A stretch of DNA of 40,574 nt from Candidatus Methylomirabilota bacterium (GTDB lineage: Bacteria > Methylomirabilota > Methylomirabilia > Rokubacteriales > CSP1-6). Each line of letters opens with the position of its first letter. Positions within the stretch are counted from its first letter, which is position 1. Position numbers and translations under genes: made by a program. The DNA is taken from NCBI GenBank assembly GCA_035709005.1, contig DASTFB010000011.1:1-40574 (forward strand), written 5' to 3'. This document shows positions 1 through 40,574 of this stretch, in pieces. Under the pieces are notes generated by a model. That model saw nothing but the letters and a program-made list of their open reading frames with translations. It was not told the origin of the DNA and made no database searches.

Positions 1-142
1 GGAGATGGTGATGCCGGGGGACAACATCACGACGTCGATCGAGCTGATCACGCCGGTGGCGATGGAGAAGGAGTTGCGGTTCGCGATCCGGGAGGGGGGC
101 CGCACGGTGGGCGCCGGCGTGGTGACCGAGGTCCTCGAGTAA
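1..142 (+). CDS. tuf: Elongation factor Tu, C-terminal end (partial)
   Basis: The last 46 residues of a protein whose 5' part lies outside the window; the first full codon starts at base 2. The reading MVMPGDN...[26 protein letters not shown] followed by a C-terminal E is the diagnostic end of EF-Tu domain 3, which contacts the tRNA acceptor and T arms. EF-Tu is the GTPase that brings aminoacyl-tRNA to the ribosome. It stops 4 nt before rpsJ, so the usual str-S10 junction (fusA-tuf-rpsJ) is probably intact and S10 is likely co-transcribed with it. Confidence 0.97.
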
Positions 143-146
143 CATC

Positions 147-467
147 ATGGCCACGCTGTCCGCTGACCAGAAGATCCGCATCCGGCTGAAGGCCTACGAT
201 CATCACTTGCTGGATCGCTCGGTGAAGGAGATCGTGGACACCGTCCGCCGGACCGGGGCCCGCATCTCGGGGCCGGTGCTGCTCCCCACGATCATCAACC
301 GCTGGACGGTGCTGCGCTCGCCGCACGTCGACAAGACGTCTCGCGAGCAGTTCGAGATGCGCACCCACAAGCGGTTGATCGACATCGTGGACCCCACGCC
401 GCAGACGGTGGACTCCCTCATGAAGCTCGATCTCCCCGCCGGCGTCGACGTCGAGATCAAACTCTAA
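147..467 (+). CDS. rpsJ: 30S ribosomal protein S10
   Basis: 106 residues, the usual size. The core [14 protein letters not shown] and the central [13 protein letters not shown] are S10 signatures; the C-terminal part [21 protein letters not shown] is the standard end. S10 sits in the head of the 30S subunit and also pairs with NusB in transcription antitermination. The ATG lies 4 nt after the tuf stop, so initiation is likely coupled. An unusually long gap for this operon (180 nt), carrying an inverted-repeat element, separates it from rplC. Confidence 0.98.
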
Positions 468-473
468 TGACGG

Positions 474-585
474 CGATGAAACCGGCCCATCTCCTTCGTT
501 GGCTCGTCGCTCCTCCCTGCGGCGTACCAGCGCGTACGCCTCAGTCGTCGCTCCTCGCCGCCTCGGATCTGGACCGGTTTGATCG
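474..585. repeat. MITE/REP-like inverted-repeat element in the rpsJ-rplC gap
   Basis: The 112-bp segment has imperfect terminal inverted repeats of 21 nt (474-494 against the reverse complement of 565-585), identical at 17 of 21 positions by hand alignment. The core is AAACCGG at 479-485 and CCGGTTT at 574-580. At the centre is a perfect 7-bp hairpin, GGCGTAC (521-527) and GTACGCC (534-540), with a 6-nt loop. A 12-nt direct repeat TCGTCGCTCCTC occurs at 504-515 and 545-556. There is no coding potential of its own and no T-tract after the hairpin, so it does not look like an intrinsic terminator. No second copy was seen by eye in this window. Confidence 0.6.
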
Positions 586-647
586 ACGCTCGTCGGCGCC
601 TAGCATCTGGGCATTTTTGATCGGCTCAGGCGAGCGAGATCACTGAG

Positions 648-1322
648 ATGGCCAGGAAGGAAGGCTTGATCGGGCGAAAGGTGGGGATGACCCAGGTCTT
701 CGGGGAGGACGGGAATCATCTGCCGGTGACGGTCATCCAGGCTGGGCCGTGCACCGTACTCGGCATCCGGACCCGGGAGACCCACGGCTACGACGCCATC
801 CAGCTCGGCTTCGAGCCGAAGAAGAAGGTGGCCAAGCCGGTGGCCGGACAGTTCAAGAAGGTCGGCGTGGAGCCCATGCGGGTGATCCGGGAGATCCGGC
901 TCGAGAAGAGCGAGATGCTCCAGGGCTACCAGGTGGGCCAGACGGTCACCGCCGAGCTGTTCAAGCCCGGAGAGCTGGTGGACGTGGTCGGGGTCAGCAA
1001 AGGTAAGGGGTTCCAGGGCGGCGTGAAGCGTCACGGCTGGTACGGAGGCGACGCCACGCACGGCTCGATGTTCCATCGGGCTCCCGGCTCGATCGGGGCC
1101 TCCTCCGATCCTTCCCGGGTGTGGCCGGGCCACCGGCTGCCGGGACGCATGGGCGGCGAGCGCCGGACGGTGATGAACATCAAGGTGGTCCGCGTGATGG
1201 CCGATCACGGGCTCGTCCTGGTTGAGGGGGCCGTGCCCGGCGCCAACGGCGGACTGGTGCTCATCCGCAAGAGCGTCAAGACGACCCGGGCCCAGCAGCG
1301 CGCTGCGGCGGAGCGTCGATGA
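648..1322 (+). CDS. rplC: 50S ribosomal protein L3
   Basis: 224 residues. MARKEGLIGRKVGMTQVF is the L3 N-terminus; the central SKGKGFQGGVKRHG...GSMFHRAPGSIG loop reaches towards the peptidyl-transferase centre, and GRMGGERRT(V) is the conserved binding segment. L3 is an early assembly protein of the large subunit. The ATG at 648 has only a weak Shine-Dalgarno-like GAG run, and the gene follows the repeat element in the 468-647 gap, so it is the gene most exposed to any effect of that insertion. Its TGA overlaps the rplD ATG (ATGA). Confidence 0.98.
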   Translation: MARKEGLIGRKVGMTQVFGEDGNHLPVTVIQAGPCTVLGIRTRETHGYDAIQLGFEPKKKVAKPVAGQFKKVGVEPMRVIREIRLEKSEMLQGYQVGQTVTAELFKPGELVDVVGVSKGKGFQGGVKRHGWYGGDATHGSMFHRAPGSIGASSDPSRVWPGHRLPGRMGGERRTVMNIKVVRVMADHGLVLVEGAVPGANGGLVLIRKSVKTTRAQQRAAAERR

Positions 1323-2014
1323 TGCCGAGCGTGGAGGTCCTGGGAGCCAAGGGGCAGGTGGTGGGTCGACTGGAGCTCAAGGCCGATGTCTTCGGGGCCG
1401 AGATCCGGGTGCCGCTGCTTCACCAGGCGGTGACGCGCGAGCTCAACGACCGTCGTGTCGGAACCCACGACACCAAGGGACGGAGCGAGGTCTCGGGCGG
1501 CGGCCGCAAGCCGTGGCGGCAGAAGGGCACTGGTCGCGCCCGGCAGGGCTCCATCCGGGCGACGCAGTGGAAGGGTGGCGGCAAGCCCTTCGGCCCCACG
1601 CCACGCACCTACGAGCAGCAGATGCCGCGCACCATGCGACGGCAGGCGCTGCGCGCCGCCGTGGCCGCCAAGATCGCCGCCGGGGAGTTGAGCGTGGTGG
1701 ACGCGCTGAACGTCACCGGGGGCAAGACCAAGGCGTTGGTGAGCCGGCTGGCCGAGGTCGGGGTGACGGCCGTGCCCACCCTGCTGGTCGTGGAGTCGCT
1801 CAGCGAGGCGCTGACGCGTGCGGCCCGCAATGTTCCGTGGTTGACGGTCGAGACGCCGGCGCAGGTGTCCGTCTACCAGCTCCTGCGGGCGCGGCGGGCG
1901 GTGTTCGAGCGGGCGGCGCTGTTGAGCCTGGAGAGGGCGCTCTCGTCGGAGTCGGAGTCGGGGGCGGGCGGCGGCGCGCCGGCGGTGGAGCACGCGGGGG
2001 CGAGGCAATCATGA
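1319..2014 (+). CDS. rplD: 50S ribosomal protein L4
   Basis: 231 residues, about 30 longer than E. coli L4 (201). The loop [15 protein letters not shown]...WKGGG at about residues 64-86 is the extension that lines the exit-tunnel constriction. The extra length is a C-terminal tail rich in Ser, Glu, Gly and Ala after ALLSLERAL. In E. coli L4 represses its own operon; no comparable leader is visible because the operon start lies outside the window. Two consecutive Met codons (1319 and 1322) are possible starts; the first overlaps the rplC stop and is preferred. Confidence 0.97.
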
Positions 2015-2304
2015 GCCGGAATGCCCGCCAGATCATCCTGCGTCCGATCATGACCGAGAAGAGCATGCAGCAGAAAGAGGCGCACAACGTGGTGACGTTC
2101 CGGGTGCGTCCGGACGCCAACAAGGTGGAGATCCGCACCGCGGTGGAGGCGATCTTCAACGTCAAGGTAACCGACGTCCGCACCTCCTCCTACGAGGGCA
2201 AGCTCAAGCGCATGGGGCGCCACCAGGGCCACCGCCCCGACTGGAAGAAGGCCGTGGTGCAACTGGCGCCCGGGCACAAGATCGACCTGGTCGAGGGAGC
2301 CTGA
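2011..2304 (+). CDS. rplW: 50S ribosomal protein L23
   Basis: 97 residues. IILRPIMTEKSMQ and the middle VRPDANKVEIRTAVEAIFNV are classic L23 signatures, as is the tail GHRPDWKKAVVQLAPGHKID. L23 sits at the polypeptide exit and is the docking point for trigger factor and SRP. The ATG at 2011 overlaps the rplD TGA in an ATGA junction, which fixes the start; a much longer reading upstream in the same frame is a shadow of rplD and rplC. Confidence 0.98.
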   Translation: MSRNARQIILRPIMTEKSMQQKEAHNVVTFRVRPDANKVEIRTAVEAIFNVKVTDVRTSSYEGKLKRMGRHQGHRPDWKKAVVQLAPGHKIDLVEGA

Positions 2305-2307
2305 GGC

Positions 2308-3132
2308 ATGGGCATCCGCACCCTGAAACCGACCTCGCCGGCCCGGCGCTACCTCACCTACGTGACTCGCGAGGAGATCACCAAGCAGGAGCCGGAGAAG
2401 GGTCTGCTGCTGCCCAAGCGGCGGACCAGCGGCCGGAACAGTTACGGGCGTATCACCGTGCGTCACCGCGGCCAAGGCCACAAACGCATGCTCCGCCAAG
2501 TCGATTTCCGGCGTGAGAAGCTCGGCATCCCGGCCCGGGTCGCCGCCATCGAATACGATCCGAACCGGTCGGCGCGGCTGGCGTTGCTGCACTACCGCGA
2601 CGGCGAGAAGCGCTACATCGTGGCCGCGGTGGGCCTGAAGGTCGGCGACACGGTGATGTCCGGGCCGCAGGCTGACATCCTGCCCGGCAACGCGCTGCCG
2701 CTTCGGAACATCCCCGTCGGCACGCTCGTTCACAACGTCGAGCTGCAGCCCGGGCGCGGGGGCCAGCTCTGCCGGAGCGCGGGCGCCCAGGCCCAGTTGC
2801 TGGCCAAGGAGGCCGGCCGGGCGACCCTCAAGATGCCGTCGGGCGAAGTGCGCATGGTCGCCGTCGACTGCATGGCCACCGTAGGGCAGGTAGGCAACCT
2901 CGATCACGAGAACATCTCGGTCGGCAAGGCCGGACGCACCCGCTGGCGCGGCTTCCGACCGACCGTTCGCGGCACCGTCATGAACCCGGTCGATCACCCG
3001 ATGGGTGGAGGCGAGGGCCGCGGCAAGGGGAATCATCCGATGACGCCGTGGGGCAAGCCGACCAAGGGCTACAAGACCCGGCGTGGGGCCAGAGCCTCGG
3101 ACCGCGACATCCTGACGCGGCGGAAGAGGTAG
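2308..3132 (+). CDS. rplB: 50S ribosomal protein L2
   Basis: See corrected full-length entry for L2 at 2308-3132. Confidence 0.01.
2308..3132 (+). CDS. rplB: 50S ribosomal protein L2
   Basis: 274 residues, the normal length. The N-terminal OB-like RNA-binding domain is followed by the KOW/SH3-like domain. The motif [16 protein letters not shown] near residues 226-241 contains the conserved His (H230 here) placed near the peptidyl-transferase centre. L2 is required for subunit association and peptide-bond formation. It starts 3 nt after the rplW stop and ends 9 nt before rpsS. Confidence 0.98.
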
Positions 3133-3141
3133 GGAGCCGGC

Positions 3142-3435
3142 ATGGGACGCTCGCTGAAGAAGGGTCCGTACATCGACGAGAAGCTGCTGCGCCGCATCGA
3201 GGAGCTGAACCGCAACCGCCAGAAGAAGGTCCTCAAGACGTGGTCGCGCCGGTCGACGATCGCCCCGGAGTTCCTCGGCCACACGCTGGCCGTGCACAAC
3301 GGCAAGAAGTTCATTCCGGTGTACGTCACCGAGAACATGGTTGGACACCGGCTGGGCGAGTTCGCGTTGACGCGGACGTTCAAGGCCCACGGCACCGCCG
3401 AGAAGGCGGCGGCGACGCCCACGGGGAAGGCCTAG
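3142..3435 (+). CDS. rpsS: 30S ribosomal protein S19
   Basis: 97 residues. [43 protein letters not shown] and [19 protein letters not shown] are the full set of S19 signatures. S19 forms a complex with S13 in the 30S head next to the A and P sites. A GGGAGC-type ribosome-binding site precedes the ATG. The stop is separated from the rplV GTG by one base. Confidence 0.98.
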
Positions 3436-3436
3436 G

Positions 3437-3958
3437 GTGATCACCGTCGCCCGGGCCCGCTTCGTCCGTGTTTCCGCGCGGAAGGCGCGCCAGGTCCTCG
3501 ACGAGATCCGCCATCGGCCGGTGAGCGAGGCTCTGGCCACGCTGCAGTTCACGCCGCGGGCGGCCGCCCGCCTGATCGAGAAGGTGCTGCGCTCGGCCGT
3601 GGCCAATGCCGAGCACAACCATCAGATCCGCAACCTGGACGCCCTGCGGGTGCACCCGGCCGTCGCCGACGAGGGGCCCTCGATGAAGCGCGTGCAGCCG
3701 CGGGCGATGGGGCGGGCCTTCTACATCAAGCACCGGACGAGCCATCTCACGATCGGCGTGAGCGACGACACCGACGGCGTGAGCACGCCCGCGGCGCGCC
3801 CGGAACGCCCGCGCACGTCGGGGGCCGGCGCGGGGACGCCCCCGGCAGCCGCGCCGGCGGAGCCCCGGGCCCGACGGCCGGCGGCCAGGGCGCGGCGCGC
3901 GGCGCAACCGGGCAAGCGCCGGCCGGCGGCCAGACGCGCCGGGAAAGGGAAGGACTAG
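3437..3958 (+). CDS. rplV: 50S ribosomal protein L22 with a long basic C-terminal tail
   Basis: 173 residues against about 110 in E. coli. Residues 1-107 are a normal L22: [19 protein letters not shown] at the start, then the tunnel hairpin [11 protein letters not shown] and the end [10 protein letters not shown]. From about residue 110 the sequence is a roughly 60-residue tail of Ala, Pro, Arg and Gly that ends in KGKD and looks disordered. The start is GTG at 3437, one base after the rpsS stop; a start further upstream would overlap rpsS. L22 lines the nascent-chain tunnel. The tail would lie on the ribosome surface; its function is unknown. Confidence 0.96.
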
Positions 3959-3963
3959 GGACG

Positions 3964-4611
3964 ATGGGTCAGAAGACGCACCCGGTCGGCTTCCGTCTAG
4001 GCTCGACGCGCACGTGGTCGTCGCGGTGGTTCGCCACCAAGGACTACGCCAAGCTCCTGCACGAGGACGTGAAGATCCGGCGCCACATCAAGGATCAGCT
4101 GTATCACGCCGGTATTTCGCGGATCGACATCGAGCGCTCGGGGAACCGGGCTCGGATCACGGTCGCCACCGCGCGGCCGGGCATCATCATCGGCCGCAAG
4201 GGCGCCGAGGTGGAACGGCTGAAGAACGAGCTCCAGGCCCGGACGGGCAAGGAGATCTACCTCAACATCGAGGAAGTCATCCATCCCGAGCTGGACGCCC
4301 AGCTCGTTTCCGAGAACGTCGCCCTGCAGCTGCAGAAGCGGGTGGCCTTCCGCCGGGCCATGAAGAAGGCGGTCACTTCGGCCCTGCGCCTGGGCGCCGA
4401 CGGCATCCGGATCGCCTGCGCGGGACGGCTGGGGGGCAGCGAGATCGCCCGGCGAGAGTGGTACCGGGACGGTCGGGTGCCCTTGCACACCATCCGCGCC
4501 GACATCGACTACGGCCTGGCCACCGCCCATACGACGTACGGCACCATCGGCGTGAAGGTCTGGGTTTTCAAGGGCGAAGTGCTCGCCAAGGCCCCGCCGA
4601 CCGAGGCCTGA
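3964..4611 (+). CDS. rpsC: 30S ribosomal protein S3
   Basis: 215 residues, near the usual 210-230. [13 protein letters not shown] is the invariant start; the KH-type RNA-binding domain shows [16 protein letters not shown]; the C-terminal domain has [10 protein letters not shown] and [12 protein letters not shown]3 helps form the mRNA entry channel and contributes to helicase activity there. The ATG follows the rplV stop by 5 nt. Confidence 0.98.
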
Positions 4612-4621
4612 GGCCGCGACC

Positions 4622-5038
4622 ATGCTGATGCCCAAGCGCGTGAAGTACCGCAAGGCTCAACGGGGCCGCATGAGGGGCAAGGCCCAGCGCGGCGCCAGCC
4701 TGGCCTTCGGCGAATACGGGCTCAAGGCGCTCGAGCCGGGTTGGATCACCAACCGGCAGATCGAGGCGGCCCGGGTGGCCCTCACCCGCAGCCTCAAGCG
4801 CGGCGGCAAGATCTGGATCCGGATCTTCCCGGACAAGCCGGTGACCAAGAAACCGGCCGAGACCCGGATGGGCAAAGGCAAGGGCAATCCCGAGGACTGG
4901 GTGGCCGTCGTGAAACCCGGGCGGATCCTCTACGAGATGGAGGGCGTCAGCCTGGACGCCGCCCGCGAGGCGTTCCGGACGGCCGGCCAAAAGATGGGTA
5001 TCGCGACGAAGTTCGTCACGCGGACCCGGGCTCTCTGA
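4622..5038 (+). CDS. rplP: 50S ribosomal protein L16
   Basis: 138 residues. [35 protein letters not shown] and [20 protein letters not shown] are L16 signatures. L16 lies at the base of the central protuberance, contacts A-site tRNA and is a late assembly protein. RMGKG at about residue 81 contains the Arg that is hydroxylated in E. coli; whether that happens here cannot be told. It starts 10 nt after rpsC and ends 7 nt before rpmC. Confidence 0.98.
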
Positions 5039-5045
5039 GGCACCG

Positions 5046-5357
5046 ATGAAAGCGGCCAAGTGGCGTGATCTGAGCGACGACGAGATCCGGCAGCGTGCGC
5101 GGGAGCTCAGCGAGGAGGTCTTCAACCTGCGCTTTCAGCTGTCCATGGGGATGGCCAAGAACCCGGCCCGGGTCGGGCAGGCGCGCCGGGACCTGGCCCG
5201 GGCGCAGACGATTCTCCACGAGCGCGGCGTGGCGGGTGCGGTGGTGCCGGCGCTCGCGCCGGCCCGTGCCCAGGCAGCCCCGAGGCCGGCCAAGCGCGGG
5301 CGCTCGCGCGACGGCACCACGCCGGCCCGGCGACGCCGGCCGGCCAAGAAAGGGTAA
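5046..5357 (+). CDS. rpmC: 50S ribosomal protein L29 with a basic C-terminal extension
   Basis: 103 residues compared with 63 in E. coli. Residues 1-62 form the standard two-helix L29 (LSDDEIRQRARELSEEVFNLRFQ; NPARVGQARRDLARAQTILHER). The remaining 40 residues are Ala, Pro, Arg and Lys rich and low in complexity. L29 lies at the tunnel exit next to L23, so this tail and the L22 tail could both be near the emerging chain. The extension is genuinely in frame and ends in a TAA 3 nt before rpsQ. Confidence 0.95.
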   Translation: MKAAKWRDLSDDEIRQRARELSEEVFNLRFQLSMGMAKNPARVGQARRDLARAQTILHERGVAGAVVPALAPARAQAAPRPAKRGRSRDGTTPARRRRPAKKG

Positions 5358-5360
5358 GGC

Positions 5361-5666
5361 GTGAGCGAGCGGAAGACCCGGGAAGCCCTGGTCATCAGCG
5401 ACAAGATGCAGAAGACCCGCGTCGTGCGGATCGAGCGCGTCCACCGTCACCCTCGCTACGAGCGGGTCGTGCGGACGGCCAAGCGGCTCAAGGTCCACGA
5501 CGAGGGCAACGAAAGTCGGGTGGGCGACCGCGTGCTGATCGAGGAAACCCGGCCTTTGTCCAAGGAGAAGCGCTGGCGCATCCGCCAGATCGTGAAGGTG
5601 GCGGACCCAGCCGCGCGCACCTCGAACAGCCCACCTGCGGCTCGAGCCGGGCAAGCGCTCCGATAA
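5361..5666 (+). CDS. rpsQ: 30S ribosomal protein S17
   Basis: 101 residues, about 17 longer than E. coli S17, with the extra part at the C-terminus. REALVISDKMQKTRVVRIER and the following GDRVLIEETRPLSKEKRWRI are the S17 OB-fold signatures. S17 is a primary binder of the 16S 5' domain. The GTG start at 5361 is the only suitable start after the rpmC stop. The gene abuts rplN directly (TAA then ATG with no gap). Confidence 0.97.
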   Translation: MSERKTREALVISDKMQKTRVVRIERVHRHPRYERVVRTAKRLKVHDEGNESRVGDRVLIEETRPLSKEKRWRIRQIVKVADPAARTSNSPPAARAGQALR

Positions 5667-6035
5667 ATGATCCAGCCGCGCTCGATGCTCGAGGTCGCCG
5701 ACAACTCCGGAGCCAAGAAGGTGCAGTGCATCCGGGTGATGGGTGGGGCCAATAAGCGCTACGCCTCCATCGGCGACACCGTTATCGTCGCGGTCAAGGA
5801 GGCGGCCCCCGACGGCACGGTCAAAAAAGGGGAGGTGGCCCGGGCGGTGGTGGTACGGACGGTGAAAGAGGTGCGCCGCAAGGACGGTTCCTACATCCGG
5901 TTCGACCGCAACGCCGTGGTTCTCATCAAGCCCGATGAGAACCCGGTCGGCACCCGCATCTTCGGGCCCGTGGCCCGCGAGCTGCGGGAACGTCAGTTCA
6001 CCAAGATCATCTCGCTGGCGCCGGAGGTCATCTGA
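5667..6035 (+). CDS. rplN: 50S ribosomal protein L14
   Basis: 122 residues, exactly the family length. [27 protein letters not shown] is the L14 start, [12 protein letters not shown] and [27 protein letters not shown] the conserved end. L14 forms inter-subunit bridges and is the docking site of the silencing factor RsfS. The stop and the rplX start share one base (TGATG). Confidence 0.98.
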
Positions 6036-6361
6036 TGCCGGGCGTGCACGTGCGGCGGGGCGACGTGGTCGCCGTCATCGCAGGTAAGGAGCGGGGCAAG
6101 CGTGGCAAGGTCCTGCGGGTGCTGCGTGACAAGGGCCGGGTGGTGGTGGAGAAGGTGAACATGATCAAGCGCCACCAGCGGCCCACCCAGAAGCTCCGCC
6201 AGGGGGGCATCATCGAGCGAGAGGGGCCGCTGGCGCTCTCGAACGTCCAGCCGGTATGCAGCCGTTGCGACAAGCCAGCCCGGTCGGGTATCACCGTTCT
6301 CGCCGACGGCCGACGCCTGCGCGTCTGCAAGCGATGCGGCGAGCCCATGGACAAGGGGTAG
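6035..6361 (+). CDS. rplX: 50S ribosomal protein L24, zinc-ribbon form
   Basis: 108 residues. A KOW motif occupies residues 6-32 ([20 protein letters not shown]), followed by [11 protein letters not shown]. The C-terminal half carries two CxxC pairs (C75, C78 and C98, C101), the Zn-ribbon form of L24 found in many bacteria. L24 nucleates 50S assembly near the exit site. It starts on the last base of the rplN stop and ends 2 nt before rplE. Confidence 0.97.
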
Positions 6362-6363
6362 CG

Positions 6364-7035
6364 ATGGCTGAGAAGGCTCCGGCCCAAAAGACTCCCGCTC
6401 CGAAGGCCTCGGCCCGGCCGGCCCGGCCGCAGCAGCCCAAGAAGGGCGAGACCGCGCCGGTGGCCAAGACCCGGCCCCGGGGCACGGGGCAGGTCCCGCC
6501 CCGGCTCCGCGACCGGTTTCGAACGGCGGTCGTGCCCGCCCTGATGAAGGATCGCGGCTACGCCAATCCCTTCGAGGTGCCTCGGCTCGAGAAGATCGTG
6601 ATCAACATGGGCGTGGGCGAGGGTCGGGACAACGCCAAGGCTCTGGATTTCGCCACGACGGATCTGCTGGCCATCACCGGACAGAAGCCGGTGGTGACAC
6701 GGGCCAAGAAATCCATCGCCAACTTCAAGCTGCGGGCCGGCGTGCCGATCGGAGCCAAAGTCACGCTTCGGGGGGCCCGCATGTACGAGTTCCTCGACCG
6801 GCTCGTCAACGTGGCGCTGCCGCGCGTACGCGACTTCAAGGGCGTCCCCCCCAAGGGGTTCGACGGTCGGGGCAACTACGCCCTGGGGCTCCGCGAGCAG
6901 GTCATTTTTCCGGAGATCGTCTACGACAAGGTCGACAAGGTCCGCGGTATGGATATCAACATCGTGACGACGGCGCGAACCGACGAGGAGGCCCGGGCGC
7001 TCCTGGGCCAGCTCGGGATGCCGTTCAGGGACTAG
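6364..7035 (+). CDS. rplE: 50S ribosomal protein L5 with an N-terminal basic extension
   Basis: 223 residues against about 180 in most bacteria. Canonical L5 begins around residue 47 ([28 protein letters not shown]) and continues through [36 protein letters not shown] and the end [14 protein letters not shown]. The first 45 residues are a Lys, Ala and Pro rich segment beginning [14 protein letters not shown]. The ATG at 6364 is right after the rplX stop; no good internal start precedes the canonical part. L5 binds 5S rRNA and contacts P-site tRNA. Confidence 0.95.
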
Positions 7036-7042
7036 GGGCAGT

Positions 7043-7228
7043 ATGGCCAAGACCGCGCTCATCATGAAGGCCCAGCAGCCGCCGCGTTTTCAAACCCGCG
7101 CCTACCGCCGGTGCCGGCTGTGCGGGCGCCCCCGCGGGTATCTGCGAAAGTTCCAGATGTGCCGTCTGTGTTTCCGGGAGCTGGCCCTGAAGGGCGAGAT
7201 TCCGGGTGTGATCAAGGCCAGCTGGTGA
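7043..7228 (+). CDS. rpsN: 30S ribosomal protein S14, type Z (zinc-binding)
   Basis: 61 residues, the length of the short Zn-containing S14. Cysteines C24, C27, C40 and C43 ([21 protein letters not shown]) form the zinc site; [18 protein letters not shown] is the invariant end. S14 is a late-assembling 30S head protein. The short Zn form is the ancestral version and distinguishes this genome from gammaproteobacteria such as E. coli, which use the long Zn-free form. It is 7 nt from both neighbours. Confidence 0.98.
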
Positions 7229-7235
7229 GGCGCCG

Positions 7236-7631
7236 ATGAAGAGCGATCCCATCGCCGACCTGCTCACCCGGATCCGCAACGCCAGCCGCGCCGAGCACGA
7301 AAAGGTCGACATCCCCGCGTCCCGATTGAAGGTCAAGATCGCTGAGCTCCTCAAGACGGAGGGGTTCATCAAGAACTACCGGGTGCTCGACGACACCAAG
7401 CATGGTACGTTGCGCGTCTATCTCAAGTACGGGCCGGCCAACGAGCAGATGATCTCGGGCCTGGTCCGGGTGTCGAGCCCGGGACGCCGGGTGTACGTCA
7501 GCCACGATCGGATCCCGACCATCCTGGCCGGCATGGGCGTCACCATCGTCTCGACGTCGCGCGGCGTCATGACCGACCGGGATGCGCGGACTCACAAGGT
7601 GGGCGGCGAAGTGCTTGCCTACGTGTGGTAG
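7236..7631 (+). CDS. rpsH: 30S ribosomal protein S8
   Basis: 131 residues, standard. [13 protein letters not shown] at the start, then [23 protein letters not shown] and the end [26 protein letters not shown] are diagnostic. S8 binds helix 21 of 16S rRNA and in E. coli represses the spc operon by binding mRNA near rplE; no structure resembling that site was worked out here. It is followed 10 nt later by rplF. Confidence 0.98.
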
Positions 7632-7641
7632 AGAGCTGGCT

Positions 7642-8184
7642 ATGTCACGCATCGGTAAGCAGCCGATTCCCATTCCCAAGGACGTGAAGGTCCAGATCGA
7701 GGGCGAGGTCGTTCGCGCCGAGGGCCCCAGGGGCAAGCTCACCCAGACGGTACCCGCGGGGCTTCGTGCGGCGATCGACGATGGTCGGATGGTGATCACT
7801 CGTCAGGGCGACGACCGACGGGCGCGTGCGCTCCACGGGCTCACCCGGGCTCTCATGGCCAACATGGTGACCGGCGTTCAGCAGGGGTTCGAGAAAAAGC
7901 TCGAGATCGTCGGGATCGGCTACCGGGCGCAAATCCAGGGCCGGAATATCCAGCTGGCCCTCGGGTACTCGCACCCGGTGGTCTTTCCCCTCCCCGAGAC
8001 GATCACCGCGGAGATCGACAAGCAGACGCTCATCACGGTACGGGGTCCTGACAAGGCCCTGGTAGGACAGACGGCCGCCAAGCTTCGCGCTCTTCGTCAA
8101 CCGGACCCCTACAAGGGTAAAGGGATCAGGTACGCCGGTGAGGTTGTGCGGCGCAAGGTCGGCAAGAAGGCGGGGGCGAAGTGA
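7642..8184 (+). CDS. rplF: 50S ribosomal protein L6
   Basis: 180 residues, standard. [17 protein letters not shown] is the L6 start; two repeated domains follow, with [21 protein letters not shown] in the middle and [14 protein letters not shown] at the conserved end. L6 sits near the GTPase-associated centre. The ATG at 7642 was chosen over an upstream in-frame ATG inside rpsH because the protein family starts there. The TGA overlaps the rplR GTG (GTGA). Confidence 0.98.
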
Positions 8185-8546
8185 TCACGAAGGATCGTCG
8201 CGCCGCCCGCGATCTCCGGCATGCGCGGCTTCGCCGCCGGGTCATCGGCACCGCCGTGCGGCCGCGCCTGGCGGTGTTCCGGAGCTTGAACCACATCTAC
8301 GCGCAGCTGATCGACGACGCCTCCGGCCGTACCCTGGTGGCCGCGGACAGCCGGAGCAAGACCTTCCGGACCCAGCATCCCAGCGGCGGCAATGTGGCCG
8401 CCGCCAAGGCCGTGGGCCAGGCGCTGGCCGAACGGGCTCGGGCCCAGGGGATCGGGCGGGTGGTGTTCGATCGGGGCGGCGCTCGGTACCACGGACGGGT
8501 GAAGGCGCTGGCCGAGGCGGCCCGCGCCAGCGGGCTGGTCTTCTAG
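8181..8546 (+). CDS. rplR: 50S ribosomal protein L18
   Basis: 121 residues. The N-terminal basic part ([25 protein letters not shown]) binds 5S r[18 protein letters not shown] and [24 protein letters not shown] are L18 signatures. The GTG start at 8181 overlaps the rplF stop by 4 nt. It joins L5 in the 5S rRNP. It is 26 nt from the rpsE start. Confidence 0.98.
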
Positions 8547-8572
8547 TCGGAGAGGGCTTCGAGGAGAATCTG

Positions 8573-9109
8573 GTGGCGGAACCGCGGATAGATGCGAGTG
8601 TGCTGGAGCTGGCGGACCGGGTGGTGTCCATCAACCGGGTGGCCAAGGTCGTCAAGGGTGGCCGCCGGTTCTCCTTCACGGCGCTCGTCGTGGTCGGCGA
8701 TGGCCGGGGCCACGTGGGCGTCGGCCTGGGCAAGGCCCACGAGGTGCCGGAAGCGATCCGCAAGGCGGTGGAGCACGCCAAGAAGGATCTCATCTTCGTC
8801 CCCCTCCGGGAGGCGACCATTCCGTGTGAGATCACGGGCCACTTCGGAGCCGGCCGTGTCTTCCTGAAGCCAGCCGTGCCCGGAACCGGCGTCATCGCCG
8901 GTGGTGCGGTGCGACCGATCCTCGAAGCCGTGGGGGTGCAGGACATTCTCACGAAGACCCTGGGCTCCAATAACCCCCACAACGTGCTCAAGGCGACGAT
9001 GGACGCGCTGCGGCAGCTCAGGCGCATCCAGGACCTGCACGCCGTTCGCAAACGGGGCGACGGCGCCGGCGCCGCGGAGGAGGCCGGAAGTGGCGGAAAA
9101 GAAGCTTAG
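8573..9109 (+). CDS. rpsE: 30S ribosomal protein S5
   Basis: 178 residues. [21 protein letters not shown] opens the dsRNA-binding domain, [20 protein letters not shown] closes it, and the second domain has [21 protein letters not shown] and [12 protein letters not shown]5 controls decoding accuracy. The start is GTG at 8573, set by GAGGAG at 8561-8566 with a 6-nt spacer; the family N-terminus agrees. A longer upstream reading overlapping rplR is a shadow. The 3' end overlaps rpmD by 20 nt. Confidence 0.96.
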
Positions 9110-9278
9110 GATCAAGCTCACCGGGAGCATCATCGGGCTGTCGCCCAAGCAGGAGGCGACGGTCCGGGCGCTGGGCCTGCGCCGGATCAACCAGCTGGTG
9201 GTCCAGCCGGATACTCCCGACATCCGGGGTATGATCGCGAAAGTGCCGCATGTGCTGCAGGTGACCGATGAGGCTTGA
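9090..9278 (+). CDS. rpmD: 50S ribosomal protein L30
   Basis: 62 residues, the family size. [28 protein letters not shown] and the end [16 protein letters not shown] are L30 signatures. The start is GTG at 9090, preceded by GGAGGAGG around 9077-9084 that lies inside the end of rpsE, so the two genes overlap by 20 nt. L30 lies on the surface of the 50S near 5S rRNA. Its stop overlaps the first codons of rplO by 11 nt. Confidence 0.95.
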
Positions 9279-9735
9279 CGAGCTTCGTCCGGCCCCGGGC
9301 GCCAAGAGGCCGGCGAAGCGGGTGGGGCGCGGCCCGGGCTCCGGCCACGGCAAGACTTCGACCAGCGGGCACAAGGGCCAGAAGGCGCGTTCGGGGGGTG
9401 GCAAGGCCGGCGGGTTCGAGGGCGGGCAGATGCCGCTGTACCGGCGGCTGCCCAAGCGTGGGTTTCTTCCCTATGGCGGCAAGCAGACGTACGCCGTCGT
9501 CAACTTGACGGCCCTCGGCGGATTCACGGCCGGCGCCGTCGTCGATCCGGACGGGCTGGTCCAGGCCGGCCTCGTCAAGGCGGGCCGCCGCAGTCGCGTC
9601 AAGGTCCTGGGCTCGGGCGACGTGCCACACGCTCTGACGCTCAGGGTGCACGCGGTCAGCGCGTCGGCGCGTTCGAAGATCGAGGCACAGGGGGGACGGG
9701 TGGAGCTCATCACACCGGGAGCGCGGACTCCGTGA
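9268..9735 (+). CDS. rplO: 50S ribosomal protein L15
   Basis: 155 residues. [29 protein letters not shown] with the following GHKGQKARSGGG is the Gly/Arg/Lys-rich N-terminal arm that threads into 23S rRNA; FEGGQMPLYRRLPKRGF is the signature motif. L15 is a late assembly protein. It starts within the end of rpmD and ends in a GTGA overlap with secY. Confidence 0.98.
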   Translation: MRLDELRPAPGAKRPAKRVGRGPGSGHGKTSTSGHKGQKARSGGGKAGGFEGGQMPLYRRLPKRGFLPYGGKQTYAVVNLTALGGFTAGAVVDPDGLVQAGLVKAGRRSRVKVLGSGDVPHALTLRVHAVSASARSKIEAQGGRVELITPGARTP

Positions 9736-11060
9736 TCGAAGGCCTGCAGAGCTTTCAGAACGTCTTCAAGATCCCCGAGCTCAAGCGTCGGCTCCTGATC
9801 ACGGCCGGCTTGCTCATCGCCTACCGGCTGGGCGCCCACGTGCCGACCCCGGGTGTCGACGGCCATGTGCTGGCCCAGTTCTTCGACCAGATGCAGCAAG
9901 GCCTGCTGGGCATGGTCGATCTCTTCTCCGGCGGTAACCTGCGCCGGCTATCGATCTTCGCGCTCGGGATCATGCCCTACATCTCGGCCTCGATCATCCT
10001 GCAGCTCCTGACCGTGGTCATCCCCGCCCTGGAACGGTTGGCCAAGGAGGGGGAAGCCGGCCGCAAGAAGATCACCCAGTACACCCGCTACGGCACCATC
10101 GTGCTCAGCGCGGTCCAGGCCTTCGGCATCGCCTATGGCCTGGAACGGATGCCCACGCCGACCGGCGCGCCGATCGTGCCGTATCCCGGCTGGGGCTTCC
10201 GCCTGCTGACCGCCCTCACCCTCACCGCCGGCACGGCCCTGATCATGTGGATCGGCGAACAGATCTCCGAGAAGGGGATCGGCAACGGCATCTCCCTCAT
10301 CATTTTCGCCGGCATCGTGGTGAGGCTGCCGTCGGCCATCGTCGCCTCCTACTCCCTGATCACCACCGGGGAGATGAAGCTGTTCGTCTTCCTCGGCCTC
10401 TGCGCCCTCATGCTGGCGGTGACGGCCGCGGTGGTGCTGATGCAGGAGGGCCAACGCAAGATCCCGGTGCAGTATGCCCGTCGGGTCGTCGGCCGCCGGG
10501 TGTACGGGGGGCAGTCCACGCACATTCCGCTGCGGATCAACACGGCCGGGGTGATCCCGGTCATCTTTGCCTCGTCCCTGATCCTGTTTCCGGCCACGAT
10601 CACGAATTTCATGCCACACCCCTGGATGCAGGTGATCGCGGACGCCATGAGCCCGGGGCGCTTCACCTACACCGTGCTATACATGGCGCTCATCGTCTTC
10701 TTCGCCTACTTCTACACGGCCATCGTCTTCAACCCCGTGGATCTCGCCGACAACATGAAGAAGTACGGCGGGTTCATTCCCGGAGTGCGGCCGGGCAAGA
10801 AGACGGCCGAGTACATCGACCACGTGCTGACCCGCATCACCCTGCCCGGGGCTTTGTTCCTGGCCATCATCTCGGTGCTGCCCGACTTCATGATCCGCTG
10901 GTTCAACGTCCCCTTCTACTTCGGAGGGACCAGCCTGCTCATCGTCGTCGGCGTGGCCCTGGACACCGTGCGCCAGATGGAATCCCACCTGCTGATGCGT
11001 AACTACGAGGGCTTCCTCAAGCGCTCTCGCTCGCGCTCGGGCGTGTTCGGGAGAACCTAG
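9732..11060 (+). CDS. secY: Preprotein translocase channel subunit SecY
   Basis: 442 residues, typical. The inner-membrane channel for Sec export and membrane insertion. Ten hydrophobic segments can be followed, starting with RLLITAGLLIAYRLGAHVPTPG in TM1 and the plug/TM2a region LFSGGNLRRLSIFALGIMPYISASI. The cytosolic loop between TM6 and TM7 has the conserved QEGQRKIPVQYARRVVGRR, and the loop between TM8 and TM9 has GGFIPGVRPGKKTAEYI, where SecA and ribosomes bind. The start is GTG at 9732, overlapping rplO by 4 nt. It abuts adk directly. Confidence 0.97.
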   Translation: MIEGLQSFQNVFKIPELKRRLLITAGLLIAYRLGAHVPTPGVDGHVLAQFFDQMQQGLLGMVDLFSGGNLRRLSIFALGIMPYISASIILQLLTVVIPALERLAKEGEAGRKKITQYTRYGTIVLSAVQAFGIAYGLERMPTPTGAPIVPYPGWGFRLLTALTLTAGTALIMWIGEQISEKGIGNGISLIIFAGIVVRLPSAIVASYSLITTGEMKLFVFLGLCALMLAVTAAVVLMQEGQRKIPVQYARRVVGRRVYGGQSTHIPLRINTAGVIPVIFASSLILFPATITNFMPHPWMQVIADAMSPGRFTYTVLYMALIVFFAYFYTAIVFNPVDLADNMKKYGGFIPGVRPGKKTAEYIDHVLTRITLPGALFLAIISVLPDFMIRWFNVPFYFGGTSLLIVVGVALDTVRQMESHLLMRNYEGFLKRSRSRSGVFGRT

Positions 11061-11714
11061 GTGCGCGTGGTCTTCCTCGGTCCGCCGGGCGCCGGCAAAG
11101 GGACACAGGCGCGGGAGCTGGCGCGCGCCTGGGGGGTGCCGCAGATCGCCACGGGGGATATGCTCCGCGACGCGGTGACGGCCGGGACGCCCCTGGGTCG
11201 TCAGGCTCGCGGCTACATGGATCGCGGGGCTCTGGTGCCCGACGACGTCATCATCGGCCTCATCGCCGACCGGCTGGCCCGCCCGGACGCCGAGCGCGGC
11301 TTCGTCCTCGACGGTTTCCCCAGGACCATTCCCCAGGCCGAAGCCCTGGACCGGCTCCTGGAGGAGTTGGGGCAGAAGCTCGAGCGGGTCGTCTTCTTCG
11401 AGGTGTCGGAGGCGGAGTTGCTGCGCCGACTCACCGGGCGGCGCTCCTGTCCAACCTGCCAGGCCACCTATCACGTCGTGGCCGCACCAGCCCGCCGTGA
11501 GGGTGTGTGCGACCGGTGCGGAAGCGCACTGACGCAGCGGGAGGACGACCGGGAGGCGACCGTTCGGACCCGCCTCCAGGTCTACGCCGAGCAGACGGCG
11601 CCGCTGCTGGACTACTATCAGGCTCGCGGACTGCTCGTCCGGGTGGCCGGCGAGGGCCCCATCGAGGCGATTCGCGACAGGGCGCGCCGGGCGGCGGAGA
11701 CGGGTCGGCCGTGA
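11061..11714 (+). CDS. adk: Adenylate kinase with a zinc-binding lid
   Basis: 217 residues, long-form bacterial adenylate kinase (ATP + AMP to 2 ADP), cytosolic. P-loop GPPGAGKGT at residues 7-15; AMP-binding TGDMLR (31-36) and GFVLDGFPRT (80-89); lid from about 122 to 160 with four cysteines C130, C133, C150 and C153, the Zn-binding lid type. RTRLQVY with the Arg residues closes over ATP. The GTG start directly follows the secY stop. The secY-adk-map order is conserved in many bacteria. The stop overlaps map by 4 nt. Confidence 0.97.
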   Translation: MRVVFLGPPGAGKGTQARELARAWGVPQIATGDMLRDAVTAGTPLGRQARGYMDRGALVPDDVIIGLIADRLARPDAERGFVLDGFPRTIPQAEALDRLLEELGQKLERVVFFEVSEAELLRRLTGRRSCPTCQATYHVVAAPARREGVCDRCGSALTQREDDREATVRTRLQVYAEQTAPLLDYYQARGLLVRVAGEGPIEAIRDRARRAAETGRP

Positions 11715-12478
11715 TCGTGCTCAAGTCGGCGCGGGAGATCGAGATCATGCGTCAGGGAGGCCACATCCTGGCCGACCTGATGGAGCACCTGCGGAGCACG
11801 GTCAAGGCCGGAATGTCGACGTTGGAGATCGACGAGCACGTCGAGGCATTCATCACGCGCCGGAGCGCCCGGACGGCCTTCAAGGGCTATCGCGGGTTTC
11901 CCGCTTCGGTCTGCGTTTCGATCAACGAGGAGGTCGTTCACGGCATCCCCTCGGCCCATCGCCACCTGAAGGAGGGGGACATCGTCGGCCTGGATCTGGG
12001 CTGCATCGTCGACGGGTACTACGCCGACTGCGCCTTCACCATGGCCATCGGCGAGATTCCTTTAGCGGTGGAGCGGCTGCTCGAGGTGACCCGGCGGAGT
12101 CTCGACCTGGCCGTCGAGCAATGCCGTCCCGGCCGCCGGCTGTCCGACGTCTCGCACGCCGTGCAGCAGCACGTCGAGGCGCACGGCTTCGCTGTCGTGC
12201 GCGCGTTCGTCGGTCATGGGATCGGGCGGGCCTTGCACGAGGAACCGCAGGTTCCGAACTTCGGCGAGCCCGGCCGGGGGCCGCAGCTCAAGCCGGGCAT
12301 GGTGCTGGCCATCGAGCCGATGGTCACGATGGGCGGTGGGGACGTCAGGATCCTCGACGACGGCTGGACCGCCGTCACCACGGACGGCAGCCTGGCCGCG
12401 CATTTCGAGCACACCGTGGCCATCACCGACGAGGGGCCCTCGGTGCTGACCAGGCGCGCCGCCAACGGGCAGGGTTGA
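11711..12478 (+). CDS. map: Methionine aminopeptidase, type I
   Basis: 255 residues. Removes the N-terminal Met from new proteins. The five metal ligands are all present: D95 (GLDLG), D106 (YADCAF), H169 (VGHGIG), E202 (AIEPM) and E233 (HFEHT), plus the substrate-side H77 (VVHGIP). There is no N-terminal SH3/zinc extension, so it is type Ia. GTG at 11711 overlaps the adk TGA; another GTG six bases later is a weaker alternative. It is followed at once by infA. Confidence 0.97.
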
Positions 12479-12479
12479 G

Positions 12480-12698
12480 ATGGCCAAAGAAGACGCCATC
12501 GAGGTGGAAGGCACCGTGGTGGAGCCGCTGCCGAACGCGATGTTTCGGGTGGAGCTGGACAACGGTCACCGGGTCTTGGCCCACGTCAGCGGCAAGATGC
12601 GGATGAACTTCATCCGCATCCTGCCGGGTGACCGGGTGAAGGTCGAGTTGTCGCCCTACGACCTCACCCGCGGCCGCATCACGTATCGGTTCAAGTAG
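12480..12698 (+). CDS. infA: Translation initiation factor IF-1
   Basis: 72 residues, exactly the family length. [26 protein letters not shown], then [35 protein letters not shown] and GRITYRFK, reproduce the S1-like OB fold of IF-1. It blocks the A site during initiation. It starts one base after the map stop, giving the common map-infA-rpmJ order. Confidence 0.98.
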
Positions 12699-12716
12699 GC
12701 GAGCAAGAGAGGCGAG

Positions 12717-12830
12717 ATGAAGGTGAGGCCTTCGGTGAAGACGCGCTGTGAGCACTGTAAGATCGTCCGGCGGAAGGGGGTCACGCGCATCATTTGCAAG
12801 AACCCCCGACACAAACAGCGGCAGGGATAG
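12717..12830 (+). CDS. rpmJ: 50S ribosomal protein L36, zinc-binding form
   Basis: 37 codons before the TAG, too short for most ORF callers. It reads [20 protein letters not shown] and then a short tail with C27 and H32, so the zinc ligands are C11, C14, C27 and H32 (the C+ form). L36 is the smallest large-subunit protein and organises 23S helices near the L7/L12 stalk base. A GAGAGGCGAG stretch just upstream serves as ribosome-binding site. It is the last gene before the hairpin-containing gap at the alpha-operon boundary. Confidence 0.96.
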
Positions 12831-12946
12831 ATCATTCGGAGGGGGCGACATACGGGCGCGCCCGTGGGGCGCGACGGCCCCCTCCGAGGCCTCCCCCAGG
12901 AAGAGAGCGCGCCGGCGGAACCGGCGCTCGAAAGGGAGACGAAGAG
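12831..12946 (+). promoter_or_regulatory. rpmJ-rpsM spacer with two perfect hairpins
   Basis: A 116-nt gap at the boundary between the spc and alpha operons. The first hairpin has a perfect 10-bp stem, CGGAGGGGGC at 12837-12846 and GCCCCCTCCG at 12877-12886. Inside its loop is the 14-nt perfect palindrome ACGGGCGCGCCCGT (12852-12865). The second hairpin has a 7-bp stem, GCGCCGG (12909-12915) and CCGGCGC (12921-12927), with a 5-nt loop, 19 nt before the rpsM ATG. Neither is followed by a T-run. In E. coli the mRNA upstream of rpsM binds S4 and represses the alpha operon; the position is the same here, but similarity to that pseudoknot was not shown. Confidence 0.5.
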
Positions 12947-13363
12947 ATGGCCAGAGTAGCGGGAGTGGATCTGCCGCGGGAGAAGCGGGGGGAGATCGCC
13001 CTCACGTACCTGTACGGCATGGGGCGCCCGACGTCGCTCAAGGTGCTGCGGCAAGCGCGGGTCGATCCCGACAAGCGGGTGAAGGCGTGGACCGAGGAAG
13101 AGACCGCCCGCGTCCGCGAGATCATCGAGCAAGAGCTGAAGGTGGAGGGTGACCTCCGACGCGAGATCGCCATGAACGTCAAGCGGCTGATGGATATCGG
13201 CTGCTACCGCGGTATCCGTCACCGCCGGGGCTTGCCCGTGCGGGGCCAGCGGACCCACACCAATGCGCGCACCCGGAAGGGTCCGCGCAAGGGCGTCATG
13301 GTGAAGAAGAAGCCGACGGCGGCCGCCCCGGCTCCGTCGGCAGCCCGAAAGGCGGGAGCGTAA
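12947..13363 (+). CDS. rpsM: 30S ribosomal protein S13
   Basis: 138 residues, about 20 longer than E. coli S13 because of a Lys/Ala/Pro tail. [21 protein letters not shown], the H2TH-like middle and [25 protein letters not shown] are signatures. S13 contacts the P-site tRNA and the 50S through bridge B1. The ATG at 12947 was chosen over an upstream in-frame ATG at 12794, which would run through the rpmJ end and the hairpins; AAGGGAGACGAAGAG precedes it. Confidence 0.97.
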
Positions 13364-13366
13364 CCG

Positions 13367-13777
13367 ATGGCCGACCAGCAGGCGAAACCGGCGCCACGGA
13401 AAAAGGGCGGCAAGCGGCGCGAGCGGCGGGAAGTGCGCACGGGCGTGGCGCACATCCAGGCGACCTTCAACAACACGATCGTGACCTTGACCGACAAGGC
13501 CGGCAACGTGGTTGCCTGGTCGAGCGCGGGCAGCGCCGGGTTCAAGGGTTCCCGGAAGTCCACGCCCTTCGCGGCCCAGACGGCAGCCGAGCAGGCGGCC
13601 CGCAAGGCCATGGAGTACGGGCTGAAACAGGTCGAGGTCTGCGTGAAGGGCCCGGGCGCCGGACGGGAGGCCGCCATCCGATCGCTGCAGGCGGTCGGCC
13701 TGGAGATCAGCTCGATCCGTGACGTGACCCCGATCCCGCACGACGGCTGCCGGCCGCCGAAGCGGCGGCGAGTGTAA
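13367..13777 (+). CDS. rpsK: 30S ribosomal protein S11
   Basis: 136 residues. A short basic N-terminal arm ([16 protein letters not shown]) precedes the core [30 protein letters not shown], then [18 protein letters not shown] and [15 protein letters not shown], ending [16 protein letters not shown]11 forms the platform near the mRNA exit with S7 and S18. It lies 3 nt from both rpsM and rpsD. Confidence 0.98.
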
Positions 13778-13780
13778 ACG

Positions 13781-14404
13781 ATGGCCCGCTATCGCGATGC
13801 CAAGTGTCGTCTGTGCCGGCGGGAGGGGATCAAGCTCTTCCTCAAGGGCGCCCGTTGCTTCACCGATAAGTGCGCCATCGAGCGCCGCAATTATCCCCCG
13901 GGCCAGCACGGACTGAACCGCGGCAAGCTCACTGCGTTCGGGGTCCAGCTCCGGGAGAAGCAGAAGGCCAAGCGGATCTACGGGGTGCTGGAGCAGCAGT
14001 TCCGGCGCTACTTCGAGTCGGCCGAGCGTCAGAAGGGCGCCACCGGCGAGAATCTCCTCAAGCTGCTGGAGCTGCGGCTGGACAATGTCGTCTACCGCCT
14101 GGGCTTCGCGGCGTCCCGCCGGGAGTCCCGCCAGATGGTGGCCCACGGGCATTTCCAGGTGAACGGACGCAAGGTGTCGATCCCTTCGTATCTGACCAAG
14201 GTCGGGGACACCGTCCAGCTGCGACCGAGCTCCAAGCACGCTCCCCGTGTCGACGACAACGTCAACGCGGGGCGCGGCCAGGTTCCCCAGTGGCTGGAGC
14301 TCCAGCCCGAGGCGCGGCGCGGGGTCGTCCGCAGCCTGCCCCTGCGCGAGGATGTCCAGATTCCCGTGTCCGAACAGCTCATCGTCGAGCTCTACAGCAA
14401 GTAG
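13781..14404 (+). CDS. rpsD: 30S ribosomal protein S4, zinc-binding form
   Basis: 207 residues. The N-terminus carries C9, C12, C26 and C31, the Zn-binding C+ form, followed by NYPPGQHG. The S4 RNA-binding domain is at about residues 95-155 ([41 protein letters not shown] in overlapping segments), and the end is [14 protein letters not shown]4 nucleates 30S assembly, guards decoding fidelity and in many bacteria represses the alpha operon. It is 11 nt ahead of rpoA. Confidence 0.97.
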
Positions 14405-14415
14405 CAGGAGCCGTC

Positions 14416-15399
14416 ATGCCACGCATTCCGTTTCAGAAGCCGCGAAAGGTCGACTGGGAGATCTTGAGCGAGCGGTACGGCCGGCTGGTGTCCGAGCCCT
14501 TCGAGAAGGGGTATGCCCTCACGGTGGGCAACGCGCTGCGCCGGACGCTACTCGCCATCGTCCCCGGGGCGGCCGTCACCTGGATCAAGATCGAGGGAGT
14601 GAAGGGCCCCGAGGCCAAGATTCCCGGAGTCGTGGAAGGCACCGCCGATGTGCTCATGAACTTCAAGAAGCTGGCGATCCAGGTTCCCGCCGGCGAGCCG
14701 CAGGTGCTCAGCCTGGAGTTCACCGGCCCCAAGACCGTCACCGGCGCCGACGTTCCGGAAACCGACCTCGAAGTCGTGAATCCCGAGGTCCATCTGTTCA
14801 CGCTGGAGGGCGGAGCCCGGCTGAGCCTGGAGATCGGCATCGGCGTGGGCCGCGGTTACGAGGCGGCCGATCGGAAGACGTCGCCGCCGCCGCCCGGAGC
14901 TTTGATCCTGGACGCGGCCTACTCGCCCATCACCCGGGTCTCCTACAGCGTCGAGATGTCCCGGTTGGGAAAGATCACCGACTACGAGAAACTCGCGCTG
15001 GAGATCTGGACGAATGGTGCGGTCAGTCCGGACGATGCGCTGGAGCGGGCGGCGAGCTTCCTCCGTGGCCACTTCAGCCCCTTGACCGTCCGTACCGGTG
15101 AAGAGGAAACGGAAGCGGAGGGCGGCTCCGGCGAGGAGTATCTGCGGGAGGCGTTGTCCAAGACCCTCGAGGAGCTCCCGCTCCCGGCGCGGGCGGTGAA
15201 CGCGCTGAAGAACGCGGAGATCCACCTGGTGGCCGACCTCGCCCAGAAGACCGAGACCGACCTCGAGCAGGTCAAGAACCTCGGAGAGAAATCGATCGAC
15301 GAGATCAAGAGCGCACTGGCCGGGCTGGGGTTGTCGCTGGGGATGCGCATCGATCCGGGGATCCTGGGCGCGCTGGGGCGGGGAGGCCTGGTTCGATGA
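14416..15399 (+). CDS. rpoA: RNA polymerase alpha subunit
   Basis: 327 residues, normal size. The N-terminal assembly domain (about 1-230) shows KGYALTVGNALRRTLL, VTWIKIEGV and YSPITRVSYSVEMSRLG...YEKLALEIWTNG; the alpha dimerises here and carries beta and beta-prime. After an acidic linker (EEETEAEGGSGEE, about 232-246) comes the C-terminal domain with LPLPARAVNALKNAEI and KNLGEKSIDEIK, which binds UP elements and activators. The ATG at 14416 fits the family start; the long upstream reading is a shadow of rpsD. The stop overlaps rplQ by 4 nt. Confidence 0.98.
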   Translation: MPRIPFQKPRKVDWEILSERYGRLVSEPFEKGYALTVGNALRRTLLAIVPGAAVTWIKIEGVKGPEAKIPGVVEGTADVLMNFKKLAIQVPAGEPQVLSLEFTGPKTVTGADVPETDLEVVNPEVHLFTLEGGARLSLEIGIGVGRGYEAADRKTSPPPPGALILDAAYSPITRVSYSVEMSRLGKITDYEKLALEIWTNGAVSPDDALERAASFLRGHFSPLTVRTGEEETEAEGGSGEEYLREALSKTLEELPLPARAVNALKNAEIHLVADLAQKTETDLEQVKNLGEKSIDEIKSALAGLGLSLGMRIDPGILGALGRGGLVR

Positions 15400-15869
15400 G
15401 ACATCGCGCCCACCGATACCGGCTCGGCCGGGAGTCGGCGCACCGCTTGGCTATGGTGCGCAACCTCCTGGTCGCCTTGTTCCGTCACGAACGGATCACC
15501 ACGACCGAAACCAAAGCCAAGGCGGTCCGGCCTCTGGCCGACCGCATCGTCACCCTGGCCAAGCAGGAGAGCCTGCACGCCCGACGCCAGGCGCTGGCCA
15601 TGGTTCCCGACGCCCAGGTGGTCGCCCGGCTCTTCGATACGATCGCCGCTCGCTTCTCCGACCGTCACGGCGGCTACACGCGAATCATCAAGAACGGCGT
15701 CCGTCGGGGTGACGCGGCGCCGCTGGTATTCCTGGAGCTGGTCGATCGGGCGGACACCGGCGCCGACAAAGACAAGGACAAGGCTGACCGGAAAGCGAAA
15801 CCCGCCCGGGGGCGGGCCCAGGCGGGCCGTCGAGGGAAGAAGAAGGAAAAGGCCGCCGCCTCGTCCTAG
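15396..15869 (+). CDS. rplQ: 50S ribosomal protein L17 with a basic C-terminal tail
   Basis: 157 residues compared with 127 in E. coli. MRHRAHRYRLGRESAHRLAMVRNLL and ITTTETKAKAVRPLADRIVTLAK are the L17 start; RFSDRHGGYTRIIKNGVRRGDAAPLVFLELV closes the core near residue 118. A charged tail of about 40 residues (KDKDKADRKAK..., GRRGKKKEKAAASS) follows. L17 lies at the tunnel exit. It is the last gene of the super-operon and its stop is one base from the stop of the convergent gene on the other strand, so no terminator lies between them. Confidence 0.97.
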   Translation: MRHRAHRYRLGRESAHRLAMVRNLLVALFRHERITTTETKAKAVRPLADRIVTLAKQESLHARRQALAMVPDAQVVARLFDTIAARFSDRHGGYTRIIKNGVRRGDAAPLVFLELVDRADTGADKDKDKADRKAKPARGRAQAGRRGKKKEKAAASS

Positions 15870-15870
15870 C

Positions 15871-16545
15871 TCACTTCACGTGCCGGCGAAAGAACGCCAG
15901 CGTGCGTCGCCAGGCGTCCTCCGCCGCCGCCTTGTTGTAGGCATCGGGTCGCTCGTCGTTGAAGAATGCGTGGCCTACGTTCGGATAGATGTGGATTTCC
16001 GATTGCTTGCCGGCCTTCTTGATCGCCGCGTCGACGTCTCTGGCCGCCTGCGGCGTCACGAACTGATCGGTCTCGGCGAACAGGCCGAGCACCGGTCCGG
16101 ACAGCTTCGAGTAATCCGGCTTGACATTGGGATGGATGCCGTAGAAATCGACGCAGGCCCCGACGGCCGGGTTCAGGGTGGCCGCGAACAGGGCGAGCTG
16201 CCCGCCCATGCAGAAGCCCACGACCCCGACGGTCCTGGTCGACGAATGCTGGAGCAGGGTCGTGGTGGCAGCGCGCAGATCCTTCTCGGCCTGCCCGATG
16301 TTGAGCGCCATGAACAGCTTGCCGGCCTCGTCGGGCTCGGACGCCGTCTTGCCGTGGTAGAGGTCGGGCGCCAGGGCGGTGAAACCCTCGCCGGCGAACC
16401 GGTCGCACACGCTCTTGATGTGGCCGACCAGCCCCCACCATTCCTGCAGGACGAGAACGCCCGGACCTTTACCGGCCGCGGGGGTGGCCAGATACCCAGA
16501 CGTCATGGTGCCGTTCGACGGAAACTCCACCATCTTGCCAGCCAT
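15871..16545 (-). CDS. Dienelactone hydrolase family protein
   Basis: 224 residues, an alpha/beta hydrolase of the dienelactone hydrolase (carboxymethylenebutenolidase) family. The triad is visible: C112 in the nucleophile elbow GFCMGG, D160 in AETDQF and H192 in VGHAFF; E35 (LQEWWG) is the conserved residue that interacts with the cysteine. The enzyme in the family opens dienelactone in chlorocatechol breakdown, but many relatives act on other esters, and no catechol genes are nearby. The start follows AAGGAGGCGAGTTC. It is the last gene of the trxA-trpE-trpG-thiL-CNNM unit, 35 nt downstream of the second CNNM gene. An upstream in-frame reading is a shadow of that gene. Confidence 0.92.
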   Translation of the reverse strand: MAGKMVEFPSNGTMTSGYLATPAAGKGPGVLVLQEWWGLVGHIKSVCDRFAGEGFTALAPDLYHGKTASEPDEAGKLFMALNIGQAEKDLRAATTTLLQHSSTRTVGVVGFCMGGQLALFAATLNPAVGACVDFYGIHPNVKPDYSKLSGPVLGLFAETDQFVTPQAARDVDAAIKKAGKQSEIHIYPNVGHAFFNDERPDAYNKAAAEDAWRRTLAFFRRHVK

Positions 16546-16580
16546 GAACTCGCCTCCTTGACGTTGGGACGGACGCCCGT

Positions 16581-17831
16581 CTAGCCGGGTGCGGTCGGCG
16601 GTGGGCCCGTGAAGGCGATCTTGACCGCGGTGACCCGGCGCGTGTCCGCCTCGAGGATGGTGATGGCGTAACCGGCAACCTGGATCTGCTCGCCCCGCCG
16701 GGGGATTCGGCCCAGGGTGGCCAGGACCAGTCCGGCCACGGTCTCGCAGTCCTTTTTCGGGACTTCCCAGTCCAGCGCTTCGTTCAACTCGTCGATGTTG
16801 ATCCGGGCCGCCACCCAGTAGCTGCCGTCGGGGAGCCGCTCGATGGGCGCCGCCGGGCGGTCGTGCTCGTCCTGGATCTCGCCGACGATCTCCTCGAGGA
16901 TGTCTTCGAGGGTGACGATGCCAGTACTGCCTCCGTACTCGTCGACCACGATAGCCATGTGCACCCGGCCTCGCTGCATTTCCCGGAGCAGGTCGTCGAT
17001 CCGCTTGGTTTCCGGCACATAGTACGGCTGGCGTATCAGCTCGTCCAGCGTCTTGGCCGAGGCGCCCCGCCGCAAGAGGTCCATGGCCGCCACCACCCCG
17101 ACGATGTTCGTCTCCCGCTGGCTGTACACCGGTACACGGGAAAAACCGCGCTGCTGGATCACCGCGACGGCGTCGCGCGGCGTCGCGGTGACGGGAAGCA
17201 TCACGACCTCGACCAGCGGCACCATGATCTCCCGGACGGTCGTGTCGCCGAGGTCGAAGATCTTGTCGATCATCGCGGCCTCTTGCGTGGTGACGTCGGC
17301 CTCGCCCGGCTCCATACTCAGCAGCGCTTTGAGCTCCTCGCGCGACACGAAGTGTCGCGTGTCCGGCCGGCCGGCTCCCATGAGGCGAAGGAGCCAGCCG
17401 ACGATGGTGTGGGCGAACACCACGAAAGGAGCGAGCAGCACCGAGGACCAGCTGAGAAGCCGATACAGCTTGAGCACCAGCGGTGTCGCCCATTCCCGGG
17501 CGACGGCTTTGGGAATGACCTCGCCGAACACCAGCATGATGGGCGTCAGCACCGCGGTGACGACGAGGGGCGCCAGGCTGCCCAGCTGCGGCAACAACGC
17601 AAACGTCGCCGCCGAAGCCGCCACCACATGGGCGATGGTGACACCCATCATGGCGGTAGCCAGCGTCCGGGCCGGGTTCCGGAACGCCTCCAGGTACGCG
17701 GCGGCGCCGGCGTGGCCCTCCTCGGCCAGATGGCGCAGCCGCACGCGGTTGGCGGCGATGAAGGCCATCTCCGCCGCCGAGAAGAAGATGGTGGCGATCA
17801 AACAGATCACCGGGATCCAGAGCAGGCTCAT
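16581..17831 (-). CDS. CNNM/CorC family membrane protein with CBS pair (copy 1)
   Basis: 416 residues. The N-terminal CNNM (DUF21) transmembrane domain covers about 1-185, with [35 protein letters not shown] and [13 protein letters not shown] tandem CBS pair follows (about 200-330: [45 protein letters not shown]), then a CorC/HlyC domain to the end. Such proteins (CorB, CorC, MpfA type) are linked to Mg2+ export or homeostasis; older databases call them hemolysins. The ATG overlaps the TGA of the paralog upstream by 4 nt. The two are similar in plan but clearly diverged, so this is an old duplication. Confidence 0.93.
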
Positions 17832-19102
17832 GCTGCGGCCTCGCCTTCGTGCGGACTGCCCAGCGTCAGCAGCACCTCCACGACCCGGGTACGCTCGACC
17901 TTCTCGACGGTGAGGGTGAGCTCGGCGGTCTGCAGACGCTCGGCCTTGCGGGGGACCCGTCCGAACAGATCGAGCACCCAGCCGCCGACGGTGTCATACG
18001 CCTGGTTGGAGATCGCCAACCCGGTCACGGCGTTCAGCTCCTCGATCGGCAGCTTTCCGGACACCCGATAGGTGGTGGCGTCCAGTCGCTGGATCAGCCG
18101 CTCGGGCTCATCGAACTCGTCGGCGATCTCGCCGACCAGCTCTTCCAGCAGATCTTCCAGCGCGACGAGCCCGGCGGTCCCCCCGTACTCGTCCACCACG
18201 ATGGCCAGGTGGATCTTCTTGGCCTGCAGCTCCTGGAGCAGCGCGTCGGCCCGCTTGGTTTCCGGCACGAAATACGGAGGGTGGAGGTGGCCCCGAAGGT
18301 CGAAGTCGGCGGGAAGGCCCTCGGCGTCGGGCAGCAAATCCTTCGTGTAGAGGATGCCCACCACGACGTCGATGGAGCCCTCGAATACTGGCACCCGAGA
18401 ATGGAGATTCTCCCGCAGCGCCGGGAGGATCTCGTCCACCGGTGTCTCGACGTCCAGGCAGAACATGTCGGTCCGGGGCACCATGATCGAGCGCACCAGC
18501 GTGTCTTCGAGCTCGAAGACCTTGTGGATCATCTCCCGCTCGCCCCGCTCGACCACGCCTTCGCTGGCGCCGACGTCGACGAGCGTGCGCAGCTCGTCTT
18601 CGTTGATCTCGGGTCCGGCCTCCCGGTCCCGGCCGATGAGGCGCAGGGTGAGGGTGCTCAACCCGGCCAGTCCCACCCGAACCGGTATCAGGACCCGCTC
18701 CAGCCAGGCCACCGGCCGACCGGCGAAGGCGAGAAAGCGCTCGGGATACTTGACGGCGATCGTCATGGGCAGGACCTCACCGAACGTGGTGAGGAGGAGC
18801 ACCATGGCCAGGATTTCGGCGACGAGCCCCCAGCCCGGGCCGAACGCGGCCTCGGCGAGCGTCGCGGCGAGAGCCGCGGCCCCGATGTTGATCACGGTGA
18901 TCCCGACCAGCAGGGTGACCAGCAAGTCGTGGGGGCGGTCGATGAGGGGCGCCCGGCTGACGTCGTGTGTCTCCGACGCAGCCAGCCGGCGAAGCCGGGC
19001 CCGACCGAGCGAAAAGTACGCCGCCTCGGCGCCGGTGAGAAGCCCCGAGCCGGCGATCAGCAGAGCCAGGAGCAGGAGCTTGAGTACGATGCCGTCACCC
19101 AC
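17828..19102 (-). CDS. CNNM/CorC family membrane protein with CBS pair (copy 2)
   Basis: 424 residues with the same architecture as its downstream neighbour: CNNM membrane domain ([45 protein letters not shown]), CBS pair ([57 protein letters not shown] in segments) and C-terminal CorC domain. In copy 1 the motif is [10 protein letters not shown] with a Lys after the Pro, here [10 protein letters not shown]. The start is GTG at 19102, inside the last codons of thiL (8-nt overlap). The tandem pair may act as a heterodimer, since the family dimerises through CBS domains; that is inference. Confidence 0.92.
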
Positions 19103-20165
19103 GGCGACGCCCCGTCACGAAGTGCTCGAATCCGCCCGCGGCCGGCCGCGCGCGTCCCCGGGTATCGACGAAGGCGACCCGCTCGCCGGCCACGATCTCT
19201 CCGATGGGGGTCAATTGCGTGCCCGAGGCGGCCTGCAGCCCTTCGGCCAGCCGGGGGAGCGCGTCGGCCGTGCAGGTGAGGAGGAGCTCGTAGTCCTCGC
19301 CGCCGCCGGTAGCCCAGGCGACCGGGTCGGCGCCGAGGGCCCTGGCCACGGTCCGTGTGTCGCTGTCGATGGGCAGGCGGTCAATCTCCACTCGGGCCCC
19401 CACCCCGCTCTCCTCCACGATGTGGCCGAGATCCGTGGCCAGGCCGTCCGAGAGGTCGATCATGGCCGTCACGCCGGCGGCGCTGCCCAGCCACCGGCCT
19501 TCCCCTACGCGAGGCCGGGGTCGGAGGTGCGCGGCCGTCAGTCGGGCCAGCACGTCGGCAGGGACACCAGCCGGCGCCTTGGCCCGCTCGAGCACGGCCA
19601 GGCCGGCCGCGGCTCGCCCCAGCGGGCCGGTCACCGCCACCACATCGCCCGGTCGGGCTCCGCCGCGGAGCCTCGGGGCCTGGGCCGCCTCACCGAGAAC
19701 GGTCACGGTGACGAACCAGCCCGCCGGGGAGGCCGAGGTGTCCCCGCCCACGATGGCCACCCCGTGCTCCGCTCCGAGCGCCAGAGCCCCCGTATAGAAG
19801 GCCTCGACCTCCTCCATCGCCGTCTGCGCAGGACAGGCCAGCGCGACGAGGACCCAGCGGGAGTGGGCGCCCATCGCCGCGATATCCGAGAGGTTCACCG
19901 CCAGCGACTTCCAGCCGATATCGGCGGGTTCCGTGTAGCGCCGCCGGAAGTGGACGTCCTCGATCAAGAGGTCCGTGGTGGCGACGAGCCGTGCGCCCGG
20001 GGTCGGGACGAGCACTGCACAATCGTCCCCGATGCCCGTCTCGACGCCATCGCCCCGGCCGGCCAGACGGCGCACGGCCCGGATCAGGGCACCCTCGGTG
20101 AGACGGCCGTCCCGCGGCGCCGCTCGGGCGCGGCGGGGGCCCGACCTGGAGGCCTGCCGCCTCAT
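19095..20165 (-). CDS. thiL: Thiamine-monophosphate kinase
   Basis: 356 residues; phosphorylates thiamine monophosphate to the active diphosphate. The family motifs are present: [12 protein letters not shown] near residue 43, [52 protein letters not shown] and [12 protein letters not shown] near the end. An N-terminal basic stretch ([21 protein letters not shown]) precedes the conserved start and may not belong to the mature protein, but the ATG overlaps the trpG/pabA TGA by 4 nt, which favours it. A thiE gene lies 15 kb away at 35013-35660. Confidence 0.95.
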
Positions 20166-20728
20166 CGCTGCCCGAGAAAGTTCCCAAGCAGCCGCTTGCC
20201 CTCCGTCGTGAGGATCGACTCTGGATGGAACTGGACGCCTTCGATCGGGTGGTGCCGGTGCCGTACTCCCATGATCTCGCCGTCATCCGTCCAGGCCGTG
20301 ATCTCCAGGTCAGGCGGCACGGTGTCCCTGATGATGGCGAGCGAATGGTACCGGGTGGCCTCGAAGGGGGACGGCAGCCCCTGAAAGACGCCCTGCCCGC
20401 CATGGTGGATCGCCGATGTCTTGCCGTGCATCAAGCGGTGGGCCCGGGCGACGGTCGCCCCGAACGCCCGGCCGATCGCCTGGTGTCCCAGGCAGACGCC
20501 CAGCACAGGCGTCGTGGCTCCGAGTCGGCGGACTACCTCGATCGACACCCCGGCCTGGTCGGGGGTGCCTGGCCCCGGAGAGATCACGATGCCGTCCGGC
20601 TGCAGCGCCGCGATGGCATCGACGTCCTGCTCGTCGTTGCGGATGACCTTGAGGGTGGCTCCGAGCTCGCCGAGATACTGGACCAGATTCCAGGTGAACG
20701 AGTCGTAGTTGTCGATGACGAGGATCAT
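20162..20728 (-). CDS. trpG: Anthranilate/aminodeoxychorismate synthase glutamine amidotransferase
   Basis: 188 residues, a class I glutamine amidotransferase that gives ammonia to the chorismate-using partner. [23 protein letters not shown] is the family start; the triad is C79 (GVCLGHQ), H168 and E170 (QFHPES). [10 protein letters not shown] is the oxyanion-side loop. The ATG overlaps the trpE TGA by 4 nt; a longer upstream reading is a shadow of trpE. The protein could serve both tryptophan (TrpG) and folate (PabA) synthesis, as in Bacillus; no trpDCFBA genes follow, so the choice of name is not certain. Confidence 0.93.
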
Positions 20729-22182
20729 GAGCGCGTAGGGGCGGCCATGCGCAGCGCGAGCACGAGCCCCCGGGCCTTCGAGCACGTCTCCAGCCACTCG
20801 GTCTTGGGATCCGAATCGGCGACGATGCCCGCCCCGACCTGGACCGAAGCGCGGTTGCCGTGACACACGATCGTCCGAATCGTGATGCAGGAATCGAGGT
20901 TGCCCGAATAGGAGATATAGCCCACCGCGCCGCCGTACGGGCCACGCCCGGCCGGCTCCAGCCCGGCGATGATCTCCATGGCCCGGATCTTGGGGGCGCC
21001 GGTCAGCGTGCCGGCGGGAAAGCAGGCCTGCAGGACATCGAGCGCGTCGGCGCCCGGGCGGAGCTGGCCGACTACGTGGCTGACCAGGTGCATGACGTGG
21101 GAGTAGCGCTCGATGGCCATGAACTCCGTCACCTTCACCGAGCCCAGCACGGACACCCGCCCCACGTCATTGCGGCCCAGGTCGACGAGCATGACGTGCT
21201 CGGCGCGCTCCTTGGGGTCGGCCAGCAGGCTCTCGGCGATCGAGCGATCCTGGGTGTCCGTGGCCCCCCGGGGGCTGGTGCCCGCGATCGGACGCACCTC
21301 GACGCGGTCGCCCTCGAGACGCACCAGGACCTCGGGCGAAGATCCGACGACCGTCGCGTTGCCGAGCCGGAGATAGAACAGATACGGCGACGGGTTGATG
21401 GTCCTCAGCGCGCGATAGATCGTGAAGGGGTCCGCCGGCAGCGGGCAGTCCAGTCGCCGCGACAGGACGATCTGGTACGCGTCGCCGGCCGCGATGTACT
21501 CCTTGGCCTTCCGGACGGCGTCGGTGAAACCGTCCTCGTCCATCGTGGAGGTGAAGCCCTCCTCACCCAGGGCCACCAGGGGGCCGGCCGGCGCCAGGTT
21601 GAGCGGGGCGGGCGGCCGCGCCGGCCGACCCAGCTTCGCGAGCGTCATCCCGATCCGCACGGCGGCCCGGTCGTAGGCCTGATCGATCGACGCGTCGTCG
21701 CGCTGCTCGACGTGGGCGTTGGCGATGACCAGCAGCCGGTGGCGAAGGTTGTCGAACACCAACAGCGTGTCGGTGAACATGAAGACCGTGTCGGGCAGGC
21801 CGAGATCGTCGTGGGCGGCGGCGGGCAGTCTCTCCATGTGGCGGACCATGTCGTAGGCCAGGTAACCGACAGCGCCGCCCTGAAAGCGCGGCAATCCCGG
21901 CACCGTCACCGGCTGAAAACCTCCGAGGAGGCGGCGCAGTGTGTCCAGGGGGTTGCCGTCCGGCAGCCTCTCCACGGCTCGCGACCCGGCCCGGCGCAGG
22001 GTGATCCGCCCGTTCTTGGCGGTCAGGATCATGAGGGGATCCGTCCCCAGAAACGAATAGCGCGCCCACTTCTCCCCGCCTTCTACCGACTCGAGCAGGA
22101 ACGAGTAGGGGCCGGGCCGGAGCCTCAGGTAGGCGGACAGCGGGGTGTCGAGGTCCGCCGGCAGCTCCGCGAAGACGGGCAC
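20725..22182 (-). CDS. trpE: Anthranilate synthase component I
   Basis: 485 residues from the GTG at 22182. Makes anthranilate from chorismate, the first step to tryptophan. Signature pieces: [10 protein letters not shown] (the LLES site for tryptophan feedback), [52 protein letters not shown] and [12 protein letters not shown]. The same frame remains open upstream and reads YPARDEFRALAGRGNL just before VPVFAEL, which matches the usual TrpE N-terminus, but holds no ATG, GTG or TTG, so the true start may be an ATA or ATT codon (22246-22248 or 22261-22263). Co-translated with trpG through a 4-nt overlap. Confidence 0.93.
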
Positions 22183-22282
22183 GAGGTTGCCCCGACCCGC
22201 GAGCGCCCGGAACTCGTCACGGGCTGGATAGAGCGACGGGACGACTATGCCGCCGGTACTAATACCTGGAGTGCCTCGAGGC

Positions 22283-22612
22283 TCAGGCCTGCGCGTCCAG
22301 CTTCTTCTGCAGCTGGGCCTTCGGCACGGCGCCGATCACCTGATCCACGACCTTGCTATCCTTGACGAGCAGGATCGTAGGGATCGACCGAATACCGTAC
22401 CGGGCTGCGAGCCCCGGGTTCTCGTCGACATTCACCTTCGCCAGCGTGATTCGCCCTCGCGAATCACGCGCGAGCTCTTCCAGCACGGGCGCGATCGCGC
22501 GACACGGGCCGCACCACTCCGCCCAGAAGTCCACCATGAGCAGGCCAGACGCCGCCGCCAGGGTCTCGTCGAAGTTCTGCTCCGTGAGGTGGACGGTCGT
22601 AGAATCGGTCAT
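22283..22612 (-). CDS. trxA: Thioredoxin
   Basis: 109 residues, a cytosolic disulfide reductase. The active site is WCGPC at residues 33-37, with the cis-proline at P78 (RSIPT) and the conserved VDFWAEWCGPC context. The gene starts with a clear GAGGAG six bases before ATG. It opens the minus-strand unit trxA-trpE-trpG-thiL and is divergent from the sigma-54 regulator. It is 100 nt from the annotated start of trpE, though much of that gap reads as TrpE. Confidence 0.97.
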   Translation of the reverse strand: MTDSTTVHLTEQNFDETLAAASGLLMVDFWAEWCGPCRAIAPVLEELARDSRGRITLAKVNVDENPGLAARYGIRSIPTILLVKDSKVVDQVIGAVPKAQLQKKLDAQA

Positions 22613-22741
22613 CCGTGGCTCCTCAATAAAAAGTCAACGCTCACGCTAACATACCGGCATCCGCGGCGCAAGGGCCGCACGCCAGCGTCCCCTTCAGGAA
22701 TACTGTCACTTTGGCACATCGTCCATGCTACAGTCGCTTAA
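22613..22741. promoter_or_regulatory. Divergent spacer between trxA and the sigma-54 regulator
   Basis: This 129-nt region must hold the start signals of both genes. For the regulator, an extended -10-like TGCTACAGT lies at 22726-22734, 7 nt before the ATG, without a recognisable -35 element. For trxA a -10-like TATGTT is at 22654-22649 on the minus strand, also without a clear -35. A TTGGCAC resembling the -24 half of a sigma-54 promoter is present at 22711-22717, but the nearest GC partner is two bases too far away. None of these is convincing alone. Confidence 0.3.
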
Positions 22742-24097
<1,356 letters not shown>

Positions 24098-24105
24098 CGG
24101 CGCGG

Positions 24106-25710
24106 TCAGTAGCCCTCGAGGCGGTCGCGGGCGACGAGGTCGGGATCCCGCTCCGCGGGATGGCCATAGCCGCCTCCGCCTGGCAGCCTCACCTCGACCA
24201 GTCCGCCGGGGCCGACCAGGTGCTCCTGCTTGGGGTTGCCCGGACGGGCGCCGTCGATCAGCACCTCGCCCAGGGCGCCTGGCCCCCCGCCGAGAAAGCC
24301 GCGAGCGGGGACCCGGGTGCGGTCACCGAGGACAGAGCACGTGAAGGGCTCGCGGCTCCTGACCCGGAAGGCGATCGTCTGGCCGAGGCCCCCCCGGAAC
24401 CTACCAGCGCCGCCGGAGCCGGCCCGCAGCTCTTTGCGCTCGACGATCAGAGGCGTCGTGGATTCCAGGATTTCCACGGGCGTGCCGAGGACCCCCGAGG
24501 GAAAGGCGGTGGCGTTCAGCCCATCCTTCACCGCGCGGGCGCCGGTGCCACCCGAGCAGAAGAACACGTGAGTGAAGGGACGGCTCTGCAGATCCCGGCC
24601 GGCGACCTGGATACCCCAGATGTTGGCAGACCCTTCGGCCATGACCCGGTCGGGGACCGCCTGGCCGAGCGCCCCCGCGATGACGTGAGGCAGAAAATGG
24701 CCGATGACGTGGCGGGCCGCTACCGCCACCGGCGGTTGGGCATTGAGGATGCAGTCCACGGGGGCGCTGATCCGAAGAGGCCGGAAGGCGCCCTCGTTGT
24801 TGGGGACATCCGGGCTGACGATGACCTTGACCCCGTACGTGGTGTAGGCCTCGGTGTAGTTCATCGTGACGTTGATGCCCCGGCGGCTTGCCGGCGACGA
24901 GCCGGCGAAGTCGATTCCGAGCTCGCCACCGCGGACCTCGCAGCAGACGCGGATCGTGATGGGCTCGTCGAAGCCATCGGAGACGATGGCGTGCTCGTAG
25001 CGTCCGGGCCGCAGGCGCCGGATCGCCTCGCGCATGGCCTGCTCGGTGCGGCTGATGATCTCGTCGGCCAGGGGTTCCAGCCGATCCAGGCCGAACTCGA
25101 CCATGAACTCCAGCAGCCGTTCGGCGCCCACCGCGCCGCCCGCGATCTGCGCGTGAAAGTCTCCCAGCACCATGTCCGGCACGCGCACGTTGGCCCGGAC
25201 CATGGCGAGCAGCGTCTGGTTGGGCTGGCCCGCCTCGTACAGCTTGAGGATGGGGATGAACAGGCCTTCCTCGTAGACCTCGCGCGACTCGGCCGACAGG
25301 ACATGGCCGCCGATGTCCGCCGTGTGGCAGGTCGAGGCGAAGAACCCAACGCACTCCGTGTCGCGAAACACTGGGGTGCAGATCGTAACGTCATTGAGGT
25401 GACCGGACGTCTTCCACGGATCGTTGGTGATCAGCACGTCCCCGGGCCGCAGCGTGGGGAGCGGGCAGGCGGCCAGGACGTGCTTCATGGCCAGGGCCAT
25501 GGAGTTGATGTGCCCAGGCGTGCCCGTCACGGCCTGGGCCACCATGTTGCCGCGGCGGTCGAAGACCCCGGCCGAAAGATCGCCGGCCTCGCGGACGATC
25601 GAGGTGAAGGAGGTTCGCTGGAGCGCGGTGGCTTGCTCGTTCACCACCCCCACGAGGCGGTTCCAACAGATCTCCAGGGTGACGGGATCGAACCGTGCCG
25701 GAACCGTCAA
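24106..25710 (-). CDS. hyuB: Hydantoinase B/oxoprolinase family protein
   Basis: 534 residues, the full length of the Hydantoinase_B family. RFDPVTLEICWNRLVGVVNEQATALQRTSFTSIVREAGDLS in segments is the family start; GTPGHINSMALAMKH, LITNDPWKTSGHLNDVTI, FASTCHTADIGGH and GIDFAGSSPASRRGINV follow, and the end has GPGGLVEVRLPGGGGYGHP. HyuB pairs with HyuA for ATP-dependent opening of 5-oxoproline, hydantoins or N-methylhydantoin. The split pair resembles bacterial 5-oxoprolinase subunits. The ATG at 25710 overlaps the hyuA TGA by 4 nt. It is the last gene of a ten-gene unit. Confidence 0.94.
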   Translation of the reverse strand: MTVPARFDPVTLEICWNRLVGVVNEQATALQRTSFTSIVREAGDLSAGVFDRRGNMVAQAVTGTPGHINSMALAMKHVLAACPLPTLRPGDVLITNDPWKTSGHLNDVTICTPVFRDTECVGFFASTCHTADIGGHVLSAESREVYEEGLFIPILKLYEAGQPNQTLLAMVRANVRVPDMVLGDFHAQIAGGAVGAERLLEFMVEFGLDRLEPLADEIISRTEQAMREAIRRLRPGRYEHAIVSDGFDEPITIRVCCEVRGGELGIDFAGSSPASRRGINVTMNYTEAYTTYGVKVIVSPDVPNNEGAFRPLRISAPVDCILNAQPPVAVAARHVIGHFLPHVIAGALGQAVPDRVMAEGSANIWGIQVAGRDLQSRPFTHVFFCSGGTGARAVKDGLNATAFPSGVLGTPVEILESTTPLIVERKELRAGSGGAGRFRGGLGQTIAFRVRSREPFTCSVLGDRTRVPARGFLGGGPGALGEVLIDGARPGNPKQEHLVGPGGLVEVRLPGGGGYGHPAERDPDLVARDRLEGY

Positions 25711-27791
25711 TCCAGCTCCACCACGATGGTCAGGTCCTCATCCACCCGACAGCGAGCACCCGGTCCGATGACCGCCGTCGACTCACGCTCCTCGAGAATC
25801 GCCGGGCCAGCGAACGAGATGCCTGGCCCCAGCCGGTAGCGGTCGTAGACGGGAGTCGGGATGAAGCCCCGGGCCTCGGAGAAGTACGCCGACCGGGTGG
25901 TCTTGAGCGCTGGGGCCACCGTGGCGGCCGTCCCCCCGGCCGCCGCGCCGAGGCGCAGCGCGGGGCGTGGCCCCGAGAGCGTCACGCGCCAGTTGAGGAC
26001 CTCGATCGGCACGCCTTGGGGCAGCCGATGGTAGAGCGCGCGGTAGGCCGCCTCGAAGGCCGCAGTGATGAGGGACAGACTGGCTGCTGACAATTCTCCC
26101 GCTGGCACCGCGGCTTCGACCTCGTGACCCTGGCCGAGGTAACGCATCTCCGCCAGCCGGGTCACCTGCACGTCGGCCGCGGCCACGCCGGCGCGCGCCA
26201 GTAGGGCCCGACCCTGAGCTTCTATGTCGGCGTAGAGCGCGTTGACAAAGGACCAGTCGGCGGCATCCAGCCGCAGGCGTCGGGTTCGAACGAAGTCGAA
26301 GGCCAGCGGCGCGGCCAGCAGCCCATAGGCCGACATGGCGCCCGCCCCGAAGGGCAGCAGGATCCGGGGAAGCTTCAGGATGCGGGCGACCTGCCAGCAG
26401 TGCCCGGGGCCGGCCCCCCCGAATGCGAAGAGCGGGTACTGGCGCAGGTCCTTGCCACGCTCGATGCCGTGGATGCGCGCGGCCGCTGCCATGTTCTCGT
26501 TGACGACGCGGTGGATACCCCAGGCCGCCTGCACGATATCGATCCCCAGAGGCCGGGCGATGTGGTCGACGATGGCCCGCTCGGCGGCTTCGCGTGAGAG
26601 CGGCATGCGGCCCCCCAGGAAGAATTCGGCCTCCAGATAGCCGAGCAGGAGATCGGCGTCGGTCACTGTCGGCAGGCGCCCGCCCAGGTTGTAGCAGGCA
26701 GGGCCCGGATCGGCTCCCGCGCTGTCGGGGCCGATCTTCAGGAGACCCATGTGGTCCACCCGAGCGATCGAGCCGCCGCCGGCTCCGATCTCGATCATCT
26801 CGATGACGGGCACACGGATGGGAAGGCCCGAGCCCTTTTTGAACCGATCGGCCCGAGCCACCTCGAACTCCCGCGCCACCAGCGGGAGGCCCCCATCGAT
26901 GACGCAGGCCTTGGCGGTGGTGCCGCCCATATCGAACGATAGCAAGCGTGGCTCGCGGCGCTCGCGCGCAGCCTGGGCTGCGGCCAGCGCGCCGGCGGCG
27001 GGGCCCGACTCGACGAGGCGGATGGGCAGTCGCCTGGCGTCGGCCGGCAGGGCGATGCCGCCCGACGACTGCATGATGTAGAGCTGGCCGGGGATCCCGC
27101 GCTCGGCCAGCCGGCGCTCCAGGTCTTCGAGGTAGCGGGCCATAAGCGGCATCACGTACACGTTGGCCGTGGTCGTGGAGGCGCGCTCGTACTCTCGGAT
27201 CTCGGGCACCACATCGGCCGAGCACGCCACTGGCAGGCCCGGAGCGACCTGCTCGACCAGCGTCGCCAGGCGACGCTCGTGAGCAGGGTTGACGTAAGAG
27301 TGCAGCAGACAGATGGCCAGGGCTTCGATGCCGCCGCTCACCAGATCCTGGACGACGCGCCGGGCCACGGACTCGTCGAGCTCCTGCTGGGCCGATCCGT
27401 CGGCGAGCAGGCGTTCCGGGATCTCGCGGCGGAGATGGCGAGGGACGAGCGGGGGCGGCGGATCGATGAGGAGATCGTACATGTCGTAGCGCCCCTCGTG
27501 CCGGATCTCCAGCACGTCCCGGAAGCCTGCCGTCGTCAGCAGGCCCGTGCGGGCGCCCTTGCGTTCGATGAGCGCGTTGGTCGCCAGCGTGGTGCCGTGG
27601 ATGACGTCGCGAACATCGCCGGCGTGCAGGCGGGCTTCCTGGAGCAGGCCGCGAATCCCTTCCTCCACGCCGTGGGCGGGATCTTTGGGCGTGGTCAGAA
27701 CCTTGCCGACGGTCAGGGTTCCGGACATCTCGTCGACGACGACGAGATCCGTGAACGTGCCGCCGATGTCCACACCGAGGCGTGCCGTCAC
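25707..27791 (-). CDS. hyuA: Hydantoinase/oxoprolinase A family protein
   Basis: 694 residues, the ATP-binding partner of HyuB with an actin/ASKHA-type fold. DIGGTFTD at 8-15 is the first phosphate loop, HGTTLATNALIER at 65-77, FDMGGTTAK at 287-294 the second phosphate loop, GAGGGSIA at 336-343 and GADPGPACY at 359-367. The family hydrolyses ATP to activate a cyclic amide; members include 5-oxoprolinase, N-methylhydantoinase and acetone carboxylase. The GTG at 27791 is the only start because an in-frame TAG lies just upstream. It lacks a clear Shine-Dalgarno and lies 17 nt after the FAD oxidoreductase. Confidence 0.94.
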   Translation of the reverse strand: MTARLGVDIGGTFTDLVVVDEMSGTLTVGKVLTTPKDPAHGVEEGIRGLLQEARLHAGDVRDVIHGTTLATNALIERKGARTGLLTTAGFRDVLEIRHEGRYDMYDLLIDPPPPLVPRHLRREIPERLLADGSAQQELDESVARRVVQDLVSGGIEALAICLLHSYVNPAHERRLATLVEQVAPGLPVACSADVVPEIREYERASTTTANVYVMPLMARYLEDLERRLAERGIPGQLYIMQSSGGIALPADARRLPIRLVESGPAAGALAAAQAARERREPRLLSFDMGGTTAKACVIDGGLPLVAREFEVARADRFKKGSGLPIRVPVIEMIEIGAGGGSIARVDHMGLLKIGPDSAGADPGPACYNLGGRLPTVTDADLLLGYLEAEFFLGGRMPLSREAAERAIVDHIARPLGIDIVQAAWGIHRVVNENMAAAARIHGIERGKDLRQYPLFAFGGAGPGHCWQVARILKLPRILLPFGAGAMSAYGLLAAPLAFDFVRTRRLRLDAADWSFVNALYADIEAQGRALLARAGVAAADVQVTRLAEMRYLGQGHEVEAAVPAGELSAASLSLITAAFEAAYRALYHRLPQGVPIEVLNWRVTLSGPRPALRLGAAAGGTAATVAPALKTTRSAYFSEARGFIPTPVYDRYRLGPGISFAGPAILEERESTAVIGPGARCRVDEDLTIVVELD

Positions 27792-27808
27792 GACGGCAGT
27801 CTACACCG

Positions 27809-28978
27809 TCACGGCAGGTAGGATGACACGAAGCTGCCGGATGGGACGACCGCGAAGCGATCGAATCGAAACGGGACTGCGTTGACGGGCGGCGATGCCC
27901 CGGTGATGAGGGCGGCCATCATCTCGCCGATGGCCGGGGCCAGCTTGAACCCGTGGCCGCTCAGGCCGGCCGCGATCCACAGACCGGCCAGCGGCGACTG
28001 GTCCAGGATCGGCATCCAGTCCGGCGTGATGTCGAAGGCCCCCACGTACCCCCGGCGGTAGCGAGCCTCGGCCAGGCGTGGCATCGCGCGGCTGCTACGC
28101 TCCAGCGCTTCCGTCGCCTCGGCGAATCCCGCTTCGCTTCCCAGGAGCTCCGGATCCACCGGGTGCTGGCGTTCGTCGTCGGTGAGGGAGCCGGTCAACG
28201 TGAGAGCGCCGGTCTCCGGGCGGACGTAGGCGCCGCCCCCGAGGTCGAGGAAGACGCGATGGGGCGGGCCGAACCCGGGGTCGCGCTCCACGATGAACAC
28301 GGGATGGCGGCCGATGACGATGGGCAACGTGATCCCGGCTAGCGCCGCCACACGTGGCGACCACAACCCCGCGGCATTCACCACCACCGGAGCCGTGACG
28401 ACGTCCCCTCCGGCCGTCGCCACCCCCGTCACGCGATCCGCGTGCGTCAGTATTCTGGTCACCTCGTGGCCTTGCTCCACGGCCACGCCCAGCCGACGGG
28501 CCGCAGCCGCGTAGGCCAGCGTCACCGCGGAGGGATCGGCGTAGCCGGAATCGGGCTCGTAGACGACGCCGGTCAGGCACGCAGGATCGACGCGGGGCTC
28601 GACGCGCGCGGCATCGGCGGGGCTGAGGAGCTCGGCCCGCACCCCGAGCGGTCGCTGGAGCGCGAGAACCCGTTCCAGCCGAGGGCGCATGCTGGATCCC
28701 ACGGCGATGAGCGCCCCGCAGCCGACGTAACCCGCCTCGCCGCCGACCAATTCGTCGAAGCGGCGGTAGACGTCCAGGGACCGAAGGACCATGTGCGTCA
28801 TCTCGGCGGTCGGGTAGAGCTGGCGAATGATGCCCACCGACCGGCCCGTCCCCCCGGACGCCAGAAACCGGCGTTCGAGCACGACGACGTCGCGCACGCC
28901 GGCCCGGGCCAGATGAAACGCGATGGAGGCTCCGGTGACGCCGCCACCGACGATGACGACGTCGGCGGTCGCCCTCAC
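27809..28978 (-). CDS. FAD-dependent oxidoreductase, DAO/sarcosine oxidase-like
   Basis: 389 residues, D-amino-acid-oxidase (DAO) superfamily. The FAD-binding Rossmann motif VVIVGGGVTGASIAFHLARAG (GGGVTG at 11-16) ends in the ribose-binding E35; SGGTGRSVGIIRQLY follows as in sarcosine and dimethylglycine dehydrogenase relatives. The end GLWIAAGLSGHGFKLAPAIGEMM is the second FAD-contacting motif. Family members oxidise sarcosine, glycine, proline or D-amino acids; the exact substrate is unknown. The start is GTG at 28978, overlapping the MOSC gene stop by 4 nt; a longer upstream reading is a shadow. Its position before hyuA-hyuB points to a role in the same pathway. Confidence 0.92.
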   Translation of the reverse strand: MRATADVVIVGGGVTGASIAFHLARAGVRDVVVLERRFLASGGTGRSVGIIRQLYPTAEMTHMVLRSLDVYRRFDELVGGEAGYVGCGALIAVGSSMRPRLERVLALQRPLGVRAELLSPADAARVEPRVDPACLTGVVYEPDSGYADPSAVTLAYAAAARRLGVAVEQGHEVTRILTHADRVTGVATAGGDVVTAPVVVNAAGLWSPRVAALAGITLPIVIGRHPVFIVERDPGFGPPHRVFLDLGGGAYVRPETGALTLTGSLTDDERQHPVDPELLGSEAGFAEATEALERSSRAMPRLAEARYRRGYVGAFDITPDWMPILDQSPLAGLWIAAGLSGHGFKLAPAIGEMMAALITGASPPVNAVPFRFDRFAVVPSGSFVSSYLP

Positions 28979-29478
28979 CGGCCTCCCGGGCGAAGGGCGG
29001 CCGCCTCGGCCGCGCTCAGTACCAGGACGGCGTCGTCCTGACGGACGGTTCCCTCCCGCAGGACGCTGGCGTAGACACGGCTCCAGCCGGGGTGATGCTT
29101 CTGGGAGACCCGCGCGTAGTCCCCGCCGGCGAAGGCGAGGCGGATGTTGGCACACGGGCTGGTATAGCGAGTGACCTGGAGGATCACCTCCTGGCCGATC
29201 CTCAGGGTGGTGCCGGGCGTGATGGCCCTCCAGTCCAGACCCTGGACGGTGAGGTTCTCGCCCAGGCTCCCTGGCCGGATGGGATGGCCCTCCCGCTGAA
29301 GCGCGTCGATGGCCTCCAGGGCGTAGAGACAGACAGCCCGCTCGGGGCCGCCGTGGTGCTCCGCGTCACGGTGGCCATCCCCGACCAGTCCTTCGCGCGT
29401 GACACGGACCGCCGCCGTGGGCAGCTTCGGGACTCCTCCCGCCGAAATGTTGATCTGCACGACTCGACTGACGCTCAC
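28975..29478 (-). CDS. MOSC domain-containing protein (YiiM-like)
   Basis: 167 residues. VVQINISAGGVPKLP, REGLVGDGHRD, HGGPERAVCLYALEAIDAL, LGENLTVQGLDW, GTTLRIGQEVILQVTRYTSPCANI and the final HPGWSRVYASVLREG form a complete stand-alone MOSC domain of the YiiM type. These are molybdenum-cofactor sulfurase C-terminal-like proteins, thought to handle Moco-bound sulfur or hydroxylamino compounds; C in SPCANI is the conserved cysteine. The start is GTG at 29478, overlapping the MaoC-like gene stop by 4 nt. No molybdopterin biosynthesis genes are in the window. Confidence 0.9.
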   Translation of the reverse strand: MSVSRVVQINISAGGVPKLPTAAVRVTREGLVGDGHRDAEHHGGPERAVCLYALEAIDALQREGHPIRPGSLGENLTVQGLDWRAITPGTTLRIGQEVILQVTRYTSPCANIRLAFAGGDYARVSQKHHPGWSRVYASVLREGTVRQDDAVLVLSAAEAAALRPGGR

Positions 29479-29951
29479 CGATGAACCTCCGTGCCGGGGC
29501 CGGCGTCGCGGCGGATCATTCGCTGGACCCGGCTCTCCAGGACGACTTCGCCGCGCTGGTTCAGGACGCGGTGCTGGTAGGTGACGATCCCCCGATCCGG
29601 CTTCTTGGTGTCTCGCTTGTCGACGACCTCGATTTCGACGTGGATGGTGTCGCCCTGGAGCACGGGCGCCACCAGCCGTATCTCGCCTCCCAGCCAGGCC
29701 ATGCCGGTGCCATGGATGAGGCCCGTTTGCATGACGAGGCCCTCGGACAGGGCGAAGGTCAGCGCGCCCGGGGCGACACGGCGGCCGAATACCGACTCCC
29801 GGGCAACATACTCCATGTCCATGAAGAGCGGCTCGCTGAAGCCGCAGAGGTTCACGAAGTTCACGATGTCCGTCTCGGACACGGTGCGGGCCAGCGTTCG
29901 ATACACCGCCCCCACGGTGGTCTGTTCCCAGGTCAGCCCCTGTCCGAGCAT
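29475..29951 (-). CDS. MaoC-like hotdog-fold protein lacking the hydratase dyad
   Basis: 158 residues, one MaoC/hotdog domain. YRTLARTVSETDIVNFVNLCGFSEPLFMD and FGRRVAPGALTFALSEGLVMQ align with the MaoC dehydratase pattern. In active (R)-hydratases the motif is S/C-G-D-x-N-P-x-H with catalytic Asp and His; here the same stretch reads CGFSEPLF, so both would be Phe (F38 and F43). It may be inactive as a hydratase, or a thioesterase or binding protein. The ATG at 29951 has GGGAGG with a 6-nt spacer and lies 20 nt after livF, so it is likely co-transcribed with the transporter. Confidence 0.85.
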   Translation of the reverse strand: MLGQGLTWEQTTVGAVYRTLARTVSETDIVNFVNLCGFSEPLFMDMEYVARESVFGRRVAPGALTFALSEGLVMQTGLIHGTGMAWLGGEIRLVAPVLQGDTIHVEIEVVDKRDTKKPDRGIVTYQHRVLNQRGEVVLESRVQRMIRRDAGPGTEVHR

Positions 29952-29971
29952 GGTCCGCCTCCCGTTCTCGA

Positions 29972-30673
29972 TCAGTCGCCGAGATAGGCTCGGCGCACGG
30001 CCGGGTCCTCGACCAGGGCATCCGCCGTCCCGGTCAGGGCGATGGTCCCCGTTTCGAGGACGTAGCCGCGGTGGGCCACGCCGAGCGCCATCGCCGCGTT
30101 CTGTTCCACGAGCAGGATCGTGATGCCTTGGCGGTTGATGTCGGCGATCGTGGCGAAGATCTGTTCGACGAGCACGGGGGCCAACCCCATGCTGGGCTCG
30201 TCCAGCAACAGCAGGCGCGGGTTCGCCATCAGGGCGCGGCCGATGGCCAGCATCTGCTGCTCACCTCCCGACAGGGTGCCGGCCACCTGGCTCAAGCGCT
30301 CGTGCAGACGCGGAAACAGGGCGAACACCCGATCCAGGTCGTGCAGGACACCGCCGTCGCGCCGCAGGTAGGCGCCCATCATGAGGTTCTCGCGGACGGT
30401 CAGCCGGTTGAAGATCCGGCGGCCCTCGGGCACATGAGCGATGCCGTGCAACACCACGTCGTGGGCGGGCATCCCGACGAGGGACTGGTCGTCGAGGGCG
30501 ATGCGGCCGCGACGGGGCGCCAGCAGCCCCGAGATGGTCTTGAGGGTCGTGGTCTTCCCCGCGCCGTTGTTGCCGAGCAGGGCGACGATCTCGCCGCGGG
30601 CGACCTCCAGCGACACGCCTTTGAGCGCGTGGATCTCCCCGTAGAAGACGTGCAGGTCGTCAACGCTCAGCAC
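29972..30673 (-). CDS. livF: Branched-chain amino-acid-type ABC transporter ATPase LivF
   Basis: 233 residues. Walker A GNNGAGKTT near 34-42, signature LSGGEQQMLAIGRAL, Walker B LLLLDEPSMGL, and FNRLTVRENLMMGAYLR, a LivF-specific element. One of two ATPases that power import through LivH-LivM. The start is GTG at 30673, inside the end of livG (14-nt overlap). Such LIV-type importers also carry urea, amides or short peptides, so the name does not fix the substrate. Confidence 0.95.
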   Translation of the reverse strand: MLSVDDLHVFYGEIHALKGVSLEVARGEIVALLGNNGAGKTTTLKTISGLLAPRRGRIALDDQSLVGMPAHDVVLHGIAHVPEGRRIFNRLTVRENLMMGAYLRRDGGVLHDLDRVFALFPRLHERLSQVAGTLSGGEQQMLAIGRALMANPRLLLLDEPSMGLAPVLVEQIFATIADINRQGITILLVEQNAAMALGVAHRGYVLETGTIALTGTADALVEDPAVRRAYLGD

Positions 30674-31457
30674 GGGTCGTTCGGGTACGGGCCCAGGAAC
30701 CGCGGCCCAGGTAGGCCTCGATCACCCGGGGATCGGCCTGCACCTGCTGGGGCGGGCCCTCGGCGATCTTCTCGCCGTGGTCCAGCACCGTGACACGATC
30801 GGAGACCTCCATGACGATCCGCATGTTGTGCTCGATGAGCAGGATGGCCAGCCCGAGCTCGGTGACCAGCTGTCGGAGCAGGGCCATGAGGGCGGCGGCT
30901 TCGCCCTGCGTCATCCCCGCCGAAGGCTCGTCGAGGAGCAGCAGGGTGGGTTGGGAGGCCAGGGCCCGAGCGATTTCCAGGCGGCGCTGGTCGCCGTAGG
31001 GCAGGTTCCGGCTGATCTCGTTGGCGCCGGCCCGCAGGCCGACGCGCTCGAGGAGCGCGACCGCCGCCTCCCAGAGGCCGGTCTCCACGTGTCTGAACGT
31101 GCGACCTCGAACCAGGACGTCCCACAGGCGCAGGTCCACGCGGGCGTGCATGCCGACCAGCACGTTTTCGATGGCCGTCATGTTGGCGAACAGTCGGATG
31201 TTCTGAAACGTCCGGCAGATACCCAGCGCGGTGATCTGGTCGGGGCGGAGACCGACCAGCGGCCGGCCCCCGAATGCGATGGTGCCCTCGTCGGGAGTGT
31301 AGAGCCCGGTCAAGATGTTGAACAGGGTTGTCTTGCCGGCGCCGTTGGGGCCGATGATCGACGTGATCCCGGGCTCCAGCGCGAAGTCGACACGGTTCAC
31401 AGCGGTCAGCCCACCGAAGCGTTTGCTGACACCGCGCGCTTCGAGCAGCGCGCTCAT
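30660..31457 (-). CDS. livG: Branched-chain amino-acid-type ABC transporter ATPase LivG
   Basis: 265 residues. Walker A GPNGAGKTT at 36-44, GICRTFQNIRLFANMTAIENVLVGMH (the LivG Q-loop region, in segments), signature LPYGDQRRLEIARAL and Walker B LLLLDEPSAGM followed by IEHNMRIVMEVSDRV. It pairs with LivF in the cytosolic engine of the transporter. The ATG at 31457 overlaps the livM TGA by 4 nt; a longer upstream reading is a shadow of livM. The C-terminal RTRTTRAER tail is extra. Confidence 0.95.
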   Translation of the reverse strand: MSALLEARGVSKRFGGLTAVNRVDFALEPGITSIIGPNGAGKTTLFNILTGLYTPDEGTIAFGGRPLVGLRPDQITALGICRTFQNIRLFANMTAIENVLVGMHARVDLRLWDVLVRGRTFRHVETGLWEAAVALLERVGLRAGANEISRNLPYGDQRRLEIARALASQPTLLLLDEPSAGMTQGEAAALMALLRQLVTELGLAILLIEHNMRIVMEVSDRVTVLDHGEKIAEGPPQQVQADPRVIEAYLGRGSWARTRTTRAER

Positions 31458-32689
31458 GTCGTAGTCGCCTCGGCGCGGCGCGTGCTCGGCGCGGCCGGCT
31501 CGGCCAGCTCGCGCTGCCGTCGCCGGGCGGGCAGGATCCCCTGGGGCCGGAAGATCATCATGAGGACCAGGATCATCCCGAAGATCATCCGCTCGTACTT
31601 GGCCGGCTCGAACTGGGTCGGCAGGTCGGCCAGGTTGTATCCCAGCACGGTGACCCCGGCGTTCTTGAGCTCGTTCAGCCAGAGCGACAGGCCTTTGAGC
31701 ACTTGCAGATTGAGAACCGTCACCGCCGTGGCCCCCAGCACGGCGCCCGGGATCGATCCCATGCCGCCCAGGATGACCATGGCCAGCACGCCGATCGACT
31801 CGAGAAAGGTGAACGACTCGGGATTGATGAACACCTGCTTGGCCGAGAACATCACGCCCATGATCCCGGCAAAGGACGCGCCGCAGGCGAACGCCAGGAG
31901 CTTCATGCGGACCAGCGGCACTCCCATGGCCCGGGCCGCCAGCTCGTCTTCCCGGATCGCCTCCCACGCTCGCCCGACATGGGAGTCCTCGAGCCGGCGA
32001 TTGACGAGGATGACTGCCCCCACGATCAACAGGACGAGGAAATAGAAGTACTCCCCGTAGGGCAATCCCCACAGGGTCGCGGGGCGCACGATGGGGGTGA
32101 TCCCCTTGGGGCCGTTGGTGATATTGATGGGCTTGTCCAGGTTGTTGGCCAGGACCCGAATGACCTCTCCGAAGCCCAGGGTCACGATGGCCAGATAGTC
32201 ACCATGCAGGCGCAGCACCGGCAGGCCGAGCAGGATGCCAGCCCCGGCTGCCACGACGAGCCCCACGAAAAGGAAGACATAGAACCACCCCGGGCTCAAC
32301 GGGAATCCCCCGCCGAAGATCAGGTTGGCATGGGGGGAGCCGAAGATGGCCCACGTGTAGGCTCCCACGGCGAAGAATGCCACGTATCCGAGGTCGAGCA
32401 GACCGGCGAGCCCGACCACGATATTCAGCCCGAGCGCCAGGGCCACGAAGATCCCGACCTGCGTGGCGACCTCGAGATAGTACCCGTTGTAGGCCCCGAT
32501 GAGCGGCATCAGGACGAGTAGGGCACTCCCCAGCAGCGCCGCGCGCAGCCAAGTGGGAATGCGCGCCAGATAGACGAAGAGCAGCGAGCCCTGGAAGAGC
32601 AGGAAGGCCAGCACCGAGCGGGGAAACACCGCGACGGCAAGGCTGGAGACGGCGACGGCGGCGACGGCGAGCACGGTGTGAAGGATCAC
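31454..32689 (-). CDS. livM: Branched-chain amino-acid-type ABC transporter permease LivM
   Basis: 411 residues, a multi-spanning inner-membrane permease. GLNIVVGLAGLLDLGYVAFFAVGAYTWA is the LivM signature in segments; GLPVLRLHGDYLAIVTLGFGEVIRV and the EAA-like loop AIREDELAARAMGVPLVRMKLLAF couple to the ATPases. VILGGMGSIPGAVLGA is the conserved late helix. The first roughly 60 residues add extra hydrophobic segments not always present in the family. The start is GTG at 32689, overlapping the livH TGA by 4 nt. Confidence 0.94.
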   Translation of the reverse strand: MILHTVLAVAAVAVSSLAVAVFPRSVLAFLLFQGSLLFVYLARIPTWLRAALLGSALLVLMPLIGAYNGYYLEVATQVGIFVALALGLNIVVGLAGLLDLGYVAFFAVGAYTWAIFGSPHANLIFGGGFPLSPGWFYVFLFVGLVVAAGAGILLGLPVLRLHGDYLAIVTLGFGEVIRVLANNLDKPINITNGPKGITPIVRPATLWGLPYGEYFYFLVLLIVGAVILVNRRLEDSHVGRAWEAIREDELAARAMGVPLVRMKLLAFACGASFAGIMGVMFSAKQVFINPESFTFLESIGVLAMVILGGMGSIPGAVLGATAVTVLNLQVLKGLSLWLNELKNAGVTVLGYNLADLPTQFEPAKYERMIFGMILVLMMIFRPQGILPARRRQRELAEPAAPSTRRAEATTT

Positions 32690-33657
32690 GCCCGCTCCCG
32701 CACGACCTCGCCGAGGAGACCCTTGGGCCGGAAGATGAGGATGAGGATCAGGACGGAGAAGGCGAAAATGTCTTTGTACTCGGCGCCGAAGGCCCCATTG
32801 GTGAGCAGCGACAGGTAGGAGGCGGCGAAAGCCTCCAGCAAGCCCAGGACGAGCCCGCCCAGCATGGCGCCCGGGATGTTGCCGATACCGCCCAGCACCG
32901 CGGCGGTGAAAGCCTTGAGCCCGGGAATGAACCCCGTGTACGGATTGATGAGCCCGTATTGCACGCCGAACAGCACACCGGCGGCCCCGCCCATGGCTCC
33001 ACCGATCAGAAACGTCAGGGAGACGATGCGATTGACGTTGATGCCCATCAGGCTGGCCGCGGCCTGATCTTCGGCCACCGCACGGATGGCGGTACCCACC
33101 CGCGTGCGGTTGACCACGGCGTGGAGGAGCCAGAGGATGCCCAGGGCGGCCGCGATGACCACCAGGGACTTCACCGAGATGTCGATCGTCGCCGTCAGGA
33201 CGAAGCGATGGTTCAGGGCGTCGATGGTGGGGTAGACGAGGTTGAAGGCATTGCGCCAGAGGGACTCGATCAGCCGGATCAAGTCCTGCAGGAAGAACGA
33301 GATCCCGATGGCCGAGATGAGCGGGATCAAGCGTGGCGTGCCGCGCAGGGGCCGGTAGGCCACCCGCTCTACGGTCACCGCCACCAGCCCACTGGCGGCG
33401 ATGCCGGCCATCAGGACCAGGATCAGCACTACCGGCCAGGGCAGCGCGTCGAGCAGGCCGGCGCTCTGCAGGCCGAGCATGATCTCGACGCCCACGAAGG
33501 CACCGATGATGAAGATCTCGGAGTGGGCGAAATTGATGAACTCCAGCACCCCGTAGACCATGGTGTAGCCCAACGCGATGAGGGCGTACATGAAGCCGAG
33601 GATGATGCCGTCGAGCAGGACCTGAGGCAGGATCCCGACGAGAAGCTCGAAGTCCAT
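32686..33657 (-). CDS. livH: Branched-chain amino-acid-type ABC transporter permease LivH
   Basis: 323 residues, with about eight hydrophobic segments. DGIILGFMYALIALGYTMVYGVLEFINFAHSEIFIIGAFVG in segments is the LivH N-terminal pattern; AVAEDQAAASLMGINVNRIVSLTFLIGGAMGG is the coupling loop and next helix; AVLGGIGNIPGAMLGGLVLG and LIFRPKGLLGE finish it. It forms the membrane pore with LivM. The ATG at 33657 lies 95 nt from livK, a longer gap than elsewhere in this unit. Confidence 0.95.
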   Translation of the reverse strand: MDFELLVGILPQVLLDGIILGFMYALIALGYTMVYGVLEFINFAHSEIFIIGAFVGVEIMLGLQSAGLLDALPWPVVLILVLMAGIAASGLVAVTVERVAYRPLRGTPRLIPLISAIGISFFLQDLIRLIESLWRNAFNLVYPTIDALNHRFVLTATIDISVKSLVVIAAALGILWLLHAVVNRTRVGTAIRAVAEDQAAASLMGINVNRIVSLTFLIGGAMGGAAGVLFGVQYGLINPYTGFIPGLKAFTAAVLGGIGNIPGAMLGGLVLGLLEAFAASYLSLLTNGAFGAEYKDIFAFSVLILILIFRPKGLLGEVVRERA

Positions 33658-33752
33658 CGGTTAGGGGTCCCGGGCCGGTGGCCCGATCCCTTCAGCCATC
33701 GCGGTCGCAGAGGCGCGATCCGCCCACCCTGACGTCGTCTCGTTGATAGTCG
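33658..33752 (-). promoter_or_regulatory. livK-livH spacer with two small hairpins
   Basis: A 95-nt gap between the binding-protein gene and the permease genes. Two short inverted repeats can be seen: CGGGCC (33671-33676) with GGCCCG (33680-33685), and ATCGCG (33698-33703) with CGCGAT (33714-33719). In many LIV operons such hairpins stabilise the upstream mRNA so that the binding protein is made in excess; that role here is inference. No promoter was recognised. Confidence 0.35.
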
Positions 33753-34949
33753 CTACTTCTTCTTCAGCGACGGCGCAGCGATGGTCAGCCGCTTGACCTC
33801 CTTGTTCTCGCCCCACTTCTGGGGATCGTCACTGGCCACCTGGAGGACGAAGTACAGCGCGCTGCGGGGGTCCCCCTTGTCATCGAACTCCCACGTGCCG
33901 GTGATTCCCGAGTGCTTCACCTTGCGGACGGCGGTGGAGACGTCCTCGCGGCTGAGCTTCTTACCGCTCTTGCCGGCCATCTCCATGGCCTTCAGGGTGA
34001 TGGTGGCGGCATCGTAGGCCTGGGCCGAGAACGGCTCGGGATTCTTGCCGAACTTCTTCCGGAATTCTTCGGCGAACGCCTTGGCCTTGGGATATTTGGT
34101 CACCGGCCCGGCCACCGAGGTGTAGTACATGCCCACCACGGCTTTCCCGCCGATCTTGGCCAGGTCCGAGGAGTCCAGCCCATCGGGCCCCATGAACTTC
34201 GCTTTCACGCCCTTCTCGCGGGCCTGCTTGAAGAAGGGCGCCGCCTGCTCGTAAATGCCGCCGAAGTAGATCAAGTCCGGATTCTTGGCTCGCAAGGGCG
34301 TGATGATGGGATCGAAGTTCGACTTTTCTTCCGTCCCCTCGAAACCGAGGACGGTGAGCCCCTTCTTCTTGGCGTCGTCACGGAAATACTCCGCGACGCC
34401 CTGCCCATAGGTGGTCTTGTCGTGGATGATGTAGACCGACTTGATCTTCAAGCTTGCCGCGAACTCCGACCCGACCACCCCCTGGACGTCGTCGCGACCG
34501 CACACCCGATAGATGTTGGGATATCCCCGGTCAGTGACCGTCGGATTGGTGTTGGCCGGCGATACCATGGCCAGGTTCACTTCCCGATAGACCTCGGACG
34601 AGGGAATGGCGACGCCGGAGTTCAGGTGTCCGACGACGGCGAGGATGTCCTTATCGGCGATGATGTTCCTGGCGTTGGCCACGCCCACATCGGGCTTGGC
34701 CTGGTCGTCGTAGGGCACGAGCTCGACCTTGTAGCCCAGCTTCTCGACGCCGGCCTTGAACTTCTCGACCGCGAGCTGAGCACCGAGCTTGATCCCCTCA
34801 CCGAGGGCGGCCTGCCCGCCGCTCAGCGGACTCTGTGTGGCGATCTTGATGGTGCCCTTGCTTTGCGCCTGAAGGGGACCAGTCGCGGGGACCAGCGCCA
34901 GGCCGAGCACCAGCGACAGCAAGAGAACAGATCTGATCACATGCGTCAT
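33753..34949 (-). CDS. livK: Periplasmic substrate-binding protein LivK type
   Basis: 398 residues. A signal peptide covers residues 1-28 (hydrophobic core LLLSLVLGLALVPATG; likely cut after LQA). The mature start GTIKIATQSPLSGGQAALGEGIKLGAQLAVE is the family signature of Leu/Ile/Val-type receptors (Peripla_BP_6), followed by PYDDQAKPDVGVANARNI, VGHLNSGVAIPSS and GYPNIYRVCGRDD. It captures the substrate for LivHMGF. AGGAGG with an 8-nt spacer precedes the ATG. It is the first gene of the ten-gene unit reading to hyuB, and a strong promoter lies upstream at 35012-35039. Confidence 0.95.
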   Translation of the reverse strand: MTHVIRSVLLLSLVLGLALVPATGPLQAQSKGTIKIATQSPLSGGQAALGEGIKLGAQLAVEKFKAGVEKLGYKVELVPYDDQAKPDVGVANARNIIADKDILAVVGHLNSGVAIPSSEVYREVNLAMVSPANTNPTVTDRGYPNIYRVCGRDDVQGVVGSEFAASLKIKSVYIIHDKTTYGQGVAEYFRDDAKKKGLTVLGFEGTEEKSNFDPIITPLRAKNPDLIYFGGIYEQAAPFFKQAREKGVKAKFMGPDGLDSSDLAKIGGKAVVGMYYTSVAGPVTKYPKAKAFAEEFRKKFGKNPEPFSAQAYDAATITLKAMEMAGKSGKKLSREDVSTAVRKVKHSGITGTWEFDDKGDPRSALYFVLQVASDDPQKWGENKEVKRLTIAAPSLKKK

Positions 34950-34979
34950 CGGACATCCCTCCTGCCTGCGGTAGGGCCG

Positions 34980-35019
34980 GACTCGCGCGCCATTATCGAG
35001 ACTTGCGCGCCATTATAGC
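34980..35019. repeat. Tandem 20-bp direct repeat upstream of livK
   Basis: Two adjacent 20-bp units, 34980-34999 and 35000-35019, agree at 17 of 20 positions, sharing GACT-Y-GCGCGCCATTAT (Y is C or T). The second unit contains the TATAAT -10 box read on the minus strand; the first has GATAAT at the same place, just downstream of the expected transcription start. It could be an operator for a regulator of the liv unit or a simple local duplication. Confidence 0.5.
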
Positions 35020-35039
35020 GAGCGGACATCCGGGGTCAA
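35012..35039 (-). promoter_or_regulatory. Sigma-70-type promoter of the liv-hyu unit
   Basis: On the minus strand TTGACC (35039-35034) and TATAAT (35017-35012) are separated by 16 nt, with five of six -35 and six of six -10 consensus bases. The -10 box overlaps the thiE stop codon and the -35 box lies in the last codons of thiE. Transcription would start near 35005 and give a leader of about 55 nt before livK. This supports a transcription unit separate from the thiE operon. Confidence 0.7.
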
Positions 35040-35660
35040 GGCGCGGGCGGCCCGGATCGCCTCGATGAAGCGCCGGGTGGCGTGCTCCGGATCGTCGGCG
35101 GCGCACACCGCGGAGATGACCGCGACGCCGGCGGCGCCCGCCTGGATGACCTCGCCCACGTTGTCATGCGTGATTCCGCCGATTCCGATGAGGGGTGCAC
35201 GGATCTCGGTTCGGAGCTTTCGGATGAGATCGGGGCCGACGAGCTCGAAGTCGGGTTTGGTGGCCGTAGGGAACATCGCGCCCACTGCCACGTAGTCCGC
35301 GCCCGCAGCCTGAGCCGCCCGGGCCTGCTCCAGGCTGTGCGTGGACACGCCGAGCAGCATCCCTGGCCGCAACATCGGGCGGGCCAGGCGCGGCGGCAGG
35401 TCGTCCTGGCCGACATGCACCCCGTTGGCTCCCAGCGCCACGGCCAGGTCCACGCGGTCGTTCACGATGAAGGTGGCGCCGGCCTCGCGACAGCGCGCCA
35501 GCAACTGGCCGGCCAGCGCCAGGAGCCGTCCGGAGGGCCATTGCTTCTCGCGAAGCTGCACCATGCGGCAGCCACCGGCGATAGTCGCCTCGAGCAGGGT
35601 GACGAGATCGCGGCCGCGGGCCACGGTCCGGTCGAGGATGACGTAGAGGCTCGGATCCAT
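35013..35660 (-). CDS. thiE: Thiamine-phosphate synthase
   Basis: 215 residues, a TIM barrel joining the pyrimidine and thiazole halves of thiamine. LYVILDRT, MVQLREKQ, FIVNDRVDLAVALGANGVHVGQDDLP in segments, GVSTHSLEQARAAQAAGADYVAVGAMFPTATKP in segments and IGIGGITHDNVGEVIQAGAAGVAVISAV in segments are the family motifs. It starts one base from the accC stop and so belongs to the efp-accB-accC unit; a thiamine gene there is a little unusual. Its 3' end carries the liv promoter. Confidence 0.95.
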   Translation of the reverse strand: MDPSLYVILDRTVARGRDLVTLLEATIAGGCRMVQLREKQWPSGRLLALAGQLLARCREAGATFIVNDRVDLAVALGANGVHVGQDDLPPRLARPMLRPGMLLGVSTHSLEQARAAQAAGADYVAVGAMFPTATKPDFELVGPDLIRKLRTEIRAPLIGIGGITHDNVGEVIQAGAAGVAVISAVCAADDPEHATRRFIEAIRAARALTPDVRSL

Positions 35661-35661
35661 T

Positions 35662-36999
35662 TCAGGAGTGCTGCCGGCGGCTATCGGCGCTGGTGAAACG
35701 GCCCTCCATGAAGGCGGGATCGGCGAGGACCTTCAGCTGGAAGGGGATCGACGTCTTCACACCCTCCACGCTCGTCTCGGCCAGCGCCCGCCGCATGCGC
35801 TCGACGGCCTCCTCCCGGTCCCGACCGTGGACGATGATCTTGGCGATGAGCGAATCGTAGAAGGGCGGCACCGCATAGGGCACCATGAGGTGACTATCCA
35901 CGCGGACGCCGAAGCCACCGGGCGGGATCCAGGCCGTCACGCGCCCGGCGCTGGGGGCGAAGGTCTCGGGGTCCTCCGCGTTGATCCGGCACTCGATGGC
36001 GTGGCCATCGAACCTCACGTCCTCCTGACGATAGTCGAGAGCCTCACCGGCGGCGATCCGGATCTGCTCACGGATGAGGTCGATGCCGGTGACCATCTCC
36101 GTGACCGGATGCTCGACTTGAATCCGCGTGTTCATCTCGATGAAGTAGAAGTTCCCCTCAAGGTCCACCAGAAACTCGACGGTCCCCGCACTGACGTAGT
36201 TCACGGCGGAGGCGGCCAGCAATCCCGCCCGGTGGAGCCCGGCCCGGGTCCCGGGGCTCAGTCGGGGCGCCGGCGATTCCTCGATCAGTTTCTGGTGTCG
36301 CCGCTGCACGGTGCAGTCACGCTCCCCCAGGTGGACGCGGATGCCGTGCTGGTCACCCAGCACCTGCACCTCCACGTGCCGGGCTTCCTCGATGTACTTC
36401 TCGCTGTAGATATCGGAGGAGCCGAAGGCCGCCGCCGCTTCGGACTGACATGCCGCGAACGCCTGGGCCACGCTCTCGCGGTCGCGAACGATACGCATGC
36501 CGCGACCGCCCCCACCCGCCGCCGCCTTGAAGATGACCGGGTAGCCGATGTCGTCGGCCACCGCCTGAGCCTCGCCGGCGTCGCGGAGGGGCTGTTCGCT
36601 GCCCGGCACGACCGGCACCCCTGCCTGCTTGGCGATCTGGCGCGCCTGGGCCTTGTCGCCCATGAGCCGGATGGCCTCAGGTGACGGGCCGATGAACGTG
36701 ATCCCGCAGGTCCGGCAGATGTCGGCGAAGCTGGGGTTCTCGGCGAGGAAGCCGTAGCCGGGATGGATGGCCTCGCTATCGGTGATGGCGGCCGCCGAGA
36801 TGATCGAGGGGATGTTGAGGTAGCTGGAGCGCGGATCGTTGGGGCCGATGCAGATCGACTCGTCGGCGAGCCTCACCGGCAGGGACTGGGCATCGGCCGT
36901 GGAGTGGGCGACCACCGTACGGATGCCCAGCTCCCGGCAGGTCCGGATGATCCTCAAGGCGATCTCCCCACGGTTCGCGATGAGAATCTTGTGGAACAT
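35662..36999 (-). CDS. accC: Acetyl-CoA carboxylase, biotin carboxylase subunit
   Basis: 445 residues, the usual length. Carboxylates biotin on AccB using ATP and bicarbonate. MFHKILIANRGEIALRIIR is the start; the ATP-grasp has KAAAGGGGRGMRIV (glycine-rich loop), EKYIEEARHVEVQVLGD, GERDCTVQRRHQKLIEE and FIEMNTRIQVEHPVTE. The C-terminal domain ends with RRALAETSVEGVKTSI. The ATG at 36999 was chosen because it gives the canonical N-terminus; a longer upstream reading runs through the accB spacer. The ribosome-binding site is weak, and a strong hairpin ends 11 nt before the start. Confidence 0.96.
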   Translation of the reverse strand: MFHKILIANRGEIALRIIRTCRELGIRTVVAHSTADAQSLPVRLADESICIGPNDPRSSYLNIPSIISAAAITDSEAIHPGYGFLAENPSFADICRTCGITFIGPSPEAIRLMGDKAQARQIAKQAGVPVVPGSEQPLRDAGEAQAVADDIGYPVIFKAAAGGGGRGMRIVRDRESVAQAFAACQSEAAAAFGSSDIYSEKYIEEARHVEVQVLGDQHGIRVHLGERDCTVQRRHQKLIEESPAPRLSPGTRAGLHRAGLLAASAVNYVSAGTVEFLVDLEGNFYFIEMNTRIQVEHPVTEMVTGIDLIREQIRIAAGEALDYRQEDVRFDGHAIECRINAEDPETFAPSAGRVTAWIPPGGFGVRVDSHLMVPYAVPPFYDSLIAKIIVHGRDREEAVERMRRALAETSVEGVKTSIPFQLKVLADPAFMEGRFTSADSRRQHS

Positions 37000-37178
37000 G
37001 GCTCTTAACAGGGCACGGGCACCCGGGCTGGCGCCACGCCCGTGCCCCGCCGGAAAGTCAGCCGGCCGCACTGACGGCGCCCGATCAGAGTCCCGACATC
37101 CGACGCCATGCCCGTGCCGCGCCGGAAGGCCAACTGGTTCAGCTCCCCAGGAGGCTGCGCCACTGTGGCCGCGGCACG
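37000..37178 (-). other. Hairpin- and repeat-containing spacer between accB and accC
   Basis: A 179-nt gap where most bacteria have a few bases. A perfect 10-bp inverted repeat, GGGCACGGGC (37011-37020) and GCCCGTGCCC (37038-37047), leaves a 17-nt loop. A 34-nt direct repeat (37031-37064 and 37103-37136) agrees at 27 positions, both copies containing GCCCGTGCC and GCCGGAA. A further 5-bp stem GTCAG/CTGAC lies at 37057-37061 and 37071-37075. No convincing ORF was found. It may be a decayed repeat element or a control region for accC. Confidence 0.5.
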
Positions 37179-37652
37179 TCAGCCCGCAGGGTCGATCAGG
37201 ACGAGCGGCTGGCCGTACTCGACCGGCTGGCCGTTCTCGACCAGGATCTTGACGATGCGGCCACTGGCCTTCGACTCGATCTCGTTCATCAGCTTCATCG
37301 CTTCGATGATGCAGAGGATCTGCCCTTCCTTCACGATGTCGCCTTCGCGGACGTACGGTTCGGCGGTCGGTGACGATGCGCGATAGAAGGTGCCGACCAT
37401 CGGCGCCTCGATGGTGGTGAGCTTGGCCGCGGCGACCGCGTCGACGACGGGGGCAGGCGCCACGGTCCCGGACGGGTCGGCTGGCGGAGCGGCCACGGGC
37501 GCCACCGCTCGGCCGCGCTGCAGCCGGACCCGCAGCTCGCCGATACTGGCTTCGATCTCGGTCAGGTCCAGCTCCTTCAACAGGAGCGCGAGCTGGCGAG
37601 CCAGTTCGGTGATGTCGGCCTGCCCGCGCGGCGCTGGTCCGCTGGACGGCAT
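37179..37652 (-). CDS. accB: Acetyl-CoA carboxylase, biotin carboxyl carrier protein
   Basis: 157 residues. The N-terminal helix region ([22 protein letters not shown]) is followed by an Ala/Pro linker (about 48-75) and the biotinyl domain [17 protein letters not shown]...[11 protein letters not shown], in which K120 is the biotinylated lysine. Includes the thumb typical of acetyl-CoA carboxylase BCCP (PTAEPYV). Starts in a TGATG overlap with the efp stop. The carboxyltransferase genes accA and accD are not in the window. Confidence 0.96.
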
Positions 37653-38221
37653 CAGCCGGCCGCCGCCACGCGACCCAGGTACACCCCGGTCCGCGTGTCA
37701 ACCTTCACGACGTCGCCCTCGTTGAGAAAGAGCGGCACCTGAATGACGGCGCCCGTCTCCAGACGAGCGGGCTTGGAGCCACCCTGCGCAGTGTCGCCCC
37801 GCACGCCCGGTTCAGTCTCGACGATGGCCAGCTCGACAAAATTCGGCAGGTCGATGGCGACGGGTGCGCCGTCGATGTATAGCATCTCCACCTGCATGTT
37901 CTCCTTGAGGTAGTCGCGGACGTCGCCCACCTCGTCCTCTCCGAGCCCCACCTGCTCGTAGGATTCGAGATCCATGAAGTGATAGCGGTCGTCTCGGTAC
38001 AGGAACTGCATCGTCTTTTCCTCGAAGTCGACCAGGTCGACCTTCTCGCCCGAACGGAAGGTGTTATCGATCACGTTGCCGCGTCGCATGTGCTTGAGCT
38101 TGGTGCGAACGAACGCCCCGCCCTTGCCCGGCTTGACGTGCTGGAAGTCGACGATCGCGTACGGCTCGCCATCGAAGACGATGCGAAGCCCCTTTTTGAA
38201 CTCAGCCGTCGACACTTGCAT
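37652..38221 (-). CDS. efp: Elongation factor P
   Basis: 189 residues, the standard three-domain EF-P. It rescues ribosomes stalled at polyproline. The tip of domain I reads [14 protein letters not shown], with K33 at the modified position (K34 in E. coli). Domains II and III follow ([29 protein letters not shown] in segments; [30 protein letters not shown] in segments). No epmA or epmB modification gene is nearby. It is 3 nt from the TPR protein gene and overlaps accB by one base. Confidence 0.97.
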
Positions 38222-38224
38222 AGC

Positions 38225-38854
38225 TCAACCTTTACGACGGAGGCGCATCCGGAGCGCCTGCTCCAGCCCCTGGCGCGCGTCGGAATTGTCCGGCTCGTGA
38301 CGCAGCATGCGGCCGAAGACCTGGGCCGCTTCGTCGGCGAGGTTCTGCTCCAGGCAGGCCCGGCCGAAGGAGGCCGTCGCGAACGTATCGTCGGCCAGCA
38401 CTCGGCCCAGGCCAGCCGCCTCGTTGGCGGCCGGTGGCGCTGCCCGCAACAGACCCAGGAGAGCCCGGGACTCGCGATCGCCGCCGTCCAGCCGCACGGC
38501 GGTCTCCAGATGCTGGACGGCGACGTCGAGTCGACCCTGCCGCCGATGAGTCTCCGCCGCTAACCGGTGACATTGGACGTCGTTCGGGCTGACGGCGAGA
38601 ATCGCCGACAGCTCGGCGAGGGCCTCGTCGAGCTCGTCCTGACCGAGCAGGGCCTTGGCGAGGATCAGTCGCGCCGTCGTGTAGTGAGGATATCGTTCCA
38701 GTCCTTCCCGACACAGCCTGATGGCATCTTCCGTCCGGCCGACCTTCCGGTAGAGGTCGGCGAGCTGGGCGAACGCGAGCGAGCTGGGATCCCGCTGCAG
38801 CCGTTCCTCCTGCCGACGGATGGCGTTGGCGGTCGTCGCGTCATCCACCGGCAT
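38225..38854 (-). CDS. Tetratricopeptide-repeat protein
   Basis: 209 residues from the ATG at 38854. TPR units can be read as LAFAQLADLYRKVGRTEDAIRLCREGLERYP, then TTARLILAKALLGQDELDEALAELSAILAVSP and VQCHRLAAETHRRQGRLDVAVQHLETAVRL (in segments), with two further degenerate ones near the end. Probably a cytosolic protein-protein scaffold; the partner is unknown. Another ATG at 38899 (15 residues longer, GAGG 4 nt upstream) is possible, but the -35/-10 promoter lies inside that extra stretch, favouring the shorter form. First gene of the efp-accB-accC-thiE unit. Confidence 0.8.
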   Translation of the reverse strand: MPVDDATTANAIRRQEERLQRDPSSLAFAQLADLYRKVGRTEDAIRLCREGLERYPHYTTARLILAKALLGQDELDEALAELSAILAVSPNDVQCHRLAAETHRRQGRLDVAVQHLETAVRLDGGDRESRALLGLLRAAPPAANEAAGLGRVLADDTFATASFGRACLEQNLADEAAQVFGRMLRHEPDNSDARQGLEQALRMRLRRKG

Positions 38855-38863
38855 AGCTAATCT

Positions 38864-38893
38864 GTTATACGGACCGTCGGATTTCGTTGTCAA
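38864..38893 (-). promoter_or_regulatory. Sigma-70-type promoter of the TPR-efp-accB-accC unit
   Basis: On the minus strand TTGACA (38893-38888) and TATAAC (38869-38864) are 18 nt apart: a perfect -35 and five of six -10 bases. Only 9 nt separate the -10 box from the ATG at 38854, so the transcript would begin at or within about three bases of that ATG and carry no Shine-Dalgarno, that is, a leaderless or near-leaderless mRNA. Confidence 0.6.
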
Positions 38894-38951
38894 AACCATT
38901 TCGCCTCATGGCCTAGTCTAGCCTATAACCAACAAACCCGAGAGGTTAGGG

Positions 38952-38977
38952 TGAGGGGCCGGCCGGCCGGCCCCTCA
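38952..38977. terminator. Perfect 26-nt palindrome between the TPR gene and the integrase remnant
   Basis: The sequence is its own reverse complement over 26 nt: TGAGGGGCC, then alternating GGCC blocks, then GGCCCCTCA. It would form a 13-bp GC-rich cruciform or an RNA hairpin. It lies 27 nt after the integrase stop on the minus strand, where an intrinsic terminator would be expected, but no T-run follows in either direction. It may be a terminator of the Rho-independent L-shaped kind or a repeat end. Confidence 0.4.
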
Positions 38978-39003
38978 AACACCCAGAGAACTCTCAGAGG
39001 TCG

Positions 39004-39654
39004 TCATCGCGAACGGCCCTCCGCCTGGGGGGCCGTCGGGGCGGTCGTCGGCAGGGTATCGACATACGCCTGGGTGCGGATGATGGTCGCCCGCAGATCC
39101 TCCTCATCGACGATCGAGTACCGCCGGAAGATCGCCGCGGTCTTGTGGCCCGTGACCGCCATGCAATCGCTCTCGGAGTTGCCCGCCCGGCGGAGGTTGC
39201 GCGCTGCGGTCCGCCGCAGATCGTGGAAGAGCCGTGCCCGGACCTTCTGCCGGGCGCCGCTGACGGGGTCAACGACCACGCTGAGGCCACGGGGATGGGC
39301 GGCCGCCTCGGCGTCACTGACGACGCTGTAGGCGCCCGCCTCGATGCAGGCGGTAGTCCACGCCTTGTGGAAGTGACCCAGGGCCTGGCCGTCGGCCCGG
39401 CAGAACACCGTCCCCGGATCGGGCAGGCCCTGGACCGTCCGTTTGGTCCGGGCCGCGGAGGCGCGATCAATGATCGCCGCGAGATCACCATAGAGGACCA
39501 TCGTCCGCGCCTGCTTGTTCTTGGACTTGCGCCACGAGAGCCGCAGGGCCCGGCCCTCGACATCGACGTCCCCCCAGCGCAGCGAGCGGATCTCGCCGAC
39601 CCGCCAGCCGGTCAGATAGCCCCAGCGCGCGGGGTCGTGGAGCTCAACCGGCAG
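39004..39654 (-). pseudogene. Tyrosine recombinase (phage integrase) catalytic domain, 5'-truncated
   Basis: The open frame (216 codons after an in-frame TGA at 39655-39657) begins LPVELHDPARWGYLTGWRVG and holds the whole catalytic domain of a tyrosine recombinase: box I Arg (TGWRVGEIRSLRWGDVD), the beta-hairpin Lys (WRKSKNKQAR), box II HDLRRTAARNLRRAG, the GHKTAAIFRRYS segment with the His and the nucleophile Tyr. The SAM-like N-terminal and arm-binding domains, normally about 150-200 residues, are missing; the sequence beyond 39655 is unrelated. The first ATG in frame (39501) would give 165 residues without the catalytic Arg. It is therefore a remnant. Confidence 0.8.
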
Positions 39655-39737
39655 TCAGCTTTGCGTATCCCTCCCCCACCGAGGGCATGCAGCGAGGCCG
39701 TCTGCGGAGTCGGCGCGTCAGCCCCCCGCGCCGAGGG

Positions 39738-39923
39738 ATGGCCGGCCTGGCAACGTACTGGAACGTCGTCGATGTCATCGAGTTTGATCGCCACGCGGAG
39801 CCCTGGGTGCGGGTCGGCTACTACCGCCGGGCGCCGGGCGATCAATGGCCCCGATGGGCGTTGCGGGTTCCGGAAACTCTGACCCCTCCCTTTCCGGAAA
39901 TGTTGGCCGGTCACCAGCCCTGA
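39738..39923 (+). CDS. Short ORF of unknown function, possibly cut by the IS
   Basis: 61 codons reading MAGLATYWNVVDVIEFDRH, then AEPWVRVGYYRRAPGDQW. The Trp/Tyr/Phe-rich composition differs from the random Arg/Pro shadows of this GC-rich sequence and looks like real protein. The GAGGG directly before the ATG leaves no spacer, so expression is doubtful. Its last part overlaps the two TTCCGGAAA repeats that probably mark the IS21 left end, which suggests the C-terminus comes from insertion. An earlier in-frame ATG is at 39687. I do not recognise the family. Confidence 0.35.
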   Translation: MAGLATYWNVVDVIEFDRHAEPWVRVGYYRRAPGDQWPRWALRVPETLTPPFPEMLAGHQP

Positions 39924-40574
39924 GCTCAGGCTCTTCCCGTGCGCGCCGCGGCCCGAAGCGGCGCCCGGAGAGGGGGAGGGGTGATCGCCGCCATGACTCG
40001 GCATGAGATCCAGATTTTGCGCGCAGTCGGAATGGCCCAGAGAGCGGTCGCGGCGAAGACGGAGACCTCGGTCCGCAGCGTCCGGCGCATCGAACGGGAA
40101 GCGCCCGTCACGACCGGGGACACCGCGGCGCTGATCGAAACCCGGAAGATCGGTCGGCCTTCGACGGCCGCGCCGTGGGCCAGCCAGGTCGAGGCCTGGC
40201 TGCGGGAGGATCACGCGGTGCCCGGCATCGAGATCGTGCGCCGGCTCCGGGAAGAGCATCGGTACCGGGGCGGCAAGAGTGCAGTCTACGAGCTGGTGCG
40301 CCGGCTCCGCCCCAGGCCGCTGGCACCCCTGGTCCGGTTCGAAGGCGTGCCCGGGGAGTTCAGCCAGCATGACTTCGGCCAGGTCGACGTCCGCTACCAG
40401 GACGGTCGCCTCGAACGCGTGCACTTCTTCGCCAGCCGGCTGAAGTGGAGCCGCATCGTGCACGTGGTGCTCGTCCCCGACGAGCGCGAGGAGACGCTCA
40501 TCCGTGCCCTGCTCGCCGCTCTCGAGGCGTTCGGCGGCGTGCCGCTGGTGACCGTCTGGGACAATCCCAAGACG
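39868..40574 (+). mobile_element. IS21-family insertion sequence, left part (cut by window end)
   Basis: The element is identified by its istA-type transposase at 39993. Upstream, TTCCGGAAA occurs twice (39868-39876 and 39892-39900), 24 nt apart; repeated short motifs at the ends are typical of IS21-family elements, where they bind transposase. The exact left end is not fixed; a TG dinucleotide start could lie near this point. The right end and istB are outside the window. Confidence 0.6.
39993..40574 (+). CDS. istA: IS21-family transposase IstA (partial)
   Basis: 194 residues visible with no stop before the window end. The N-terminal helix-turn-helix (about 4-35, RHEIQILRAVGMAQRAVAAKT) is followed by IGRPSTAAPWASQVEAWLRE and the second DNA-binding part VPGIEIVRRLREEHRYRGGKSAVYELVRRL in segments. 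The DDE domain begins with EFSQHDFGQVDV (first catalytic D127) and reaches VTVWDNPKT (second, D190). The third acidic residue lies outside. A GTG at 39981 is in frame, but GGAGGGG touches it; the ATG at 39993 has a 12-nt spacer. Members of the family need the IstB ATPase helper. Confidence 0.9.
   Translation, partial: MTRHEIQILRAVGMAQRAVAAKTETSVRSVRRIEREAPVTTGDTAALIETRKIGRPSTAAPWASQVEAWLREDHAVPGIEIVRRLREEHRYRGGKSAVYELVRRLRPRPLAPLVRFEGVPGEFSQHDFGQVDVRYQDGRLERVHFFASRLKWSRIVHVVLVPDEREETLIRALLAALEAFGGVPLVTVWDNPKT

Follow-up and report, generated by a model that had tools for sequence, protein, structure and literature searches.

A MITE-like hairpin element between rpsJ and rplC in Rokubacteriales and a spacer ORF that probably bridges the two ribosomal protein genes

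How can a ribosomal protein operon tolerate a long inverted repeat between two of its genes? In the window (the whole stretch of DNA analysed here, 40,574 nt), which starts within what we take from the residues to be the 3' end of tuf, rpsJ and rplC are separated by a spacer of 180 nt that contains a hairpin element. According to PMC10666635, translational coupling is nearly gone when two genes lie about 20 nt apart, and a structured insert of 180 nt should therefore uncouple rplC from rpsJ unless it is traversed by ribosomes. Here, such a passage is made possible by the TAATG at position 467 and by a TGA that precedes the rplC start by one base. The preliminary description of this locus had overlooked that the spacer is an ORF with its start and stop at or near both gene borders, as well as the placement of the family copies directly after stop codons. 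The features of the junction are as follows.

147–467, + strand: rpsJ (S10), the upstream gene, identified from its translation; its TAA stop overlaps the ATG at 467
467–646, + strand: bridging ORF of 59 aa, from the TAATG overlap with the rpsJ stop to a TGA 1 nt before the rplC ATG
474–585, + strand: family A hairpin element, 112 bp, in sense orientation, starting 6 nt past the rpsJ stop
474–494, + strand: left terminal arm, pairing with 565–585 at 17 of 21 positions and containing an ATG at 476–478
504–515, + strand: internal direct repeat, copy 1, TCGTCGCTCCTC, 12 nt
517–544, + strand: central hairpin with arms 517–527 and 534–544
545–556, + strand: internal direct repeat, copy 2, TCGTCGCTCCTC, 12 nt
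565–585, + strand: right terminal arm, matching 474–494 at 17 of 21 positions
583–625, + strand: remnant of a further right half of family A, arranged in tandem, 583–620 being 76% identical to 545–582
648–1322, + strand: rplC (L3), the downstream gene, identified from its translation

The inverted-repeat element is real and its ends are exact. A BLAST search with it among 40 genomes gave a match at E ≤ 0.01 in 21, and the best match outside its own genome covered exactly positions 474–585 with 90% identity, in agreement with the 112-bp extent and the 17/21 termini first proposed; in the repeat comparison, the pairing of the terminal arms could be extended to 24 nt at 79%. The internal direct repeat was recovered as described, the two copies listed being the only exact matches across the window, and some relatives aligned by BLAST to query positions 122–158, the second right half. 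The central hairpin was confirmed as well, with a perfect core of 7 bp (521–527/534–540). No Rfam model matched positions 300–800 up to an E value of 1.

Relatives carry this element in numbers. A covariance model built on 38 copies found matches in 67 of 95 genomes of the phylum, with several relatives reaching from at least 33 to at least 35 copies, whereas the own genome yielded no further copy with the model and a next best BLAST match at E 0.11; the element is thus present once in its own genome and multiply in relatives. The alternative of a non-repetitive spacer without copies elsewhere did not arise, and the initial assignment as a MITE/REP-like insertion between rpsJ and rplC is borne out by relatives with same-ended copies and by sister genera in which the same spacer measures 8–18 nt. 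The family is a dispersed hairpin repeat of Candidatus Rokubacteria and relatives, and the named relatives of the rplC gene belong to Candidatus Rokubacteria, Rokuibacteriota or Methylomirabilota. With its terminal inverted repeats (17/21), its short length (112 bp) and its lack of a transposase gene, the element is best described as non-autonomous and MITE-like, the transposase search having covered Y1_Tnp. Searches of mobile DNA at 1e-3 (plasmids with the window element, phages and plasmids with a copy from a relative) gave no match. Seventeen of the 27 pairs of the terminal stem show double compensatory changes. On the sense strand of 110 copies, G·U cells (23) were fewer than A·C cells (118, of which 81 lie in one fixed column), and without the fixed column the numbers were 22 and 37 (P = 0.07). 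Since G·U is not favoured, the pattern does not point to selection at the level of the sense RNA, and the stem constraint may act on the DNA.

The comparison of junctions was based on 47 distinct genomes of the order with readable rpsJ–rplC spacers, 25 of which measure 60 nt or more; junctions that lacked rplC or were incomplete were excluded, and records judged duplicate from identical spacers or match coordinates were equated (GWA2 with G088, RIFLOW with G089, AR45 with G081, AR44 with G084 and CSP1-6 with G086). Family A occupies the junction in 11 genomes from seven genera, in reversed orientation in G015, G069 and G073, and the copy of G071 is interrupted by another hairpin. Other genera in the order hold different repeats at this site (families B, C and D). 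The expectation of a junction that is usually a few bases long did not hold, because spacers in other phyla range from −4 to 271 nt among loci where rpsJ was found and unrelated repeats occupy the same site in other genera of the phylum; on the whole, the preliminary description is partly supported. A tree that placed junction copies among other copies took eight of the 11 (G008, G022 and G071 were too divergent or interrupted), and these eight were scattered without forming a clade, which, on topology only, points to repeated insertion. A single ancestral insertion of family A at the junction was considered and found no support in this tree of 8/11 copies.

The junctions also show several peculiarities of their own. 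G069, G070 and G073 share the same element without a difference across the 112 aligned nt, although their rpsJ genes are only 87–91% identical. Compared with G070, the element lies inverted in G069 and G073 together with part of its flank, so that the S10 cluster possibly contains an invertible segment at these loci (L262 in G070, L263 in G069 and L266 in G073). At L274 (G080), L255 (G081) and L257 (G089), the site that the element occupies in relatives holds short palindromes instead (GTGAGCGCGCTCAC, AAGGCCGAGGCCTT and TGCGACGCCGATCGCA), which may be sites of insertion or what the deletion of a hairpin has left behind. Heptamer-like imperfect palindromes of the GTCCGAC or AGCTGA types lie unbridged at rpsJ–rplC in other orders of the class (L284–L288, L084–L089 and L293), an Acidiferrales genome (L171) has a direct-repeat array in a 175-nt rpsJ–rplC spacer, and in two genomes from another family of the class the rplC matches each contain one in-frame TGA (G040:C211 and G042:C542), which may reflect recoding, a frameshift or an assembly error.

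The remaining junctions of the ribosomal cluster that could be well delimited mostly measure −4 to 26 nt. The rpmJ–rpsM spacer is 116 nt long with a different hairpin; it is filled at 12831–12946 by a distinct repeat, GGAGGGGG..CCCCCTCC, together with a hairpin, GCGCCGGCG..CCGGCGC. The reverse-complement type of this repeat is found at rpsJ–rplC in G013, G021, G090 and GWA2, as well as at other ribosomal protein junctions.

The spacer ORF is not peculiar to this genome. In the order, a short ORF that runs from the stop of rpsJ to the start of rplC spans 24 of the 25 rpsJ–rplC spacers of at least 60 nt, compared with none of 17 in other orders (0/11 and 0/6) and two of 18 in other phyla. A bridge was defined as an ORF that starts between −4 and +12 of the rpsJ stop and ends between −25 and +12 of the rplC start, windows that were chosen after the first set of spacers had been seen and were fixed before the second. 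All 14 long spacers of the first set were bridged, each of them improbably so under full shuffles, and, grouped by related spacers, 8/8 gave P = 3e-7 against full shuffles, a value that, like the other bridging P values, is too small, because rows share ancestry within genera and the counts are not independent. Shuffling the core only gave P = 0.12 for this set, and its evidence therefore rests in the positions of the start and stop codons. In the second set, ten of 11 spacers were bridged, against 1.23 expected from full shuffles and 5.5 expected when the ends were kept and the core was shuffled (P = 0.0016); G090 has a long spacer without a bridge. At ribosomal protein spacers other than rpsJ–rplC, bridges were found in seven of 15, with 0/4 at rpmJ–rpsM.

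These counts bear directly on the idea that the insert is a neutral passenger, GC-rich and poor in stop codons, whose bridge follows from its composition and from old overlapping start and stop codons. The core-shuffle result of the first set agrees with this idea, as do the repeats that lie unbridged at the same junction in other orders and the frame of the copies outside the junction, which is open from the slot of the arm ATG in 33 of 44; much of the openness of the frame is thus due to the composition of the element. The results of the second set speak against it, as does the distribution of the start codon: an ATG at the same place in the rpsJ-proximal arm is present in 11/11 family A junctions, compared with 9/44 copies elsewhere and with 7/20 copies drawn largely from matching genera (P = 0.006 after collapsing by genus); G022 is heavily represented in the non-junction sets. 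Neutral passage, one of the two chief alternatives to a translated bridge, is considered unlikely, if still worth weighing. Away from the junction, an ORF bridge to the following gene was found for seven of ten co-directional copies with the arm ATG and for four of 27 without it (P = 0.003). A confinement of the arm ATG to co-directional genes, which seemed strong by eye, was abandoned when automated calling gave P = 0.14.

As the other chief alternative, the hairpin could serve in transcription or mRNA processing and the open frame be incidental, the structure acting either as a partial terminator or as a 3'-end barrier that protects an abundant tuf–rpsJ mRNA and sets a separate level from rplC on. 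Throughout the phylum, this junction is indeed filled by unrelated inverted repeats, and folds with z < −2 were obtained for 27 of 36 long spacers (four of the 67 junctions surveyed were duplicates, all shorter than 60 nt). Moreover, A- and T-tracts flank a stem in the family core, copies lie directly after stop codons, and the spacer holds one terminator-like site, at 598–612; a promoter search of the spacer found none. In this copy, however, the T-tract is eroded (GGTTTGATC), and the fold of the whole spacer reaches a z of only −1.27 (−2.0 for positions 440–620). The fold alone is weak evidence, and it is membership of the family that raises the element above chance. The scarcity of G·U pairs on the sense strand is a further point against an RNA device, and such a device does not predict where the bridging ORF starts and stops. 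The effect on mRNA stability or the RNase processing suggested in the preliminary description likewise gains no support from the sequence comparisons. On balance, we regard a transcriptional or processing function in place of a translated bridge as rather unlikely.

The placement of the family raises the question of how it moves. Among 75 copies with enough flank, 46 start shortly after the same-strand stop of a coding-like ORF (gap −9 to 25, with a peak at 5–6 nt), compared with 10/75 in the mirrored right-end test and 103/3040 random positions; in a second set of copies with a narrower window, 19/41 followed a sense stop and 1/41 did so in the mirrored test. The genes near copies were called by a GC-skew ORF rule rather than a gene finder, with 4/52 contexts at an edge, and the preceding stops are of all kinds (TAG, TGA and TAA). 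One copy in G022 has CTAG on both flanks, and the orthologous empty site in G084 and G085 is a single CTAG, which fits a target duplication or, alternatively, insertion 3' of CTAG; the pattern was not seen at rpsJ. This one clean orthologous empty site suggests that insertion occurs at CTAG, and such a target would bring copies to stop codons. CTAG is rarer than expected, with eight occurrences in positions 1–15900 of the window, six of them at gene stops. At another locus (g9), the element is present in G071 and G069 and partial in G076, whereas five of the nine congeners examined (G008, G070, G072, G074 and G075) have the locus without it; it is also absent from G073, where the sequence has diverged.

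The clean empty site fits an insertion 3' of CTAG like that of IS200/605 elements. Together with the NTAG foot of a hairpin that follows stop codons, this speaks for a REP/REPIN mobilized by a transposase of the RAYT (Y1) type. Y1_Tnp was nevertheless not matched in the drafts of G022, with its at least 33 copies, of G015, G017 and G024 or of the own genome, and none of 30 Y1_Tnp loci has a family copy nearby, so that mobilization by a RAYT appears improbable.

A small protein with a function of its own as the product of the ORF, as its 59 aa and its start and stop at both gene borders might suggest, is very improbable, since the unrelated families B, C and D give equally good bridges, the element is read in both orientations, bridges use different frames and orientations between genomes, and among the family A copies only the first residues are alike.

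The reading that we favour, with a probability of about 0.62, is that a MITE-like element has inserted repeatedly at this junction and that the spacer ORF bridges rpsJ and rplC by termination–reinitiation. Ribosomes leaving rpsJ would reinitiate at once, on or just past its stop, often at the ATG in the left arm of the element, would translate and unfold the hairpin, and would then terminate at the start of rplC, from which they would initiate again. Selection would eliminate insertions that disrupt this coupling of ribosomal protein genes, and the present insertion would be tolerated because it is translated and keeps rpsJ and rplC coupled. The family, its placement, its recurrence at the junction and the open bridging frame are observed, and translation of the frame, coupling, selection and the mode of transposition are inferred. 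It is a more tentative proposal, and one that may well not hold, that Rokubacteriales repeatedly recruit a mobile hairpin as a translational bridge, which inserts at the rpsJ stop, brings its own start in the arm and leads ribosomes to rplC. A selfish repeat would in this way have turned into an exchangeable module for coupling in one of the most conserved operons of the cell. If it is recruited in this way, the hairpin could further tune the coupling by folding only when ribosome traffic on rpsJ is low.

If the translated bridge is correct, it explains how long structured insertions are tolerated inside a ribosomal protein operon, and a single junction with filled, with empty and with inverted alleles provides a natural series for the study of termination–reinitiation. 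A repeat family placed at stop codons is also described here from an uncultured phylum; the open-access literature searched yielded no description of the family, of rpsJ–rplC repeats or of repeat-borne bridging ORFs.

Among known systems, the element probably works like a MITE-type passenger made compatible with translation. REP/REPIN sequences with their RAYT are dispersed extragenic hairpins, as are the copies described here, which are much longer and for which a RAYT association was looked for and not found. Chunjie, a MITE of Geobacter uraniireducens, is described in PMC10969869 as lying inside an operon whose structure is undisturbed; both are short inverted-repeat elements within an operon, whereas the present element follows a stop codon, has a spacer ORF that joins two ribosomal protein genes and is a single copy in its genome. 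The same source presents the Rickettsia palindromic elements as palindromic repeats of approximately 100–150 bp that keep an open frame; as described there, they are fused in frame inside genes and have a conserved peptide, whereas here the frame is intergenic, the peptide is unconserved and 0/52 copies were called inside an ORF. QMITE2 of Coxiella burnetii, which that text places mostly in 3' untranslated regions, shares with family A a preference for the 3' side of ORFs, whereas family A has a fixed orientation and most often starts 5–6 nt past the stop. Finally, the ribosome termination structures, presented in PMC7518266 as stable structures directly after stop codons, occupy a comparable position, but the structure described here belongs to a mobile repeat family and, at rpsJ–rplC, is crossed by an ORF.
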